Below, one piece after another: positions 1-64,000 of a stretch of DNA of 64,000 bases (position 1 is its first letter; each line of letters begins with the position of its first letter). The stretch is from Thermoprotei archaeon (lineage in GTDB: Archaea > Thermoproteota > Thermoprotei > Thermoproteales > B15-G16). The position numbers and the translations under genes are program-made. Under the pieces are notes generated by a model that ran no database searches, had not been told where the DNA came from, and saw nothing but the letters and a program-made list of their open reading frames with translations. The stretch spans positions 207,048-271,047 of the forward strand of contig QMRC01000003.1 of the NCBI GenBank assembly GCA_003649205.1. The letters run 5' to 3'.

Positions 1-1148
1 TCCTTCCACTCAATACTGTACGCAGCAAATGCCTGCTTAGGTATATCAATACCGTAGAAGTGCTCGAGCAGATACTCCATATCACCCCTCCAGTCGACTT
101 CCCTATACACGTCCGGGTACAGGAGCTTCGCAATGTACTCTCTACCAATGATGTCTCTCGGACCCCAATCAAGAACTCCACCAATGCTACCCCAGCAAGG
201 AACTACGTAGATTCTACCACTCTTGTAAGCCTTGAGAACATGCCACCTAGTATCACTAGCAACCTTATCCAGTACCTTCTGTACGTACTTCACAGATGAG
301 GTAATGAATACTACATCTGGATCCCACTTCACTAAAGTCTCGAAATCAACCTTAGGCCACTTCTTATTTGGGAACTCATGTAATGCCACATTGACAGCAC
401 CTATATCCTCTACAGCTCTACCCCACGAAGCATTTGCATAGAGCGAAAGAGCACCACCCTTGAGAACACTCGAACCACTGATGAAAACAACTTTAAGTCT
501 CTTACTCTCAGGTACCTTTGCACCAAGCTCCTTCAACTTACCGTACCTAGTCTTGATGAACTCAATAAGCTTCTTAGCCTTCTCCTCAGCACCAAGTACC
601 TTACCCAAGATCTCAATTGCCTTTATCTCATCTTCGATACCTCTAATGAAGAGACCAATGACAGGTATCCCCATTTGCTCAAGTTTCTTAATAATCTCAT
701 CAGCCTTACCATAGCCGAAGTCCATAATTACGACATCTGGCTTCAGAGAAGCTATAGCCTCAACATTGACACCTCTAAATATGCTTCCAACCTTAGGTAG
801 GTCCCTGACTTCAGGGGGTAGGTACTCATCGTAAGGTACGTAGCTACCAACACCAACAATAGTATTAGCCTTACCGAGAGCTACAATTACCTCAGCCCAG
901 TATGACTGAAGAACTACAACCCTCTCAGCAGGTTTAGCTAACTCAATAGTCTTCCCTCTAAAGTCCTTAATCACAATAGCTGGTTTAGTAGGTTTGGTAG
1001 GTTTAGTGGGTGGTGGAGGTGCTGTAGGTTTAGATGGTCTAGCGCTATAGTAGAGATATGTAGTGATTACAGCTGCTACAATTGCTACAATTACTACCAC
1101 TAGGATTGTAACCAGAACCCACTTACTGATACCTACTTGCGACCTCAT
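1..1148 (-). CDS. ABC transporter substrate-binding protein, iron/cobalamin type (3' end cut by window)
   Basis: About 382 codons are visible; the frame is still open at position 1, so the C-terminus is missing, probably by little. Residues 10-32 form one hydrophobic segment, followed by a Pro/Lys/Thr-rich linker (about 36-55) and a periplasmic-binding fold of the BtuF/FepB class (Peripla_BP_2), with segments such as RVVVLQSYWAEVIVALG and SLKPDVVIM. No lipobox cysteine is seen, so I infer anchoring by the N-terminal helix facing the cell exterior. The ATG at 1148 follows a GGTGAG motif. The ligand (ferric siderophore, B12 or another metal complex) cannot be told. Permease and ATPase genes would lie outside the window. 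Confidence 0.85.
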   Translation of the reverse strand, partial: MRSQVGISKWVLVTILVVVIVAIVAAVITTYLYYSARPSKPTAPPPPTKPTKPTKPAIVIKDFRGKTIELAKPAERVVVLQSYWAEVIVALGKANTIVGVGSYVPYDEYLPPEVRDLPKVGSIFRGVNVEAIASLKPDVVIMDFGYGKADEIIKKLEQMGIPVIGLFIRGIEDEIKAIEILGKVLGAEEKAKKLIEFIKTRYGKLKELGAKVPESKRLKVVFISGSSVLKGGALSLYANASWGRAVEDIGAVNVALHEFPNKKWPKVDFETLVKWDPDVVFITSSVKYVQKVLDKVASDTRWHVLKAYKSGRIYVVPCWGSIGGVLDWGPRDIIGREYIAKLLYPDVYREVDWRGDMEYLLEHFYGIDIPKQAFAAYSIEWK

Positions 1149-1190
1149 TAGACTCACCCAAATTCAAGCTGTGTTAATACTAACTTCAAT

Positions 1191-1200
1191 ATTTTTTAAT
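1191..1200 (-). promoter_or_regulatory. TATA-like box of the binding-protein gene
   Basis: On the minus strand this reads ATTAAAAAAT, centred about 47 nt ahead of the ATG at 1148. That predicts a leader of roughly 20 nt that includes the GGTGAG ribosome-binding motif. Confidence 0.45.
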
Positions 1201-1379
1201 ACTTTCAGTATGAGTGCACTACGGTAATGGTAGTACCATAGCTGGGGACATGGTTCCAGAGGCACTATTAAGTACCTTACTTGAGCTTGGTACTGTGCGT
1301 CCTTGCTTAAGTCACATATAGTGAATGAGTTACTTCTTCATCTGAGAAAGACACTAAATCACTACTGAGTACTCATGTG

Positions 1380-1799
1380 TCATGGCTTGACCTGCGGGTA
1401 TAGGTCCACTAGCTTCTTAACCCTCTCATAGACGTAGTGAGCCATGTACAATGCCTCTTCTGCGTCCTCACGATCATACAGAGCTTCTGGTGGAAGTCCG
1501 GACTCTTCATCACCGTACATACTTGGTTCCTTCTCTCTACGTAATCTCCTTGAGTATCTGGCCATAGTTGGTATATCACGACGAAACCATTCAGGGAATC
1601 TATCGGCTTCTCTCCTCAGTATTGGTCCAACATCGTGCCAACGAGGAGGCTCTACACCAACTAATCTTAGTGCTGCTTTGAGCAACAGCTCGACAGCCTC
1701 TTGACATTGCCTCACTACATAGGGGTAGTTCCCTCTTTCAAGAGCTTCTCTAGCATGGTGAATCCTCTCCTCAGCTTGTCTCACGTAGGATAGTGCCAT
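1380..1799 (-). CDS. HEPN domain protein, partner of the upstream nucleotidyltransferase
   Basis: 139 aa, all-helical, matching the PF05168-type HEPN pattern: an early amphipathic helix (AEERIHHAREALERG), then QEAVELLLKAAL, the conserved-style WHDVGPIL at about residues 54-61 and an Arg-rich RYSRRLRREKEPSMYGDEE segment. HEPN proteins of MNT/HEPN pairs are RNases or RNA-binding toxins held in check by the MNT partner. I do not see a clean R-x4-6-H ribonuclease motif, so toxicity is not assured. It lies 11 nt behind the MNT gene and is presumably translated from the same mRNA. Confidence 0.85.
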   Translation of the reverse strand: MALSYVRQAEERIHHAREALERGNYPYVVRQCQEAVELLLKAALRLVGVEPPRWHDVGPILRREADRFPEWFRRDIPTMARYSRRLRREKEPSMYGDEESGLPPEALYDREDAEEALYMAHYVYERVKKLVDLYPQVKP

Positions 1800-1810
1800 C
1801 TCTGTATTCC

Positions 1811-2317
1811 TCAGATCTCAATCACCTCACCAAACCTATAATCACGCTTCAACCTCCAGTACCATAACTTACCAAATCTCACTCTCTCAGCACCGAGCTC
1901 CTCCAATCTCCTCCTCAAATTCTCGAGGATATTCCTGAAGAAGTCATCCCTATCATACAGCAACACAGCATCCTCAACAAGATCTAGGTACAGAGGTACA
2001 ACCCTACTCGCTTCCTCCGGTGTCTTCAGTATTGGAGAGAACTCAATGTAGTAACCTCGCCTCTCCAACTCCTCAAGCAAAGGCTCTAACTCCTTCTCAA
2101 CTTCCATGAACAAGTCCTGTCTCCTAAACCTACCCCTAGGGAGATTCCTAACCACAATAATCAAATCTACATCACTATCAGGTCTTGCCTCACCCCTAGC
2201 TACAGAACCAAAAAGCACAACAGATACCAAGTCATCACCAAACCTCCTCTCAAGAACCTCAACCAACTTCAAGAGTATACTCCGATACGGCTCAGGTACC
2301 TGCGCCAAATTCCTCAA
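1811..2317 (-). CDS. MNT-type nucleotidyltransferase (antitoxin of HEPN pair)
   Basis: 168 aa. Residues 37-55 carry the pol-beta superfamily signature GSVARG...SDVDL, including the catalytic Asp pair at about 49 and 51. In characterised MNT/HEPN modules (for example MntA/HepT) the MNT protein adds AMP to the HEPN toxin. Here it precedes the HEPN gene by 11 nt on the same strand, the standard operon arrangement. The first in-frame start is a TTG at 2317, with a GGGGGT stretch upstream; no ATG or GTG is available in frame ahead of the signature. At 168 aa it is longer than minimal MNTs (about 100 aa) because of a helical C-terminal region. Confidence 0.85.
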   Translation of the reverse strand: MRNLAQVPEPYRSILLKLVEVLERRFGDDLVSVVLFGSVARGEARPDSDVDLIIVVRNLPRGRFRRQDLFMEVEKELEPLLEELERRGYYIEFSPILKTPEEASRVVPLYLDLVEDAVLLYDRDDFFRNILENLRRRLEELGAERVRFGKLWYWRLKRDYRFGEVIEI

Positions 2318-2400
2318 AACACATCTACCCCCATTATTGGGAGTAAATCACCCAATCAACTCATAACAGATGAATTACCACATAACGTAGTACACAAAGC

Positions 2401-2410
2401 TTTATCTAAA
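2401..2410 (+). promoter_or_regulatory. TATA-like box
   Basis: TTTATCTAAA lies about 30-40 nt before the ATG at 2440, which predicts a very short leader for the downstream membrane methyltransferase-like gene. Confidence 0.4.
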
Positions 2411-2439
2411 TCTGACTACTTTCCTACTAGGGAATCACC

Positions 2440-2934
2440 ATGAAGCCCCCTCAAGCACTGAAGTACATCTGCGTGTGGCTTGCACTAATCCTAGGCATTG
2501 CTACTGGATACGTACTAGATCTCAACTACAGCAGTTACGTACTACTACTCGTAGGTTATATCATCTTTGGATTAGGTATGTACATCCACTACCTAAGTCA
2601 TAGAGCACACCCAAGAGCACATAGAGGTATTGAGGAAATAGACTACGTAGCTACACATGGAATCTACTCCTGGATTCGACATCCAGGATACCTAGGTCTA
2701 TCGTTAGCATTCTACGGACTAGCCATAGCATTTGGTAGTGTACCCGGATTAGCAATAGCTACCGTACTTACACTACATCACTACTACCTCGCAGTTAGAG
2801 AAGAGAGATTAATGATCGAGAAGTTCGGTACTGTGTACATTAAGTACATGGAGGAGGTGCCAGATAGGTTCATACCAGTGAGGAAGATCGCTAAGCACCT
2901 TAAGAAGAGGCTATCACCTAAGCAAGCTCTCTAA
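2440..2934 (+). CDS. Isoprenylcysteine methyltransferase-like integral membrane protein
   Basis: 164 aa with hydrophobic segments at about 8-26, 32-50 and 85-112. Residues 80-86 read RHPGYLG, followed by an EE pair at 121-122 and a Tyr/Glu-rich tail (KYMEEVPDRFIP). This is the hallmark layout of the ICMT/phospholipid N-methyltransferase fold, where the RHPxYxG loop and the C-terminal region bind S-adenosylmethionine. The natural substrate in archaea is unknown; lipid or prenylated targets are possible. It stands alone ahead of the GalT-like gene. Confidence 0.75.
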   Translation: MKPPQALKYICVWLALILGIATGYVLDLNYSSYVLLLVGYIIFGLGMYIHYLSHRAHPRAHRGIEEIDYVATHGIYSWIRHPGYLGLSLAFYGLAIAFGSVPGLAIATVLTLHHYYLAVREERLMIEKFGTVYIKYMEEVPDRFIPVRKIAKHLKKRLSPKQAL

Positions 2935-2982
2935 GACAAAGCTTTTACCTGCTAACCTCCTCGTTCTCTCTAGGCGATACTC

Positions 2983-4038
2983 ATGAGAGAGGTCATAACA
3001 GAGGGTATCAGAGGTATCGTATTCAAGAAGTTAATCACCGAGGTAGAGCTAGAGGCACCACCTGACTTCAAGATCAAGAAATCAATTATCGAGTACAGAC
3101 AAGATCCCTTTACAGATCTCTGGGTGAGGATCAGTGTAGAGCGTGCAATGAGACCAAGACAAGTACCACTAACACCACCTGAAGTAGAGAGCTGGAAAAG
3201 AAAAGACTACGACGAGAAATGCCCCTTCTGCACAGTAGAGAGATCAACACCAAAGTACCCACCACATATACTGGAGGAAGGTAGGTTAATCGAGAAATCA
3301 CAGTACCTATTCCCAAACCTATACCCCTTCGCAAAGTACCACGCAGTAGTAACACTAACACCAAAACACTTCAAGGAATACCAAGAACTCACTACCGAGG
3401 AGTGGTATCACGCACTACACCTCTCTATAGAGTACTTCAGGAAGATATCTACTAGGGACAGAGAAGTGAGGTACTTCACCATAAACCTAAACTACCTAGC
3501 ACCAGCAGGAGCATCAATACTACATCCACACCTACAGCTAGTAGCTGACGTAAAGCTAGGAAACTACACAGCACTACTCCTACAGAAGTACAGGGAATAT
3601 AGGAGTAAGTGGGGCACAGACCTCATTCAGGACCTAGTGGAGTCTGAAGAGAAGCTAGGTGAGAGATTCCTATGGAGAGGTAAATTAGTGACCTGGATCG
3701 TAGCCTATGCACCTTGGATACCTGGCGAAATTATAGGCACAGCTCAGGTAAGTGACATAAGGGAGCTAAGTGATAGCGAAGTAAGGTACCTAGCTGAAGA
3801 CATAAAGAACCTACTCAACCCCTACAGACAAGCGGTGAAGACAGATAGCATAAACGTGAGCATGTACTCACTACCAGGAACAGACCTACCCCTACTCATA
3901 AGGATAGGAGCAAGAAAACCACTACAACCATACTACACAAACGACAGAGGATTCATGGAAGTACTCCACCAAGAACCAATAACAGACATACTACCAGAAA
4001 ACCTCACCAAAACACTACGTGAACTAAGAAAGCAGTAA
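2983..4038 (+). CDS. galT: Galactose-1-phosphate uridylyltransferase-like protein (HIT superfamily)
   Basis: 351 aa. A CPFC zinc site is at residues 80-83 and the active-site-like HPHLQ at 181-185, where classical GalT has HPHxQ with the nucleophilic histidine. The region NLYPFAKYHAVV (about 112-123) matches the GalT nucleotide-binding segment. The family transfers UMP or AMP between hexose-1-phosphate and a nucleotide sugar. Archaeal relatives are not all true GalT and may act as ADP-glucose or other sugar-phosphate nucleotidylyltransferases. No Leloir-pathway neighbours are present, so the sugar specificity is open. Confidence 0.8.
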   Translation: MREVITEGIRGIVFKKLITEVELEAPPDFKIKKSIIEYRQDPFTDLWVRISVERAMRPRQVPLTPPEVESWKRKDYDEKCPFCTVERSTPKYPPHILEEGRLIEKSQYLFPNLYPFAKYHAVVTLTPKHFKEYQELTTEEWYHALHLSIEYFRKISTRDREVRYFTINLNYLAPAGASILHPHLQLVADVKLGNYTALLLQKYREYRSKWGTDLIQDLVESEEKLGERFLWRGKLVTWIVAYAPWIPGEIIGTAQVSDIRELSDSEVRYLAEDIKNLLNPYRQAVKTDSINVSMYSLPGTDLPLLIRIGARKPLQPYYTNDRGFMEVLHQEPITDILPENLTKTLRELRKQ

Positions 4039-4099
4039 CCAAGCACCAAAACAACACCCCTTATAGCTTAAATCATACTCAATATCAATGGGGATTTAA

Positions 4100-4504
4100 G
4101 TGGAGGTAAATCCCATCATCAAAGCTAGAGTAGTCATTAAAGGAAGTAGAAGAGTTACTGAAGGTAATGTACTAGTTGATACAGGAGCTACATACAGCAT
4201 AATTGATGAGGAGCTAGCTAATGAAATTGGTGTAAAGCTACTGGAGAGACCAGAGAGGATATTGTTGAGAGGTATTTGCTGTCAGATTGAAGGTAGGCTA
4301 TGTGTAATCGATACGTTGATTATAGAGGACATCACTGTAGGACCTTCAGTGGCGGTCTTAACTAGGTTAAGTACTGAAGTCAAGGAGATACTGAAGAGTT
4401 ACGAAGTCCTGAACACTTTCATACTTGGTCTCCGTGATATTGTTGGATTTACCATTGATGTGAAGTCAGGTAGATTGAAATGGGTTGGATATCTAGCGCT
4501 GTGA
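4100..4504 (+). CDS. Retropepsin-like aspartic protease (clan AA)
   Basis: 134 aa beginning with GTG; an in-frame ATG just upstream is followed by a stop. Residues 27-30 read DTGA within VLVDTGATYSIID, the single catalytic-aspartate motif of dimeric retroviral-type proteases, and a later hydrophobic-Gly segment (FILGLRDIVGFTID) resembles the second conserved strand of the fold. Such small proteins are common in archaea and bacteria and probably act as homodimers in the cytosol; substrates are unknown. It lies 46 nt ahead of a secreted protein gene on the same strand. Confidence 0.75.
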   Translation: MEVNPIIKARVVIKGSRRVTEGNVLVDTGATYSIIDEELANEIGVKLLERPERILLRGICCQIEGRLCVIDTLIIEDITVGPSVAVLTRLSTEVKEILKSYEVLNTFILGLRDIVGFTIDVKSGRLKWVGYLAL

Positions 4505-4550
4505 TACCACCTCTGAATTAGCTAGCATGGTTCATCTGTGGTGAAACGTA

Positions 4551-5906
4551 ATGAGATACTACGTGTTTGTGCTTGTACTCATCACGCTACTACCAATAAT
4601 GAGTGTCTTACATCTACGCTTAGCTACCTTATCTTCCAGTGAAGGACAATGTGCTAGTGCAGAACAGGTCAAGTACCTTAAGGTATATGTTCTAAGCTGT
4701 AAAGACTTGGTGCCCTACTACATGTCACTACTTAATCAAGTCAAGAAGTTAGTACCTACTGTTAAGGTGTGTGTACTCTACTACCTAGATCACAGGTATC
4801 TACAGTGGGCAAATCTGACGCTCATTGACTCTAATTGGTTGTTAAGGCAAGATAACTACACAATCACGGATCTGAGCAAGGTAACTGCTAGCTACCTCAT
4901 GAACTATGGAGTACTTGTAATCTACGGTAATACCACGCACATTGTAGCATCGAAGCTACTGAGTAATTTTGTTCTCAACAACTTAACAATAGCCATAACC
5001 GAGGACGTTGAATTGAGGAAAGGTGTTAAAGTACCTAGCTTTAGTCTTGGGAATAATACCATAGCTCTTGGACTAGCTATACTGAGGATTGGTGAGCTAA
5101 GAGCTATACCAGGGTACTTCAGATATATCGCGAAGGGTGATTGGGCATATAGGGAGGATACCCTTAAGAGTGTTGCAGTGAAGTTAGTGAAGTACATTAT
5201 TGAGGTATTGAAGACTAGGAAGTCCAATGCACTTAGGGTACACACCCATGCATCTAGATTCAATCCAGCAACATGCTACATTCCTCAGGATGTCGTTGAG
5301 ATTGTTGGATATGAATTCATGGGCTACGTCTACAACGTCCTAGGGATAACGTATGAAGAGCAAGTAGTTGGCGAATATACTCATTACGATAAAGTTTACT
5401 GCTATGTGACGTATAGCGGACCAGATTTCGTAATTGTTTCTGTCCAATGGCTTGAAGGCGAGAGCGGTTGGTCCCCTTACGAATGGTACACATATTATAA
5501 TTCACTATACGATATGTATGATGAGCAGTTGATAGTAACTTACAGACCACAGGGAACAAAATCTTGGATTCAATCCATTACATTCACAATAGGCTTCGGC
5601 CCACCATACGTAGCTGTATCGTTTAGTGTAGCTCCTGACTATCTATGGTACTCCGCCGATTCTGATATACCACGTTGGTGTGAAATCACGTATCAGCTAT
5701 TAACTAATGCACCAAATGCAGAGAAAGAAACTGATTTCGCTATTGAGGGTTTTCTAGACATCTCACGAGGTAGTGAACCATATATCTGGTCAGTGAAGAA
5801 AGTAGCGACAGTGGTCCTAGAACTACCAATGTTCACGATTACAGCGAGCACGAGCGACAGTTACTATCTAGTTACATGGTCTGATAGAGAGCCTGGAAGA
5901 TGGTGA
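4551..5906 (+). CDS. Secreted protein of unknown function
   Basis: 451 aa. Residues 2-22 form a signal-peptide-like hydrophobic segment (YYVFVLVLITLLPIMSVLHL). The mature part is rich in Tyr, Trp, Ser and Asn-x-Ser/Thr sequons (for example NLT, NYT, NTT, NNT), as expected of an exported glycoprotein, and has no C-terminal membrane anchor. The first 200 residues look like an alpha/beta domain; the C-terminal half (about 250-451) is beta-rich with many aromatics. I recognise no family. It follows the aspartic protease gene, and the two could be co-transcribed. Confidence 0.75.
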   Translation: MRYYVFVLVLITLLPIMSVLHLRLATLSSSEGQCASAEQVKYLKVYVLSCKDLVPYYMSLLNQVKKLVPTVKVCVLYYLDHRYLQWANLTLIDSNWLLRQDNYTITDLSKVTASYLMNYGVLVIYGNTTHIVASKLLSNFVLNNLTIAITEDVELRKGVKVPSFSLGNNTIALGLAILRIGELRAIPGYFRYIAKGDWAYREDTLKSVAVKLVKYIIEVLKTRKSNALRVHTHASRFNPATCYIPQDVVEIVGYEFMGYVYNVLGITYEEQVVGEYTHYDKVYCYVTYSGPDFVIVSVQWLEGESGWSPYEWYTYYNSLYDMYDEQLIVTYRPQGTKSWIQSITFTIGFGPPYVAVSFSVAPDYLWYSADSDIPRWCEITYQLLTNAPNAEKETDFAIEGFLDISRGSEPYIWSVKKVATVVLELPMFTITASTSDSYYLVTWSDREPGRW

Positions 5907-5940
5907 AGGGGATTAGGAGGCTTTGAGCTTCGGAGATTTC

Positions 5941-7380
5941 CTAAGTTTGAAACGGTGTTTTTATCGATAATTCTCTCGGTTCTATAACTCTCCTAAGCCA
6001 CGTCCCCCTCGATATCCACGCTAGAGATAGTAAGCCAGCAGCTACGTTACTCACCGACATCGCCACCCAAATACCTGTCGACCCCATACCTAGGTACAGT
6101 GCAAGCAGTACCGATAAACCTATCCTAAATAGCCACAGCCTCACTACAGATATCACAGTCATAGCCTCAGGGTGGCCAGAACCCTGGGCAACACCATTAC
6201 ACACGAAGAAGATACCAAAGAACGGAATACTCCAGACGAAGTAACTCAAGAATACGTCCCCCTCCTCAATGACAAGGGGATCAGGTACAAAGAATGATAT
6301 TACAGCATCCCTAAACACATATATGGCGATAGCTCCCACCCCCAGGATTGAGGTTACGAGAGTTATTGACGTTCTTGAGATCCTCTTCGCTCGATCATAG
6401 AGTTCAGCACCAACACACTGACCCACCATAATCGAGGTAGCTCTCTGAATACCCATCGTAAACGCCTGTACGATATCTACAATCCTGATACCTATCCCAT
6501 ACGCAGCAACTGCTACGGAGCCAAATCGAGACACTATACTCATCATGACAGTGAAACCCAGCGCGTTCGAAGATGACTGGATGTATATGGGTACAGCTAT
6601 GGAAACCACCTTCCTGAGCCACCACCTCTCAATCCTCATACACCTGAGACGCAACTTAATCCCATGAACTCCCCTTACAAGCATGTAGAGACCTACAAAC
6701 GAAACAATCCCCCTCGCCAACAGTGTTGCTAGCGCAGCCCCTACAACACCCAATGCCGGTAACCCAAAGAGTCCAAAGATGAGTATTGGGTCCAATACGA
6801 TATTTATCAAAGCCGAGATCAGAACTAACTTCATAGGAGTTCTAGTATCCCCTAAGGAGTTCAAAATCGCTGAAAACGCAAATCCTAGAAATGCTAGAGG
6901 GATACCCGCAAAGATAACCCTAGAGTACGCAACAGCCAACGGATAGATGTCCTTAGGAACACCCATTAACTTTAGAAGAATGTGAACAGTAGAGACACCT
7001 AGCATGCTAATGGATAGAGCTAGTACCGCGAGCAGAGCTACCAACTGACCAGAACACCTACTACTCATCTCATAATCTCCAGCACCAAAGTACTGAGATA
7101 TCAATGCTGTACCCGCCTGAGCAATACTCATACCTATAGCATTGAACAACATTATCAAAGGCCAGCTAACTGTGGGTGCTCCGAAAGCATCCCTACCCAA
7201 CCTACCAAGCCACAACGCATCAACGAGGTTGTAAGTCATCATAGCGAAAGTACCTACAATAACTGGCCACGACAACCATAAGAGCGTCCGAACTATCGAC
7301 CCATTCAGTATCCTCTCTCTATACGTGATGATGGTACTACTAGCCATCCTCTTCACCTGAACGCTCTCTAGAAGAACCAA
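5941..7380 (-). CDS. MATE family multidrug/Na+ antiporter
   Basis: 479 aa with about twelve hydrophobic segments in two similar halves. The N-terminal helix WPVIVGTFAMMTYNLVDALWLGRLG and later blocks (FSAILNSLGDTRTPMK, NGVAQGSGHPEAM) are typical of the NorM/DinF MatE domain. MATE proteins export cationic drugs or metabolites in exchange for Na+ or H+. The ATG at 7380 gives an 11-residue extension over the next Met (MASS), which could be the real start. No obvious regulator is adjacent. Confidence 0.9.
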   Translation of the reverse strand: MVLLESVQVKRMASSTIITYRERILNGSIVRTLLWLSWPVIVGTFAMMTYNLVDALWLGRLGRDAFGAPTVSWPLIMLFNAIGMSIAQAGTALISQYFGAGDYEMSSRCSGQLVALLAVLALSISMLGVSTVHILLKLMGVPKDIYPLAVAYSRVIFAGIPLAFLGFAFSAILNSLGDTRTPMKLVLISALINIVLDPILIFGLFGLPALGVVGAALATLLARGIVSFVGLYMLVRGVHGIKLRLRCMRIERWWLRKVVSIAVPIYIQSSSNALGFTVMMSIVSRFGSVAVAAYGIGIRIVDIVQAFTMGIQRATSIMVGQCVGAELYDRAKRISRTSITLVTSILGVGAIAIYVFRDAVISFFVPDPLVIEEGDVFLSYFVWSIPFFGIFFVCNGVAQGSGHPEAMTVISVVRLWLFRIGLSVLLALYLGMGSTGIWVAMSVSNVAAGLLSLAWISRGTWLRRVIEPRELSIKTPFQT

Positions 7381-8157
7381 CTGAGTACAAAAACCTCAGC
7401 GCGAGTAAACATTGGAAGTTGAAAACAGTTATTTGAATTTTATTTGAATTTCGAGTATAGCGCTTATCCCAGTACAGGTATACCATCATTGGTATTGTTG
7501 AGGAAGAACCCAGACTTCAACCTATGAAACTTGCTCCACACGCACTTACGACCCCCCTGTACAGCCACACTCGCTAATGTACGTATGGTTATAGTATCTA
7601 AAGCATAGAGCGCACCTACAAAAGCACCAGTTAACTATTTACTCTCAAGTCTTAACAGTCGCTCCAAGGACGTCGTACTGTATAACCATCAATACACCTA
7701 TCCACACACTCAAGAAGAGTGTTACTAACCTGTCCATGACTACGGCTAGAGCAAAAACCAACAATGGAGATAACAGAGAAAACGTTGAGAGGTAAGTTAC
7801 GACTATAGCTACCACAATTACACCTATCTCTAGAGAAACCCCACCTTACGTATTTCCGGAGTTTACACACTATTAGTGAATGTGAGAAATACTCTACCTC
7901 CCAACTCCAATAACCTCGAAAATCCTCCAACATCCACCTCGTGTAATCTCATGAACTCAAACCCAACAACTTACTCAACCGCTATAGGAATTACTATCAC
8001 AAACCCATTCCAGCCCATGCCGAAGCGCCATAGAGATCTCGATCAGAAATGACTTAGTCCTCCTAACTATAGCTCCCACCTTCAGCCCTGAAACTAATTA
8101 GGACCTAAACTCGAGAGGAACTAAATAGGTATGTAGTGGGTAGTGGGGATGAGGTTT
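7381..8157. other. Gene-free stretch with decayed-looking minus-strand reading frames
   Basis: No intact gene is evident in these ~780 bp. On the minus strand, consecutive open segments sit in different frames: about 8094-7979, 7952-7863 (starts MRLHEVDVGG), 7845-7645 (very hydrophobic, e.g. VIVVAIVVTYLSTF) and 7634-7464 (GALYALDTITIRTL). Their order and protein-like composition suggest one or two genes broken by frameshifts and stops, possibly a small membrane protein. I cannot name the ancestor. It could equally be AT-rich spacer with chance frames. Confidence 0.4.
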
Positions 8158-8235
8158 TGGTGCCCCGGCCGGGATTTGAACCCGGGTCACGGGCTTGAAA
8201 GGCCCGCATACTTGACCGGGCTATACGACCGGGGC
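8158..8235 (-). tRNA. tRNA-Glu (anticodon TTC), CCA encoded
   Basis: The acceptor stem GCCCCGG (8235-8229) pairs with CCGGGGC (8168-8162); the discriminator A is at 8161 and CCA follows at 8160-8158. The anticodon stem CGGGC/GCCCG encloses CTTTCAA, giving anticodon TTC. The T arm is CCGGG-TTCAAAT-CCCGG. No intron is present. The cloverleaf closely follows archaeal tRNA-Glu. Confidence 0.96.
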
Positions 8236-8260
8236 ATCTAGTTGTGTTGTCTTTAATTGG

Positions 8261-8270
8261 GTTTTAAAGG
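8261..8270 (-). promoter_or_regulatory. TATA-like box of tRNA-Glu
   Basis: Minus-strand CCTTTAAAAC is centred about 30 nt before the 5' end of the tRNA at 8235, the distance expected for an archaeal promoter starting at or just before the tRNA. Confidence 0.55.
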
Positions 8271-8283
8271 TTGCTTTGTGTTG

Positions 8284-8333
8284 TCAGTTGGGCAAGTGCT
8301 TCTTCATCTCTCTGCTGCTCAGGTGCTCATCAC
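8284..8333 (-). ncRNA. Box C/D guide RNA candidate 1
   Basis: Read on the minus strand: C box GTGATGA (8333-8327), 12-nt guide GCACCTGAGCAG, degenerate D' CAGA, C' AGATGAA, 15-nt guide GAAGCACTTGCCCAA, D box CTGA (8287-8284). C to D is 50 nt, the standard archaeal size. A TATA-like CTAAAATAAC at 8365-8356 is about 27 nt upstream of the C box, which argues for an independent gene. It should guide 2'-O-methylation with L7Ae, Nop5 and fibrillarin; the targets were not identified. It sits between tRNA-Glu and a small hypothetical gene. Confidence 0.72.
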
Positions 8334-8355
8334 CTACGCTATTTCTCAGTTACTC

Positions 8356-8365
8356 GTTATTTTAG
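8356..8365 (-). promoter_or_regulatory. TATA-like box of C/D RNA candidate 1
   Basis: Minus-strand CTAAAATAAC is placed so that a start about 25 nt downstream falls at the first bases before the C box. Confidence 0.5.
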
Positions 8366-8382
8366 TCTTAGCCGCTTCCTAT

Positions 8383-8712
8383 CTACCAGTTGCTTCTCCA
8401 TGGTAGGTACATTGATTCACGTAGGTAGTACCTATTTGTGAGGTACGTATTCTCTCTCCTCCTACGTACTTCCTCTACGTACTCTCTCGTGAATTCATGT
8501 AGTAACTTGATTAGTACGTCTCTCCTCCTCTCACGGTCTTCTCTTAGTCTTTGTTCGAGTTCTCTACAGTTTAGTCCTCCTGCTGGTGCATATACTTGGT
8601 TAAATCTGTAGAGGAGGTAGTTTAGGTAGTTTGGTGTATCTGGTTCTACTCCGTAGGTTCTCGATACCATTGCTATTAGATCTGCTATCACCATGAGTGC
8701 TTCTAGACTCAT
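8383..8712 (-). CDS. Hypothetical protein, 109 aa
   Basis: A real start is supported by GGTGA five nucleotides or so before the ATG at 8712. The protein has an N-terminal hydrophobic helix (LEALMVIADLIAMVSR) and a strongly charged middle (RELEQRLREDRERRRD) that probably forms a long helix, followed by a Tyr/Arg-rich tail. I recognise no family. It is divergent from the SufB/D-like gene that starts about 90 nt away. Confidence 0.6.
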   Translation of the reverse strand: MSLEALMVIADLIAMVSRTYGVEPDTPNYLNYLLYRFNQVYAPAGGLNCRELEQRLREDRERRRDVLIKLLHEFTREYVEEVRRRRENTYLTNRYYLRESMYLPWRSNW

Positions 8713-8801
8713 GTCTGTTCACCGCTCTCTAATTTTCTTGAGTAAGGTATTTCTCTTTCTTCATTGTCTTCTCTTGTCGAGTTGCTGTGTGGTGTCTCTG
8801 T

Positions 8802-10037
8802 ATGTCTGGTTGGAGGGTTGAGTTGAGAAGGAGAGCTGAGAATGCGTTGAGTAAGGTACCTCCCTATGGTGTTGATGTTGATTTTAGTGAGTTCATTACT
8901 TCTGTTCCTGCTACTGTTGAGGAGAGGAGGATTGAGGAGCTTCCTAGTGGTGTTGTTGAGAGGGCTAGGGAGTTGGGTGTTGATGTTAGTGAGGAGAGGG
9001 TTGGTGGTACGTACTTTCAGCTTGATTACAGCGTTGTGAGGACTTATGTTGTTGAGAAGTTGAGGAGGTATGGTGTTGTCGTTACGAGTATTGAGGATGC
9101 TTTGAAGAAGTTTGATTGGGTTCGTGATTACTATTGGCGTGCTGTACCTGTTGATCTCGATAAGTACACTGCTGCTACTGAGCTATATGGTAAGCATGGT
9201 TACTTCATCTATGTACCACCTGGTGTTAAGGTTAAGGAGCCTATTCAGGCTTGTCTCTTCATTCATAGGGAGTCTGTTGCTCAGTTGGTGCATAACGTAA
9301 TTATCGTTGATGAAGGTGCTGAGCTGAATCTCGTGACAGCATGTGCGTCTTTACCTACAAAGGCGCTTCACATAGGTGTCTCTGAGTTCTACGTGAGGAA
9401 GAATGCTAAGTTGACATTTACTATGGTTCACTTCTGGGGTCATGAAACTCATGTTAGGCCTAGGGAAGCAGCTATTGTTGAGGATGGTGGTTTCTTCGTT
9501 AGCTACTATGTGACTATGGCTCCTGTCAAATCTCTTCAGATGTACCCAACCGTTTACTTAGTTGGTAGGGATGCTCAGGCATACCTCACAACTATACTCC
9601 TAGCTGGTAGGACTTCGCAATTGGATGTTGGTGGTTGTATTGTGTTTAGTGGTGATGATACGAGAGGTGAGGTGGTTTCTAGGTCCGTTATTAGGGATGA
9701 GGCGTATGTAGTCATGAGAGGTGAGCTTGTTGGTGAGAGGAGGTGTAAGGGTCATCTTGACTGTAAGGGTCTCATACTGTCTACAAGGGCTAGAGGTGAG
9801 GCAATACCTATGTTGAGGACCTGTACTGAGCTTGCTGAGCTTACTCATGAGGCTGCTCTCGGTAGAATCTCTAGAGATGAGTTAGAGTACTTGATGTCTA
9901 AGGGATTCACTGAGGAGGAAGCTACATCAATGCTTGTTAGAGGATTCCTCGAGGTAGGTCTCGATAAGATACCATCCCCTGTTAGAGAGTACGTAGCTAA
10001 TGTACTTGAGGTAATAGCGAAGTATGCGAAAGGCTAA
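8802..10037 (+). CDS. SufB/SufD family Fe-S assembly scaffold protein
   Basis: 411 aa from the ATG at 8802, which has GGTG 8-11 nt upstream; an in-frame GTG 15 nt earlier is less likely. The protein has the right-handed beta-helix core of SufBD (for example FIYVPPGVKVKEPIQ at about 129-143) and the C-terminal signature LTHEAALGRI of the family. SufB/D with the SufC ATPase assembles and transfers Fe-S clusters. No sufC is next to it here, so the ATPase must be encoded elsewhere. Several Fe-S proteins (hydrogenase, radical SAM) occur in this window. Confidence 0.88.
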   Translation: MSGWRVELRRRAENALSKVPPYGVDVDFSEFITSVPATVEERRIEELPSGVVERARELGVDVSEERVGGTYFQLDYSVVRTYVVEKLRRYGVVVTSIEDALKKFDWVRDYYWRAVPVDLDKYTAATELYGKHGYFIYVPPGVKVKEPIQACLFIHRESVAQLVHNVIIVDEGAELNLVTACASLPTKALHIGVSEFYVRKNAKLTFTMVHFWGHETHVRPREAAIVEDGGFFVSYYVTMAPVKSLQMYPTVYLVGRDAQAYLTTILLAGRTSQLDVGGCIVFSGDDTRGEVVSRSVIRDEAYVVMRGELVGERRCKGHLDCKGLILSTRARGEAIPMLRTCTELAELTHEAALGRISRDELEYLMSKGFTEEEATSMLVRGFLEVGLDKIPSPVREYVANVLEVIAKYAKG

Positions 10038-10051
10038 GCGAGCTAGCGAGT

Positions 10052-10101
10052 TCAGCTGAGCAACTCCTCCTCATCAATCAGCTAATCCGGGCACTCATCA
10101 C
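10052..10101 (-). ncRNA. Box C/D guide RNA candidate 2 (C box overlaps a stop codon)
   Basis: Minus strand: C box GTGATGA (10101-10095), guide GTGCCCGGATTAG (13 nt), D' CTGA, one spacer base, C' TGATGAG, guide GAGGAGTTGCTCAG (14 nt), D CTGA (10055-10052), 50 nt in all. Every box is near consensus. The TGA stop of the HAD phosphatase gene (10100-10098) lies inside the C box, so this RNA is probably processed from the 3' end of that mRNA. It fills the whole gap before the convergent SufB/D gene end. Confidence 0.8.
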
Positions 10102-10742
10102 CTAGATCTCGCTAGTTCATCAACTAAGTTGAGTAATTCACGTAAATCTCTAATCACATAGTCTGCACCTAGATCATCAGTGACATGTGGTCTCTTCACG
10201 ATTACAATCTTTACATTTGCTGATCTAGCGCAAACTACATCTATTACCGTATCACCAACGTAGATCGATTCCTCTGGTTCAACACCTAGTCTCCTCAATG
10301 CCTCAACTATTATGTCAGGGTATGGTTTGGGTCTTTGGACTTCGTCCTGAGCTACTACGGCGTCGAAGTACTGAGCAATACCGAAGTAATTCAGCATGAA
10401 CTCTAGCCTACTCCTGATGTTACCTGAGGCTACTCCAAGCTTAAATCCTCTACGACGTAGCTCTGACAATACCTCAATGACGTCTGGATAGAGCTTAACG
10501 TACCTACTCCACAGCATCCCCATGTACTGTCTACGAAGTTCAACAAATCTATCTAGTAAGTTGCTGGGAACACCTACCAATCTAGCAATTTCCCTACTAG
10601 GTAAACCTAAAAGTCTCTTCACAGCATCTAGATCAATACCTACTCCAAGTTCTTTAGCAGCTAACCTAAAGCTCTCTACAACAGCATCCACACTATCAAC
10701 TAACGTACCATCAACATCGAATACTATGGCCTTTAGCACCAC
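10098..10742 (-). CDS. HAD superfamily phosphatase, phosphoglycolate-phosphatase-like
   Basis: 214 aa. Motif I DVDGTLVDS is at residues 9-17 (Asp9 nucleophile, Asp11 acid/base), followed by a helical cap, a VASGN motif II, a conserved Lys in RPKPYPD and motif IV GDTVIDV. This is the classical Gph-like subfamily; it hydrolyses phosphate from small metabolites, but the exact substrate cannot be read. It starts with GTG at 10742, 14 nt after a zinc-ribbon gene, which suggests an operon. Its stop codon is embedded in the C box of a C/D RNA. Confidence 0.87.
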   Translation of the reverse strand: MVLKAIVFDVDGTLVDSVDAVVESFRLAAKELGVGIDLDAVKRLLGLPSREIARLVGVPSNLLDRFVELRRQYMGMLWSRYVKLYPDVIEVLSELRRRGFKLGVASGNIRSRLEFMLNYFGIAQYFDAVVAQDEVQRPKPYPDIIVEALRRLGVEPEESIYVGDTVIDVVCARSANVKIVIVKRPHVTDDLGADYVIRDLRELLNLVDELARSR

Positions 10743-10756
10743 ATCACTAACCTCTA

Positions 10757-10981
10757 CTACTGAGGATTGACGTAGAGTCCACTCCTCTCAATACCTAGCC
10801 TCTTCTTAATCTCTTCAAACCACCTCTTCTCCAAAACCTTAACCTTAGTTGACCCACAGTAAGGACACTTAACTAAGCTCTCACCCTTTAGAGCCTTAAT
10901 GATTTCATTCTCGTCAATACTGAAGAAGCCACCTCTACCATCTCTACTACAAGTAACGCAGAGACAACGTACTCTACCCAT
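10757..10981 (-). CDS. Small zinc-ribbon-like protein, 74 aa
   Basis: Cysteines occur in two groups, CLCVTC near residues 6-11 and CPYCGS near 39-44, consistent with one zinc ribbon. The C-terminal KRWFEEIKKRLGIERSG segment is basic and helical. The function is unknown; nucleic-acid or protein binding is possible. It is the first gene of a likely two-gene operon with the HAD phosphatase. Confidence 0.6.
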   Translation of the reverse strand: MGRVRCLCVTCSRDGRGGFFSIDENEIIKALKGESLVKCPYCGSTKVKVLEKRWFEEIKKRLGIERSGLYVNPQ

Positions 10982-11039
10982 GTAATCACCTTACCACAGC
11001 ATAGATAAAGACGCTGTAATTAACTTTTACCTCTAGGTG

Positions 11040-11591
11040 ATGGAGGTAGTGACTAAGGATCGATGTAGGGAGGTGTACACTATTGGGCACTCAAATCGTA
11101 GTCTAGAGTCGTTCATTAGTACTCTGATCTTCTACAGAATTGAGTACCTAGTTGATGTCCGCAGATTTCCTACATCACGTAAGTACCCACATTTCAGCAA
11201 GGAGGTTCTCGAGATAGAGCTTAGGAGGAGGGGTATTGAGTACCTGTGGTTAGGTGAAGGTCTTGGTGGTTACAGGAAGCTACCTCGGGGTACTGAGCTT
11301 CATGTTAGAGATGAGTTGAGTAGAGGCTTCTTAGCCTATGTCTATCACATGAGAACAGAGGTCTTTCGAGTTTACTTCCAGAAGTTACTTGAAGTTATTG
11401 GTAGTTATCGTACTGCTATCATGTGCTCTGAGAAGATACCCTATAGGTGTCACAGGAAGTTACTCTCAGATTTACTTACGTTACTAGGTTACAGAGTCGT
11501 ACACATAATCGATAGGGGGACCACCATGGACCATAGATTAACGAGGTACTCTAGATTAATTCGTGATTTTGTTCACGAGTTCTCTACATAG
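11040..11591 (+). CDS. DUF488 family protein
   Basis: 183 aa from the ATG at 11040 (a GTG three bases earlier is possible). The family pattern is clear: YTIGHSNRSLESF near the N-terminus, LVDVRRFPTSRKYPHF, WLGEGLGG, and CSEKIPYRCHRKLL near the C-terminus. DUF488 proteins are small alpha/beta proteins with no established reaction; the invariant Arg, Cys-Glu and Cys-His-Arg residues hint at a nucleotide or nucleic-acid related enzyme. A TATA-like AATTAACTTTTA lies close ahead, so the mRNA may be leaderless. Confidence 0.85.
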   Translation: MEVVTKDRCREVYTIGHSNRSLESFISTLIFYRIEYLVDVRRFPTSRKYPHFSKEVLEIELRRRGIEYLWLGEGLGGYRKLPRGTELHVRDELSRGFLAYVYHMRTEVFRVYFQKLLEVIGSYRTAIMCSEKIPYRCHRKLLSDLLTLLGYRVVHIIDRGTTMDHRLTRYSRLIRDFVHEFST

Positions 11592-11685
11592 CTATGGTCA
11601 GTACCTAGGGGATTGCCTTTGCACTTATGGTTAGGGGAATCGTTATAATGTCTCTACCCTACTACCTCTAGGTTGGGTGCTAGTT

Positions 11686-12111
11686 ATGTGCTCTAGTACT
11701 GAGCTGAAGCCTGGTCTCAAGAATGTGATAACTAAGGTTGTTGGTCCTGATCACATTGCTGAGTTTCTTGGTAGTGGTGGTGTACCAGTTCTAGCTACTC
11801 CCATGATGATTGCGTGGATGGAGGAGTGTGCTAAGCTACTTGTCGACAATTATCTCTCACCTGGCCAAGTAACTGTTGGTACTCGTGTTGATGTAGTTCA
11901 CAAGGCACCGGCGAAAGTAGGTACCAAGGTCACTGTTGAGGCTGAGTTAGTTGAGGTTAGTGGTAGGAGGTTGCTTTTTAAGGTGAGAGCTTACTCAGGT
12001 GATGTAGTTATTGGCGAGGGTACTCACGAGAGATACATAGTTGACCTAGAGAAGTTTAAAGCGCGTACTGAGGAGCTATCTAAGAGAATGGAGTTTGAGA
12101 CACCTAGGTGA
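11686..12111 (+). CDS. Hotdog-fold thioesterase, FlK-like
   Basis: 141 aa from the ATG at 11686, preceded by GGGTG. The sequence matches fluoroacetyl-CoA thioesterase-like hotdog proteins: an early VGPDHIAEFLGSGG loop, ATPMMIAWMEECA helix, TVGTRVDVVHKAP, and a final strand GEGTHERYIVD. These enzymes hydrolyse acyl-CoA thioesters; the acyl group is unknown. It is followed 12 nt later by a DUF2148 gene. Confidence 0.85.
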   Translation: MCSSTELKPGLKNVITKVVGPDHIAEFLGSGGVPVLATPMMIAWMEECAKLLVDNYLSPGQVTVGTRVDVVHKAPAKVGTKVTVEAELVEVSGRRLLFKVRAYSGDVVIGEGTHERYIVDLEKFKARTEELSKRMEFETPR

Positions 12112-12123
12112 TGGGTGGTGGTC

Positions 12124-12684
12124 ATGACCGTAATTGAGGGTATTGATGCTGAATACGATGCGATCCTGATCACGGCTAAGCTCATGTGCGCAGCAGCTAG
12201 GACAGCACCTAAGACACGTGGAATAGATGACATAGTCACCAAGGTCATTACAGGTGAGGAGATTGAGAGATTAGCGAATTTCATGGAGAAGCTTGGTAAG
12301 GAAGTACCGGAGTGGAGTTTCTTCATTAGAGATGCTAGGAGTATCAGAGAGGCAAAGGCTATTGTCTTAGTTGGCTTGAAGAGTCCTAGAGTTGTTGAGG
12401 TCAATTGTGGTGCATGTGGTTTGACATGTAGGGAACTTAGGGAGAGGTCCTGTAGTGTTGAGGGACCTGCATACAGAGGTCCTATCTGTGCTCTTCAGCT
12501 ACTGAACCTAGGTATTGCCATTGGGTCTATGGTGAAGGTAGCTTCCGAGATGAACATCGATAATAGAATCATGTTCTCAGTAGGCGTAGCAGCTAGGAAG
12601 TTAGGGCTGATAGATGCTGATATTGTTGTTGGTATTCCACTAACCTGTAAAGGTAAGAACCCATTCTTTGATAGGAAGTACTAG
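12124..12684 (+). CDS. DUF2148 ferredoxin-domain-containing protein
   Basis: 186 aa from the ATG at 12124, with GGGTGGTGG just upstream. Conserved cysteines lie in NCGACGLTC (about 96-104) and GPICALQLLNLG, and the C-terminal IPLTCKGKNPFFDR fits the DUF2148 family, which resembles a nitroreductase-like fold with an Fe-S or metal site. The function is unknown; many anaerobes carry it. Its TAG overlaps the stop of the convergent GNAT gene by four bases (CTAG shared by both strands). Confidence 0.83.
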   Translation: MTVIEGIDAEYDAILITAKLMCAAARTAPKTRGIDDIVTKVITGEEIERLANFMEKLGKEVPEWSFFIRDARSIREAKAIVLVGLKSPRVVEVNCGACGLTCRELRERSCSVEGPAYRGPICALQLLNLGIAIGSMVKVASEMNIDNRIMFSVGVAARKLGLIDADIVVGIPLTCKGKNPFFDRKY

Positions 12685-13499
12685 CTAATGTACTTCATGA
12701 CAGGTACCTCAACCCAAGTACCATGGTATACAGAACCTAGTAAACCCTCTGGCTCAAGCGGTACCTCACAGTACGGTACATCGTCAGCTCTCGCAGCTAA
12801 CTCTGTTGCCGAGCAAACTACATCAACTATTCTCCTCCTATCAACACCACGATGCACCACATACTCAACGTAGGAGACCCAACCATAAGAAATCACGTGA
12901 ACTAGACACGTAGACTCCTTATCAACATACACACGACCAGGTGCTGTACTCAAGTACTTGAGGTACTTCCCCAAGTCAGGATACCACCAGAATAGCTTCC
13001 TCCAACCACCTACACTCAATACATCACCTAGATCTCGACCAGTAACCTCACACACCTCTTTTAAAGGACTTAACTCACCAGCAACCCACCAAGTATATGT
13101 GACGGAACCCAACCTATGATCAATGTGGTAGCCACGACTAAGAAACCAACTAAGAGCAGACCCCCTCCTCTTAGCAACATAAGCAACGACCTTACTAACG
13201 CCTAGACCCCTAAGCACTTTCTCAACCTCATGAAGTAGAGCAGAACCAATACCCCGTCCCCTAAAGTCTTCACGAACACCAATCCTATAGATAACACCAC
13301 AATCGCCAATAGCATCGAAGTGAGCAAAACCAACAACCTCACCATCAACCTCACACACCAAGAACCTACCTATACCGTGAAGTATTAACCACCTAAAGAA
13401 CTCAGGAGGAACCTCCTCCAGATACGGAAACCCCTCATTATTGATACTAGCTATGTCAGACACATCACCAACAGAAGCCTCACGAATGAGAAAGTGCAT
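12681..13499 (-). CDS. GNAT family N-acetyltransferase with extra C-terminal domain
   Basis: 272 aa. The N-terminal 150 residues carry a GNAT domain with the acetyl-CoA loop motif FRGRGIGSALL (about 79-89) and flanking strands VVGFAHFD and VVAYVAKRRG. About 120 further residues look like a second, degenerate alpha/beta domain with several beta strands; two-domain GNATs of this size are known. The substrate is unknown. The ATG at 13499 has GGTGAT upstream, and a C/D RNA candidate lies immediately ahead on the same strand. Confidence 0.82.
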   Translation of the reverse strand: MHFLIREASVGDVSDIASINNEGFPYLEEVPPEFFRWLILHGIGRFLVCEVDGEVVGFAHFDAIGDCGVIYRIGVREDFRGRGIGSALLHEVEKVLRGLGVSKVVAYVAKRRGSALSWFLSRGYHIDHRLGSVTYTWWVAGELSPLKEVCEVTGRDLGDVLSVGGWRKLFWWYPDLGKYLKYLSTAPGRVYVDKESTCLVHVISYGWVSYVEYVVHRGVDRRRIVDVVCSATELAARADDVPYCEVPLEPEGLLGSVYHGTWVEVPVMKYIS

Positions 13500-13516
13500 G
13501 ATAAATCACCACTGAA

Positions 13517-13565
13517 TCAGCTAGGCTACATCTCCTCACACATCAGAACCCCAATCCCTCATCAC
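13517..13565 (-). ncRNA. Box C/D guide RNA candidate 3
   Basis: Minus strand: C box GTGATGA (13565-13559), guide GGGATTGGGGTT, D' CTGA, C' GTGTGAG (degenerate), guide GAGATGTAGCCTAG, D CTGA (13520-13517), 49 nt in all. A TATA-like CTTATTAA at 13598-13590 is about 29 nt upstream, the canonical distance. Transcripts may also read on into the GNAT gene, whose ATG is only 18 nt further. Confidence 0.72.
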
Positions 13566-13589
13566 ACAAACACCCACAACCAACGGGCC

Positions 13590-13598
13590 TTAATAAGC
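13590..13598 (-). promoter_or_regulatory. TATA-like box of C/D RNA candidate 3
   Basis: Minus-strand GCTTATTAA lies just over two helical turns before the C box and could also serve the GNAT gene. Confidence 0.5.
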
Positions 13599-13653
13599 TA
13601 ACTCACAAACACAAGAAATTTCAATAACAGAACGAGAAACCTCATGAGAAAGC

Positions 13654-14481
13654 ATGAGTATCAAAGTACCGCCAGAGTACCCAAGATACATCAAGAAAGG
13701 ACAATTCAAATCATATGACCCAATCAAGGTCAGTAAATGGACTGAGGAAATAGTCTGTAAGTACGTGGATGGTGAACAATGGAGGAAGTACACGAGTTTT
13801 TATGGTGCTGGAGTGTATCGTGGTATCTCTACAGCTGCTGTCGTAGGTTGTAACCTCAGATGCTTCTTCTGTTGGAGCCCTCTATCCAGAGATTTCCCAG
13901 AGAGGTATGGAACTTACTACAGTCCTAAGGAGGTGTGTGAGAACTTAGCTAAGGTAGCTAGGAAGTATGGATTTAGGAAAGCAAGGTTATCCTGTGGAGA
14001 GCCGACGATTGGTAGGGATCATCTACTGAAGGTGCTTGAGTATGTTGAGAGGTGTGACTACATAAAGCTATTCATACTTGAGACAAACGGTATATTGATG
14101 GGATTGGATAGGGACTATGTTCGTGATGTACTTAAGTTCAGTAAGGTGTACGTGAGGATTAGTTTGAAGGCGGGAACACCAGAAGCATTTACCTGGAAGA
14201 CAGGTGCTATACCGCAAGCATTTGAGCTACCATTCAAGACCATAGAGTACTTCGTTGAGGAAGGTGCATGGGGTAGATTTCACGTAGCGGTAATGTCAGA
14301 TCCTAGGATCATGAGTAAGGAGGAGAGAGTAGCTCTACTCGAGAAGCTCTACAGCATAGATCCTAAGCTACTGAGGTTGATTGAGGAAGAGGTTGTAGAT
14401 CCATACGATACTACACTCTTTAGATTGAAGGAAGCTGGTGTTGAACTGGATTGGTCACTGTGGAGAAGTTGGTTTAGCTAG
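13654..14481 (+). CDS. Radical SAM domain protein
   Basis: 275 aa. Residues 66-73 read CNLRCFFC, the CX3CX2C motif that binds the [4Fe-4S]/SAM cluster. Supporting elements are RLSCGEPTIG (the GGE-like motif) and ILETNGI (beta4 region). The protein has no auxiliary Cys cluster that would define a subfamily. It resembles uncharacterised archaeal radical SAM proteins of the pyruvate-formate-lyase-activating type. A short ATG-led 5' region begins at 13654. No dedicated substrate gene is adjacent. Confidence 0.85.
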   Translation: MSIKVPPEYPRYIKKGQFKSYDPIKVSKWTEEIVCKYVDGEQWRKYTSFYGAGVYRGISTAAVVGCNLRCFFCWSPLSRDFPERYGTYYSPKEVCENLAKVARKYGFRKARLSCGEPTIGRDHLLKVLEYVERCDYIKLFILETNGILMGLDRDYVRDVLKFSKVYVRISLKAGTPEAFTWKTGAIPQAFELPFKTIEYFVEEGAWGRFHVAVMSDPRIMSKEERVALLEKLYSIDPKLLRLIEEEVVDPYDTTLFRLKEAGVELDWSLWRSWFS

Positions 14482-14565
14482 CTTTGACTTGACGAAGTTG
14501 AGTAATGCCAGGTGCTTTTCTAAGGTATCAAACAGATAAATTATCCTTAAAGAGTATCAGATATC

Positions 14566-15681
14566 ATGTCTGTACCCGAGCTACTTGAGGAGGCTAAGGT
14601 TAAGGAGGAGAAGCTTCGTAACCTCCTAACTTCTCTAAACCTAGATGCAATAGTGTTGACACGTAGGAGAAATGTCTCTTGGCTTACTTGTGGTGGTGAG
14701 TACCACATTCTCCACAGTACTGATGAGAGTGTTGTTGCTCTCGTAATTACTAAGGAGGAGAAGCTGCTCTTCACTACGAATAATGAGATTGACAGGATTT
14801 TAGATGAGGAACCTATTTCACAGCTAGGTTATAGGACCGTTGTCCATAAGTGGTATGAGAAGTCACCTCTTGATGCTGCTCTCGAGTATCTGAAGGGTGT
14901 TAGTTCTATCGGTACTGACGTCCCAGTTCCTGGATGCACATGTATTGAGCCTCATCTTAGAGAGCTTCGTCTAGTACTGACAACCTATGAGGTTGGTAGA
15001 TTGAAGGAGCTCGGTGCTACTTCAGCTAAGTTGCTAAGTAGTGTCTTGAGGGATCTTCGTAGAGGTACCACGGAGCAGGAATTAGCTAGTGAGCTCTTAC
15101 ATGAGTTTGCTCGATATGGTATTAGGTTGCCAGTGATCCTCATAGCTGCTGACGATAGAGCCTTCAAGTACAGACACCCGCTACCCAAGGATCGGAAGAT
15201 CAATGAGCACGTTATTGTGTCTATTGCTGCTGAGAAGTGGGGTCTTCACGTAACCTTAACGAGACTTGTTCACTTTGGTTCTCTACCTGCTGAACTCAGG
15301 AAGAGGTATGAAGCGGTTGCTAAGGTTGATGCAACGTACCTCAGTATGACTAGACCAGGTACTAAGGCCTGTGATGCTCTTAGAAGGGGTATTGAGGTCT
15401 TTAGCTCTCTAGGTTATCCTGATGAGTGGGAAAGACATACACAGGGTGGATGGATTTCGTACCTACCTAGGGAGATAGTCATTGATCTACGTACTGAGAG
15501 GTGCTTTGGTGAGTATGAAGCTGTGTCCTGGAATCCAACCATAACGGGTACCAAGGTAGAGGATACGTTCATTGTGACTAGCGAAGGCCTTATCAATGTA
15601 ACTTACGATAGTGAGTGGCCTATGCTAACTGTGGAGATTAATGGCTATAGGTTTGAAAGACCAGATATACTGGTGAGGTAG
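14566..15681 (+). CDS. M24 family (aminopeptidase P-like) protein lacking metal-ligand Asp residues
   Basis: 371 aa: an N-terminal creatinase-like domain (about 1-125) and a C-terminal pita-bread domain. Active M24 enzymes have two Asp residues in a D-x-G...SD-TRT stretch; here the equivalent segment reads VSIAAEKWGLHVTLTRLVHFG, with no Asp. His and Glu elements remain (HTQGG, WNPTITGTKVEDTFIV). I recall related M24-like proteins with a RHPLP...TR-VHFG pattern that also lack the ligands. A non-peptidase or ligand-binding role is likely. A TATA-like element close to the ATG suggests a leaderless mRNA. Confidence 0.8.
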   Translation: MSVPELLEEAKVKEEKLRNLLTSLNLDAIVLTRRRNVSWLTCGGEYHILHSTDESVVALVITKEEKLLFTTNNEIDRILDEEPISQLGYRTVVHKWYEKSPLDAALEYLKGVSSIGTDVPVPGCTCIEPHLRELRLVLTTYEVGRLKELGATSAKLLSSVLRDLRRGTTEQELASELLHEFARYGIRLPVILIAADDRAFKYRHPLPKDRKINEHVIVSIAAEKWGLHVTLTRLVHFGSLPAELRKRYEAVAKVDATYLSMTRPGTKACDALRRGIEVFSSLGYPDEWERHTQGGWISYLPREIVIDLRTERCFGEYEAVSWNPTITGTKVEDTFIVTSEGLINVTYDSEWPMLTVEINGYRFERPDILVR

Positions 15682-15690
15682 GGGTAAGAG

Positions 15691-15700
15691 TTTTTATGCG
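15691..15700 (+). promoter_or_regulatory. TATA-like box of the PRPP synthetase gene
   Basis: TTTTTATGCG lies about 38 nt before the ATG at 15734. A start near 15720 would leave a short leader containing the GAGGTG ribosome-binding motif. Confidence 0.4.
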
Positions 15701-15733
15701 GTTTCAATCACTTCTCTGCTAAGAGGTGTCGAG

Positions 15734-16642
15734 ATGGGTAAGGTATTTGTCGTCCCTGGATCTGCTAGTGAGAACTTAGCTAGGAAAATCACTCAGGAAG
15801 TCGGTGTTGAGGTACTGGGTGTTGAGAGGAAGGTATTTCCGGATGGTGAGACCTATTTAAGGATTTGTGCTGAAGATCTTTCCGGTGCTTCTGTGTATGT
15901 CGTTCAGAGCTTAGCTAGGAAACCAAACGACTACCTACTTGAGCTACTGCTGCTTGTCGAAGCCGCTAAAGGTCTTGGCGCTAAGAAGGTTACAGCTGTT
16001 ATACCGTATCTAGCGTACGCTAGACAAGACTCTAGATTTAAGCCAGGTGAACCAATAAGCATTGTAGCAATTGCTAGAGCGCTAGAGGCTGTTGGTGTTG
16101 ACGAAGTGGTTACAGTTGACATGCACCTACATAGGTTCCACGACGTATCTGAAGTATTCAGGGTCCCAGCTACTAACCTCACATCGATACCTCTACTAGC
16201 GAAGTTCGTTAAGGAGGTATGGAAGCTAGAGAAACCCGTAATCATCGGTCCTGATGAGGAGTCAGAACAGTGGGCCAGCATCATGGGTAGAGAGCTTGGG
16301 ACTACGTACTCAGTGCTCGAGAAGGAGAGGTTAAGTGCTACGGAGGTTCAGATCAAGGTTAGGGGCGAGGTATCGGTCAAGGATAGAGATGTTGTGATAG
16401 TTGATGACATAGTCAGTACTGGTGGAACAGTAGCGGAAGCTGCGAAGGTACTTAAGCAGTTAGGTGCTCGTAGAGTATTTGCCGCAGTAGTCCACCTCGT
16501 ACTAGCACCCGGTGCTATCGAGAGGATGAAGAGTGCAGGTGTGGTGGATATCGTTGGTACAGACACAATCGAGTCACCGTATTCTCACGTATCAGTAGCT
16601 CCAGTAATTGCTAAATACATAAAGGAGAGAGAAGGTCTCTAA
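15734..16642 (+). CDS. prs: Ribose-phosphate diphosphokinase (PRPP synthetase)
   Basis: 302 aa, usual archaeal length. Diagnostic parts are the ATP-binding VDMHLHRFHDV (about 125), the KERLSATEV flexible-loop region, and the PRPP-binding VIVDDIVSTGGT near 215-226. It makes 5-phosphoribosyl diphosphate from ribose 5-phosphate and ATP for nucleotide, histidine and tryptophan synthesis. GAGGTG precedes the ATG. It is a single-gene unit with a gene-free region behind it. Confidence 0.95.
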   Translation: MGKVFVVPGSASENLARKITQEVGVEVLGVERKVFPDGETYLRICAEDLSGASVYVVQSLARKPNDYLLELLLLVEAAKGLGAKKVTAVIPYLAYARQDSRFKPGEPISIVAIARALEAVGVDEVVTVDMHLHRFHDVSEVFRVPATNLTSIPLLAKFVKEVWKLEKPVIIGPDEESEQWASIMGRELGTTYSVLEKERLSATEVQIKVRGEVSVKDRDVVIVDDIVSTGGTVAEAAKVLKQLGARRVFAAVVHLVLAPGAIERMKSAGVVDIVGTDTIESPYSHVSVAPVIAKYIKEREGL

Positions 16643-17052
16643 CCAATACCTTTTCTTACCTTAAAGCAGTGTAGTATAATGTTTAAGTTTTGATACTGGA
16701 CTTCTGTTTTCAGGATGCTGAGGGTAGGCGCTGCCGACTTGTGAGGAGAGAACCCCCACTGAGTTGGCTCCCATCCTCATGATTTCCCTGAGGGATGTAA
16801 TAAAATTCAGGAAATTACTTGATAGCAGATAAGCTACCTCATATGACAATTACACTTCTCAATGAGAATCATCAATCCTCCAACCTTCTCTATCAAGTTA
16901 TGTAGGTTATGTAGGTACAGAGGACACAGGCTAAATTAAACAGCTTTATCAACTACAGTATTCCTCCCCTTCACACCTCTGTACTTTTGTATATCCATTA
17001 GACAATCCTTCAGTTAACTGCTGATCTATAGGAGGAGAGGCACTCAGCTAAG
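16643..17052. other. 410-bp stretch without an intact gene
   Basis: The only structure I see is the nested hairpin at 16712-16777. A minus-strand open frame of about 62 codons spans it (16849-16661) and could be the tail of a lost transposase-like gene. The remainder (16850-17052) is AT-rich spacer downstream of the deacetylase-like gene, with no convincing motif. Confidence 0.4.
16712..16777 (-). ncRNA. Candidate structured RNA or fossil element end
   Basis: On the minus strand, AGGATG (16777-16772) pairs with CATCCT (16717-16712). Inside it, GCCAACT (16768-16762) pairs with AGTCGGC (16739-16733, one G-U), and the apex GTGGGGG can pair with CCTCAC. A TATA-like GAATTTTATT at about 16808-16799 is about 25-30 nt upstream. 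The region is GC-rich against AT-rich flanks. It may be an independent RNA or the right end of an IS200/IS605-like element with a TnpB guide-RNA scaffold. No homologue is recognised. Confidence 0.33.
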
Positions 17053-18117
17053 CTACATGCTCCAGTACCTACTGAGTAACCTAAGTAACTCACTCCTCGT
17101 CCTACGCCAGTAAGACCACGTCAAGTTATCACTAACGGTATCAGGTTCTAACGTGCACTCTTCTTCAAGTAGCGTACATAGAGTTGAGTAAACGCCTAAC
17201 CTCAATCCAATGCCATAACCTCCCTCTAGAGCGAGTACTAGCTTTGGTCTAGTGTATTGCCTCATCACCTCAATTATTTTCGTTACAAGGTATGTGAAGG
17301 AATTAACTGAGAGATTCATGTTTGTTATTGGATCTCTTCTATGTGCGTCGTAGCCTGCCGACATGAGTACTATACTGGGTCTGTACTGTGAGAGTACTGG
17401 TGTTACTATGTTGTCAACTACATCTCGATAGATATCGTCACCAGAAAATGGTGGTAGTGGTATGTTTATGTTATAGCCTTCACCATCACCCGCACCAACT
17501 TCATCAACGTACCCAGTACCAGGGTATATTGTTCTAGGGTCTTGATGTGTACTCATGTAAAGTACTGAGTTATCGTAGTAGAACACCTCCTGCGTACCGT
17601 TACCGTGGTGACAATCAAAGTCTACAATAGCTATTCTATCTATCTTCTTGATATTGACCAAGTACTTCGCAGCAATAGCTACGTTATTGAATATGCAGAA
17701 GCCCTGTGTAGGTGCTCCAAGTGCTCTACCATACCTACCTACGTGGTGTCCTGGTGGTCTAACTAAGCAGAAAACAGCATCGAAGACATCGCTCAGTACT
17801 AGGTCTATGGCTTTGAGAACACCACCTACAGCATGTAGTGCTACTCTGTAGGTTTCTTCACATACATAAGTGTCAGGATCTAGGAATCCACCACCTCTCT
17901 TAGAGAAGTCTTTCACCAGTTCGATGTACTTGGTATCGTGAACTAACTCCAGTAACCTCTCATCAGCTACCTCTGGCTCAATCAACCGTACCTTACTAAG
18001 TACACCTCTCTTCTTCAACTCATCAACTACACTCCTCAATCTCTGTGGACTCTCTGGATGTGATGTATGTGGTCTATGTCTAAGGTATACATCGCTGTAG
18101 ACTACTCCCACCCTCAT
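17053..18117 (-). CDS. Histone-deacetylase-like (AcuC/Class II) amidohydrolase
   Basis: 354 aa. The zinc amidohydrolase signature is intact: RPPGHH (about 131-136), DFDCHHGNGTQ (about 165-175) and SAGYDAHRRDP (about 249-259), which together supply the catalytic His-Asp dyads and zinc ligands. Archaeal members deacetylate proteins such as acetylated lysines or act on acetylated polyamines. No acetyltransferase is directly linked, although a GNAT lies 4 kb away. A C/D RNA candidate sits immediately upstream on the same strand. Confidence 0.9.
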   Translation of the reverse strand: MRVGVVYSDVYLRHRPHTSHPESPQRLRSVVDELKKRGVLSKVRLIEPEVADERLLELVHDTKYIELVKDFSKRGGGFLDPDTYVCEETYRVALHAVGGVLKAIDLVLSDVFDAVFCLVRPPGHHVGRYGRALGAPTQGFCIFNNVAIAAKYLVNIKKIDRIAIVDFDCHHGNGTQEVFYYDNSVLYMSTHQDPRTIYPGTGYVDEVGAGDGEGYNINIPLPPFSGDDIYRDVVDNIVTPVLSQYRPSIVLMSAGYDAHRRDPITNMNLSVNSFTYLVTKIIEVMRQYTRPKLVLALEGGYGIGLRLGVYSTLCTLLEEECTLEPDTVSDNLTWSYWRRTRSELLRLLSRYWSM

Positions 18118-18126
18118 GTAGGTACC

Positions 18127-18180
18127 TCAGTGAAGGCGGGAATTTCCTCATCTCCTCAGTTGCCCCACCTAACTCATCAC
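18127..18180 (-). ncRNA. Box C/D guide RNA candidate 4
   Basis: Minus strand: C box GTGATGA (18180-18174), guide GTTAGGTGGGGCAA, D' CTGA, C' AGATGAG, guide GAAATTCCCGCCTTCA (16 nt), D CTGA (18130-18127), 54 nt in all. A TATA-like CTTAAGAAAA around 18216-18206 is about 30 nt upstream. It lies between the GGPP synthase and the deacetylase-like gene, all on the same strand, with the D box only 9 nt before the deacetylase ATG. Confidence 0.76.
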
Positions 18181-18205
18181 GAGGAATATACTGTGTGTAA
18201 TTTCG

Positions 18206-18216
18206 CTTTTCTTAAG
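18206..18216 (-). promoter_or_regulatory. TATA-like box of C/D RNA candidate 4
   Basis: Minus-strand CTTAAGAAAA is centred about 31 nt ahead of the C box. Confidence 0.4.
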
Positions 18217-18262
18217 GATCATCACATATCAGGAAGGCCGGGTTAGCACACTCACTCGAGAT

Positions 18263-19330
18263 CTACTTTCTTCTCTCGATGAAGTACCTTGCTAACTCCT
18301 TAAAGAACTCTACTTCACGTGATCTCAGTGGTGGGTCAGCTAGTGTGAGTGACTCTATAGCTTTCCCGACATATTCCCTCTCCTTACCTAGTGCGTAGTC
18401 CAGTACCCCTCTCTCCTTCATGAGATCTCTAATCTCGAGAACATCTTCCTTGGTCAATTGTGGATTACCTAGTGCCTTCAGTAGCTTAGCTCTTTCCCGC
18501 TCATCAAATAGCTCAAGAGCCTTAATGATCAGTAGGTTCTTTCTCCCTTCACGAATATCGCTACCTATTGGCTTACCTACCTCCTCTTCTTCCCCAAAGA
18601 TACCGAGTACATCGTCGTGAATCTGAAATGCTCTAGCTGCATATGTTCCGTATCTCCTAAGTGCTGTTATCTGTCTCTCTGTTGCGTCTCCCAAGATAGC
18701 ACCTATAGTCAGCGACTCTACGAAGAGAGCGCCGGTCTTCAGGTCAACCATCCTATAGTAGTCTTCCTCACTTACATCATGAACGTATGGGTAGGTGATG
18801 TCAAGGCACTCACCTTCAACAATACACTTGAAAGCTCTCATATAGCTCTCAAGTGCTCGTGCTTTTTGGTCATCTCTAAACTTACTTGAGGTTATTGCGT
18901 ACATGCCGAGTGCTATCAGTAGGTCACCACCAATGATACCGAATGATAGTCCCATGTGGTTGTAGTCCCTTGCTCCGTACCTATCTCTGAAAATCATAGC
19001 ATACTTAACGTGGAATGTTGGGCCCCCTCTCCGGATGGTATCTCGATCAATTATGTCATCATGTATAAGCGATGCATTGTGTAGTAGCTCAACGCATGTA
19101 GCTACTCTATATAGGTCATCGACTTCACTGCCACCGACAGAGTAGTACGCTGCAACTAGTGATATTGGTCTAAGTCTCTTACCTCCTCTAAAGATGAACT
19201 CTTCAACATGGTTGTAAAGTTCCTCAACTATTCTGTACCTTAGCTTGACCTCGTTCAGTACCTTTTTCAAGGCTTCCTGTATCTTAGGTAAGTACTCATT
19301 TACATAGCCCTTCAATGCTACTGACGACAT
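18263..19330 (-). CDS. Geranylgeranyl/farnesyl diphosphate synthase
   Basis: 355 aa. The first Asp-rich motif DDIIDRD is at residues 91-97 and the second near IHDDVLGIFG; GGKRLRP (49-55) binds the diphosphate. The short-chain prenyltransferase condenses isopentenyl diphosphate into the C20 chain used for archaeal ether lipids. Residues just before the first motif are bulky enough to fit a C20 product, but chain length is inferred. It follows Hsp20 by 4 nt in an apparent PAC2-Hsp20-GGPPS operon. Confidence 0.92.
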   Translation of the reverse strand: MSSVALKGYVNEYLPKIQEALKKVLNEVKLRYRIVEELYNHVEEFIFRGGKRLRPISLVAAYYSVGGSEVDDLYRVATCVELLHNASLIHDDIIDRDTIRRGGPTFHVKYAMIFRDRYGARDYNHMGLSFGIIGGDLLIALGMYAITSSKFRDDQKARALESYMRAFKCIVEGECLDITYPYVHDVSEEDYYRMVDLKTGALFVESLTIGAILGDATERQITALRRYGTYAARAFQIHDDVLGIFGEEEEVGKPIGSDIREGRKNLLIIKALELFDERERAKLLKALGNPQLTKEDVLEIRDLMKERGVLDYALGKEREYVGKAIESLTLADPPLRSREVEFFKELARYFIERRK

Positions 19331-19334
19331 TCAG

Positions 19335-19781
19335 CTACTCCACCCTGATGCTGTAGTACTTCTTTACCTTCTTAGGTAATCTCAGCTCGAGCACACCATC
19401 CTTAAATCTTGCTCTTGTTCTCTCTGGATCAACTTCGCATGGTAATCTAACACTCTTCCTATATGCAAAGAACTTAACACCTCTGTAAACTATGTGACCA
19501 GTTCTAATGCTAACACCTTCAAGTCTAGCGTAGAGAGTAACCGTATCTTCACTAACAGATACCTGGATGCTGTCTTTGTCACGTACATACGGTAGATCGA
19601 ACCTTATCACAACTTCATCAGGAGTCTCGAAGATCTCTGTAAGTGGTTCAAGACATTGTGTTGATGGATCACAGAGAGGTCCTCTTAGCTCCTCTTCAAA
19701 TCTCTCAATCATCTCCCTAATCTCTCTCGTAACTCTCCTCATGAATCTCTCAATTACATCACCAATGTACTCACTACTCAT
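19335..19781 (-). CDS. Hsp20/alpha-crystallin small heat-shock protein
   Basis: 148 aa. A short helical N-terminal arm precedes the alpha-crystallin domain with PLTEIFETPDEVVIRFDLP and the closing DGVLELRLPKK (the GVLEL/xL motif). These ATP-independent holdases form oligomers and bind unfolding proteins during heat stress. It is the middle gene of the PAC2-Hsp20-GGPPS run (gaps of 12 and 4 nt). Confidence 0.92.
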   Translation of the reverse strand: MSSEYIGDVIERFMRRVTREIREMIERFEEELRGPLCDPSTQCLEPLTEIFETPDEVVIRFDLPYVRDKDSIQVSVSEDTVTLYARLEGVSIRTGHIVYRGVKFFAYRKSVRLPCEVDPERTRARFKDGVLELRLPKKVKKYYSIRVE

Positions 19782-19793
19782 TGCTTAACCCTC

Positions 19794-20564
19794 CTAGACA
19801 TACATTAGAGGTAACGTGTATTCATAACTCTTCTGTTGTTCTCTTAGAGCAGACATAGTTCTCTGCATTAGTTCCCTCAACTTAAGCCTTAGCTCCTCAG
19901 CCTCACTCTTCAGCTGTTCAATATCGACCGATATACCAGTTATCTTAGAGAATACCTCGAGTACTGAAGCAGCTGCACCTGGATCAGGGTACTGTAGGTA
20001 GGACTCAGCTAGTAAAGCAAGACAACTAATACCCTCCTTGACGCATTCCTTCATTATTAGTGCGTAAGCACCTGCAACAAACCCTTCTTCAATCAATTCA
20101 ACACCCATTTTCTCAAGGTACTCCCTATCACTACTCAACACACCAATACCATAGACCTTAGGCTTCTCAATATCTAACCTATTTGGCACTGGAACACCAC
20201 CAAGAAGCACCAAGGACTTTACACGAAGCTTCTTAGCTAGATCAACGATAGACCTAGAAAACACCGGTAGAGCAGATACCGGTAAAGCAACTTCAGAAGC
20301 TAGAGCGAGGACATTACCTGTCTGCGAGTAGAAGATTCTCACTGGTCTCTTAGGTTCACCCTTTCGAATTAATGCAATAGGTGGAAACACATCAGAGTCA
20401 ATATAACCAATCTCCTCCATATTCAAATTCCTAATCAATTGCATCACTGCTATGGCACCAACAAGACCAACATCAGGTAGACCCAGCACGAATAGTGAGT
20501 CTTGAGGAACATCTTTGTAGAGCTTGACCTCAACAGATACACCACTCACGACCTCACTACTCAT
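19794..20564 (-). CDS. PAC2 family proteasome-assembly-chaperone-like protein
   Basis: 256 aa, the usual size of archaeal PAC2 (COG2047-like) proteins. The characteristic LFVLGLPDVGLVGAIAVMQLI is near residues 24-44 and VLLGGVPVPNR near 115-127; the C-terminus is a long charged helix. The family is related to eukaryotic proteasome assembly chaperones; the archaeal role is not proven. It heads the three-gene operon with Hsp20, consistent with a proteostasis role. Confidence 0.85.
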   Translation of the reverse strand: MSSEVVSGVSVEVKLYKDVPQDSLFVLGLPDVGLVGAIAVMQLIRNLNMEEIGYIDSDVFPPIALIRKGEPKRPVRIFYSQTGNVLALASEVALPVSALPVFSRSIVDLAKKLRVKSLVLLGGVPVPNRLDIEKPKVYGIGVLSSDREYLEKMGVELIEEGFVAGAYALIMKECVKEGISCLALLAESYLQYPDPGAAASVLEVFSKITGISVDIEQLKSEAEELRLKLRELMQRTMSALREQQKSYEYTLPLMYV

Positions 20565-20604
20565 CTCGACACCTGTTGTGTAGTAGCCTCAGAAGTAAAA
20601 AAGC

Positions 20605-20610
20605 TTTAAA
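20605..20610. promoter_or_regulatory. Palindromic TTTAAA between divergent PAC2 and DUF211 genes
   Basis: TTTAAA reads the same on both strands. About 25 nt to each side would place starts near 20582 (minus) and 20632 (plus), giving short leaders for both genes; the plus leader includes GGTGAGG. Confidence 0.4.
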
Positions 20611-20655
20611 GAGGTACTAATCTACATTAACTTAGGAATCCTCGGTGAGGACTAC

Positions 20656-20928
20656 ATGTTAAGTAGTGATAGAGAAGTTGTCTGTAAATTGGTTCTCGAC
20701 GTCTTAAAACCACATAACCCCTCAATAGTTGACCTAGCAAAGAGCATACTGAAGGTAGCTGGGGTTAAGCACGTGAGGATATCTGTACAGGAAGTTGACG
20801 TAAACACTGAAACCGTCAAGATAGTGGTTGAAGGTGAAGGATTTGACTTTGAGAAACTAAAGAAAGTTATCGAGAATTTAGGTGCGGTTATCCACAGCAT
20901 AGACGAGGTAGTTATACGCAAAGTGTAA
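20656..20928 (+). CDS. DUF211 family protein
   Basis: 90 aa with the ferredoxin-like beta-alpha-beta fold expected of DUF211: LVLDVLKPHNPSIVDLAKSI near the start, VRISVQEVDVNTETVKIVVEG in the middle and GAVIHSIDEVVI at the end. The family is archaeal and of unknown function, sometimes suggested to be a small ligand- or metal-sensing regulator. GGTGAGG lies eight bases before the ATG. Confidence 0.88.
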   Translation: MLSSDREVVCKLVLDVLKPHNPSIVDLAKSILKVAGVKHVRISVQEVDVNTETVKIVVEGEGFDFEKLKKVIENLGAVIHSIDEVVIRKV

Positions 20929-20975
20929 TCTTCATCAATCTGTGCGAGAGTCCTACATCACTCAATCAGCTAACA

Positions 20976-21329
20976 CTACTGTGATAACTTAACCTCGTAA
21001 ATGAGTTCTCCTCTATCATTTAATCTCTTAACTAACTTACCTTCCTTCTCAAGCTTTGAAATTACTGTGAACACCTTACTCAGTGGTATTCTCCTTGTTT
21101 TAGCCCAATCGATTAAGTCCTTCTTCGTAACTCTCTTAAATCTTGTCAAGAACGAAGCAACAAGCTCCTCCTCGCTTGCTGTTACGGTTGTGTGTATGGT
21201 TGTTAAGGTTGGTGCTGTGGTTGTTTTTTCCTCAACTACTTTAGTTGGCTTCTCTTCAGATTCCTCGACAAAGGATAGGATACTCAATCCCTTACTCTCT
21301 TCACTCTTTCTTCTCCTCCTCTTACTCAT
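20976..21329 (-). CDS. rps25e: 30S ribosomal protein S25e
   Basis: 117 aa. The C-terminal 60 residues form the winged-helix S25e domain (RVTKKDLIDWAKTRRIPLSK, FTVISKLEKEGKLVKR). The N-terminus is a basic KRRRRK stretch and a Thr/Glu-rich linker. S25e occurs in Thermoproteota and eukaryotes but not in Euryarchaeota, which helps place the organism. Its ATG overlaps the stop of the upstream 220-aa gene (ATGA), so the two are translationally coupled. Confidence 0.87.
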   Translation of the reverse strand: MSKRRRRKSEESKGLSILSFVEESEEKPTKVVEEKTTTAPTLTTIHTTVTASEEELVASFLTRFKRVTKKDLIDWAKTRRIPLSKVFTVISKLEKEGKLVKRLNDRGELIYEVKLSQ

Positions 21330-21988
21330 GCTCGATCACTACTTCTTTCAGGCTCAAAAACCTTAATATCCCTTACTTTCTCCATGAGCAGAGTAAGCAC
21401 CTCTACACCTCTCATCCTAGTACCACAGAGATTACACACTATGTAGTAGTCTCTAACTGGACACTCGTATATGTATGAGGGTCTCCAAGTACGAGATACG
21501 TAGTAGTGCTCAATAACGTTACCACACTTGGGACAGGGTAGACCGTAGTGAGCTTGTGTAAGTAATTCGTTGTCCCTAACAACCTCAAGCATGTACTTCG
21601 TAGTCACTGTGTATATTATCTTCTCAAAAGATGCTTCAACCCTAGTATCGTAGACACTAAGACCATAGACATCTACCTGATACCTAAGTCCATACCATCT
21701 CTCAGCTCTCTCAAAGCTAGTCTGAACCTCGTACACGACAATACTCGGTATCCTACACAAGATTATCACTGAGGTACCTCTACCTTCATCAATACATAGC
21801 TTCTCAGCTAAGAACCTAGGATCGTGCCAAAACTCATCATTATTGAGTAGCCATAACCTAACACAGTGTGATCCAATAGAGACATCATACACATCTAGAT
21901 CGAGTTGAGTAACTTTTGTAGTGAAGTACTTAGCAAGATTGAGTACTCTATCGAGAACCTTCCTGTAGACAACTTCGAGCGCTGACAA
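21326..21988 (-). CDS. Zinc-binding protein of unknown function, 220 aa
   Basis: The C-terminal third carries two Cys pairs, CPKCGN (about 158-163) and CNLCGT (about 190-195), that should bind one zinc. The N-terminal 150 residues form an alpha/beta domain with segments such as VSIGSHCVRLWLLNND and GTSVIILCRIPSIVVYEV. I recognise no named family. The overlap with S25e suggests a link to translation. Short AT-rich spacing separates it from the divergent 74-aa gene. Confidence 0.6.
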   Translation of the reverse strand: MSALEVVYRKVLDRVLNLAKYFTTKVTQLDLDVYDVSIGSHCVRLWLLNNDEFWHDPRFLAEKLCIDEGRGTSVIILCRIPSIVVYEVQTSFERAERWYGLRYQVDVYGLSVYDTRVEASFEKIIYTVTTKYMLEVVRDNELLTQAHYGLPCPKCGNVIEHYYVSRTWRPSYIYECPVRDYYIVCNLCGTRMRGVEVLTLLMEKVRDIKVFEPERSSDRA

Positions 21989-22078
21989 GATAGCTGTACC
22001 TCCTACTATTATACCTATAACTTAACAAAACATTGACTTAACCTTACCCATTTACTAAGTCAGAGTTGGGTCAAGAAC

Positions 22079-22303
22079 ATGGTTGAAAATAGTTCCTGTC
22101 CTTACTACTGTGAGACACGTGATGGAAGGAGATGCATCTTCCTATCACCGGAGGAGTGGAGAATTAGGCATGAGAAGCTACTTAATTACTGTAGGAACGG
22201 AGGTAAGGGATGTTGCATCCTCGCTAGAGTACTACCACTACTAGATAGCTTTAGAAGGTATGGAGCAGGTAACCAGAATACTCTAGTTGAGAGCATTTGC
22301 TAA
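22079..22303 (+). CDS. Small Cys-rich protein, 74 aa
   Basis: Six or more cysteines are spread over the chain (CPYYC, RRCIFLSPEEWR, NYCRNGGKGCCILARV), consistent with a metal or Fe-S site. The pattern C..C...CIFLSPEEWRI...YC....GC.ILARV resembles small uncharacterised crenarchaeal proteins. Function unknown. It is divergent from the zinc-binding 220-aa gene. Confidence 0.6.
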   Translation: MVENSSCPYYCETRDGRRCIFLSPEEWRIRHEKLLNYCRNGGKGCCILARVLPLLDSFRRYGAGNQNTLVESIC

Positions 22304-22364
22304 TACTTTAATACCTAGTAAACAAGTCTAAGTCACAAGTAGGGAATTACTTGGGTGAAATGCT

Positions 22365-23069
22365 GTGTCACTAGGTATTAGAGGACTGCTAATGGACGTC
22401 AATGTTGTGCTTGACTACAGTGAGTATGTCAATAACATAGCTAGTATGCTGAAGAGAGAGTACCCAATTAGAGAGGACACGGAATCCATAGCGAAGAAGT
22501 TGAGGAATGAAATCGAGAGAAGGTATGTAAATGCTATAGCAAGGGGTCAGTTTAGAAATATGAAGGAGATAATTCGAGATAGTGTACGAAGACTACTTGA
22601 GGAAAATAATATTGTCATTGGTCCTACAGAACTCGGTTTCCTAGCCGATTCAGCTATGACCTGCATGATAAATGCCGCAAAACCCTATCAGGATTCAGAG
22701 GAGGCATTAGCTAAGTTGAGACAGAGAGGTATGTCATTGTGCATAGTGACTAATCTTGATGGTGACGTAGCTAGGAAGATGCTGATATCCTCAGGGCTAT
22801 TCAAGTACTTTATAGGTGTTGTTAGTGCTGACGTTACTGGAGTACCTAAACCAAATAGAAAGATATTCCAGGTTGCTCTCAAGAAAATGAGGTGTAAACC
22901 CACTCAAGTACTGGTCGTGGGTACAAGTTGGGAAGATATCTTAGGCGGTAAGACAGCAGGCATAAAGACAATACTCCTAACACGTGGAAGAGATATACAG
23001 ACATCAGTTGCACCGGACCTAACACTAAACAACCTAAGTGATCTACTGAAGATACTAGGTATCGTGTAG
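22365..23069 (+). CDS. HAD superfamily hydrolase
   Basis: 234 aa starting with GTG at 22365, seven bases after GGGTGA. The N-terminal motif I is unusual: LLMDVNVVLDYS has one Asp where DxD is expected, so the acid/base Asp is replaced by Asn-Val. The remaining motifs are present: IVTNLDGD (motif II), VPKPNRKIFQ (motif III Lys) and VGTSWEDILGGKTAG (motif IV, GTSWED for GD..D). The missing second Asp could impair phosphatase chemistry. Relatives include haloacid dehalogenase-like proteins. Confidence 0.75.
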   Translation: MSLGIRGLLMDVNVVLDYSEYVNNIASMLKREYPIREDTESIAKKLRNEIERRYVNAIARGQFRNMKEIIRDSVRRLLEENNIVIGPTELGFLADSAMTCMINAAKPYQDSEEALAKLRQRGMSLCIVTNLDGDVARKMLISSGLFKYFIGVVSADVTGVPKPNRKIFQVALKKMRCKPTQVLVVGTSWEDILGGKTAGIKTILLTRGRDIQTSVAPDLTLNNLSDLLKILGIV

Positions 23070-23085
23070 TAGAGGTAGCAGTGCT

Positions 23086-23559
23086 TCAGTGACCACCCTT
23101 AGCCCTAGCTGCTTCGTGTCTCTTCTTCAGCATCCTCTCCTTGTACTTCTTCTTCCACTTCCACTTATGTGTCTCATGTAGTCCAACGCTGTAGAGACCT
23201 CTCATCCTGTACCCTGCTGGTGTACAGCCTCTGAAGACTCTCCCTCTCTTCCTCTTAATCTTAATCACCTTCGGTAATGTTGGTTGTGGTGGTACAATCT
23301 CACCCTTCTTAACTTTCTCTAACCACTCTCTTAGTCGCTCAATGTTTTCCTGATACACTGTCTTCCTTCTCTCATCGACGTATATACCGAGTAATCTAGC
23401 TTCACGAACTGTTAGTCCAAGAGCTTCTATCTCGCCGATGGAGTATCCTCTACCTACCTTGTACATTCTCGGTGGTACTCCACCAAATGTAATTAACCTA
23501 GGTACCTTAACTATTGGTGGTGGAGGTGGTTCAACTCTAGGTTGCTGTATCTGGCTCAT
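23086..23559 (-). CDS. rpl13e: 50S ribosomal protein L13e
   Basis: 157 aa. The central segment [20 protein letters not shown] and the following helix [12 protein letters not shown] match archaeal L13e, which is short compared with the eukaryotic protein. The C-terminus is very basic ([26 protein letters not shown]). L13e is confined to Thermoproteota-related archaea and eukaryotes. A Pro-rich stretch (PRVEPPPPP) lies at the N-terminus. Confidence 0.9.
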
Positions 23560-23594
23560 AGCTTCACCTTATACCACACCACTAGTCAGATCTT

Positions 23595-23852
23595 TTAAGT
23601 ATTGCCTACATCCCTTCTCCGTACAACCCATAGACCTCTCACATTCACTAACTCCAGAAATCCTAGTTGTTCGAGTTCCTGAATTACAGCTTCAAATACG
23701 TCCTCTGTTACCTTAACTTCGTCTTCGACTAGTTGTCTAACCATGTCATAGAGCATGTTCTTCGGTATAGAATCATTGTGTTCAAGTAAGATGAATTCGA
23801 TAGCTCTTTTAACTAATCTGTAGCATAGTAGGTAGTTTGTGAAGTCTCTCAT
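23595..23852 (-). CDS. Hypothetical protein, 85 aa, winged-helix-like
   Basis: The sequence predicts helices then a strand pair (FEAVIQELEQLGFLELVNVRGLWVVRR), reminiscent of a winged helix. Its ATG (23852) directly abuts the TAG stop (23853-23855) of the AbrB-type gene, so the two form an operon. A role as a partner of the AbrB-type regulator is a guess from position only. Confidence 0.6.
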   Translation of the reverse strand: MRDFTNYLLCYRLVKRAIEFILLEHNDSIPKNMLYDMVRQLVEDEVKVTEDVFEAVIQELEQLGFLELVNVRGLWVVRRRDVGNT

Positions 23853-24044
23853 CTACCTACCCAAACTTCCTTCATTCTTAACCTCTCTAACTCTTAATTT
23901 AGCAACTGGTCTCAGCACTAGTACGTGGTCATCTGCTCTGTACTCTATCTGCATCACTGTACCAGGCTTTAGCTTCAGTGCGTTTCTGATCACAGCAGGT
24001 ACCTTGATAGAGAAGTCTTTCTTAACGACTACGTACTCTCTCAC
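23853..24044 (-). CDS. AbrB/SpoVT-type DNA-binding protein
   Basis: 63 aa. VVVKKDFSIKVPAVIRNALKLKPGTVMQIEY is the swapped-hairpin AbrB fold found in antitoxins and chromatin-like regulators. The protein likely dimerises and binds DNA. The downstream 85-aa gene abuts it without spacing; no PIN-type toxin is present, so a toxin-antitoxin function is not supported. A TATA-like TTAAATAAAC lies about 35 nt ahead of the ATG. Confidence 0.8.
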   Translation of the reverse strand: MREYVVVKKDFSIKVPAVIRNALKLKPGTVMQIEYRADDHVLVLRPVAKLRVREVKNEGSLGR

Positions 24045-24102
24045 TCACAGCACCTCGTTGTTGTAAAAGAGAAAAGTTTATTTAACGGGGTCATAAACCT
24101 GC

Positions 24103-24615
24103 TCATTCTCTAAGCAAGTGAGTATACTTAATCAACGTGTCATATGTATCCAGTACCGACTCGGGGATCACCTTAGTACCAGCTATCACAGGCATGAAGT
24201 TTGTATCACCATTCCACCTAGGTACTATGTGTATGTGTACATGCCCTTCAAATCCTGCACCTGCAACTCTACCTATGTTGATACCTATGTTAAATCCATC
24301 AGGTCTATACACCTCACGAAGCATCTTCAAACAACGTTTTGTAAGTACCATGAGCTCTGTAAGCTCTTCATCACTTAGCTGCTCAAGTGAGGGTACATGC
24401 CTATAGGGAGCAATCATCAGATGACCTGTATTGTAGGGAAATAGATTAAGCATTACAAGGCAGTACTTTGCACGAAAAAGCACTAGGTTTTCTCTCTCCT
24501 TACCTACTTCATCGCGAGCCTTACAGAATATACACTCCTCAGTGGGTTTCCTAATTGCAGCGTATTTGACATATCTCATTCTCCAAGGAGCCCAGAGGAG
24601 GTCTAATGCTCTCAA
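24103..24615 (-). CDS. HIT family nucleotide-binding hydrolase
   Basis: 170 aa. The histidine triad HVHIHIV is within GHVHIHIVPRW near residues 126-136, and a zinc-type CIFC is near the N-terminus (28-31). The motif NTGHLMIAPYRHV is typical of Fhit/Ap4A-hydrolase-like HIT proteins, which cleave dinucleoside polyphosphates or nucleoside phosphoramidates. It follows the TFB gene by 10 nt on the same strand. Confidence 0.9.
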   Translation of the reverse strand: MRALDLLWAPWRMRYVKYAAIRKPTEECIFCKARDEVGKERENLVLFRAKYCLVMLNLFPYNTGHLMIAPYRHVPSLEQLSDEELTELMVLTKRCLKMLREVYRPDGFNIGINIGRVAGAGFEGHVHIHIVPRWNGDTNFMPVIAGTKVIPESVLDTYDTLIKYTHLLRE

Positions 24616-24625
24616 GTACGTAGCC

Positions 24626-25600
24626 TCACTTCATCGGTATCTTAATGTCTAGTTCCTTAGCCAATTCCTTATACCTATTCCTAACTGTCACCTCAGTAAC
24701 TCTTGCTGCCTGTGCAATTTCTTTCTGCGTTCTCACTTCTCCAAGGAGGAGTGATGCAATGTAGATTGCTGCTGCAGCTAATCCCGCTGGATCCTTACCT
24801 GCAGTTAACCCTCTCTTTTTGGCCTCCTTAAGTATCTCAATAGCCTTCCTGACGCACATACCACTAAGCTTTAGTTGTTCAGCTATCCTAGGTACGTAGT
24901 CTATTGGATCTGCTAGTGGTACTCTGAGGTTTATCTCCCTAAGCAATAGTCTGTAGCACCTAGCTACATCCTTTCTACCGGACTTCGTGTATCTAGCTAT
25001 CTCGTCTAGTGTTCTTGGTATCTTGTACATTCTACAGGCTGCGTAGATAGCTGCTGCCATTATTGACTCAATAGACCTACCTCTAACCAGTCCCTTCTCA
25101 AGAGCTTGCCTGTATATGTCTAGTGCCTGATCCATTACGTGTCTCGGTAATCCTAGCTGCGAACCAATTCTCTGAAGCTCATTAACTGCCTGTGCTAGAT
25201 TTCTCTCAATGGATGTCTGCATCCTAATTCTGATCTGCCACTTCCTCCATCTCAAGCTCTCTAGCTTTCTCTTGAGACTTAGCTCCCTACCTGTGTAGTC
25301 CTTACCCTTCCAATCTATCATCGTAACTAAGCTATCTGGTGTCAATCTAGTTAGTGGTGAACCAACTCTACTCCTCTTCTCCCTCTCTTCTGGTGTAAAT
25401 GCTCTCCACTCTGGTCCTCTATCAACTATCCTCTCAGTGAATACGTAACCACATACCTCACAAATTATCTCTCCTCTTTGGTAATCTTGAACAAACCTTG
25501 TACTACCACAGATTGGGCACCTAACCTCTTCAGTAATTTCACTACTTACGTTCTCCTTCCTACGTTCCAAACCCCTACCAGAAGTAATTTCGGTGCTCAT
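24626..25600 (-). CDS. tfb: Transcription initiation factor B (TFB)
   Basis: 324 aa. The zinc ribbon uses C28, C31, C47 and C50 (CPICGS...CEVCG); the B-reader/linker follows ([15 protein letters not shown]), and then two cyclin-like repeats with [13 protein letters not shown] as the terminal BRE-recognition helix. TFB recruits RNA polymerase to TATA-bound TBP. It carries an N-terminal extension of about 25 polar residues. It is followed by the HIT gene. Confidence 0.96.
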
Positions 25601-25693
25601 AATTCGTAACCTTTATTAACCCTTAACCACGCTCCCCTAGTTCTACCCCCTAATAAACCTTACTATTTCTTAACTGAATGCCTCACAGCAGAT

Positions 25694-26671
25694 CTACTTA
25701 CAACTCTTCACGATATTATGTAGTTTCACTAGAATCCATGGGACAAGTAGTTCTGGTGAACTTCCCTCTAGAACTCTATAGTGAAATTCACCACAGAGAT
25801 CAGCTAGCTTTGGTTTTATGTACTCAGGAACGTTTAATTTGATTAGTTCTCTGTGAAGTAGCTTAGCTAGGTCAACGCCACTAATGCCATGCTCAGTCAT
25901 TAAGTTGAGTAGCTTTATCGCTGCTTCACCTACCTTACCTTCCACAGCTAATTGGATTACGTTTCTCAAGTCTTTAGCACTGATCCTGCCTACGACACGG
26001 TATACTGTAGCTTCGTCAACTACTCTCGTAAGTGCAGCTGCTGCTTGAAGTAGATTTATTGCTTTTCTCATGTCTCCACCAGTGATGTCCCAAATTGCTT
26101 CAAGAGCTTCATCAGTTATTTGAAAACCTTCGCACTTAGCTATGTACCTTAGTCTTTCGAAGACAGCATCCTTTGGTAGTGGTGAGAATCTGAAGACAGC
26201 ACACCTAGATTGAATTGGCTCTATTATTCCAGATAGGTAGTTCGCTATGAGACAGAACCTAGTAGTTCTCGAGTGTTCCTCCATGATTCTTCTAAGTGCT
26301 TGCTGAGCTTCAGACGTCATGTTGTCAGCCTCATCTAGTATCACCATCTTGAACGGTACATCGGGTACTGTAGACATCATCCTAGCAAATTCCTTAACCT
26401 TCTCACGGATCATAGCTATACCTCTCTCATCAGATGCGTTGAGCTCTAAAACATTCTCCTCTACCTTATCTCCATACAGTTCATACGCTAGACATAGTGC
26501 AGCAGTTGTCTTACCACAACCTGGAGGACCTACGAATAGTAAGTGGGGCATTGACTTAGCCTTGACAAATTCCTTAAGTCTCTCAACAACATCTCTCTGA
26601 TCAACCATCTCATCAAGTCTCTTAGGCCTATACTTCTCTACCCATAACTCACCAAACCTTACTCTACTCAA
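25694..26671 (-). CDS. rfcS: Replication factor C small subunit
   Basis: 325 aa. Walker A GPPGCGKT is at residues 48-55; Walker B VILDEADNMT and the SRC arginine-finger motif (IQSRCAVFRF) follow; the C-terminal collar domain ends the chain. With the large subunit it loads the PCNA clamp onto DNA. The large-subunit gene is not in the neighbourhood. Confidence 0.96.
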   Translation of the reverse strand: MSRVRFGELWVEKYRPKRLDEMVDQRDVVERLKEFVKAKSMPHLLFVGPPGCGKTTAALCLAYELYGDKVEENVLELNASDERGIAMIREKVKEFARMMSTVPDVPFKMVILDEADNMTSEAQQALRRIMEEHSRTTRFCLIANYLSGIIEPIQSRCAVFRFSPLPKDAVFERLRYIAKCEGFQITDEALEAIWDITGGDMRKAINLLQAAAALTRVVDEATVYRVVGRISAKDLRNVIQLAVEGKVGEAAIKLLNLMTEHGISGVDLAKLLHRELIKLNVPEYIKPKLADLCGEFHYRVLEGSSPELLVPWILVKLHNIVKSCK

Positions 26672-26724
26672 AAATAATCACCTCAGGAACTCCATCAATA
26701 AAGTACGTAGAGGGAGTTAACAAG

Positions 26725-27138
26725 TTATATCCTATACCTTGATTCTCTAGATGTCTCTCCTCTCTCCTCTTCCTCCTCTTCAAAGAGAGGGTGAAGTTCT
26801 TCCCTACTCTCAAGCAACTTAACTAGGTGATTTCTGTACTCATTAACGTGCTCAATACTTAGGTCGAGAATCTTCAGCATTATATTGGACAACCTCTCTT
26901 GAACCTCCTTAACAACTTCAAGCGGCATGGGACCTACGATGAATGGTGATTGAAGCCAAGTCTCAAATCCCTTGATAGTCTTAAGCATTCTACTGCAGAC
27001 ATACCTTATGGTGAGAATTAGGTCCAATCTATCACACTTATCTAGCTTACTCCTATACCTCCTAATAAATTCAAGAACTCTCTTCTGATCTTCAACCCAA
27101 ACATCTAGATTCCTGAGGAAGGTCTCAACATCTCTCAT
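26725..27138 (-). CDS. DUF2153-like helical protein
   Basis: 137 aa, all-helical: EDQKRVLEFIRRYRSKLDKCDRLDLILTIRY, then RMLKTIKGFETWLQSPFIVGPMPLEVV and an acidic tail (EEEEEERGE). This resembles the small crenarchaeal DUF2153 family. No function is known. It precedes the RFC small subunit on the same strand by about 50 nt. Confidence 0.7.
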   Translation of the reverse strand: MRDVETFLRNLDVWVEDQKRVLEFIRRYRSKLDKCDRLDLILTIRYVCSRMLKTIKGFETWLQSPFIVGPMPLEVVKEVQERLSNIMLKILDLSIEHVNEYRNHLVKLLESREELHPLFEEEEEERGETSRESRYRI

Positions 27139-27185
27139 ACTACATCACCAAATTACTTGCAGTAACAACTACCTCCTACTCACTT

Positions 27186-28256
27186 TTATCCCTTCCGTGT
27201 ACCTACCTCAGCAAGTACCTTAACAAAGAAGAATCCAGATAGTACGAGTGGTGTATAGTAGGTTATGATTCTCCACCAAACTAGAAGTGAACCAACTACC
27301 TCCCTACCTAACCACATGGAGTAGAGGACTACGAAGCTTATATCAAAGAGACCGCTACCACCGGGTAGTATTGGTATGGCGAGCACTGCATGTAGTAGTA
27401 CTTGGAGACAGGTATTTAGTATGAAGTCGAAGCTAGGGTCCAGTCCAGATATTAGGAAGTAGGCAACTGTGAAGAGATTTATCCAGTGAGCAATTGTCAA
27501 TACCATCAAGATAGTTAGTACTTTTGCGCCGCACTGGAGTAGGCTTCTTAAGCTCTTGCACCAGCTATCTAGCTCGAGTTCTACTTTACTCATGACTTTC
27601 TGTATGTCGTTATTGTTGAGTCTATTCTTCAGTACCTGTGTATTAGCTACTTTCTCAGCTAGTTTCCTCACTACTCCTATGATTTTATGCATTGTTTTCT
27701 CATTGAGTAGTCTATACACAGTTAGGTAGAGGAGTGCTGTAGGTGTAACAAAGACGAGGAGTGTGAGTAGCATGAAGAAGCTACTGATACTGAAAAACGA
27801 CCTCAGGTACGTGAAAGCTAGTAGCGATAGTATGCATAGTCCTGTGGTGTCTAGGATTATCTCCCACATAGCTACTGTCACTGCTTCTCCATAGCTGATA
27901 CCCCCATACCTTGAGTAGAGATACACTCTGAGTGGTTCACCACCGAAGTATGTTGGTGTTATTAGTGATAGGTATAGGGATGATAGATTGACTTTGAGCG
28001 CGTTGAGAAGTGTGATATGTGATCCCAAGGTCTTTACTAGGATTCTTGCTCTTAAAGCTATTAGTATCCAGTGTGTGAGCAGTGCCATGTACGCTAGTAT
28101 TAGGTAGCTAATGCTTAGCTTAGGTACGTGAGAGAGATCAATTATTCCAAGATGCCAAAGCACTATTACCGTAATTACGTTCACTGTGATACCTATGACC
28201 AGACCTAGCACTCTCTCTCGTCTGAGTACTAACTTCATGAGCATCTCTCCTTTCAA
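27186..28256 (-). CDS. UPF0104-type flippase-like integral membrane protein
   Basis: 356 aa with about eight transmembrane segments. The pattern matches the lysylphosphatidylglycerol synthase transmembrane (AglD/MprF-like) family: ISLITPTYFGGEPLRVYLYSRYG near 95-117 and LAIPILPGGSGLFDISFV near 291-308. Archaeal relatives such as AglD act in dolichol-linked glycan steps, but others move lipids. The substrate is unknown. It diverges from the TrkA-like gene. Confidence 0.85.
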   Translation of the reverse strand: MKGEMLMKLVLRRERVLGLVIGITVNVITVIVLWHLGIIDLSHVPKLSISYLILAYMALLTHWILIALRARILVKTLGSHITLLNALKVNLSSLYLSLITPTYFGGEPLRVYLYSRYGGISYGEAVTVAMWEIILDTTGLCILSLLAFTYLRSFFSISSFFMLLTLLVFVTPTALLYLTVYRLLNEKTMHKIIGVVRKLAEKVANTQVLKNRLNNNDIQKVMSKVELELDSWCKSLRSLLQCGAKVLTILMVLTIAHWINLFTVAYFLISGLDPSFDFILNTCLQVLLHAVLAIPILPGGSGLFDISFVVLYSMWLGREVVGSLLVWWRIITYYTPLVLSGFFFVKVLAEVGTRKG

Positions 28257-28286
28257 CTCGTCGTAGTTATGAGGTATAAGAAAAAA

Positions 28287-28296
28287 GTTTAAAGTA
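28287..28296. promoter_or_regulatory. GTTTAAAG element between divergent flippase-like and TrkA-like genes
   Basis: The TTTAAA core is palindromic and lies 30-45 nt from both starts. It may serve as a TATA element in both directions. Confidence 0.35.
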
Positions 28297-28333
28297 CAGG
28301 TATTGAGGTGCTTCTGGGTAAGGGACTTTAGTC

Positions 28334-28990
28334 ATGAATATCTTAATTGTTGGAGCCAATGAGATAACGGCTGAGCTAGCCAAGAAGCTAGCTCAGAAAG
28401 GTCATTCCGTTATCCTGGTTGGTAGAGATGCTAGCATATGTGAAGAGGTTGCTGCTACTTCTGATGTATTGGTAGTTACAGGTGACTACACGGATTTGGA
28501 TTTTCTTGAGCGTCAGGGTATAGAGTTTAAGCGTATGGATGTCGTTGTCATAGCTACTGGTAGTGATGAAGTAAACCTGATGTTATCTGTCATAGCTAAG
28601 AACTTGGGGGCAGATAGGGTTATTACCTTGGTCAATAATGAGAAGATTGAGAGAATACTCATGAGGTTAGGTATTGAGTGTCTCGGTTTTTCCAAGACTA
28701 TTGCCGCACTCTTAGAGGCACGTGTAGAAGGTAGGAGAACTGTTACTGAGCTTCTTGAAGCAATGGGCTCAGACTATAGGTTGGTTGCTCTTCAGATTGA
28801 GGAGGATGACACTAGCGTTGGTAAGAGATTGAGTGAGTTACCTCTACCATCCATGAGTAGGATATTGGCTGTTTTTGATGGTGAAAAGCTCGTTCTCCCT
28901 GATCAGGATATCACGATTAAGCCTGGCTCTGTAATCATAGCTCTAGTACATAAGGACCATGTCAAGCAGTTTAGGGAGACGTTTAAGTAG
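28334..28990 (+). CDS. TrkA-type K+ channel/transporter regulatory subunit
   Basis: 218 aa. The N-terminal Rossmann TrkA-N domain has ILIVGANEITAELAKKL and VVIATGSDEVNLMLS; the TrkA-C domain lies in the second half (VGKRLSELPLP, IKPGSVIIALVHK). It should bind NAD(H) or another nucleotide and gate a K+ uptake protein. No TrkH/Ktr membrane subunit is adjacent. An MscS-like gene follows 14 nt later, so the pair may form a K+/osmotic unit. Confidence 0.88.
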   Translation: MNILIVGANEITAELAKKLAQKGHSVILVGRDASICEEVAATSDVLVVTGDYTDLDFLERQGIEFKRMDVVVIATGSDEVNLMLSVIAKNLGADRVITLVNNEKIERILMRLGIECLGFSKTIAALLEARVEGRRTVTELLEAMGSDYRLVALQIEEDDTSVGKRLSELPLPSMSRILAVFDGEKLVLPDQDITIKPGSVIIALVHKDHVKQFRETFK

Positions 28991-29004
28991 GTAGAGGGTT
29001 TTGG

Positions 29005-29778
29005 ATGGTGTTTGAGCTTGCTTTCATAACTAAAGAGCAGGGAATTAGTTTACTTGTTGTGATAATCACGGTGCTAATCATCAGAATCGGTCTAGGTAAA
29101 CTCATTACTAGGTTAGAAAGGAAAGATGTTATACTACCTTCAACAGCTGATGAACTTAGGAACGTACTCAATCTATTCGTAACCATAATACTCATCATGG
29201 CAATAATCTCAATACTACTTGTACGGGTTTCACAGTACATAGCCTATGGTGTGTTAATACTATTTGCAGTAGCTTTGATATCCATTAGAGATGTCATAGC
29301 TAATTACATATCTTACTACGTGATAGTCCTATCTAGAGTTGTGTCAACAAGGGATGTTGTTCACCTGAGAGAGAGCGACATCAGGGGTAGGGTAATTAGG
29401 ATAACCCCTATGTACACTGAGATTCGAACTGATGAAGGTCACATAGTTAGGATACCAAATTACGACCTCTTGAGAACCCCAATAATGATTTATCGTGGTC
29501 TATACAGGATATGTATAATGTTGAGAATAAGAGGTAGGGGTAGAGTTAATGTGAAGGAGATTGAGGATAAGATTAGGTCATTTCTAGAGAAATATGGTGA
29601 GATCGATAAGAGTAAACCACCTGAGATAGTGTTGTCCGACTTATCAGAGGAAGAGTGTTACATGAGGATTACCGTGTACGTAGCTAATCCAGAGAGAGTT
29701 AGTAGAGTCGCTATGGACCTAGTTGAGAGATTGAAGCGAGTACTAGCACCTCTTGAAGTAACAGCACACACAGCTTAG
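29005..29778 (+). CDS. Mechanosensitive (MscS-like) channel protein
   Basis: 257 aa. Three hydrophobic segments (about 12-31, 52-73, 76-105) are followed by a beta-rich domain. The SDIRGRVIRITPMYTEIRTDEGHIVRIPNYDLL block (in two parts) is the family signature of the MscS beta domain. It likely forms a small-conductance channel opened by membrane tension. It follows the TrkA-like gene in the same direction. The pore helix lacks the most regular Gly-Ala packing of E. coli MscS. Confidence 0.82.
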   Translation: MVFELAFITKEQGISLLVVIITVLIIRIGLGKLITRLERKDVILPSTADELRNVLNLFVTIILIMAIISILLVRVSQYIAYGVLILFAVALISIRDVIANYISYYVIVLSRVVSTRDVVHLRESDIRGRVIRITPMYTEIRTDEGHIVRIPNYDLLRTPIMIYRGLYRICIMLRIRGRGRVNVKEIEDKIRSFLEKYGEIDKSKPPEIVLSDLSEEECYMRITVYVANPERVSRVAMDLVERLKRVLAPLEVTAHTA

Positions 29779-30353
29779 CTAGCTCTAACGTAGATGTCAC
29801 CTCTCTTCAGTACGTAACCTAGCCTATTTAGTAATACAAAGAGCTGCTGTTCACGCTCAGTAAGTACCTTATCTACGTCAGTTACCTTGAGCGGTAGCTT
29901 CGCTAGTATTCTTTCAATAACGTTTTTTGTCGTTACGACCTCTACATTAAGACCTTCATCACGTAAATGAACTAATGCACCCTCCTCAATTAACCTCTGG
30001 AGCTTCTTCTTAGCCTTGATTTCTGATGGGAATACGTAAACCCTACTCTCAATGTACTGGACAAGATCCTCATAGTACTTTCTCACTTCTTTCTTCACTC
30101 TTCTTCGCTCCCTAACCTCTAATAGTTCACGAAGTTCATCTAGTTTACCTTTCAAGACCTCGATCTCTCCCTCAATAACATCTAGTCTGCTCAGAATCTC
30201 CCTCAACACCTCACTCTGCTCTAGGAATCTCTTAATCACGTATTCTAGAGCTTCACCCTCACTTCTTAAACCAGCTACCTCCTTAATAACCTTCAGCAAC
30301 CTATACCCATCCTCAGTTATCTTAACCTCTCTCACACCAGACATAGCTATCAT
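29775..30353 (-). CDS. Coiled-coil/winged-helix-like protein of unknown function
   Basis: 192 aa. Residues 1-55 look like a small DNA-binding-like helical region; 60-110 form a charged coiled coil (IEGEIEVLKGKLDELRELLEVRERRRVKKE), and the C-terminus is alpha/beta. Its start overlaps the stop of the TGS-GTPase gene (ATGA), so the two are translationally coupled. Its stop overlaps the MscS-like gene stop by four bases on the opposite strand. A GTPase partner role is inferred from position. Confidence 0.55.
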   Translation of the reverse strand: MIAMSGVREVKITEDGYRLLKVIKEVAGLRSEGEALEYVIKRFLEQSEVLREILSRLDVIEGEIEVLKGKLDELRELLEVRERRRVKKEVRKYYEDLVQYIESRVYVFPSEIKAKKKLQRLIEEGALVHLRDEGLNVEVVTTKNVIERILAKLPLKVTDVDKVLTEREQQLFVLLNRLGYVLKRGDIYVRAS

Positions 30354-31522
30354 CCAGTGTGAATCTCAACAATATCACGATCTTGAAGAACATAATCCTT
30401 ACCAACTCTAAGTACTCTCTTTCTACTACCTTCAAATCTAATTATCTTCGCGTACTTAAAGTTCTCAGCTAATTTCCTGTGAATTCTCTCAGCAACATCT
30501 ATCACTGTTGAACCAGCCTTTATTAGTAGAGGTTTCTCATCAGGTGCATCACGGTATGGACTCTTCGTGTACACTCTAATTAAATTGAGCGTAGTGAGTA
30601 TGGTCTTAGCTATGAGCCCTCTATCCAGTCCCTTACCTGTCAAGCTAGAGACCGTGAGCACTGGATACCTCTCACCAACTACCTTAGTGAATTCCCTAAC
30701 TGTAACCTCATCAGCTACATCGAGCTTAGTCCCAATGACTATCGCTGGCTTGTAGACGTACTCCTCAAATATAGCTCTCTCAATGTCGTCTAGAGTAGCT
30801 TCACCAATTATCCTAACAAGTGCATGATGTATCCTGTACTCACTAAGTAACTTCCTTACATCATCTACTGTACAGCCAACTAACTTACCGACAACCTGAA
30901 TACCACCACTAACTCTCCTCTCAATCTCGACGATAGCTCTCGGCTTATTAATCAAGATATGTGCTCTCTCAAGCTCACTTCTAAGGATCTCGAACTGTCT
31001 TAATGGATCACTACTCAGATCAACAACAAGTATTAAACCATCGGCATTCCTAGCAATTGACATAGCTAAAGTAGTTAGTGTACTCTCACCGCCAGGTACT
31101 ATTGATGGTGCTTCAACTAGTTGGAAGTACATGTTCTCAAAAATAAACATACCAGGTACAGGTAACTTCGTAGTGTAGGGTACATCGCTAACCTCAACCT
31201 TAGCATTGGTGAGAGCACGGAGAAGAGCGCTCTTACCTGAGTTAGCTAACCCAAGTAGAGCTAACTGAACATCACCCTCCTTACCCACGTATACCTTAAC
31301 TCTCTTAGCACCAGCAGCTTTCCTAACTCTCTCCCTAAGCTCAATCTCTCTCTTTAATTCAGCAATCCTACGTCTAACAAATGAAATCAACTTCTCAGTA
31401 CCCTTGTGCTTAGGGACTGAAGATAGGAACTCCTGAAGTGCCTTAATCTTCTCCTCTGGAGTCCTAGCTTCCATCACCTTAATCCACTTCGCCTTGGCTT
31501 CAGCTGGTAGGTTTGTTACCAT
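30350..31522 (-). CDS. OBG/DRG-type GTPase with TGS domain
   Basis: 390 aa from the ATG at 31522, preceded by GAGGTAG; a frame extension to 31585 is unlikely. G1 is GLANSGKS (about 91-98), G4 is GTKLDV, and a C-terminal TGS domain begins at PLLIKAGSTVIDV. The G3 region reads VEAPSIVPGG, without the usual D-x-x-G, so hydrolysis may differ. DRG/OBG GTPases act on ribosomes. It diverges from a membrane-anchored roadblock-like gene. Confidence 0.85.
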   Translation of the reverse strand: MVTNLPAEAKAKWIKVMEARTPEEKIKALQEFLSSVPKHKGTEKLISFVRRRIAELKREIELRERVRKAAGAKRVKVYVGKEGDVQLALLGLANSGKSALLRALTNAKVEVSDVPYTTKLPVPGMFIFENMYFQLVEAPSIVPGGESTLTTLAMSIARNADGLILVVDLSSDPLRQFEILRSELERAHILINKPRAIVEIERRVSGGIQVVGKLVGCTVDDVRKLLSEYRIHHALVRIIGEATLDDIERAIFEEYVYKPAIVIGTKLDVADEVTVREFTKVVGERYPVLTVSSLTGKGLDRGLIAKTILTTLNLIRVYTKSPYRDAPDEKPLLIKAGSTVIDVAERIHRKLAENFKYAKIIRFEGSRKRVLRVGKDYVLQDRDIVEIHTG

Positions 31523-31569
31523 TGTGTCTACCTCATGTCTTGTGATTAGGGAGAGAGGGTAATAAAGTG

Positions 31570-32049
31570 ATGTGTGTAATCTCACTGGGGAACTACTTGC
31601 TACCTATGCTAGTAATTACTATCGTAGTGGTAGTTCTAGTGCTGGTGATAGTGAAGCAGTTGAGGAGGCATGTACTCAATATACTTGAAAAGTTGATCCC
31701 GAGTCTAGTACCCTACGGTGCTGATCTATACTCGATAGCTCATACCTACGGTCTGGATGCAGTGTTCATACTGAACTACGAAGGTAGCGTCATCGAGGCT
31801 CTCACGCACGGTGATGTAGGTAGAGAAGCGAGTTCTCTCTACATGCTGTACACAGCTGTGAGAGAATTCGATGTTACTGCTAGGGACTTCGTTCTCGATC
31901 TTGGTAGGGAAAGAGTTATTGCTGTTTCTGTTGATGAAGGTGGTAGGTATATTGCGTTGGTGAGAACGAGAAGGAGGATTACGAAGAAGTACTTAACTAG
32001 GTTGAGGTTCTGTTTGAGGGATTATGTGAGGAGTAGGGGTTTAGTATGA
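31570..32049 (+). CDS. Membrane-anchored roadblock/LC7-like protein
   Basis: 159 aa. Residues about 10-28 form one transmembrane helix (PMLVITIVVVVLVLVIVKQ), then a soluble domain: ADLYSIAHTYGLDAVFILNYEGSVIEAL, ASSLYMLYTAVREF and VIAVSVDEGGRYIALV. This order of helix and strands resembles roadblock/LC7 domains, which often partner small GTPases. The assignment is tentative. It ends with an ATGA-type overlap with the YlqF-like GTPase gene and diverges from the TGS GTPase. Confidence 0.55.
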   Translation: MCVISLGNYLLPMLVITIVVVVLVLVIVKQLRRHVLNILEKLIPSLVPYGADLYSIAHTYGLDAVFILNYEGSVIEALTHGDVGREASSLYMLYTAVREFDVTARDFVLDLGRERVIAVSVDEGGRYIALVRTRRRITKKYLTRLRFCLRDYVRSRGLV

Positions 32050-32828
32050 GCGCAACAGCTAGGGAGTACTGGAGGAGAGTTAGGAGGGTTATCGATGATG
32101 CGGATGTCGTTCTTGAGGTAGTTGATGCTAGAGATCCTGAGGTTACTAGGTGTAGAGAAGTTGAGAATACTGTTCGTAGATTGGGTAAGCAACTAATCAT
32201 AGTGATCAATAAGGCAGATCTAATACCTCGTGACGTAGTTGAGAAGTGGAAGGAATATCTTAGTCAGGAGCACCCTACCGTGTACATCAGCGCTAAGGAG
32301 AGGAAAGGTACACGTAAGCTCAGGATAGCTATTAAGGCTGTTGCACCTAGATTACCTGTTAAGGTAGCTATTGTTGGGTACCCAAATGTCGGTAAGTCAA
32401 CAATAATAAATGTACTCAAGGGTAGGTACTCAGCACCAACATCACCTGTACCTGGCTGGACTAGAGGTGAGCAGATTGTTCGCATACACACGTGGCTAAT
32501 AGTAATCGATACCCCAGGTGTCGTACCAATACCATCAGAGAATGCTGATGTCGTGTTGAGGTGCATGGTACCACCTGAGGAGATAGACGATCCTGTCCCC
32601 ATAGCACTTGAGCTAATAGGTAAGGTACTGAAGTACACACCAGATGCATTTAAGACTTGTCTAGGAGTTGAAGGTAGTGAACCCATGGAGATACTGGAGA
32701 ACTATGCAAGGAGAAGAGGCTTCCTCCTTAAGGGTGGTAAACTAAATCTTGAGGAAGCTGCAAGGAGTTTAATTAGGGATTGGCAGAGAGGTAAACTAGT
32801 GTACTACTATGAACCACCACCTAGATAG
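32046..32828 (+). CDS. YlqF/RbgA-like circularly permuted GTPase
   Basis: 260 aa. The motifs are in permuted order: G4 NKAD (about 57-60) and G5 SAKE precede G1 GYPNVGKST (about 107-115) and G3 DTPGVVP. This is the RbgA/MJ1464 class involved in large-subunit ribosome assembly. It overlaps the roadblock-like gene by 4 nt upstream and the 132-aa gene by 20 nt downstream. Confidence 0.9.
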   Translation: MSATAREYWRRVRRVIDDADVVLEVVDARDPEVTRCREVENTVRRLGKQLIIVINKADLIPRDVVEKWKEYLSQEHPTVYISAKERKGTRKLRIAIKAVAPRLPVKVAIVGYPNVGKSTIINVLKGRYSAPTSPVPGWTRGEQIVRIHTWLIVIDTPGVVPIPSENADVVLRCMVPPEEIDDPVPIALELIGKVLKYTPDAFKTCLGVEGSEPMEILENYARRRGFLLKGGKLNLEEAARSLIRDWQRGKLVYYYEPPPR

Positions 32829-33207
32829 ACGTCATACATACATCAGTAAGATACTATCCACCTACAGAGCACTACTCACTATAGACCATACCGTACTCAG
32901 AGAGCTACTACCTAGTACTCGTAAGTTCATTATAGTCGATGAGGTGAGTACTATAGTTAGAGGCTTACCCACTTCCATAAGGTTTTGCATCGAAGCTAGT
33001 TCTAGAGGATTGTGCATTGTCGAATACAGAAATGTGAAGTACATTAATCCTACTGAGCTTGACAATCTCATCACCGAGATCTATGGAAAACTACCGACTG
33101 CTGTCCTAAGGAAGAAGTCTAGACGACTATGGACCTTACTGAAGAGAGCACTTAAGGAATTAGGTGGAGTAGAGTCTCAAATCTCTATGTATCCTATAGA
33201 GTCTTAG
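32809..33207 (+). CDS. Hypothetical protein, 132 aa
   Basis: Basic alpha/beta protein with no recognised family (for example KFIIVDEVSTIVRGLPTSIRF and KKSRRLWTLLKRALKEL). It begins 20 nt inside the YlqF-like GTPase gene and its last 48 nt overlap the end of the convergent YkgJ-type gene. The heavy overlap on both ends makes it worth checking, but the composition is protein-like throughout. Function unknown. Confidence 0.5.
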   Translation: MNHHLDRRHTYISKILSTYRALLTIDHTVLRELLPSTRKFIIVDEVSTIVRGLPTSIRFCIEASSRGLCIVEYRNVKYINPTELDNLITEIYGKLPTAVLRKKSRRLWTLLKRALKELGGVESQISMYPIES

Positions 33208-33678
33208 AACTGTAATCCACTCAGAGACGATCTTCGGTATAATGATTTCAAGAGGGATACCACGACCAATACCACTGCACACCTTATCAATATAGACGTA
33301 AACCTTAATTGACTTACCAAGTGGACTACGGTACACGTATACGGCATCCTCATCACGGGAATCTACTACACCAAGTGGCTTATCCGTCACGTAGAATGGA
33401 TAGCACCTACACACTATTGGACGTTCAAGGTATATACTACAGCGGTAACCTAGAGGAGTTCTCTCAAGAAATACACATGAGCCATCTGGTTTGGATCTTA
33501 GGTAGAATTTACCATTTCTTTCCTCAACTACAGGACCGTACTTCATGATGTAGTAGAGTGCTTCATGGGGGTAGAGTGGTACTAGAAACTTTATACAGCA
33601 CTTACCGCACCTAACACAGTGCCAGTACTTTACCCACCTCCATGGTACGTATTCATGAGCTACTTCTGTATTACTCAT
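33160..33678 (-). CDS. YkgJ-family Cys-cluster protein
   Basis: 172 aa. HCVRCGKCCIKF near residues 16-27 is the typical C-x2-C-x2-CC Cys cluster, with further ligands CVFLE, CSIYLERPIVCRCYP downstream. The family binds zinc or an Fe-S cluster and has no settled function. A second YkgJ-type protein lies at 37.3-38.0 kb. Its 3' end overlaps the convergent 132-aa gene by 48 nt. Confidence 0.85.
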   Translation of the reverse strand: MSNTEVAHEYVPWRWVKYWHCVRCGKCCIKFLVPLYPHEALYYIMKYGPVVEERNGKFYLRSKPDGSCVFLERTPLGYRCSIYLERPIVCRCYPFYVTDKPLGVVDSRDEDAVYVYRSPLGKSIKVYVYIDKVCSGIGRGIPLEIIIPKIVSEWITVLRLYRIHRDLRLYST

Positions 33679-33870
33679 CTACATCACATCTACAGCTGCT
33701 GTACTGAGATGTGGTGTTAGTAACCTATTGGTAATCTCACTATGTGGAAGAGATGGAGGAGTAAAAAATCTATCCTCGTGCACCTATGTATGTGTGATTT
33801 GATGCTACCTTTACTTTAGCTGTGAGCTATCCTTATAAGATCCTTATAGTTTAGTACCTTGTGATACGTC

Positions 33871-34185
33871 ATGGGTAGTAGGAAGAAGGGAGGTAGGTGG
33901 AGAAGAGCTTATCCTCATAACGAGGATATAGCTGAGGTAATTGTTGAGGTGCTATCTAGTAAACCCTGGATTTCACCACTTGATTTTGTTGATGAGGTAA
34001 AGAAGAAACTTGAGGAAAAGGGTTTCTTTACTGGGTTGGTTTCTGCTAAGCGAATTTGGAGATTGTATAGGGAGATGGTTGAGAGGGGTAGAATAAGTGA
34101 TGTCTTAGGTGTGGTGCCAGGTTATGGTTATGTGAATCCCTATGAAGTCTTTACCGGTGAAGAAGGATTTAGTGAGGAGGTGTGA
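33871..34185 (+). CDS. Hypothetical protein, 104 aa
   Basis: A basic N-terminus (MGSRKKGGRWRRAYPH) is followed by a helical domain that may be winged-helix-like (LDFVDEVKKKLEEKGFFTGLVSAKRIWRLYREMVERG). TATA-like AT-rich segments lie upstream (about 33828-33848). No family recognised; the basic head suggests nucleic-acid contact. Confidence 0.6.
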   Translation: MGSRKKGGRWRRAYPHNEDIAEVIVEVLSSKPWISPLDFVDEVKKKLEEKGFFTGLVSAKRIWRLYREMVERGRISDVLGVVPGYGYVNPYEVFTGEEGFSEEV

Positions 34186-34202
34186 GTGGGCTTAGTGTGT
34201 AG

Positions 34203-35519
34203 CTATAGCACTACGTTATCCCTCTTTAGGAAGGTAGGGAGTTCATGTATACTTACTTCCATCTGTTTTCCTGTTGTAAGGTTCTTTACAGCTACTTTAC
34301 CTAGCTTAAGCTCCTTCTCACCAACTATTACTAGAAACTTAGCTCCGATCTTGACTGCGTACTCGAGATTTGCCCTAAGACTTCTCCTCATCACGTCAAC
34401 TATACAGGGTATACCATGTTGTCTAAGGAGATTCGCTATCTCAAGACATCTTGAGTACAGATCCATCTTAGGAGTAACTACAGCAGCTACAGGTCTTGGA
34501 TAATCTGTTGGTAACTTACCTAACCTTTCGAGAACCTCAATTAATCTCTCAATACCAATGGCCATACCTGTCGCAGGTAGGTTTGAACCTCCAACAAGCT
34601 CTATAAGGTCGTCGTACCTACCACCACCTGCAATACTACCTACATCCTCCTGTCCCTTCACGTAGACTTCAAATACTGTTCCTGTGTAGTAAGCTAACCC
34701 CCTTACAATGCTTAAGTCCAACACTACATTCTTCACATTGTACGACTTCAATAAATCAAGTAATGTACTAATTTTCTCTAACTCAGTTCGAATAGTAGAT
34801 CCAAAGAGCTTATCGAGAAGCTCAATTTTCTCCTCATTACTACCCTCTATCATCAATAATTCACGAACCTTCTCAATGTTCTCTCTAGAAATACCCAACG
34901 ACTCTAAACCCTTAACAACATACTCAATACCGTACCTGTGGTACTTATCTATGTACCTATAGAAGTCTTCACGTAGCTCTCTAGGTATGTTGAGTGCATC
35001 GCTTATTCTATCAGCTAGTGCTCTACTACTGAACCTAACCTCAATACGCTCATCCTCAAGACCTACATCACGAAGTGAGTACCAGGTAACAGCTATTACC
35101 TCAGCATCAGCTTCCACATGTGGTGAACCAATGAGTTCGATACCTGCTTGCCAGAACTCCCTCAATCTACCTAGTTGAGGTTCTTCATACCTCCAGACAG
35201 GTGCTATGTAGTAGAACCTAATTGGCTTAGGTAAGTGTGGCATTGTAGCGACAATCCTAGCTATTGGTGTAGTCATCTCGAATCTAAGACCTAGCTTCCT
35301 ACCTGCCTTATCCTCAAACCAGTAAATTTGCTCCCTAACCTCTGAACCAGCTTTTGCCTCTAATAGCTCTAGATGCTCAAATGCTGGTGTAAGTACTTCT
35401 CCATAACCGAATCTCTCGAAGACAGACCTAATTCTCTCAATAACTACTCTTCTCTTGAAGCAATCAAGTGGTAAGTAGTCTCTAGTGCCTCGTGGTCTCT
35501 GAAGCCTTGTATCTACCAT
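34203..35519 (-). CDS. hisS: Histidyl-tRNA synthetase
   Basis: 438 aa. Class II motifs are clear: RPRGTRDYLP at the start, GLRFEMTTPIAR (motif 2), RGLAYYTGTVFEVY (HisA) and GIERLIEVLERLG (motif 3). It charges tRNA-His. The ATG at 35519 has GGGTGGTT upstream although it lies 38 nt inside the end of the preceding membrane-protein gene, so the overlap appears genuine. The C-terminal anticodon-binding domain is complete. Confidence 0.96.
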   Translation of the reverse strand: MVDTRLQRPRGTRDYLPLDCFKRRVVIERIRSVFERFGYGEVLTPAFEHLELLEAKAGSEVREQIYWFEDKAGRKLGLRFEMTTPIARIVATMPHLPKPIRFYYIAPVWRYEEPQLGRLREFWQAGIELIGSPHVEADAEVIAVTWYSLRDVGLEDERIEVRFSSRALADRISDALNIPRELREDFYRYIDKYHRYGIEYVVKGLESLGISRENIEKVRELLMIEGSNEEKIELLDKLFGSTIRTELEKISTLLDLLKSYNVKNVVLDLSIVRGLAYYTGTVFEVYVKGQEDVGSIAGGGRYDDLIELVGGSNLPATGMAIGIERLIEVLERLGKLPTDYPRPVAAVVTPKMDLYSRCLEIANLLRQHGIPCIVDVMRRSLRANLEYAVKIGAKFLVIVGEKELKLGKVAVKNLTTGKQMEVSIHELPTFLKRDNVVL

Positions 35520-36930
35520 GACGTAACCACCCTACAAACTCAATACATATGGTTACTAATAATATCGTTAATGCTATTGTCAGTGTTGTGTGTTCAAAGG
35601 TTGTAAAGCACTTACCAAGTGCAGGTAGTACAACATCTAGGTTAATGTTCACATCAACAACACCTCTACACTCACTTGGCAGTGTTATATGGAGTACCTT
35701 AACATAGTCAAGATACCTAATTGTCAGTATGTAGGGTCCAGGTGGAAGAGGACCTATTAGCTTGTTTGAACCACTGTAGACTACTCTCAATGTTCTATTG
35801 TGCATGACTGAAAGGGTCACTCTAAAGTCCCTTAGTGGTGCTGTAATAGTATTTGCCGTTATCCTCAAGTAGTTGAGAGGTAGTGAAACATTTGCAACAA
35901 GTGAACTCCTTAATTCAATGTGTTTAACTACCTTAACTACTCGTCCTATATCACGGTACCTACATACTACAGTGAAGCAGTACTTTCCAGGTGGTTCATC
36001 AACTAGTAGAACAGTATCGACATCCCTGTACTTACCTACTGTGGTATTACCTCGCTTAACTGTAACTTCATCAGCTTTAACTAGCTTACCAAGCGCATCT
36101 CTTATAAAGAGGACTAATCTGTACCTAGGTACTACAATACTGTACTTACAATCACCATTAACTACTACGAACTTCTTTGCAACAAGAGAGCCTTTGTAGT
36201 ACGTTAGTATTGTGTACCTACCTTTCTCAACTTCAAGACAAATCTCAGGACCTACATTAGTTACATTGTACACAACCTTACCATCCTTTACAAGTACTAC
36301 CGTAACATTTGCTACCTCTAGCTCGTGCTGATCAATGAACTTGAGTACTAGGTACGGATTCCTTATCCTGAAGCTATATGTTAACATTAATGTTGTACTT
36401 CCAATCCAGAGAGTACAGGTTACATTCCATACACCAGGGAATAGTGGTCTCGGTGTTGCTCTCTCTATGATCTTAGTACTCTTTGTTACACCTCTCTTAC
36501 TGACTAAGTAGTACGTTACTGTTGCCGCTTCAGGTGAGCCAATTGGATAAGTTGCGACTATGTGTAGAACGCTAATGCCCTTGGGTAGTATTATGCTGTC
36601 ATAAAAGCCAAACACTGTACCTGTCTTCTGTTCTCTAAATGTTACCTGATAACACACCTCTGTTCCTGGATGTAGTACCTTAATGTAGAGAACGATGTAC
36701 TTTACCGTTACAGGTACTGCATCTTTAACCTCGGTTAGCTCAACAGGTTCAGGTACTAGACCTATTTCCTTGAAGGTGATGCCCACCTTAAGGTACGCAA
36801 TGGGTTTCTCGCTACAGTAGGTTAATGGTATTGCTGCTGTAATAGCTAGTACTAGAGGTGAGATGATAAGTAGCAACTTCAGGGTTTTAACTATGGATGT
36901 AGTATGGTCAGCGCCGGAAGTAGAGATCAT
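35482..36930 (-). CDS. Membrane-anchored surface protein with Ig-like/carboxypeptidase-regulatory-like repeats
   Basis: 482 aa. A hydrophobic N-terminal segment (about 15-35, LLLIISPLVLAITAAIPL) serves as signal or anchor, and a C-terminal helix (about 445-465, LTIALTILLVTICIEFVGWL) anchors the protein. Between them, beta-rich segments (for example YTILTYYKGSLVAKKFVVVNGD) resemble carboxypeptidase-regulatory-like domains. An exported protein of unknown role. Its end overlaps hisS by 38 nt. Confidence 0.65.
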   Translation of the reverse strand: MISTSGADHTTSIVKTLKLLLIISPLVLAITAAIPLTYCSEKPIAYLKVGITFKEIGLVPEPVELTEVKDAVPVTVKYIVLYIKVLHPGTEVCYQVTFREQKTGTVFGFYDSIILPKGISVLHIVATYPIGSPEAATVTYYLVSKRGVTKSTKIIERATPRPLFPGVWNVTCTLWIGSTTLMLTYSFRIRNPYLVLKFIDQHELEVANVTVVLVKDGKVVYNVTNVGPEICLEVEKGRYTILTYYKGSLVAKKFVVVNGDCKYSIVVPRYRLVLFIRDALGKLVKADEVTVKRGNTTVGKYRDVDTVLLVDEPPGKYCFTVVCRYRDIGRVVKVVKHIELRSSLVANVSLPLNYLRITANTITAPLRDFRVTLSVMHNRTLRVVYSGSNKLIGPLPPGPYILTIRYLDYVKVLHITLPSECRGVVDVNINLDVVLPALGKCFTTFEHTTLTIALTILLVTICIEFVGWLRHGRYKASETTRH

Positions 36931-36958
36931 AGATCACTACTCCTGGCCTTCATCATCA

Positions 36959-37210
36959 CTACTCTGTCCTAGATAGTCTACGTCTTAAGTCTTCCACTAT
37001 ACTTTCCCTAATATCGTCCTCATCTTTATCCAGTAGCTTTAGCTCCTTCTTAGAGACACAGTATTTACAAAGTGGATAAGTTAGTGTTAGAGTTACGTGA
37101 TATTCAGAGCCATCTGCTGAGGGCTCTATTCTTATCTGGACACTTTTTCTACCGAGGTAGAGACCACAGGCAGGACAGTAGAGAGGTATCTCAAACTCAC
37201 TCTCACTCAT
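36959..37210 (-). CDS. Small zinc-binding protein, 83 aa
   Basis: CPACGL near residues 12-17 and CKYCVS near 48-53 give a four-Cys zinc site, followed by an acidic helical tail. No family recognised. It lies 28 nt upstream of the surface-protein gene. A TATA-like AGTTTTATAG sits about 33 nt before its ATG. Confidence 0.6.
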   Translation of the reverse strand: MSESEFEIPLYCPACGLYLGRKSVQIRIEPSADGSEYHVTLTLTYPLCKYCVSKKELKLLDKDEDDIRESIVEDLRRRLSRTE

Positions 37211-37286
37211 GCTAAACCCCTTAGCTAAGAACTATAGCAACACTATAAAACTTACTAATTTATCAATGTGCTGGTTATCGAGCTGA

Positions 37287-37335
37287 TCAGTGTCGGAGGG
37301 CTTCTTCACCAGTCCGCTGTAATACCACTCATCAC
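37287..37335 (-). ncRNA. Box C/D guide RNA candidate 5
   Basis: Minus strand: C box GTGATGA (37335-37329), 16-nt guide GTGGTATTACAGCGGA, D' CTGG (degenerate), C' TGAAGAA, guide GCCCTCCGACA, D CTGA (37290-37287), 49 nt in all. It begins two bases after the TAG stop of the second YkgJ-type gene, so it is probably cut out of that mRNA tail. The weak D' lowers certainty, but length, position and GC-rich guide fit the set. Confidence 0.65.
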
Positions 37336-37337
37336 GA

Positions 37338-37961
37338 CTACCTAGAACCTCTACGTCTACTCAGTACTCGGTTCTTAATAAGTTCAAACTCTTCATCACT
37401 AACCTCCCTGTATATTGGTTCATACTGACCTCCAACTCTCCTAACACCAACCTTAATGAACTTTCTGCCTCTCATCTCTGCATAGAGAGAACAGTAGTGA
37501 ATGAGACAGATTATTGGTTTTCGATCTCTAGGCACTAAACACCTACCATCGCTATAAAATACGCATCTACCACCAGGACCGAGATCTAGCCTATACACCT
37601 TAACAGGGCCAATAACCGTATCAACCCACTTCCAGTCAAGTGGTCTATCAACTAGGTGTAGCGGTAGATCTCTAACTTCATTCTCTAGAGCGAAAGCACC
37701 AGAATCACGTTCACAGCACCAACCACACTCAATACATATCATCCTGTACGAATTCTCGAGTATGTCACTAGGTACCTCAACTAGTGCTCTTAAGTCTAGG
37801 GGTGTTCCCGGTGATGGTTTGAATACTGGTGCAAGTACACGGTACTTAGGTATGTAGTAGGTACCTACGTAAAATTTCTTCAGTTTAGCACCTACGTACA
37901 GTAGGAAGTAATCCCACCTAGCTTGTCCTGTTGGCCGACGGAGCATGTAGTACTTAGCCAC
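37338..37961 (-). CDS. YkgJ-family Cys-cluster protein (second copy)
   Basis: 207 aa. CIECGWCCERDSG near residues 76-88 is the YkgJ Cys cluster, with CVFYSDGRCLVPRDRKPIICLIHYC supplying the later cysteines. An N-terminal beta-rich region of about 70 residues is not found in the shorter copy at 33.2 kb. It lies 8 nt downstream of the HTH regulator gene. The function of the family is unsettled. Confidence 0.83.
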   Translation of the reverse strand: MAKYYMLRRPTGQARWDYFLLYVGAKLKKFYVGTYYIPKYRVLAPVFKPSPGTPLDLRALVEVPSDILENSYRMICIECGWCCERDSGAFALENEVRDLPLHLVDRPLDWKWVDTVIGPVKVYRLDLGPGGRCVFYSDGRCLVPRDRKPIICLIHYCSLYAEMRGRKFIKVGVRRVGGQYEPIYREVSDEEFELIKNRVLSRRRGSR

Positions 37962-37968
37962 TAAATCT

Positions 37969-38691
37969 CTACACCCCTCTTAACTTCTTGATCATGTCTG
38001 TAAGTGGGAGTAGTGTTGTTGCAAGTGGTATACTCTCACGTTTAGCTATCTCTATACCTAGTTCATCAGGTTCCTTAATTCCATGAAGTACTACTAGTAC
38101 TGGTCGAAGACCTGAAATAGCCATCATGGCCTTGATCGCTACTAGTGGAGATCTACCGTAGCGTACATTGGTGAAGATAGCTGCTCTCTGAGTACTCCTA
38201 CCGTATAGTCTAAGGTATTCGTAGGAGGGTACCTCCAGAACTAGCTTCATGCTATCAACTACCGTATAGCCGTAGATGTGAACATCACTGAATTCCCTAC
38301 CAACGTGAAGTTCTGCATCAATTACACTACAGAATTCGCCGATGGTAATTGGCTTCGTAAACTCCCTCATATCTAGCACTGCTCTCCTAAATGCTGAGCT
38401 AACACCAATGACGACACTAGCTAACTCATTGATCTTCCTACCACCCTTCTCCAAGTCGATAGTTATCAATGCCTCAACAAATCTCTTAATGAAGTGTGAT
38501 CCAGGTGACTTCCTCCTACAGCTCTCGTAGTCACTTATGACGGAGGGTAAGGTACTCATTTTCGTAGCTACTTCACTTTGAGATACCCCAAAGTACTCTC
38601 TCCAATACCTCATTCTCCTACCGGGTTCATCAGAGAGGACTATGTCACCAGCAATGAAGGTAGCAATCTGCTTAGCTAGGATCTCCGACAC
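37969..38691 (-). CDS. HTH-XRE-type archaeal transcriptional regulator (COG1709-like)
   Basis: 240 aa. The helix-turn-helix MRYWREYFGVSQSEVATKMSTLPSVISDYE lies near residues 27-56. The rest is an alpha/beta ligand-binding-like domain, with VLVVLHGIKEPDELGIEIAKRESIPLATT near the end. It precedes a YkgJ-type gene by 8 nt and may regulate or sense with it. The two plus-strand C/D RNA candidates lie upstream. Confidence 0.82.
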   Translation of the reverse strand: MSEILAKQIATFIAGDIVLSDEPGRRMRYWREYFGVSQSEVATKMSTLPSVISDYESCRRKSPGSHFIKRFVEALITIDLEKGGRKINELASVVIGVSSAFRRAVLDMREFTKPITIGEFCSVIDAELHVGREFSDVHIYGYTVVDSMKLVLEVPSYEYLRLYGRSTQRAAIFTNVRYGRSPLVAIKAMMAISGLRPVLVVLHGIKEPDELGIEIAKRESIPLATTLLPLTDMIKKLRGV

Positions 38692-38750
38692 CTACATCAC
38701 CTACAGGTAACTTAACCTGAGTCCTCAGTCACCTCTATTGAGGTAGTAAA

Positions 38751-38760
38751 ACATATATTT
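38751..38760 (+). promoter_or_regulatory. TATA-like box of C/D RNA candidate 6
   Basis: ACATATATTT sits about 27-30 nt before the first C box, the expected archaeal distance. Confidence 0.55.
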
Positions 38761-38783
38761 TCGTGATTAACAGGGTTCTAGCG

Positions 38784-38833
38784 GTGATGAAGCTCGAAAG
38801 GGGAATGATTGATGTTCGGACCGGGATTGCTGA
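38784..38833 (+). ncRNA. Box C/D guide RNA candidate 6
   Basis: C box GTGATGA (38784-38790), guide AGCTCGAAAGGGGA, D' ATGA (degenerate), C' TGATGTT, guide CGGACCGGGATTG, D CTGA (38830-38833), 50 nt in all. A well-placed TATA-like box precedes it. A second candidate follows 34 nt later on the same strand. Confidence 0.74.
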
Positions 38834-38867
38834 TTCCTCACTAATGCGTATACTGTCTCTCTGCTCT

Positions 38868-38916
38868 GTGATGAGTCCTAAACACGCAGATTAGTGAAGA
38901 GACCACGCAGGGCTGA
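38868..38916 (+). ncRNA. Box C/D guide RNA candidate 7
   Basis: C box GTGATGA (38868-38874), guide GTCCTAAACACG, D' CAGA, C' TAGTGAA (both degenerate), guide GAGACCACGCAGGG, D CTGA (38913-38916), 49 nt in all. It lies in tandem behind candidate 6 and ends about 15 nt before the 244-aa gene, so it may come from a shared precursor. Confidence 0.62.
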
Positions 38917-38931
38917 GAAACTACTTGTATT

Positions 38932-39666
38932 ATGACTGGGAGAAGTAGGTTGGATTCTCTGCTCAAGTCTCTATTCGATCTCTCATTGCAGTTGAATTTA
39001 CGTAATGTGATTCGCCGTAACGATACATTAGTGGTTATTCTCGAAGCTTCCTGTCTCGCCTTCTCGCTAAGTAGCTACGTGAAGTTACTACGTGAATTGG
39101 TTTCACTATGTTGTTCCGATGTTGAGAAGCTGATTGCAGTTATTCTGTACCCTCGTTCTGATACCGTAATTCACGGTACTCTATCCAGTATCGATGTCGT
39201 GCATACTGTTAGCAGTGTGATTGTTGTTAAGTTCTCTCTAACCTGTAATGACACGAATACGGTGATTAGCTTTAGGATCGATTTGTCTTGTGAAGAAGGT
39301 GAGGGAGTTAGTGATCTAGTCCATAGCTTGAATCATCTAGTTGGGTCAATGCTATACTATTACACTAGAAATCTAGGTAATCTACGTCCAGATGTGAGAG
39401 GTGTTCAGTACCTCAATCTCACTACCAATGTAACACCTCATAGCTCAACTGCTGTAATCACTATATCCTGTCGATGTAGTGTAGATCTCCTCGATTACGT
39501 AGTATCTACACTCTACGAGCAGTATCTCGATAACCTAAGGAGAATGATCGATACCTTGTGTAAGTTACTGAATTCTCTAACTGATCTACGTAGATTGCTC
39601 ATGGATATAGTACGTTACGTACGTAACCTCTCATTAATCCTCGACCACGCATCATCATTGGAATGA
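38932..39666 (+). CDS. Hypothetical protein, 244 aa
   Basis: Leu-, Ser- and Val-rich alpha/beta sequence with a helical C-terminus (about 195-240, YLDNLRRMIDTLCKLLNSL). Six Cys residues are scattered without a cluster pattern. No family recognised. It begins 15 nt after the D box of the preceding guide RNA and may share its promoter. Confidence 0.55.
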   Translation: MTGRSRLDSLLKSLFDLSLQLNLRNVIRRNDTLVVILEASCLAFSLSSYVKLLRELVSLCCSDVEKLIAVILYPRSDTVIHGTLSSIDVVHTVSSVIVVKFSLTCNDTNTVISFRIDLSCEEGEGVSDLVHSLNHLVGSMLYYYTRNLGNLRPDVRGVQYLNLTTNVTPHSSTAVITISCRCSVDLLDYVVSTLYEQYLDNLRRMIDTLCKLLNSLTDLRRLLMDIVRYVRNLSLILDHASSLE

Positions 39667-39722
39667 GAGTGAGTTTAAGCCTCTCCAAACATATTCTCTA
39701 AGAACTACTTTTCTTGGAGTAC

Positions 39723-41108
39723 ATGTCTACGTGTAGTGCAGTTAGAGAGAAGATTAGGATAAGTAGGAGGGATTTAGCTGCTTTAGTTGAGGTTATAAAG
39801 GAAGCTGAGTACGTACATCCTAGTCAAGAAGCTAAACGTAGGATATTTCGTAGGTACGGTATATTGGGTACGTCTAAGGATAGGATATTGACAGCAATAT
39901 TCTACAAGGTAATGAGGAGGTTAGGTATTGTTGATAAGATAATCATCAGAGCTACAGGTCTACCCAATATCTACATCCTCGATCCATGGCTACGAGCAGC
40001 ACTCCGACTAGCTACGTATCTATTAGTTCTCAACGATCATCCTCTATCAAATAGCCTACTTCATGAGTTGAAGTATGGTGTAGCTAAGTTCTTAACTGAG
40101 GTTACACATCCATACGTTGGTACTTGGTACTGGGATCTAGTTGATAGAATTTTGATGAATTTTAGGTATGTACCGGAGAACGAGATTGAGGAACTTGAGC
40201 TGAAGTACAATCTACCTGCTTGGTTCATAGAGAGGGTGAGGAACCTACTTGGACCTGAAGAGGCAGAGGAGTTGTTTAAGAAGTACAATAAGAGACCTCT
40301 CATTAGTTTGAGAGTTAATACGCTGAAAGCTACTGTTGAGGAAGTTATTAGGGAATTGAGGAGGATGGGTAAGGAACCTATTGTCAGTAAGTATGTTCCA
40401 ACTGTTGTTAAGGTTAAGGGACCATTTAAGTTCGATGAATGTAGGCTAGTGCGTGAGGGTAAAGTCATTTCTCAGGAAGATGCTTCAGCAGCTGCCTCAA
40501 TAATTCTCGATCCTAAGCCTGGTCATGTTGTTGTGGATATGTGCGCTGCTCCTGGTGGTAAGACATCACACATGGCTGAGTTGATGAGGAATCAGGGTAA
40601 GATCTATGCCTTTGATGTGGATGAATTCAGGATAAATAAGATGAGAAATGTATTGAAGAGACTTGGTGTTAGGAATGTCGAGATCTATCATGAAGATGTC
40701 TTGAAAGCACCTAAGATACTTGGTGAAGAATTTGCAGATAGAGTACTTCTCGATGCACCCTGTTCATCAAGTGGAACACTCCATAAGTATCCTGAAGTTA
40801 GGTGGAGGCTTAGATTGGAGAAGATTAGGGAGATTTCTGAGATGCAGCTTAAGATGCTTAGGGTCGCTATTCGATTAGCTAAACCTGGTGGGAGAATTCT
40901 GTACACTGTGTGTAGTATCTTTCCGGAGGAGGGTGAGGAGTTAGTTAAGAAGATATTGAGGGAGTTTAATGGATACATAAGGTTAATTCCACTAGATGGT
41001 CCCTTTGATCCAGGTTTCCTACCTGGTACCATGAGAGCTTGGCCGCATAGACACAATACTGTTGGTTTCTTCTACGCGCTATTTGAGAAAGTTAGACCTT
41101 TGAAGTAG
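39723..41108 (+). CDS. NOP2/Sun (RsmB-like) RNA m5C methyltransferase
   Basis: 461 aa from the ATG at 39723, preceded by GGAG. An N-terminal helical NusB-like domain (about 1-160) is followed by a Rossmann fold with VVDMCAAPGGKTSHMAEL (SAM motif I), LLDAPCSSSGT (catalytic PCS) and YTVCSIFPEEGEE (second Cys). It transfers a methyl group to C5 of cytosine in rRNA or tRNA. A C/D guide RNA candidate begins 10 nt after its stop, linking two types of RNA modification. Confidence 0.92.
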   Translation: MSTCSAVREKIRISRRDLAALVEVIKEAEYVHPSQEAKRRIFRRYGILGTSKDRILTAIFYKVMRRLGIVDKIIIRATGLPNIYILDPWLRAALRLATYLLVLNDHPLSNSLLHELKYGVAKFLTEVTHPYVGTWYWDLVDRILMNFRYVPENEIEELELKYNLPAWFIERVRNLLGPEEAEELFKKYNKRPLISLRVNTLKATVEEVIRELRRMGKEPIVSKYVPTVVKVKGPFKFDECRLVREGKVISQEDASAAASIILDPKPGHVVVDMCAAPGGKTSHMAELMRNQGKIYAFDVDEFRINKMRNVLKRLGVRNVEIYHEDVLKAPKILGEEFADRVLLDAPCSSSGTLHKYPEVRWRLRLEKIREISEMQLKMLRVAIRLAKPGGRILYTVCSIFPEEGEELVKKILREFNGYIRLIPLDGPFDPGFLPGTMRAWPHRHNTVGFFYALFEKVRPLK

Positions 41109-41118
41109 TGCTTTCCTT

Positions 41119-41168
41119 GTGATGAAGCAACTAGGGGCTGATTGGTGATGTGTCTTCCGGCTTCCTGA
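41119..41168 (+). ncRNA. Box C/D guide RNA candidate 8, behind the NOP2/Sun gene
   Basis: C box GTGATGA (41119-41125), guide AGCAACTAGGGG, D' CTGA, C' GTGATGT, guide GTCTTCCGGCTTC, D CTGA (41165-41168), 50 nt in all; all four boxes are near consensus. It starts 10 nt after the RNA m5C methyltransferase stop and ends exactly where the convergent 77-aa gene ends. I see no clear TATA of its own, so co-transcription with the methyltransferase is the simplest reading. Confidence 0.8.
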
Positions 41169-41402
41169 CTACTTAATTAACTCCTTCAGTGTCTCAATAG
41201 TTTTGTCTAGAGTACCTGTTATGGCTACCTTCTTGGTTGCTTCATCCAGTATTCTGAGTTGACCATAGCTGTAGAGTATGCGGTAGGATTTCTCTCCTAT
41301 CTTTACACGGATGTAGTAAGGGTACTCACTTACTTCAGCATCCTTAAACAGCTCCTTAACCTTCTTTACTAGTTCACCCTTTATTTCAGACCATGCGCTC
41401 AT
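41169..41402 (-). CDS. Hypothetical protein, 77 aa
   Basis: Small alpha/beta protein: ELVKKVKELFKDAEVSEYPYYIRVKIGEKSYRILYSYGQLRIL is shaped like helix-strand-strand-strand. Lys/Glu-rich and compact, with a final helix KTIETLKELI. No family recognised. Its stop codon abuts the C/D RNA on the opposite strand. Confidence 0.6.
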   Translation of the reverse strand: MSAWSEIKGELVKKVKELFKDAEVSEYPYYIRVKIGEKSYRILYSYGQLRILDEATKKVAITGTLDKTIETLKELIK

Positions 41403-41479
41403 ATTCTCTACCTCAAGTCATTGAGGAAAACAACTAACTTACATATTTTTCGAACTGTCAGTACCGACGGGGATTGTTT

Positions 41480-42211
41480 ATGAGAATTATTGAGCTACTT
41501 CTAGGTCTTCAGCGTGTAAAGGAGGTGTGGAGTAACTTACCTAAGGTCGTAGACCATACATTGCTAGATCCCTCTGCTCCTCTAGATGTTGTGGTTAAAG
41601 AGTGTGAACGAGTTAAGGAGTACGGATTCAGAGCTTTCTGCATCAGCCCACACCACGTACCTCATGTAGTTAAGTTATTGAAGGGTAGTGGTGTTAGGAT
41701 TTGTACTGTTGTTGGTTTTCCGCATGGTTACCAGATTACTGATGTTAAGATTTTTGAAGCTAGGAAGTACATGGAGTTAGGTGCAGATGACATAGATATG
41801 GTGATTAACGTACAAGCTCTGAAGAGTGGTGAGTGGAAGTACATTGAGGAAGAGGTTAGGGCTGTTGCTGAGGTTGTCCACTCATATGGAGGGATTCTAA
41901 AGGTAATTATTGAGACGGGTTACTTAAGTGACGAAGAGAAGGAAAGAGTTGCTCAAGTTCTCTCACGTGCTGGTGCTGATTTCGTTAAGACCTGTACAGG
42001 TTTTGGACCTGGTAGAGCAACAGTTCACGACGTGTCACTGCTAGCTCAGGTAGCCCACAGCCGTGGCCTCAAGGTCAAGGCTGCAGGTGGTATTAGACAT
42101 CTTGAAGATGCTCTTACATTAGTGGCTGCTGGTGCTGATGTTCTTGGATCCTCAGCAGGTGTAAGAATCGTCGATGAGTGGAAAACTGCTAAGCAGAAAG
42201 TAAAGCTCTAA
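41480..42211 (+). CDS. deoC: Deoxyribose-phosphate aldolase
   Basis: 243 aa from the ATG at 41480. Typical elements are KVVDHTLLDPSAP near the start, CTVVGFPHGY, LKVIIETGYL (Lys region), DFVKTCTGFGPGRAT (Schiff-base Lys) and LKVKAAGGIR. It reversibly cleaves 2-deoxyribose 5-phosphate to acetaldehyde and glyceraldehyde 3-phosphate. Its 3' end overlaps the convergent ceramidase-like gene by 23 nt. Confidence 0.94.
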   Translation: MRIIELLLGLQRVKEVWSNLPKVVDHTLLDPSAPLDVVVKECERVKEYGFRAFCISPHHVPHVVKLLKGSGVRICTVVGFPHGYQITDVKIFEARKYMELGADDIDMVINVQALKSGEWKYIEEEVRAVAEVVHSYGGILKVIIETGYLSDEEKERVAQVLSRAGADFVKTCTGFGPGRATVHDVSLLAQVAHSRGLKVKAAGGIRHLEDALTLVAAGADVLGSSAGVRIVDEWKTAKQKVKL

Positions 42212-43466
42212 GCGTCACTCTAACTACGCTAGACACTATCTTCGGGATCTCTCTGAAGTTCAGTACCGTGAAGAGAGTTTCGTATCCACCAATCTTAATG
42301 GCACTTGGTGTAGGTAGGTAACCTAAGTACGAATCAGCATAGCACACTAGGGTACAGTTTAGCTGCTTCAATGCTAATGAGTACTGTGCAAACATTTCGT
42401 ACGGTACAAATGTTAGAGCTACATCGCTTAATGCTATAGCTGTGTGACGTACTTTAACTACCTTAGGAACTCTACAAAGTACATCGTAGTACTTCTCCAG
42501 AAGTTCAAGAGCTAATAGTTCATGTCTCAACTGTATAGGTACCTCTTTCAACCTCCTTATCTTCTCCTCTATAGAACGCTTCCTCTCAAGAACCTCCTCA
42601 ATCTCAGGTACACTAGTACCGACATCTAACTCCTCAACCTCAACACATAAGTGCTCAGTAGGGAGTTCCAGAGCTGTTTCAGAGAAGAGAGCTGTAGCTA
42701 CAGTAGAACCAAGTACATAGCCTACTCTCCTAGCTTCACTAACTCCCCTACCCCTCCTAGTAAATCTAGTAGATACATCACCACAAGCACCAGTAAACCA
42801 CATTACCTCACAATTGAGGAACCTACGTAAGTACTCCCTCACGTAGTACGTGAAATCGCCACTGTAGTAAGCATTATCAGGACCTAATACAGTTGGATGA
42901 CAACCATACACTAGACAAAGTAGATCTAAATCCTCAGCCCTGAAGCGAAATACTGTAATCTCCCTATCTACAGGACCTGAAGGATCTCTCCTATTAGCAG
43001 CAACACCACCCTCAACTCTATACAGCTTGATACAATTAACCCTACGGGTTTCAGTAACCTTCTCAAACACTTCCCTAAGTACCTGTCTAAGCTGTGGATA
43101 GAATCCACTCAAAAGCTCCCTATCGGTAGATGGATCAACACTGAAGATCCTGTAGAATGGATCCTCAAGATCTAGCACAGGACCGGAGTGAGTATGTGTT
43201 GCTGTAACCACACAGTAGTCACAATCAACTACTTTCCTACACGTACTAACTACTAAGTTTCTGATAGCTTCTGATATGTGGAGAGTATCTAGTGAAACCA
43301 CTGCTACCCTCTTATCACCTAGCTCAATAAGTAGGGTAGATAACTCTAAGGTATCTAGAAAACCTCTCGACTTAATACTCCTGTAATTCCTCTCCAAATA
43401 CCCAGCAAGAGATAGGTTGATCGGTGGTTTAAGCTCTGTTCTTGCATACCCAATGTTCAAGTTCAT
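42189..43466 (-). CDS. Neutral/alkaline ceramidase-like hydrolase
   Basis: 425 aa. The N-terminus (IGYARTELKPPINLSLAGYLER, VVSLDTLHISEAIR, CVVTATHTHSGP) matches the N-terminal domain of neutral ceramidase, including the THTHSGP zinc-ligand stretch and the later GCHPTVLGPDN and WFTGACGDVS. Archaea lack ceramide, so the natural substrate is unknown; amide or ester hydrolysis is expected. No signal peptide is visible, so it appears cytosolic. Confidence 0.83.
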   Translation of the reverse strand: MNLNIGYARTELKPPINLSLAGYLERNYRSIKSRGFLDTLELSTLLIELGDKRVAVVSLDTLHISEAIRNLVVSTCRKVVDCDYCVVTATHTHSGPVLDLEDPFYRIFSVDPSTDRELLSGFYPQLRQVLREVFEKVTETRRVNCIKLYRVEGGVAANRRDPSGPVDREITVFRFRAEDLDLLCLVYGCHPTVLGPDNAYYSGDFTYYVREYLRRFLNCEVMWFTGACGDVSTRFTRRGRGVSEARRVGYVLGSTVATALFSETALELPTEHLCVEVEELDVGTSVPEIEEVLERKRSIEEKIRRLKEVPIQLRHELLALELLEKYYDVLCRVPKVVKVRHTAIALSDVALTFVPYEMFAQYSLALKQLNCTLVCYADSYLGYLPTPSAIKIGGYETLFTVLNFREIPKIVSSVVRVTLRALLSA

Positions 43467-44082
43467 CCCCTAAATCCTTCCTACTGAGAAGATTATTTAT
43501 GAAATTGATGAAGTTTCTCAGAGCTGAAGGATCTACCCGCGATCAAGAGGTCATTATATACCATGTGGTTTAAGGTAGAGACGATATTTTTCGAGGAAAT
43601 TAACTAAGAGCATAGGTTGTATGAGGGTCTTGTAGTAGCTGCTGTGGTCTCTGTCACTAAATTGTTTCCAATAAATGGTATTTCAAATGTTGAGCTTGCT
43701 ACTATATAGTCATCCTAAATACCTTTGATGTCGGGAGGAAGGCATAGCAAGTTTAATCTGGCAAATAAATTGGGTGAAGTACGTGAGCTAGTAGGTAATT
43801 TTGCTCTGTGCTAGAGTACAGTGAGTAGAGTCAATAAGTTAGTTAGGTTGTTCATGAGGTAGGGCCCATGGTCATGAACTGCATTTGTACTACCACGGCA
43901 CTTACATGTAAGGTGACCAGAGCAGATATGTATTACATGGGTATACGGGATATAGCGGAGTAGCACTACCTGAAAACAACATGAAGTTCTTGATAGTTAT
44001 TGGAGGTAGAAAACACACGTATGGAGGTATTGAGGAATTGCTATGTTAATTCTTCGGTGACTCATAACATGTTAGCAAACAG
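43467..44082. other. Gene-free stretch, ~615 bp, with short broken plus-strand frames
   Basis: No intact gene is seen. Short protein-like segments occur on the plus strand: 43617-43709 (hydrophobic, EGLVVAAVVSVTKLF), 43868-43963 (MVMNCICTTTALTC) and 43981-44049 (MKFLIVIGGRKHTYGG). They could be remnants of a decayed gene next to the amino-sugar genes, or chance frames. A C-box-like TGATGA at about 43510 has no matching D box. Confidence 0.35.
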
Positions 44083-45252
44083 CTAACGTTGATACACTAC
44101 CTCCCCTCTAACGACAGTAGCTACCACATTTAGCTCCTTATCTAATACCGTCAAGTTAGCTATATACCCCACATCTACCCTACCCCGTCTTTTCTCACCG
44201 AGTACAGTCGCTGGATTCACAGTAACCATTTTAAGCACTTCTCGTAGAGGAAGCTTAGTAACCTCAACCATGTTCTTAATAGCTCTATCGAGAGTCAGTG
44301 TGCTACCAGCAAGAGCACCTGTATCTTTTAACCTACTAATACCTCCTTTGACAACTATAGGTAGATCACCAAGCACGTACTCTCCATCGGGTAACCCTGT
44401 AGCTGCAATAGCATCAGTTATAAGAATTACCTTGTCGACCGGCTTACACTTAGTGACAAGTCTTATCGTTGTCGGGTGAAGATGTATCAAATCGACTATC
44501 AGCTCTACATACACATCATCTCTCTCAAGTGCAGCACCTACAATACCTGGTTCACGATGGTGAAATCCCCTCATGGCATTGAACAGATGGGTACAGAGAG
44601 TTACACCAGCATTGAATGCCCTCATAGCTTCCTCATATGTCGCGTTAGTGTGAGCGGCAGAAACTACGAGACCGAGTTGCTTAGCTCTTTCGATGAACTC
44701 GAGAGCGTTTGGGAGTTCAGGCGCAATAGCTACGACTCTCAAGGTACCTTCCGAAACTCTATACAGCTCTTCTAGCTCACCTATATCAGGTTTCCTCAAG
44801 TGCTTTGGATTGTGCGCTCCCTTCTTCTCTGGATTAACAAAAGGTCCCTCTAGATATAGTCCAAGGATTTCTGCACCTACGACCTTCTCTCTAGATCTCC
44901 TAACAGCATCCTTCACATTTCTAGCAATTTCGAGTAACTTATCCCTTGGTGCAGCTACATTAGCTAACAGAATAGCTGTAACCCCATGTCTAGAAACCCC
45001 TCTACCTATCTCAACCAGATCCTCTACCGTACCTAGTGTCGTGTCGTGACCTCCATACCCATGTATGTGTATGTCTATGAGACCTGGTACTATGATGTAG
45101 TCACTGAAGTCAATCACCTCGTAGTTACACGGCACCTTATCTGCTGGTACTAAACCCTCTATATAGCCCTCACTAACTAATACAGCATAGTTACGGTATT
45201 CAGTTTCTGGTGTTAGTACCTGGGAACCAATAAATGCTCTCTTCACTACCAC
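44083..45252 (-). CDS. nagA: N-acetylglucosamine-6-phosphate deacetylase
   Basis: 389 aa. The amidohydrolase metal motif GLIDIHIHGYGGHD is near residues 57-70, followed by LEGPFVNPEKKGAH, THLFNAMRGFHHREPG and ITDAIAATG. It removes acetate from GlcNAc-6-P. The upstream SIS gene lies 9 nt away, so the pair is likely an amino-sugar catabolic operon. Confidence 0.92.
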   Translation of the reverse strand: MVVKRAFIGSQVLTPETEYRNYAVLVSEGYIEGLVPADKVPCNYEVIDFSDYIIVPGLIDIHIHGYGGHDTTLGTVEDLVEIGRGVSRHGVTAILLANVAAPRDKLLEIARNVKDAVRRSREKVVGAEILGLYLEGPFVNPEKKGAHNPKHLRKPDIGELEELYRVSEGTLRVVAIAPELPNALEFIERAKQLGLVVSAAHTNATYEEAMRAFNAGVTLCTHLFNAMRGFHHREPGIVGAALERDDVYVELIVDLIHLHPTTIRLVTKCKPVDKVILITDAIAATGLPDGEYVLGDLPIVVKGGISRLKDTGALAGSTLTLDRAIKNMVEVTKLPLREVLKMVTVNPATVLGEKRRGRVDVGYIANLTVLDKELNVVATVVRGEVVYQR

Positions 45253-45261
45253 ACACCTCGA

Positions 45262-45999
45262 CTAAAGTGGTTTAATTACCTTGAAGTACTTACTTAAGTA
45301 CCTTCTATTGTACTCTACTCCTCCAGGAACATTAGCACTCATCCAGATCTCTGGTTCAATTCCCCTCTCAAGTAACTTTTCAACAGTTCTAATTGTAAGT
45401 AGTTGAATAATGAAGGAGTTCACTATTGTAGATACTGGAGCTATCTTCTGCGGTAAACCCTTTACCTCGTACACTGCATCACCAATAGGAACTTTATTGT
45501 CAATAACTACATCGGCTACTTCAAATAATCTCTTACCAAGTGGATTATCTGGTGTTACAGATTTTGAGTATTCAGTTGATGTTATTGCAATGACCTTGAT
45601 GCCTCTCTTCCTCGCTTCATAAGCCATCTCTACAGGTACAGCATTCTTACCAGAGTTAGATACCACTATGAGAGTTGAACCTGCTTCAACACCATAGTAA
45701 TCCAGCAATACCCTAGCATACCCGCTCAACCTCTCAATACCTGTACTCTTGACAGCTCCATTTAAACCAGATATCGAGAGATCGAGAAGCGGATACACTG
45801 GTACTAGTCCACCAGCCCTATAGAACATCTCCATAGCCATCATCATTGAGTGACCTGTACCAAATACATAAATGAACCTACCACTAGCTATGGTCTCAAC
45901 CATGCAGTTCGCTGCTCTCTCAAGATTATCCCTCTCTTCCTGAACAACTTTCTCAAGAATACTCACGACTATGTTTAAAAACCTCCTATAGCTCTCCAC
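45262..45999 (-). CDS. SIS-domain sugar isomerase
   Basis: 245 aa. A single SIS domain shows [23 protein letters not shown]-type residues near 38-60 and [17 protein letters not shown] near 109-125, with phosphosugar-binding serines. It resembles bacterial SIS (UPF0309-type) proteins. Next to nagA it may act as a glucosamine-6-phosphate deaminase/isomerase or on a related amino sugar. This role is inferred from context. Confidence 0.83.
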
Positions 46000-46059
46000 A
46001 GAAGATCACCAACTATAGTGGGTACGCGGTGAATTATAACACAGTTAACCTAAGTAAAG

Positions 46060-46341
46060 CTAGAATACTATAGTAAATGTTTTGAAGTCACCTTTCACCT
46101 CCTCCCACTCAACCTCTATAGACTCAACAATAGCTAATGGAGAACCCCTTCTCGCAGCCTCAATTAACCTCTGAATAGAAGCCTCATCACCTTCAACCAC
46201 AATCTCGACTTCTCTACCACTTGGTAAATTCCTAACATAACCTCTCAACCCAAGCATTCTAGCATGTTTATAGATGAAGTACCTAAAACCAACACCTTGA
46301 ACTAATCCCTTGACAATGATCCTGGCTCTCCTAACAACCAT
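46060..46341 (-). CDS. acyP: Acylphosphatase
   Basis: 93 aa, the usual length. The active-site loop VQGVGFRYF (about residues 15-23, catalytic Arg) and GYVRNLPSGREVEI (about 34-47, catalytic Asn) are intact. It hydrolyses acyl phosphates such as acetyl phosphate and 1,3-bisphosphoglycerate. It follows the CofE-like gene by 1 nt. Confidence 0.93.
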   Translation of the reverse strand: MVVRRARIIVKGLVQGVGFRYFIYKHARMLGLRGYVRNLPSGREVEIVVEGDEASIQRLIEAARRGSPLAIVESIEVEWEEVKGDFKTFTIVF

Positions 46342-46342
46342 G

Positions 46343-47263
46343 TTACCACCTACCTCTCAACAAATCAACTACCGAGAATATAGCTAAGAGAAACCTAATA
46401 ACCACACTGATCAAGATACCGAGCATGAGTGCTTTAAGGAGCAAACCTCTCGGAACCCTGAACCTACCTAGCTCCAGATTACTCCTCTCATAGTTTAAAC
46501 CTCGAATCAATACAACAGGTATGGACTCACCAGTTTGCCCCATCAAGAGGGCAGCAGTAGCACACAACTCATCAGCAATCAAGTCAACACCACCATACTT
46601 AGATTTACCAAATCTATCGCTCTCACCGAATTTTGCTGTAACAGGAACTATACCTGAGGCACCAATAGCTATATCTAGTGAACCAACTCTAAGAACTGAT
46701 CCTTCAGTATCACTCAGAATAACTGCAACATCACAACCAGTCAGCTCCCTTATCCTATCCCTAATCCCTCTAGCAACTCTATCTGGGTCTGATGGTGGTA
46801 AGCAAACGTACCCTGAAGGTACATTTGATGTGTCTATTCCAGCATCTGTAGCTACCCTATACCCAACGTCAACGATCATGAGGTACCTATCACTCTCGAT
46901 AACTTTTAATGCTCTATCTCTATCACGGGATATGTAGTTCAAAATCGTTGAATGTTTAAGTAGCATATGTGCAGGGAATGCACCTAAGATACGTTTAGAG
47001 TTCCTAAGTATTAGCTCTACCTCCCATGCTGGTTTGCCAAGGATCCTAGCTATGATCCTAGCCTTAGTACTCGGTCTAACATCACTAATCTTCACTAGTA
47101 AACCCATAGCCTTAGAAACTACCTTTGATGTCACTACAATGACATCACCATCCCTAATACCAATACCGAGTCTATTAGCTGACTCCACAATGGTTCTAGC
47201 TAGATCAGTACCTGGAGTGATCTCGGGTAGAGGTATTCCAAATACCTCTAGTTTCCTAACGAC
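46343..47263 (-). CDS. CofE-like F420-0:gamma-glutamyl ligase family protein with C-terminal membrane segment
   Basis: 306 aa from the ATG at 47263; a longer frame to 47305 is possible. Motifs of the CofE family are present: EVFGIPLPEITPGTDLA, DGDVIVVTSKVVSKAMG, VILSDTEGS and GKSKYGGVDLIADELCA. CofE adds glutamates to F420. Unusually, a C-terminal hydrophobic stretch (about 277-300, LMLGILISVVIRFLLAIF) may anchor it. No other F420 gene is in the window, so the actual substrate is uncertain. Confidence 0.82.
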   Translation of the reverse strand, partial: VVRKLEVFGIPLPEITPGTDLARTIVESANRLGIGIRDGDVIVVTSKVVSKAMGLLVKISDVRPSTKARIIARILGKPAWEVELILRNSKRILGAFPAHMLLKHSTILNYISRDRDRALKVIESDRYLMIVDVGYRVATDAGIDTSNVPSGYVCLPPSDPDRVARGIRDRIRELTGCDVAVILSDTEGSVLRVGSLDIAIGASGIVPVTAKFGESDRFGKSKYGGVDLIADELCATAALLMGQTGESIPVVLIRGLNYERSNLELGRFRVPRGLLLKALMLGILISVVIRFLLAIFSVVDLLRGRW

Positions 47264-47330
47264 CATAGAAACCCCCGGACCTCTCAGTAGTGAATTTATA
47301 CACACCTAATACGTACCGACTTAGGAAAAG

Positions 47331-47340
47331 TGTTATAAGT
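47331..47340 (+). promoter_or_regulatory. TATA-like box before the acyl-CoA synthetase subunit
   Basis: GTTATAAGTA is centred about 47 nt before the ATG at 47383; the leader would contain the GGTGA ribosome-binding motif. Confidence 0.35.
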
Positions 47341-47382
47341 AACATGTGATACACCTCACAAAAACTACTTAAGGTGATTCCT

Positions 47383-48093
47383 ATGCCAAGTGAGAAAGTT
47401 CTTGAGATAATTAACTCTGTAAAATCTGAAGGTAGGAAAGTACTGACATTTTATGAAGCTATGAGGCTAGCTGCTGAGTACGGGTTACCAGTACCGAGAG
47501 TATTTCTCGCAAAGAATCCAGATGAAGCTGTTGAATATGCTAAACAAGCGGGTTTTCCTGTTGTGCTTAAGATAGTTTCGCCAGACATAACTCATAAGTC
47601 GGATATTGGTGGTGTTGTGGTTGGGTTAAATAGTGAGGAAGAGGTTAGGAAGTCATTTACGGAAATCATGGAACGGGTTAAGGTCAAAGCACCAAGTGCT
47701 AGAGTTCACGGAATATGTGTACACCACATGGCTCCATATGGAAGGGAAGTCATCATTGGTGGTATCGTTGACGAAACCTTTGGTCCAGTAATAATGTTTG
47801 GTCTTGGAGGAATCTTCGTTGAGATACTTAGAGATGTAACATTTAGATTAGCGCCACTAACTAGAGAAGAAGCTTGGGAAATGATTGAGAGTATTAAGGG
47901 TGCACCCATACTGAAGGGTTATAGAGGTGAACCGCCAGCAGATCTCGATGCGCTCGTAGATACTATGGTTAAGGCATCTCAAATGCTCAGCGACCTAGCT
48001 GATTACGTTCATCAGCTAGACCTCAATCCAGTGTTCGTATATGAGAAGGGTAGAGGAGTTAAGATCGTTGACGTCAGAGTAGTGCTCAAGTAA
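47383..48093 (+). CDS. ADP-forming acyl-CoA synthetase beta subunit (ATP-grasp)
   Basis: 236 aa from the ATG at 47383, preceded by GGTGATTCCT. The ATP-grasp domain shows AGFPVVLKIVSPDITHKSDI and GGVVVGLNSEEEV near 50-85, then IFVEILRDVTFRLAPL. In hyperthermophiles these subunits pair with an alpha subunit to make ATP from acyl-CoA and ADP. No alpha subunit is nearby. Its 3' end overlaps the convergent DUF61 gene by 8 nt. Confidence 0.88.
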   Translation: MPSEKVLEIINSVKSEGRKVLTFYEAMRLAAEYGLPVPRVFLAKNPDEAVEYAKQAGFPVVLKIVSPDITHKSDIGGVVVGLNSEEEVRKSFTEIMERVKVKAPSARVHGICVHHMAPYGREVIIGGIVDETFGPVIMFGLGGIFVEILRDVTFRLAPLTREEAWEMIESIKGAPILKGYRGEPPADLDALVDTMVKASQMLSDLADYVHQLDLNPVFVYEKGRGVKIVDVRVVLK

Positions 48094-48565
48094 GTTTACC
48101 CTCTTCCTTCAAGCTTCTAAATTCCTCAAGTAAGTACTTTGTTGAAAATACGTACTGAGTTGTTGTCCTTAACTTTTTCCTAACCTCACATAGCTGAGAC
48201 CTGTACAAATACATAGCATCTACCTTCTCAGGTCTAATACCTAGTACCTTAGATATCACCTCGACTTCAAGCACACCCTTAACGACACCAACTAACTCAC
48301 TGAAGGATGGATCTATTTCTATTAGTATTGGGAGGAGAAGCTCATCGGCTCTATCCTCACCAACGATACTGAGTAAGTACTCCAATTCTCTCCTCTTAAA
48401 GACATGCACTCTACCATCTCTACACAGTACATGAGGAATATCTTCCTCTAGTAATTGTTTCAATGTCTTTCTTCTCTGAGGTAAATGAGCATTAGCTATT
48501 CTAAGCTCCTCCTTAAGATACTCCTCAAGAAGTCTATAATCCCGATCATTCACTATACTATACAT
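48086..48565 (-). CDS. UPF0216/DUF61 family protein
   Basis: 159 aa. The pattern ELRIANAHLPQRRKTLKQLLEED, RDGRVHVFKRRELEYL and LLLPILIEIDPS is that of the archaeal UPF0216 (DUF61) family, whose function is unknown. It overlaps the stop of the ATP synthase D gene by 1 nt and is the last gene of the A-type ATPase operon on the minus strand. Confidence 0.8.
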   Translation of the reverse strand: MYSIVNDRDYRLLEEYLKEELRIANAHLPQRRKTLKQLLEEDIPHVLCRDGRVHVFKRRELEYLLSIVGEDRADELLLPILIEIDPSFSELVGVVKGVLEVEVISKVLGIRPEKVDAMYLYRSQLCEVRKKLRTTTQYVFSTKYLLEEFRSLKEEGKLT

Positions 48566-49203
48566 TAACTCCCTCTCCTCCTACTTAAAACAACCTTAAT
48601 TCTCTTCAATCTAGCTTTATCCTCTCTCTCCCTCTCCTCGAACTTCATTCTTAAGTACTTGATTGTTGCTTCAATTCGTGGTATAACAATGTACTCGAGA
48701 GCATTGACTCTTCTCCTCATTTTAATGATTTCTAGAGATAGCCTTTCCATTGTCTTCTCAAGCTCTGCTAACTCAATGAGTTCAGGGAGTAGTTCCCTAC
48801 ATGTTCTAACTGCGTCATCTACGTAGCTAGAAGTTATGTAGAGTGGGTACAGTGGTGGCTTCACCTTAGATTCGAGAACCGGTACGGAAAGTCCTAAGAT
48901 ATTCCTCGTAGCAACCAGTATGGTCACGTACTTAGGTAGTATAGAGGCAATACTCTCACAGACCTCTAAACCATTCATACCTAGTGCTAGAGATACCTTG
49001 TCATAAGACTTAGCAAGCAGCTCAACAACTCTACTTCTCTTCTCTATTGCTTCTCTAGCATGTACTAAGTACTCATTAACTAGCAGGGATAATCTATCCT
49101 TGAGTATCCTATGTATCTTCCTCGCAAGTGCTAATCTCCTTCTCAAACGAATGAGCTCTATCTTGGTTGGTCTAACCCTGAGTAGACGAAGTGTGTGAGC
49201 CAG
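48565..49203 (-). CDS. atpD: A-type ATP synthase subunit D (start codon non-canonical)
   Basis: The first ATG/GTG/TTG in frame is a TTG at 49146, but the conserved family N-terminus ([18 protein letters not shown]) begins upstream of it. The frame is open to a stop just before, with no ATG, GTG or TTG; a CTG at 49203 has AGGAGAGGTCGAGAAG ahead, so I place the start there (213 aa), overlapping subunit B by 32 nt. Subunit D is the central rotor shaft, two long antiparallel helices. Start position is uncertain; product is sure. Confidence 0.9.
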
Positions 49204-50623
49204 CTTCTCGACCTCTCCTATATTTTGGATGGTACCTCTCTATTAGCTCAGGTCTAATCAGTTTGAGCTCCTCTTCCGGTAACATAGCTAGTAGGTCCCA
49301 AGCTAGATCTAGAGTATCCTCAATGGATCTCCTCTCATACTCTCCCTGGTTGATGAACTTCCTCTCAAATACGTCAGCAAACTCTAGGTACTTCTTATCT
49401 CTTGGACTTAGTGCTTCCATGCCAACAATAGATGCTATCTCTCTCAGGTGACAGCCTTCAGCGTATGCTGCGTAGAGCTGTCTAAATACGTATGGGTGAT
49501 CTTCTCGTGTCTTTCCTTCACCAATCCCTTCCTTCATTAGTCTCGAGAGTGATAGGAACACATCAACTGGTGGGTAGATCCCCTTTCTCTGTAGGTCTCT
49601 AGACAGCACTATCTGTCCTTCAGTTATGTAACCAGTGAGGTCAGGTATTGGGTGTGTTATATCGTCATCTGGCATCGTCAGTATTGGCATTATCGTTATT
49701 GAGCCTTTCTTACCCCATATCCTACCTGCTCTCTCGTATATGGTAGCTAGGTCTGTATACATGTAACCTGGGTAACCTCTCCTACCTGGAACCTCCTCTC
49801 TCGCTGCAGATATCTCTCTCAGTGCCTCACAGTAGTTTGTCATGTCTGTGAGTATCACTAGTACGTGCATATCATGGTACCATGCTAGGTACTCAGCTGC
49901 TGTTAAAGCTGCTCTTGGAGTTGCTATTCTCTGAATGACAGGATCCGCTGCTGTATTTATGAAGACTATTGTCCTATCTAGGATACCTGCCTCTTTGAAG
50001 TTCCTTATGAAGAATGCTGCATCGTCATACGTAACACCTATAGCTGCGAAGACTACGGCGAACTTCTCCTCCTTACCTCTTACAGTTGCTTGTCTCACTA
50101 TCTGTGCGGCTATCCTATTGTGTGGTAGTCCTGAACCTGAGAATATTGGTAACTTCTGACCTCTAACAAGTGAGTTAAGACCATCTATAGCTGATATACC
50201 TGTCTCAATGAATTCAGAAGGAGGCATTCTCGCTGCTGGATTAATTGGTGCACCGTTGATATCTAGGTACTCTTCAGGTACTATCGGTGGTCCGCCATCT
50301 ATTGGTCTACCGAGACCGTCGAAGATTCTACCCAACATATCTAGTGATACAGGTAGCTTAAGGGTTTCTCCTCTAAACCTTACACGGCACTTCACCATAT
50401 CGACTTCACTTACACCACCGAATACCTGAATCACAGTGACGTCCTTACTAACATCAATTACTTGACCGTACCTAACTTCACCACTACCTAGCTCAACCTC
50501 AACTATCTCGCCGTACTTAACACCTGGAACAGTCTCAACAAGGAGTAGAGAACCTTTTGTAGCTCTTAGAGATGAGGTTTCCCTATAGCACAGAGGTACC
50601 TTAGGTACCTCCATAGTACTCAT
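49172..50623 (-). CDS. atpB: A-type ATP synthase subunit B (non-catalytic)
   Basis: 483 aa from the ATG at 50623, two bases after the subunit A stop, with GGAGGTG upstream; a frame extension to 50647 is less likely. The RecA-like fold is complete (for example [34 protein letters not shown]) and the catalytic P-loop Lys is absent, as normal for B. It forms the A3B3 ring with subunit A. Confidence 0.95.
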
Positions 50624-50624
50624 A

Positions 50625-52406
50625 CTACCCAACACCTCCTGCACCAAACTTACTACCTAACTCCATGAACTCTCTCTCAAGCTCCTTCTCGTACTCCTTA
50701 ACCTTCTCAACAACCTCTTCATTCCTCATGAACTTCAACCTAGCTATAGTCGTCCTAATGGGTAACTTCCTAATCTCAGCAACAGGAATACCGGAATCAA
50801 CAGCTTTCACACCATGTTCATAGAACTTAATGATTATCCTCAACATAGAGTACGTCTTCTCAGGAGCTGAGTAACAGTCAACTGGATCAAATGCGTCCTG
50901 CATCAAGAAATCCTCTCTAATCATCCTAGCAACTTCAAGAACTAACTTATCCCTCTCAGGAAGTACCTCAGGACCGACTAACCTAACAATTTCCTGTAAT
51001 TCAGCTTCCCTCTGAAGCAACTCCATAGCCTTATCTCTCAAGTACCTCCAATCCTTACCAACTCTCTCACCCCACCACCTCTCAACAGTATCAACGTACA
51101 GACTATAGCTGATTAACCAGTTGATTGCTGGGAAGTGCCTCCTATTTGCTAGAGCTACATCGAGAGCAAAGAGACATCTAACGATTCTGAGTGTGTTTTG
51201 TGTAACCGGCTCACTGAAGTCCGCACCTGGTGGCGACACTGCACCAGCTATCGTTACTGAACCTATTCTCCTCGGATTACCCAGACACACTACCTTACCT
51301 GCTCTCTCGTAGAACGAAGCTAGCCTAGACCCTAGGTAAGCAGGGAATCCCTCTTCACCAGGCATCTCCTCTAACCTACCACTAATCTCCCTCATTGCCT
51401 CCGCCCATCTAGATGTTGAGTCAGCAACTAGAAGCACATTGTAACCCATGTCCCTGAAGTACTCAGCAATTGTAACACCTAGGAATACACTGGTCTCTCT
51501 AGCTGCTACAGGCATATTCGATGTATTTGCTATGAAGATTGCCTTCTCTCTAAGAGGTCTTCCGGATCTTGGATCTCTTAACCTGAGAAAGCTGTGAAGT
51601 GCATCGGCCATCTCATTGCCTCTCTCACCACAACCAACATATATGTGGATCTGTGCATCAGCCCACTTAGCGAAGGTCTGTAGTAGAACTGTCTTACCTG
51701 TACCGAAACCCCCAGGTACAGCTGCCGTACCACCCTTAGCTAATGGAAATAACATATCTATAACCCTGACTCCTGTTATCAACGGCTCATCTGGATCAAG
51801 TCTCTGTACATAGGGTCTCGGCTTCCTTATAGGCCACAGCTGGTACATCTTGACCTCATACTTCTCACTACCACGCTCTACAATAGCTACAGGTTCCTCA
51901 ATTGTGTAATCACCTTCAGGAACAACCTCCTTAACAACACCGTAGATACCTGGTGGAACCATTATCTTGTGCTCAACAAGTGGAGTCTCTTGAACAATAC
52001 CGATGATATCTCCTTCACCTACCTTATCACCAACCTTCACAAGTGGTTTAAAGTGCCACTTCTTGTCCCTAGGGAGAGAGTACTCCTTAACTCCTCTTCT
52101 AACGAAAGGACCCACTTTTTCAGTTAATACCGATAACGGTCTCTGTAATCCATCGTAGACCGTGCCAATGATTCCTGGACCTAATTCAGCACAAAGAGGT
52201 CTACCTGTACCAACTACCTTATCACCAACACTTAGACCTGAAGTATCTTCATATACCTGAATTATTGCTCTATCACCATCAAGACCAATTACCTCACCAA
52301 TTAACCTATCCTCACCAACCTCAACAACTTCGTAAACCTGAACACCCCTCATACCTTCAGCAATCACTAGAGGTCCTGAGATCCTATATATTCGACCAAC
52401 TACCAC
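50625..52406 (-). CDS. atpA: A-type ATP synthase catalytic subunit A
   Basis: 593 aa. The P-loop GGFGTGKT near residue 235 and the family GER motif (GCGERGNEM) mark the catalytic subunit. The non-homologous bulge region specific to A subunits is present at about 110-200. It hydrolyses or synthesises ATP in the A3B3 head. It is in line with F, C, E upstream and B downstream. Confidence 0.97.
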
Positions 52407-52418
52407 ATTGATACACCT

Positions 52419-52757
52419 CTAAATCTCAACTTCGAAGCCTATAGTTCTCCTATGTAAATCCTTATACACTTTACGTGCATCATAGCCAGCAACCTCGGTT
52501 ATCCCAGGTAAGAAAACAACAATGGGTGTGAGCTTACCCCGTACCCTCTCAAGCAGATCAGCAACAGCACCCCTATACCTCTCCTCAACAACTACAACAC
52601 CAACATCATCCCTCTCAAGAATCTCTTCAAGAGCCTTCCTAGCACTAGCTACATCATAGACCTCGTAATACAATTCAGCGCCCGCAAACCTCATGACAGA
52701 GACCAGAGCTTTACCACCGATAACACATAGCTTGACCTCACGAGCAATAGCCCTCAC
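52419..52757 (-). CDS. atpF: A-type ATP synthase subunit F
   Basis: 112 aa. The N-terminal Rossmann-like core VKLCVIGGKALVSVMRFAGAEL and DDVGVVVVEERYR match the V-type F subunit, which caps the rotor shaft. It lies 6 nt after subunit C and 12 nt before A. Confidence 0.88.
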   Translation of the reverse strand: MRAIAREVKLCVIGGKALVSVMRFAGAELYYEVYDVASARKALEEILERDDVGVVVVEERYRGAVADLLERVRGKLTPIVVFLPGITEVAGYDARKVYKDLHRRTIGFEVEI

Positions 52758-52763
52758 TAAACA

Positions 52764-53828
52764 TCACCTCCTTCTCGGAGAAAGTAGGAGACTTGAAATC
52801 AAAGTTCTCAACACCTTAACCTCCATCTCCTTAAGCATCATTACAGATACAACATCAGAAATCGTGAACTGTGGTCTCTTAGCTACATACTCAACAATAC
52901 CCAGGAAGTATTCCTCAACACAACGTTCAAAATCAGTAACCTCACGGACTCTAGCCCTAGACAACTCGCTGTACACCGTTTCACGAAGTACTCTAGCAAA
53001 ATCACTAACAGCAATACTAATGAGCTTACTAACCTCACGATCACTAAGCAAGTAACCAGACCTAGGGATAGCTCTCGATAGTATGTGCTCCTCAACACCC
53101 ATAACCTTGCACCTAAGTACATTCAACATGAGCTTCAGATCATACTCAACACCAGAGAGAAACTCAAGTACTGGATCGCCGCAATCCCTCAAATCACAGA
53201 CATACTGCCAATAAAGTCTAGACTCAATAGGTAGTATGTAGCTAATATCCTTAACCTCTGGGGCCAACTCCTCAATTAGATCACCATACCTACCTAAGCC
53301 ACATTCACGAAGTAACTCAACTAAATCATTAACACTAGCTACTTCACACAACTTAGCTAGCAACCCCCTACTCTCAATAACACCAAGAGGAACAAGATCT
53401 TCAACTCTAATCCTAGCACCAGTAACTAGTGAGGTTAAGGAGATGACTATGTTATGTAGGTCATACCTCCTAAGGTAGGTATAGATCCTAGATCTCCACT
53501 TCTTAGGAATACGACTCATAAGGTAGTGTATTGTGGAAACTAGGTGGGACCACAAAGCCTTAGAGATCTCACCAAAGTTAGATCTCTCTATATGGCTGAG
53601 AACCACCTTACCGATTTCAGTACCCTTAATAACGGGTATCAACTCTTCAACACTACTCAACCTACCAATCAACCTATGTAGCGCCTTAACATCACACAAC
53701 TTACTGAGTACACATTGAGAAGCTGCTGTTGCTGGTACAATATCGGACCTACCTAACCTACATCGATACATTAGTGTATTGACTATAGCATACACAGAAC
53801 TTGGTTTACCGTAGCACTGAAACACCAT
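52764..53828 (-). CDS. atpC: A-type ATP synthase subunit C (d-like)
   Basis: 354 aa, helical, with the three-lobed C/d family pattern: YAIVNTLMYRCRLGRSDIV near the N-terminus and EYDLKLMLNVLRCKVMGV near 225-242. It connects the central shaft to the membrane ring. It lies between E and F in the standard order. Confidence 0.9.
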   Translation of the reverse strand: MVFQCYGKPSSVYAIVNTLMYRCRLGRSDIVPATAASQCVLSKLCDVKALHRLIGRLSSVEELIPVIKGTEIGKVVLSHIERSNFGEISKALWSHLVSTIHYLMSRIPKKWRSRIYTYLRRYDLHNIVISLTSLVTGARIRVEDLVPLGVIESRGLLAKLCEVASVNDLVELLRECGLGRYGDLIEELAPEVKDISYILPIESRLYWQYVCDLRDCGDPVLEFLSGVEYDLKLMLNVLRCKVMGVEEHILSRAIPRSGYLLSDREVSKLISIAVSDFARVLRETVYSELSRARVREVTDFERCVEEYFLGIVEYVAKRPQFTISDVVSVMMLKEMEVKVLRTLISSLLLSPRRR

Positions 53829-53833
53829 GGGCT

Positions 53834-54442
53834 TTATCCCTGAAAGAGCAACTTAGCTATATGAGGAAGCAATTTACTTCTAACCTGCTTCAACCTAGCA
53901 TCATAAGTATTAACTATCTTGACCTTACCATCTAGAGTCTCAACAACTACACCACCATCAATATCATCTCTAGGTATGACCTCAGCAATGAACTTACCAA
54001 CCTCTAAATTACTTCTCAACCGCTCTACAACCTCTAGATCCCTTTTACTAACGTAAATTCTAACACCTGTACCCTCACCAACCTCCTTAATGGATTCAAG
54101 TATTAGGTTCCTCAGTGAGTTCTCAACATTAAAACCTCTCCTCTCTCGAAGACAACTTTCAACCTCTCTCATCAACTCATCGAGTATCTTCACCTTCTCA
54201 CTAGTAATCTTCAAGTACGATTCTCTCCTAGCTTCAGCAATCTTCCTACTAGCTTCAGCTCTGTACTCCTTAATCACCCTCTCTTTCTCCTCCTTAATCC
54301 TTTCACTACGCCTACGTTCGGCCTCCTCAATAATCTTCTTAGCTTCCTCCTCAGCTCTCTCAATAATCTTCTTAGCTTCCTTCTTAGCTTTCTCCAGTAC
54401 AGCTGATATTACCTTATCAATACCTGTACTCACGAAGTTCAC
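53834..54442 (-). CDS. atpE: A-type ATP synthase subunit E
   Basis: 202 aa. The N-terminal 90 residues form a long charged helix (AKKEAKKIIERAEEEAKKII), then a globular C-terminal domain. E and H/G form the peripheral stalk. Its ATG immediately follows the subunit K stop (54443/54442). Confidence 0.92.
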   Translation of the reverse strand: MNFVSTGIDKVISAVLEKAKKEAKKIIERAEEEAKKIIEEAERRRSERIKEEKERVIKEYRAEASRKIAEARRESYLKITSEKVKILDELMREVESCLRERRGFNVENSLRNLILESIKEVGEGTGVRIYVSKRDLEVVERLRSNLEVGKFIAEVIPRDDIDGGVVVETLDGKVKIVNTYDARLKQVRSKLLPHIAKLLFQG

Positions 54443-54910
54443 CTACCACCCAATCAATGTGAATCCGAGCAGCGTGAATACCATAGCAAGTATTGCGAAT
54501 AGCTCAATGTACACGATCAGCATGAGGTACTCAGGTGGCATGGTACCAGCTCTAGGTAGAGATGATATTGCATTAGCAGCTGCCTTACCTTGGTATATAG
54601 CTGAGATCAGTTCAACGATACCACACCCTGCACCTAATGCAGCTACCATAGATGCAGTACCCAGTGTTATCGTAGCTGCCTTAACCTTACTGAGTATGGT
54701 GAAGTATATTATGAAGCTATAGAAGCACTGTGTCATAGGTAGTGAAGTTAGCACTATAACGTTTCTTGCTTGTCTCCTATCTTCTGTAATCACTGCTAAT
54801 CCAGCGAATACAGCAATAGCGACGCCAATAGCTGAACCTATTGAACCCATAGCTAGTACAGAACTAGCTGTGAGAGCGGTTAATAGGAGTGCTAATGTGG
54901 TGGCTTCCAT
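54443..54910 (-). CDS. atpK: A-type ATP synthase subunit K (c ring, duplicated hairpin)
   Basis: 155 aa with four transmembrane segments in two hairpins. The ion-binding Glu is kept in the second half (E136 in IVYIELFAIL), while the first half has Gln61 (PMTQCFYSFI) at the matching place, as in other duplicated archaeal K subunits. Therefore one ion is carried per duplicated subunit. Coupling-ion type cannot be read safely. Confidence 0.93.
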   Translation of the reverse strand: MEATTLALLLTALTASSVLAMGSIGSAIGVAIAVFAGLAVITEDRRQARNVIVLTSLPMTQCFYSFIIYFTILSKVKAATITLGTASMVAALGAGCGIVELISAIYQGKAAANAISSLPRAGTMPPEYLMLIVYIELFAILAMVFTLLGFTLIGW

Positions 54911-54928
54911 AGAGGTCCCAAGTAGGTT

Positions 54929-56905
54929 TCACTGACTAGGTTTTAAGTGTATTCTTTTGACTGTTGTGATCTTCAGTGGCGTGTATTCTATTCCTCCACC
55001 TTCGTAGAACTTGGTCAAGAATTCGACGAAGCACAGTCTAAGTGAGTGGGCAAAGCAACCTATAGCGCTGAGTGCTAGGAATAGTATGTGAACAGGTATT
55101 AGTAGTGCAGTAGCTACAATTATACCAAGACCAAGACCTACGACAGGTACTGATGCCGCTATGGCATTGGCTAGTAAGCTACCTATTATGTTCATGCTCC
55201 TAGCTAGATAGTACGTTGAAAGTGCTAATCCAGCAATTCTACAGTATGAAAGTACATCACCTAGTAGACCTGTTAGGTCGAATACCCACGATATGACACC
55301 CATACCCTTGTTCGTGATTATGTGACTTAGTATGAGTAGTCCGAGAGCGAGGTATATACCGGTTACTAGGTTAGATGGTTCGACGGGTAGTGGGAGATTG
55401 ATCTTCAGAAGTTTAGTGATGACGTATGGTATGCCGAATAGCTGAAGGAGAAATAGTGCCATCTTGTTTATTGCTAATCCCCAATTCTTCATAATCATAG
55501 CTCTTCTCATGGCTAGTGCATGAGCTAGATCGACGTGAAGTAAACCGATAAGTAGTGAGAGCGCTATTAAGAATCCTGGGTCTGTCATCTGCTTCACTAT
55601 GGCTAAGTTCACCTCATGACCAATTATGACACTCGGATCTCCTAAGTACGTACCTGAGAGCACGCCAAATACCATAGCTGATATCGCTGCTATCATCAAC
55701 ATCCTCTTAAAGAGCTTAAACCCTTCACTCTCTGGATTTTCAACCAGTTTATCGAGTACGAAGAGTGCTGCAATAAGTAACCCAGCACCATAAACGACGT
55801 CACATAGCATCAGTCCGTAGAATACCGTGAATGAGTATGCTAGTACAGGTGTAGGATCCCAATCTCCATACCTCGGTACGCCGTAGAGCTTAGTTAAGAG
55901 TTCAAAGGGCTTTACTGCTCTAGGATTTCTCATCTTTGTTGGTGCATCCTTAGCAACTTCATAACTTATGTAGTAGGGAATCTTCGATTCTTCGAGAAAT
56001 CTTGTGAAGTTACTGAACTCCGATACTGGTACCCAACCCCTAACGTAGTTTAGGTACTGTGTTGTAGCTAGCTGAAGAATAGCTCTCAATCTCTCAATCT
56101 TAATCAACAGTAGTTCTCTGACCTTAACTAGGTCCTCAATATTATTCTCGACGACTGACGATATTTCATTTCTGAGCTTGATTTCAAGTTCTTGAAGTTC
56201 CTTAATCCTTGTACTTAACACATTGAAGTACTCAGAAATGCTGAGTTCAAGTTTCGGTAACTTAACAAGCTTACCACCTAACTCCTCAATTAACTTCAGC
56301 AACTTATCGTAATCCTCCCTACTACCTGCAATCACAGCAAATACTTTCTCACCATAGGACCCAACATGTACGATAACACTTTCACGAAGGTACTTAGCTA
56401 GTGAAGTAGTGAATCCCTCAAAAGCTGACTTAGGTACACACACTACAACGCAGTACACATACTTGGTAACGATATCTAGATCACGTAACTTAGCATTTAA
56501 CTCACGAAGAGCGTAAACAACCTCATACGTACTACGTAACTCATCCAACTCTCTAGCTAAATTCCTCAGTCTGGAGTCAATTTCCTCAATTTCAGAAACT
56601 ACCTTCTCAATCTTAGGTAGAAGTCTCTTAAGCTCCTCATCAATACTGTACACGAAACGAATCTCAATTACTTTCTCCTCACGAAAAAGAGCAATTACAG
56701 AATTCAATTTCTCTAAGAGCTTACTAAACCTAGTTATCTCATTCTCAATCTCCTTACGAGCCTCAGCAGGTACCTCCTCCTTTACCTCAGCTAGATGGAG
56801 AACACCACTTCTATGCACGTACTCCATCAGTACATCACGGAAGTCTCTAGGGACAACTAACGTGATCCAGTACATGTCCTCTGGTCGAGAGATGAGAATA
56901 GGCAT
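54929..56905 (-). CDS. atpI: A-type ATP synthase subunit I (a)
   Basis: 658 aa. The N-terminal ~340 residues are soluble with coiled coils; the C-terminal half has about eight transmembrane helices and the conserved segments FGLMLCDVVYGAGL-like residues near 360-380 and LSYCRIAGLALSTYYLAR (Arg, ion path) near 550-567. It is the stator membrane subunit. Its ATG overlaps the H subunit stop. Confidence 0.95.
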   Translation of the reverse strand: MPILISRPEDMYWITLVVPRDFRDVLMEYVHRSGVLHLAEVKEEVPAEARKEIENEITRFSKLLEKLNSVIALFREEKVIEIRFVYSIDEELKRLLPKIEKVVSEIEEIDSRLRNLARELDELRSTYEVVYALRELNAKLRDLDIVTKYVYCVVVCVPKSAFEGFTTSLAKYLRESVIVHVGSYGEKVFAVIAGSREDYDKLLKLIEELGGKLVKLPKLELSISEYFNVLSTRIKELQELEIKLRNEISSVVENNIEDLVKVRELLLIKIERLRAILQLATTQYLNYVRGWVPVSEFSNFTRFLEESKIPYYISYEVAKDAPTKMRNPRAVKPFELLTKLYGVPRYGDWDPTPVLAYSFTVFYGLMLCDVVYGAGLLIAALFVLDKLVENPESEGFKLFKRMLMIAAISAMVFGVLSGTYLGDPSVIIGHEVNLAIVKQMTDPGFLIALSLLIGLLHVDLAHALAMRRAMIMKNWGLAINKMALFLLQLFGIPYVITKLLKINLPLPVEPSNLVTGIYLALGLLILSHIITNKGMGVISWVFDLTGLLGDVLSYCRIAGLALSTYYLARSMNIIGSLLANAIAASVPVVGLGLGIIVATALLIPVHILFLALSAIGCFAHSLRLCFVEFLTKFYEGGGIEYTPLKITTVKRIHLKPSQ

Positions 56906-57210
56906 TACACATCACCACTCACAATCTTGAGAACATACACCTTCACAGATTCCCAATTCCTCTTAGCTTGCTCCCTAATCTTCTCAATGGTTCTCTCAGT
57001 TTCCTCACGAATCTTCTCAATCTCTCTACATGTCTCCTCATCAATTTTCCTAATCTCATCCTCAATACCAGAGATCTCGATAGGTCTGCTCAGTAACTCG
57101 CTAGCTCTCTTTCTAGCCTCCTCAATTATCCCATTGGCTCTCTTTCTAGCCTCCTCAATAACTCTCCTAGCCTCCTCTTCAGCTCTCTTCAGCTCATCTA
57201 CAAACGACAT
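56905..57210 (-). CDS. atpH: A-type ATP synthase subunit H (G-like stalk)
   Basis: 101 aa from the ATG at 57210 (a frame start at 57231 is less likely). Almost entirely helical with heptad character (DELKRAEEEARRVIEEARKRA), as in peripheral-stalk H/G subunits. It is the first gene of the operon, directly opposite the hydrogenase maturation gene. Confidence 0.85.
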   Translation of the reverse strand: MSFVDELKRAEEEARRVIEEARKRANGIIEEARKRASELLSRPIEISGIEDEIRKIDEETCREIEKIREETERTIEKIREQAKRNWESVKVYVLKIVSGDV

Positions 57211-57240
57211 GTAGGTACCCAGTGGTCGCATATAGCTTTC

Positions 57241-57250
57241 AATATTTAAC
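57241..57250. promoter_or_regulatory. Shared near-palindromic TATA-like element between ATP synthase and hydrogenase operons
   Basis: AATATTTAAC on plus reads GTTAAATATT on minus. A start about 25 nt to each side would fall near 57220 (ATP synthase) and 57270 (hydrogenase), matching both ATG positions with short or no leaders. Confidence 0.5.
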
Positions 57251-57269
57251 CTTTCTCGTGAAGAAACTA

Positions 57270-57812
57270 ATGAGGTTACTTGACTTGACAGGAGTAATGG
57301 TATTTAGGTTAAGTGACGTAGAGAAGCTCGAAGGGTATCTACGTAGCTTGATTAGGGGCAAGAAGTACATAGTCATGTGTGTAGGTAATGTACTGAGGAG
57401 AGATGATGGAGTAGGGTCGTACGTAGGTAGTAAGCTACTTGACTACGGTCTTCAGGATGTGGTAATTAACTGTGAGATGTGTCCTGAAAACTACATCGGC
57501 AAACTCCTCAGCATCGACGTCGATTTAGTACTTGTGATTGATGCTCTCCTTGATGAGAGGTACAGTGTCGGTACTGTCATAGTGACGAAATTACCGACTG
57601 CAGTAGAGGACCTTATCCCTGTAACAACACATACAATACCCCTCAACTACCTTGTTAACGTAGTGAAGATGTTTAAATCAGATACAGAGTTTTACTTACT
57701 CGGTATTGTTGTTCGAGATCTTGAATTTGGAGAGGGTCTCTCTCCTGAAGTTCATCAAGTAGCTGAAAAACTCATCAAGGTCTTGAAAAAGGTACTGAGT
57801 GAACATGGTTAA
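57270..57812 (+). CDS. [NiFe] hydrogenase maturation protease
   Basis: 180 aa from the ATG at 57270; an ATG at 57297 with AGGAG ahead is an alternative. VGNVLRRDDGVGSYVG is the HycI/HyaD signature, with an Asp in VIDALL and a His in THTIPLNYL completing the nickel-sensing site. It trims the C-terminal extension of the hydrogenase large subunit after Ni insertion. It heads the hydrogenase cluster. Confidence 0.88.
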   Translation: MRLLDLTGVMVFRLSDVEKLEGYLRSLIRGKKYIVMCVGNVLRRDDGVGSYVGSKLLDYGLQDVVINCEMCPENYIGKLLSIDVDLVLVIDALLDERYSVGTVIVTKLPTAVEDLIPVTTHTIPLNYLVNVVKMFKSDTEFYLLGIVVRDLEFGEGLSPEVHQVAEKLIKVLKKVLSEHG

Positions 57813-57813
57813 C

Positions 57814-57822
57814 ATTTATTAG
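57814..57822 (+). promoter_or_regulatory. TATA-like box before the hydrogenase small subunit
   Basis: A TTTATTAGG motif lies about 36-40 nt before the ATG at 57856, so the structural genes may also be transcribed from their own promoter. Confidence 0.35.
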
Positions 57823-57855
57823 GACATTGTCTAGTGTATGTAGCAGTGAAGTGAC

Positions 57856-58314
57856 ATGGCGCTACTCAGTAGGCTACGTACATGGGCACTCACTAGATCA
57901 CCATGGATACTCCACTTCAATACCGGTGCATGCAATGCCTGTGACATCGAGGTTCTAGCAGCTCTCACACCTAGATTCGATGTCGAGAGATTTGGCATAC
58001 TACTCAAGGGATCACCGAGACATGCAGACATCCTAGTAGTCACTGGACCAGTCACAAGACAGTGCGCACCTAGATTGAGGAGAATATACGAGCAGATGCC
58101 TGAACCGAAGTTTGTAATTGCTGTAGGTACATGTGCCTGTAGTGGAGGTGCCTTTCAAGGTTGCTATGGTGTGTTAGGTGGTGTAGATAAGGTGATACCA
58201 GTCGACATGTACATTCCTGGGTGCCCACCTAGACCTGATGCTATTGTTGAAGGTATAGCTAAATTACTTGAGAAGTTGAGGAGAGGTGGTTCATCTGGTA
58301 GAGGTAGAGAGTGA
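57856..58314 (+). CDS. Group 4 [NiFe] hydrogenase small subunit (NuoB/MbhJ-like)
   Basis: 152 aa. The proximal cluster ligands are GACNACDIE (C26, C29), GTCACSG and PGCPPRP. The first pair is spaced CxxC as in hydrogenases, not CC as in complex I NuoB. It passes electrons between the NiFe site and the ferredoxin-like subunit. It overlaps the next gene by 29 nt. Confidence 0.92.
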   Translation: MALLSRLRTWALTRSPWILHFNTGACNACDIEVLAALTPRFDVERFGILLKGSPRHADILVVTGPVTRQCAPRLRRIYEQMPEPKFVIAVGTCACSGGAFQGCYGVLGGVDKVIPVDMYIPGCPPRPDAIVEGIAKLLEKLRRGGSSGRGRE

Positions 58315-58756
58315 GGTTGCTGAGTACCTACGTACTAAGCTAGGTGATAAATTATTTGGGGTAGCAACACCAAAGAAGTTGAGAGTCGTTGTGAGAGTTA
58401 GCTCAGATGCTGTTAAATCATGTATTAGAGCTATTCAGGAGAAGTTCGGTGATGTCCACTTAACTACGATAACAGGGTGTGACCTAGGTGAGGAACTTGA
58501 GCTTACGTACCACCTACATCTGTACGCTAATAACGTACACATCATGGTCAAGACTAAGGTACCTAAGAGTGAGCCGAAAATCGATACGATAACTGATGTC
58601 ATACCTGGTGCAGTACTGTACGAGAGGGAAGTCTATGAGATGCTTGGTATACAGTTCATAGGTCATCCAAAGCTTGAGAGGTTGTTCCTACCAGATGATT
58701 GGCCTGAAGGAATTTACCCACTTAGGAAGGACTGGAGACCGGAGGGTCTAAAGTAG
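58286..58756 (+). CDS. NuoC/MbhK-like hydrogenase subunit (30-kDa family)
   Basis: 156 aa. The C-terminal signature YEREVYEMLGIQFIGHPKLERLFLPDDWPEG (in parts) is that of the complex I 30-kDa/NuoC family. It binds the large subunit. It begins inside the small subunit gene and stops one base before the large subunit ATG. Confidence 0.9.
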   Translation: MVHLVEVESEVAEYLRTKLGDKLFGVATPKKLRVVVRVSSDAVKSCIRAIQEKFGDVHLTTITGCDLGEELELTYHLHLYANNVHIMVKTKVPKSEPKIDTITDVIPGAVLYEREVYEMLGIQFIGHPKLERLFLPDDWPEGIYPLRKDWRPEGLK

Positions 58757-59932
58757 ATGTCGACAATAGACCTGATACTAGGTCCCCAACACCCAGCATT
58801 TAAGGAACCAGAGAGGTTCCTCTTCAAAACTGAGGGCGAGATCGTAGTTGATGTTGAGCCAAGACTAGGCTACGTCCATAGAGGTATTGAGAAGGCATTC
58901 GAGATGAGGAACTACATTCAGGGACTCTACCTAGCTGAGAGAATATGTGGGATATGTAATGTAGCTCATACACTATGTTACGCACAGGCAGCTGAGGAAG
59001 TCTACGGTGTTGAGGTACCACCAAGAGCTAGGTACCTTAGAGCTGTAATTCACGAACTCAATAGAATTCACAGTCACCTACTGATAATTGGTGTAGCTGC
59101 TGAGTTAATTGGCTTTGACACTCTCTTCATGTTGATCTGGAGGGACCGTGAAATAGTGATGGATCTCGTAGAGATGATGACTGGTAATAGAGTCATATCA
59201 GCATACATAACGATAGGTGGTGTTAGGAGAGACGTATCACCTGAATTCATTGAGAAAGCTAAGAAGATGCTCACTAAGCTAGAGGAGAGAGTTAAGTACT
59301 ACAGGAAGGTATGGATTGAAGACCCAATCATTAGAGCTAGATGTGTTGAAGTTGGTAAATTGAGTAAGGCGGATGCTATTAAGTTGTGTGCAGTAGGTCC
59401 AACAGCTAGAGGCTCAGGTGTTAACTATGACGTTAGGAGACATAGACCATATGCAGCATACGACGAGATACCATTCAATGTAGTCCTACGTGAAGAAGGT
59501 GATGTATGGGCTAGAGTTCTCTGTAGAATAGATGAAACTCTCGAAGCAATAAATATCGTGAAGTACGCACTAGACCACCTACCAAGTGGCGACATAAGGG
59601 TTAAGGTACCTATTAGACCACCACCAGGTGAGGGAGTAGCATTCGTAGAGGCACCTAGAGGAGAACTACTTCACCACGTATACAGCGATGGTACTGACAA
59701 ACCATATAGGTGGAGAGTGAGAACACCAACCTACGCCAACATACCAGCGGTCTGCCACATGTTCAAAGGCTGCTACATAGCTGATATACCAGCAATACTA
59801 GTCTCAATAGACCCCTGCTTCTCCTGCACAGATAGAGTAACAATCCTCGACATAAGGACTAATGAGAGGAAAATCTTAACCTGGACACAACTCAAGAAGA
59901 TGTTTAGAGAGTTCAGGAGGCCAAAGGCATGA
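58757..59932 (+). CDS. Group 4 [NiFe] hydrogenase large (catalytic) subunit (NuoD/MbhL-like)
   Basis: 391 aa. Both nickel-ligand pairs are intact: RICGIC (C64, C67) and DPCFSC (C354, C357). This separates it from complex I NuoD, where they are lost. About 31 residues follow DPCFSCTDR, the usual point of removal by the maturation protease encoded upstream. It reduces protons or oxidises H2. It overlaps the ferredoxin gene by 4 nt (ATGA). Confidence 0.94.
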   Translation: MSTIDLILGPQHPAFKEPERFLFKTEGEIVVDVEPRLGYVHRGIEKAFEMRNYIQGLYLAERICGICNVAHTLCYAQAAEEVYGVEVPPRARYLRAVIHELNRIHSHLLIIGVAAELIGFDTLFMLIWRDREIVMDLVEMMTGNRVISAYITIGGVRRDVSPEFIEKAKKMLTKLEERVKYYRKVWIEDPIIRARCVEVGKLSKADAIKLCAVGPTARGSGVNYDVRRHRPYAAYDEIPFNVVLREEGDVWARVLCRIDETLEAINIVKYALDHLPSGDIRVKVPIRPPPGEGVAFVEAPRGELLHHVYSDGTDKPYRWRVRTPTYANIPAVCHMFKGCYIADIPAILVSIDPCFSCTDRVTILDIRTNERKILTWTQLKKMFREFRRPKA

Positions 59933-60273
59933 GACTACCTGCAATAATTAAGGAAACATTTTCTAACCTCTTTAGAAAACCAGCAACAGTGAAGGTACCT
60001 ATTGAGGAGAAGCTACCACCAGCACCAGGGTACAGAGGAGTACCCAGAGTAGACTACAGTAAGTGCACTGGATGTGGTCTCTGTGCTAGGTATTGCCCAT
60101 CATTTGCCATAGAGCTAATTACCAAAGATAAGAGGAGGTACCCAGTATTCCACATATACCGCTGCATATTCTGTCACCAATGTGTAGAGGTCTGTCCAGT
60201 AAAAGCCATTAAGCCAACAGAAGAGTACGAGCTATCTACTGATAGACCAAGTGATCTCATTATCAAACCTTGA
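59929..60273 (+). CDS. Hydrogenase ferredoxin subunit (NuoI/MbhN-like)
   Basis: 114 aa. Two [4Fe-4S] sites: C46, C49, C52, C56 (CTGCGLCARYC) and C79, C82, C85, C89 (CIFCHQCVEVC). It takes electrons from ferredoxin and passes them to the small subunit. It follows the large subunit directly; in Mbh and Ech clusters a NuoH-like membrane subunit normally lies nearby, and none is seen here. Confidence 0.92.
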   Translation: MRLPAIIKETFSNLFRKPATVKVPIEEKLPPAPGYRGVPRVDYSKCTGCGLCARYCPSFAIELITKDKRRYPVFHIYRCIFCHQCVEVCPVKAIKPTEEYELSTDRPSDLIIKP

Positions 60274-60278
60274 GAGTA

Positions 60279-60288
60279 GATTTAAAGC
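60279..60288 (+). promoter_or_regulatory. TATA-like box before the H/ACA-like RNA
   Basis: Plus-strand GATTTAAAGC is centred about 25 nt before 60309, the predicted start of the GC-rich structured RNA. Confidence 0.45.
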
Positions 60289-60308
60289 CTTAGGTACCTT
60301 ACTATACC

Positions 60309-60375
60309 TAGCCTCCTCGGCAGGGTGACGGGGCGTTAGTCCACGCCCGGGATGAGCCCTGCAGCGCAGGTGATA
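60309..60375 (+). ncRNA. H/ACA guide RNA candidate (GC-rich hairpin with K-turn)
   Basis: GCAGGG (60320-60325) pairs with CCCTGC (60357-60362), and inside it GGGCGT pairs with ACGCCC. Between the two helices, TGA on one side and ATGA on the other form a K-turn, as bound by L7Ae. A lower helix TAGCCT/AGGTGA leaves an internal pocket, and ACA follows at about 60375-60377. This is the layout of an archaeal H/ACA pseudouridylation guide. It overlaps the 5' region of the next gene, so a structured leader is the alternative. Confidence 0.45.
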
Positions 60376-60378
60376 CAC

Positions 60379-60702
60379 ATGTGTTCTCAAAAGGTTAAGA
60401 GCATCAGGATGGAGTTCGTATCTAAGCTACCTCTAGAGGATAAGGAGAAGAAGGTACTTGTATACCTCCTCAAGAAGTCGCTAAAGGCAACACTACATAT
60501 AGAGGAGAAGGTAGCTCTAGGATACCTCTTTAAGGAGCTTGTGGATAAGGGAATTTCACTGCAGGAACTGTCGACAAACCTTGGAATTCCGGTACCTGAA
60601 ATTGAGAGGTTGATTAGAACGTACGAGAGAAAGCAGGATCTACATGAGAAGGCAAAGGAGAGGATTGACAAGCTCTATACGTTCTACTGTTCAGGAACCT
60701 AA
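60379..60702 (+). CDS. Hypothetical protein, 107 aa, HTH-like
   Basis: From the ATG at 60379, which has GGTGA five bases upstream; an earlier ATG at 60352 lies inside the hairpin and is less likely. The region KGISLQELSTNLGIPVPEIERLIRTYER looks like a helix-turn-helix; the rest is a charged helical bundle. Unknown function. Convergent with the 251-aa gene, overlapping by 4 nt. Confidence 0.6.
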   Translation: MCSQKVKSIRMEFVSKLPLEDKEKKVLVYLLKKSLKATLHIEEKVALGYLFKELVDKGISLQELSTNLGIPVPEIERLIRTYERKQDLHEKAKERIDKLYTFYCSGT

Positions 60703-61454
60703 ACCTTCTCCCTAAGTAGTTTCTCAACATCACTTCTCTGAACCTTATGTGAACCGAAGAGAACCCACTTAAGATCCTCATCACAGCACCTAAGAACGCA
60801 TCTAATGAGTACACTTAGCACCTTCACCAGTACACCTCTTGAAGCTCTACCCAAGACTCCAGATGCGAGAACGGGAACACCATCAGGACCTAGGAGAAGA
60901 GCTGTAGCGAAGCAACCTCTAATACCGTAATTCCTCAGAACCTGAGGTAGCTGAGCAAAGTCCACAATCCAACCAGCAAAGCAGTATGGAGTACCCTGAG
61001 CAACAGCTTCATCACTTAAGATCTTCGTAAAGACCTCAAGAGCTTCAGCAAGCTCCTTAATAGCACTAAGTGACTTACCCCTCCTCCAATTAACGTCAAG
61101 AGATAGGAACTTAATGGCTCTCTCACATAGATCAGCACCACTAACAGCAGCAGGAATACCCTTATCCAACTTCCTCAAGTCACGAGGCTCAGCAAACTCA
61201 AGAAATTTACGAACACTGTAGTGAAAGAACCTACAGAAACAGCAAAACCACCTACTCCAAACAACACACTGAACAGGATACAGCTCATAACTAGGGACAT
61301 CTCTCCTCAACTCAATTAGGTACAGGCTACCACTAGGTCTAATGCGCCAAACATCACCAAAGTACTCACACAGAGTATTGAGCACAATCTCCATATAAAC
61401 CACAACACTAAGTCTGTTACGTAAGGTACATAAGTACCTACCCGCAACACTCAC
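60699..61454 (-). CDS. Hypothetical protein, 251 aa
   Basis: Cys-rich in places (WFCCFCRFF near 69-77, and IRCVLRCCDE near 223), but not a standard cluster. Mixed alpha/beta with GIRGCFATALLLGPDGVPVLASGVLG near 180-205. The start may be the later Met at residue 21. I recognise no family. Confidence 0.5.
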   Translation of the reverse strand: MSVAGRYLCTLRNRLSVVVYMEIVLNTLCEYFGDVWRIRPSGSLYLIELRRDVPSYELYPVQCVVWSRWFCCFCRFFHYSVRKFLEFAEPRDLRKLDKGIPAAVSGADLCERAIKFLSLDVNWRRGKSLSAIKELAEALEVFTKILSDEAVAQGTPYCFAGWIVDFAQLPQVLRNYGIRGCFATALLLGPDGVPVLASGVLGRASRGVLVKVLSVLIRCVLRCCDEDLKWVLFGSHKVQRSDVEKLLREKV

Positions 61455-61517
61455 TTAGACCCACAGAGACCCTGTTAAGACAGGAAGCGATGAAGTGGGT
61501 CAACCGCGGGGATCACA
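61436..61517 (+). other. Possible structured RNA or leader hairpin before PaREP1
   Basis: GACCCAC (61459-61465) pairs with GTGGGTC (61495-61501), with an inner CCTGT/ACAGG hairpin between them, and CCCGC (61441-61445) pairs with GCGGG (61506-61510). An ACA follows near 61515. Layout resembles an H/ACA unit, but the 5' pocket arm is long and no clear K-turn stands out. Confidence 0.28.
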
Positions 61518-61566
61518 CACCACACTTTACCACCTCACTAGTGGGGGTATCACCGAGGAAGAGTAC

Positions 61567-62052
61567 ATGGAGGTAATCTACGTACCTAGAAGGCTTATAG
61601 AGAAAGCTCAGGAACTGGGTATTGATATTAACGATGTAGTACTGAAAGCACTGGCGAATACTCTGAATCTAGATGTACGTGAACTCACCAATGCTAGACT
61701 TGAAATTGCTGAGAAATTCCTTGAAGAAGCCAAGGAGTACATTAGGAAGAGAGATCCTGTTCAATCATCTGAGAAGCTGTACAGAGCTGTTGAAGAGTGC
61801 ATTAAGGTACTTGCCGAAGTACTTAAGGTACCTCAACTTGAAGAAGTTAAGAAGAGAGGTAGATGGACAACGTGGTTACTGGGAATGGCATCAACAGACC
61901 TATCCAGAGTACTTAGGGAAGAGAGGATAGCACTGACTTGGTCTAAAGCCTATGAAGTCCATGTATGGAGTCTCCATGAAGCGAGGTACAGGGTAGAGGA
62001 CGTAGGGATAGCGGTACCAGTGGTAGAGTGGTTACTGACCTACACCAGATAG
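61567..62052 (+). CDS. PaREP1-family protein
   Basis: 161 aa from the ATG at 61567. The central RLEIAEKFLEEAKEYIRKRDPVQSSEKLYRAVEECIKVLAE (in parts) is the PaREP1/PaREP8 family pattern, a helical family often multi-copy in crenarchaea and related to HEPN-like helical proteins. Function unknown. A GAGGAAGAG segment precedes the start. Only one copy is found here. Confidence 0.75.
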   Translation: MEVIYVPRRLIEKAQELGIDINDVVLKALANTLNLDVRELTNARLEIAEKFLEEAKEYIRKRDPVQSSEKLYRAVEECIKVLAEVLKVPQLEEVKKRGRWTTWLLGMASTDLSRVLREERIALTWSKAYEVHVWSLHEARYRVEDVGIAVPVVEWLLTYTR

Positions 62053-62105
62053 GTAGTGAGTAGAGAGGTTAAGTGAGGTACTAAGTGAAGATGTTCTCTA
62101 TGTAC

Positions 62106-63287
62106 TTACTCCCTTCTCACAGTCAGTAGGTACAGTACTAGCGACGATACTAGAGCTATAGTGAGAGAGTACGTGAAGGCAATTTTCACTCCAACAACAT
62201 CCCATAGGTAGCCAAAGATCGTGAAGCCAACTATCGATAGTACACCCGATGCTACCTGAAGAGCACTGTAACCAACACCTCTAAGTTCACTAGGTACGTA
62301 CGTAGGTACAAGTGCTCTTGAAGATACCTCATAGATACCTTGATAGAGACCGTAGAGCACAGCAGTGACAACAGCGATTAAGGGGTTAATCTGCAGGAGT
62401 ACAGGTACTGCACAGGTTGCCGAGTACATGAGAAATGACATCAGTAGCACCTTAGAGCTCCCAATTGCATCACAGAGAAAGCCACTGAGAAATGACCCTA
62501 GGACATTCATGAAGTGTATGAGTAGGAAGACCATTGGTACTAAGTACTCGGGAATACCCGATGACCTAGCTAGTAGGAGTATGAATGAGAATGAGGTGAA
62601 GCCAATAGACATGATGGATATGGGTACTAGTACCCTCAAGTAGCTTCTAGGCAATCTCCTGTACATGGTGAAAATCGATACCTCTCTACCCCCAGTACCA
62701 GTACCTACATCAACTACAGGGAGTAAGCTGAGAAGAGCTAGAGCACCAGGTATAGCTGAGAAGAGGAAGACAGACCTATAACCAAGACCGAGTAAGAGGA
62801 TGAGAGTAGCAGCTAGTGGACCGAGAGTAGCACCTAGCTCATCGAGAGCCCTTTGGATACCAAATGCCCTACCTGTAACCCTCTCCCTAACAGATAGACT
62901 AATTAACGCGTCTCTAGGTGGACCCCTAACACCCTTACCAAACCTATCTACAATCCTAATAACCAGTACGTGATACCACGAAGTAGCAAAGTAGAGCATT
63001 GGCTTAGCTACATTCGATATCGTGTAACCGAGAAAAGCAATCCACTTCCTAGAACCTAACCTATCAGCTACAGCACCAGAGAATACACGAGTCAAGTAAT
63101 TAATACTCTCAGCTAGACCATCTACAAAACCAAGCAACCACCTAGGAGCACCGAGGACCTCAGTAAAGAACACAGGTAGAATAGACAGCACGGACTCAGT
63201 AGACATGTCGGTGAAGAAGCTAGTTAAACCAAGTAAGTAGATGTTCTTCCAAAGAGACCTACTACCTGACTTACCCAAGTACCTCAC
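62106..63287 (-). CDS. MFS transporter
   Basis: 393 aa with about twelve transmembrane segments. FGKGVRGPPRDALISLS near 117-133 and the first-loop segment ADRLGSRKWIAFLGY support a major facilitator. Substrate unknown. Its start overlaps the end of the upstream gene by 4 nt, so the two are co-translated. Confidence 0.87.
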   Translation of the reverse strand: MRYLGKSGSRSLWKNIYLLGLTSFFTDMSTESVLSILPVFFTEVLGAPRWLLGFVDGLAESINYLTRVFSGAVADRLGSRKWIAFLGYTISNVAKPMLYFATSWYHVLVIRIVDRFGKGVRGPPRDALISLSVRERVTGRAFGIQRALDELGATLGPLAATLILLLGLGYRSVFLFSAIPGALALLSLLPVVDVGTGTGGREVSIFTMYRRLPRSYLRVLVPISIMSIGFTSFSFILLLARSSGIPEYLVPMVFLLIHFMNVLGSFLSGFLCDAIGSSKVLLMSFLMYSATCAVPVLLQINPLIAVVTAVLYGLYQGIYEVSSRALVPTYVPSELRGVGYSALQVASGVLSIVGFTIFGYLWDVVGVKIAFTYSLTIALVSSLVLYLLTVRRE

Positions 63288-64000
63288 CCCTCAACAACAC
63301 CATACATGAGGACATCCCTAAACATCGAGATGACTCTCTCCTCACCATCAGACCTCGGAACAACAGAATCAACAACCTCAATACCGAATCTACTAAGAAC
63401 ATCCCTAACATCACCAGGTACCCTACACCTAGACACAACAACAAACCTACAGGAATACACCTCAGGAACCATACACAGTAGACCAACCTCCTTAACATAA
63501 GGGACATCACCACTCAAAACCAAGCAACTAGACACAATCTCACGACAATTGGAACTAAGCCTACTCTCGATAATCCACTTAAATAACTTTACATCAGGTA
63601 CAGCCCTAGACCTCTCCCACCAACCAGAAGAACTACGACAAACAACAGCAAAACCACCACCCCTAACAGGAACCTCAGAATCGACATCCAGCATACTAGT
63701 CACGTACCTACCATACACAAGAACATCGAGATTCAGTACCTGAGACAGTAGATTGAGTATAGACCTAGCTCTTTCAGGTATAGACAGAGTAGTGGGCTTC
63801 GGAGGAACAGAGATAAACACCGAGACCACACGACCAAGCCTACTCTCCAGGTATAGATTAGGAAGAACTTGAGCACCAAACTGAAGACCTCTCCTAACCA
63901 ATGAAACGACCCTCCTACCCCTAGCATCGAGAGGAGACTTAACCCTCCTAATCAAATCCCTACACCTATCCAGTACACACAGCACGAAGTAGACCAGGTA
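63284..64000 (-). CDS. Hypothetical protein, 5' end beyond the window
   Basis: The frame is open to position 64000; a GTG at 63985 could be the start (233 aa) but the real one may lie outside. Val/Arg/Ser-rich alpha/beta sequence with GGGFAVVCRSSSGWW near 134-148 and FVVVSRCRVPGDVRDVLSRFGI. No family recognised; a nucleotidyltransferase-like fold is possible but unproven. It overlaps the MFS start by 4 nt. Confidence 0.5.
   Translation of the reverse strand, partial: YLVYFVLCVLDRCRDLIRRVKSPLDARGRRVVSLVRRGLQFGAQVLPNLYLESRLGRVVSVFISVPPKPTTLSIPERARSILNLLSQVLNLDVLVYGRYVTSMLDVDSEVPVRGGGFAVVCRSSSGWWERSRAVPDVKLFKWIIESRLSSNCREIVSSCLVLSGDVPYVKEVGLLCMVPEVYSCRFVVVSRCRVPGDVRDVLSRFGIEVVDSVVPRSDGEERVISMFRDVLMYGVVEG

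Follow-up and report, generated by a model that had tools for sequence, protein, structure and literature searches.

A [NiFe] hydrogenase probably encoded at two loci of different ancestry in a Thermoprotei archaeon

The current idea that complex I, Fpo, Mbh, and Mbs were assembled from a hydrogenase head and ion-pumping membrane modules rests mostly on evidence from deep phylogeny. In the Mbh of Pyrococcus furiosus (group 4d; PDB 6CFW), all subunits are encoded in one 14-gene operon. The Mrp-type 4g hydrogenases of the Desulfurococcales constitute subgroup 4g-5, with Thermosphaera aggregans as an example, and Hfo is the Fpo-like 4g hydrogenase of the Bathyarchaeia (Loh et al. 2021, PMC7886697). 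Here, Desulfurococcales Mrp-type loci are referred to as type I and Hfo-like loci with an Fpo-like layout as type II. The Desulfurococcales operons have the order JKLN-BCD(EF)GAHIM (L044, L045, L047-L050, L056, and L057), with JKLN joined to the arm, and the type II operons run protease-A-J-K-L-M-N (L035, L039, and L055).

We analyzed a stretch of 64,000 nucleotides (the window) from the MAG of a heat-loving archaeon, 93.8% complete in 31 contigs. Our preferred reading, to which we give a probability of roughly three in four, is that the catalytic genes of the window and a membrane arm on another large contig (C2) make up one H2-evolving Mbh encoded in trans and hybrid by descent.

Catalytic genes and the divergent ATP synthase operon

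Group 4 [NiFe] hydrogenase genes occupy window positions 57222-60273, tightly packed, and diverge from a complete A-type ATP synthase operon on the opposite strand (48565-57231; order H, I, K, E, C, F, A, B, D). The features are as follows.

48565..54442, minus strand: remainder of the ATP synthase operon, read from ORF translations and gene order, namely, the next six features
48565-49146, minus strand: ATP synthase D
49172-50647, minus strand: ATP synthase B
50625-52406, minus strand: ATP synthase A
52419-52757, minus strand: ATP synthase F
52764-53828, minus strand: ATP synthase C
53834-54442, minus strand: ATP synthase E
54443..54910, minus strand: A-type ATP synthase subunit K (c), with two hairpins and one Glu (PF00137)
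54929..56905, minus strand: A-type ATP synthase subunit I (a) (PF01496, 2.7e-26)
56905..57231, minus strand: coiled-coil stalk protein resembling subunit H, encoded by the first gene of the operon (ORF and position)
57232..57296, no strand: divergent gap common to both operons, AT-rich with a TATA-like stretch (from sequence)
57222..57812 (ORF), plus strand: HycI-type hydrogenase maturation protease (TIGR00142/TIGR00072; TIGR00072 E=1e-22)
57856..58314, plus strand: MbhJ-like small subunit, 152 aa (PF01058, Oxidored_q6, 2.8e-35)
58286..58756, plus strand: MbhK/NuoC-like subunit, 156 aa (PF00329, Complex1_30kDa, 1.8e-33)
58757..59932, plus strand: MbhL/NuoD-like [NiFe] large subunit, 391 aa (PF00346/PF00374)
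59929..60273, plus strand: MbhN/NuoI-like ferredoxin subunit with two [4Fe-4S] clusters, 114 aa (Fer4 families; matches 6U8Y_N and 6CFW_N)

The four genes J, K, L, and N represent the whole peripheral module of Mbh. The best PDB matches of J and L are the corresponding chains of 6CFW (chain J, E 1.8e-52; chain L, E 1.3e-85), and J carries the motifs CNAC...GTC...PGC of one [4Fe-4S] cluster. L scored 1.2e-78 with Complex1_49kDa and 1.1e-14 with NiFeSe_Hases, and retains the four Ni-ligand Cys (RICGIC and DPCFSC) as well as Glu17, the equivalent of P. furiosus Glu21L. This is unlike the Mbs/Mbx sulfane reductase, which has lost both the Ni-ligand Cys and Glu21L. The protein extends 31 residues past SCTDR as a cleavable C-terminal tail; the P. 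furiosus MbhL chain in 6CFW stops at the Arg of that motif. The L and N genes overlap by 4 nt. Gene content, tight packing, intact CGIC and DPCFSC motifs, and this overlap had all been described in a first-pass annotation of the window, and the ORFs and family matches bear them out.

The complete ATP synthase operon, from H to D, and the divergent gap of about 60 bp noted in that annotation were also recovered, the gap measuring 38 to 65 bp according to which start codons are assumed. The protease probably starts at 57270, possibly leaderless, or at 57297. Within the gap, the AT-rich, TATA-like stretch CAATATTTAACC is a putative promoter. The subunit H-like protein (the 101-aa form) had no Pfam match. 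The c subunit, aligned to Enterococcus hirae NtpK (2BL2), keeps the equivalents of NtpK L61, T64, Q65, Q110, and E139, which we take to be Na+-site residues.

A membrane arm on a second contig

No NuoH-like or antiporter-like gene lies inside the window cluster, and the absence of a membrane arm reported in the first-pass annotation is therefore correct for the cluster. It is wrong at the genome level, because both kinds of gene sit in a complete Mbh-type arm on C2 (264.3-269.9 kb; L011 6331-11938). The order there is B-C-D-EF-G-A-H-I-M, with E and F fused and no J, K, L, or N genes of its own. The families MNHE, MrpF, PhaG, MbhD, MnhB/MbhE, and Oxidored_q2 correspond to the Mrp-like Na+/H+ module A-G; MbhM (NuoH), MbhI, and the single antiporter-like anchor MbhH complete the arm, in trans to the window. 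The arm is intact, with almost every invariant charged residue conserved in H, M, and A-G. Genome-wide searches with PF00346, PF00146, and PF00361, which cover the L, M, and H genes, returned window L as the sole large subunit (a palindromic duplicate aside) and one NuoH-like and one antiporter-like match, both in the C2 arm.

Together, the window genes and the C2 arm provide the complete 14-part Mbh set, A to N. The resemblance to P. furiosus Mbh thus covers all subunit types, the best PDB match of MbhH (again a 6CFW chain), the Ni ligands, the Glu21L equivalent, the cleavable tail, and a Na+-type ATP synthase as partner. The differences are that two loci replace the single operon, E and F are fused, the arm has another order, and L falls outside the Mbh-linked lineage.

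Of the two options raised at first pass, an arm encoded elsewhere or a soluble or unusually anchored enzyme, the former is supported by the C2 arm. The latter, in which JKLN would be a soluble or peripherally anchored, ferredoxin-linked enzyme and the C2 arm an ion exchanger alone or with another partner, we consider unlikely. Stand-alone clusters are known in some Bathyarchaeota (hyp genes-JKLN-FrhB/CBS), where NuoH was not found at all in four genomes with arm-less JKLN, and the different ancestry of JKLN and the arm (see below) would also fit. However, the window is without the FrhB-like partner of those clusters, no further NuoD-like large subunit was found in the genome, and the arm includes MbhM and MbhI, the parts on which JKLN dock in Mbh/Mbs and which Mrp antiporters lack. 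A soluble enzyme was dropped as the first choice because the genome encodes a membrane anchor (MbhM and MbhH) along with MbhI and the Mrp-like subunits, all on C2.

The hydrogenase cluster appears twice in the assembly. A true duplication was rejected, because contig C3 is a palindrome. Over the roughly 80 kb of its 146-kb half that were compared, centre included, every position matches the reverse complement of the contig, and the centre itself lies in tRNA-like sequence; the extra copy most likely reflects mis-assembly. The mis-assembly of C3, together with an arm that resembles those of Desulfurococcales/Pyrodictiaceae and no arm in the host's order, could suggest that C2 was binned from another organism. 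This is very improbable, and a foreign contig was rejected on composition. The tetranucleotide profiles of the arm flanks and of C2 correlate at 0.68-0.70 with C1/C3 (the arm region at 0.70 with C3), versus 0.50 for the best foreign genome, and their GC content is 44% versus 35-39% in donor-like genomes. A C2 housekeeping gene ca. 5 kb from the arm shows no closer kinship with Desulfurococcales than with the order of the host; as a marker, it is too diverged everywhere to discriminate.

Gene order and ancestry of the two halves

Comparison with related genomes, which the first-pass annotation had proposed along with the search for NuoH/MbhM and MbhH-like genes and a large-subunit tree, showed that each locus is one known operon type minus part of its genes. 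The window operon has the type II order without A and M, and its 4-nt L/N junction falls exactly where type II operons have M. The C2 arm is the Desulfurococcales operon without JKLN. The window therefore shares with Hfo the catalytic subunits and the protease-J-K-L-N order; Hfo operons contain NuoA, NuoH, and several antiporters with no Na+ module, whereas here none of these accompanies the catalytic genes, with an Mrp-type arm in their stead. Instead of the eleven Fpo-like subunits in one operon that characterize Hfo, we found a lone PF00146 and a lone PF00361 match within that arm.

In the phylogenetic trees, L clustered with the type II loci L019/L020/L054 (support 99/98); window plus L019/L020 received 87/46 in one tree, and window plus L019/L020/L054 received 69/79 in another tree built from a different sampling. 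Constrained-tree AU tests, with groups chosen after viewing a first tree, rejected L with type I plus Pyrodictiaceae (p-AU 0.0016), and descent of L from the Mrp-linked (4d/4g-5) lineage is not supported. Judged through loci of type II layout in the tree rather than through the sequences of Loh et al., L groups with the Fpo-like (Hfo) 4g assemblage; by its relatives and PMC7886697, the window hydrogenase would be placed in 4g. M, on the other hand, falls in the Mrp-arm clade (100/100), and its union with M of L019/L020/L054 was rejected (p-AU 5e-6). By sequence, the arm appears to belong with the Mrp-type Mbh/Mbs arms of Desulfurococcales/Pyrodictiaceae, with a loose placement among basal arms. 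Inheritance of the arm within the host's order was discarded, as no close MbhM relative was found among the order-mates searched.

The docking loop of C2 MbhI (YACGEDYTPER) is identical to type II NuoA loops at up to 10 of 14 positions and to type I MbhI loops at no more than 5 of 14. We rejected it as proof of co-adaptation and regard it as only suggestive, because the loops of basal Mrp-type arms fall between the two and those of the nearest type II relatives are not the ones most similar to it; the likeness concerns a short loop and may simply be ancestral.

A Pyrodictiaceae MAG (G009; L051/L100) provides a parallel, with a complete arm (C10, 33.2-38.9 kb) and JKLN (54.0-56.6 kb) 15 kb apart on one contig. 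Its JKLN branches as sister to that of the Desulfurococcales type; the split is like that of the window, and chimerism is claimed only for the latter. In a related case, G181, a type II cluster coexists with an arm followed by K, and L-N lie on another contig.

G181 is also one ground for considering two unrelated complexes here, each with its cognate genes in the 6% of the genome that the assembly lacks; in a MAG of this completeness, with its gaps, another catalytic set or another NuoH may have gone unassembled. We find this improbable, a little more so than the soluble enzyme. Two independent gene sets would both have to fall in gaps, yet both loci are well inside contigs without a contig-end break (the arm occupies 264-270 kb of a 323-kb contig, and JKLN lie 24 kb away from the end of C3), their expected neighbours are missing, and the L/N overlap is clean exactly at the type II M position.

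A putative Na+-linked chimera and its meaning

Since the halves belong to different enzyme families, the enzyme looks like a two-part hybrid and not like one with a lost pump. Within the preferred reading of one Mbh encoded in trans, we favour, with somewhat less confidence, a working natural chimera that arose by reciprocal loss of the cognate partners and is expressed from two loci, with an Hfo-type H2-evolving head on an Mrp-type Na+-pumping arm. JKLN would be what remains of an Fpo-like (Hfo, 4g-type) hydrogenase after loss of NuoA, NuoH, and the antiporters; the arm would be an Mrp-type Mbh stripped of its original JKLN. That the halves assemble into one complex, as well as the catalytic direction and the ion used, we infer from these data.

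In such an enzyme, J, K, L, and N would form the cytoplasmic catalytic module, with L matured by the adjoining protease. Electrons from reduced ferredoxin would enter at N and run via J to the Ni-Fe site of L, where protons would be reduced to H2. A conformational or charge signal might then travel through the L/I/M loops to MbhH, which would provide the proton path, and A-G, the Mrp-like part, would swap H+ for Na+. The resulting Na+ gradient could feed the A-type ATP synthase of the adjacent operon.

A practical consequence is that a group 4 hydrogenase cluster that seems "arm-less" should be described as soluble only after the whole genome has been searched. G181, with its type II cluster plus an Mrp-type arm with catalytic genes, may show the state before the swap. 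A traceable swap, together with G181 and the parallel, unswapped split in G009, would make the module-joining idea testable at the interface of the halves. If the proposed chimera is real, it would give direct evidence of complex I superfamily modules still being exchangeable between lineages that separated long ago.

Catalytic module and adjoining ATP synthase

All the hydrogenase genes named in the first-pass annotation are present in the window, and Pfam and NCBIfam matches bear out their identities:

57222-57812, + strand, HycI-type protease ORF
57856-58314, + strand, small subunit J
58286-58756, + strand, NuoC-like subunit K
58757-59932, + strand, large subunit L
59929-60273, + strand, ferredoxin subunit N

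L contains both RICGIC and DPCFSC, and its best PDB match, like that of J, is the Pyrococcus furiosus membrane-bound hydrogenase (Mbh) structure 6CFW (E values of 1.3e-85 and 1.8e-52, respectively). A 31-residue tail extends beyond SCTDR; in 6CFW, the MbhL chain of P. furiosus terminates at the Arg that matches the end of this motif. Glu17 and Arg20 correspond in position to Glu21L and Lys24L, both assigned to the proton and coupling path (PMC11228991). The sulfane reductase Mbs lacks the Glu21 equivalent (PMC7684303), whereas window L retains it as Glu17. Together with the Ni motifs, these residues mark the window enzyme, by sequence, as a proton-reducing [NiFe] hydrogenase and rule out an Mbs-type sulfane reductase.

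On the opposite strand, back-to-back with these genes as first described, lies an A-type ATP synthase operon, complete and ordered H-I-K-E-C-F-A-B-D. The divergent gap, originally put at ~60 bp, spans 38 to 65 bp around CAATATTTAACC, depending on the start codons chosen. The two operons are flanked by small proteins of 116 aa (60352-60702, zero Pfam or NCBIfam matches) and 159 aa (48086-48565). The ATP synthase c subunit (54443-54910) has two hairpins and a single ion-binding Glu; alignment to E. hirae NtpK shows that L61, T64, Q65, Q110, and E139, the Na+ ligands, are conserved.

A membrane arm on a second contig

The window corresponds to the minus strand of contig C3 (G000:C3:20382-84381) in a host genome of 2.07 Mb (31 contigs, 93.8% complete), all of which was searched for NuoH- and antiporter-like genes. 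A single NuoH-like gene (PF00146, E = 3e-67) and a single antiporter-like gene (PF00361, E = 1e-55) were found, 0.6 kb apart on contig C2, within a nine-gene run at 6331-11938 of locus L011 (C2 264.33-269.94 kb) ordered MbhB/MrpF, C/MrpG, D, fused E-F, G/MrpC, A/MrpE, H/MrpD, I, and M/NuoH. The best PDB match of MbhH is 6CFW chain H; MbhI has no Pfam match, and its profile best matches 6CFW chain I (E = 0.002). None of J, K, L, and N was found in the 20 kb surrounding this arm. Window L is the only NuoD-like large subunit in the genome, its duplicate on C3 aside, and the other [NiFe] large subunit belongs to a group 3 enzyme on contig C1. Arm and window genes add up to a full Mbh set, which supports the earlier suggestion of an arm encoded elsewhere and not that of a soluble enzyme. 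The C1 enzyme (L014 6466-10348) resembles a sulfhydrogenase, with large, small, FAD/NAD, and Fe-S subunit genes, and adjoins a gene for a glycyl-radical-like large protein.

The window cluster recurs at C3:266 kb, but this duplicate is most likely not real, given the self-complementarity of the contig. C3 (1-291428) reads the same as its reverse complement throughout the stretch compared, which covers ~80 kb of the 146-kb half and includes the centre; the centre itself, at 145714/145715, falls within tRNA-like sequence. About 146 kb appear to be in the assembly in duplicate, and this could account for much of the 4.2% contamination reported.

The arm subunits H, M, and A to G retain nearly all charged residues invariant among other arms. 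MbhH (L011 9031-10626) has a Glu at the TM7 Lys site of P. furiosus MbhH, as do the aligned Mbs chain and the MbhH of G181, another genome in the comparison. By GC content and tetranucleotide profile the arm region matches C1 and C3 (correlation of 0.68 to 0.70, versus 0.50 for the best foreign genome); a nearby housekeeping gene, examined for its origin, gave no useful signal. Elsewhere on this contig, C2:100001-120000 is a tetranucleotide outlier (mean of 0.39 with the rest of the genome), possibly mobile or foreign. Na+ coupling of hydrogenase arm and ATP synthase, as in P. furiosus (PMC11228991), is the likeliest reading of these sequences because the c subunit has the NtpK Na+-site residues and the arm has Mrp-like subunits.

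Cluster layouts in relatives

Compared by cluster order, 39 loci with related large subunits, taken from named genomes and annotated using the window and arm proteins, showed three layouts. Type I, in Desulfurococcales, is one run, J-K-L-N-B-C-D-EF-G-A-H-I-M; similar clusters constitute subgroup 4g-5 of Loh et al., with all Mbh subunits in another order (PMC7886697). Type II, in Thermoprotei MAGs, Bathyarchaeota, Hecatellales, and Odinarchaeota, is J-K-L-M-N with several antiporters and a NuoA-like gene upstream of J, preceded in several loci by a HycI-type protease; it resembles Hfo/4g-6, Fpo-like and without the Na+ module (PMC7886697). No 4g enzyme had been biochemically studied as of that work (PMC7886697). 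Layouts without M comprise the window, three Pyrodictiaceae-type MAGs, and some Bathyarchaeota.

One Pyrodictiaceae MAG (G009; L051, L100, and L183) represents a second, independent split Mbh, with a complete arm (C10 33.2-38.9 kb) ~15 kb from JKLN (54.0-56.6 kb); its halves share one contig, whereas those of the host genome lie on two. Six Bathyarchaeota loci (L021, L022, L028, L041, L042, and L046) have stand-alone JKLN-type genes without NuoH, set in L021, L022, L041, and L042 among hyp genes and followed by an FrhB-like protein (two CBS domains in both copies scanned, L021 and L041). In four of the six genomes no NuoH was found anywhere; a possibly soluble, perhaps F420-linked group 4-type hydrogenase therefore deserves study.

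Histories of the catalytic half and the arm

In the large-subunit tree (62 rows), window L clusters with L019, L020, and L054, all type II (support of 99/98, identity of 62 to 66%), and forcing it into the type I plus Pyrodictiaceae group was rejected (p-AU of 0.0016). C2 MbhM lies within the Mrp-arm clade (100/100, 60-row tree), nearest to G181 (50 to 52%) and G009 (48%); its placement with M of L019, L020, and L054 was likewise ruled out (p-AU of 5e-6). No close relative of it was found in the host-order members searched. The two halves thus differ in history.

The MbhI docking loop, YACGEDYTPER, retains the Glu49-Asp50 pair that makes ion-pair contact with L (PMC11228991), and window L has Arg36 in place of Lys40L. 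This loop resembles the NuoA loops of type II clusters more than the MbhI loops of type I, whereas the remainder of MbhI is type I. It fits a type II head as docking partner; being short and possibly ancestral, it is not what we rest the case on.

The simplest account is reciprocal loss. A type II operon would have lost NuoA, M, and the antiporters, leaving protease-J-K-L-N with the 4-nt L/N overlap, and a type I operon would have lost JKLN, leaving the arm alone. G181, with a type II K-L-M-N cluster (C201) and A-H-I-M-K and L-N on other contigs, might show in its gene content what the ancestor held. Window and C2 genes are predicted to form a chimeric, split Mbh, and the new point is that the arm encoded in trans comes from another lineage.
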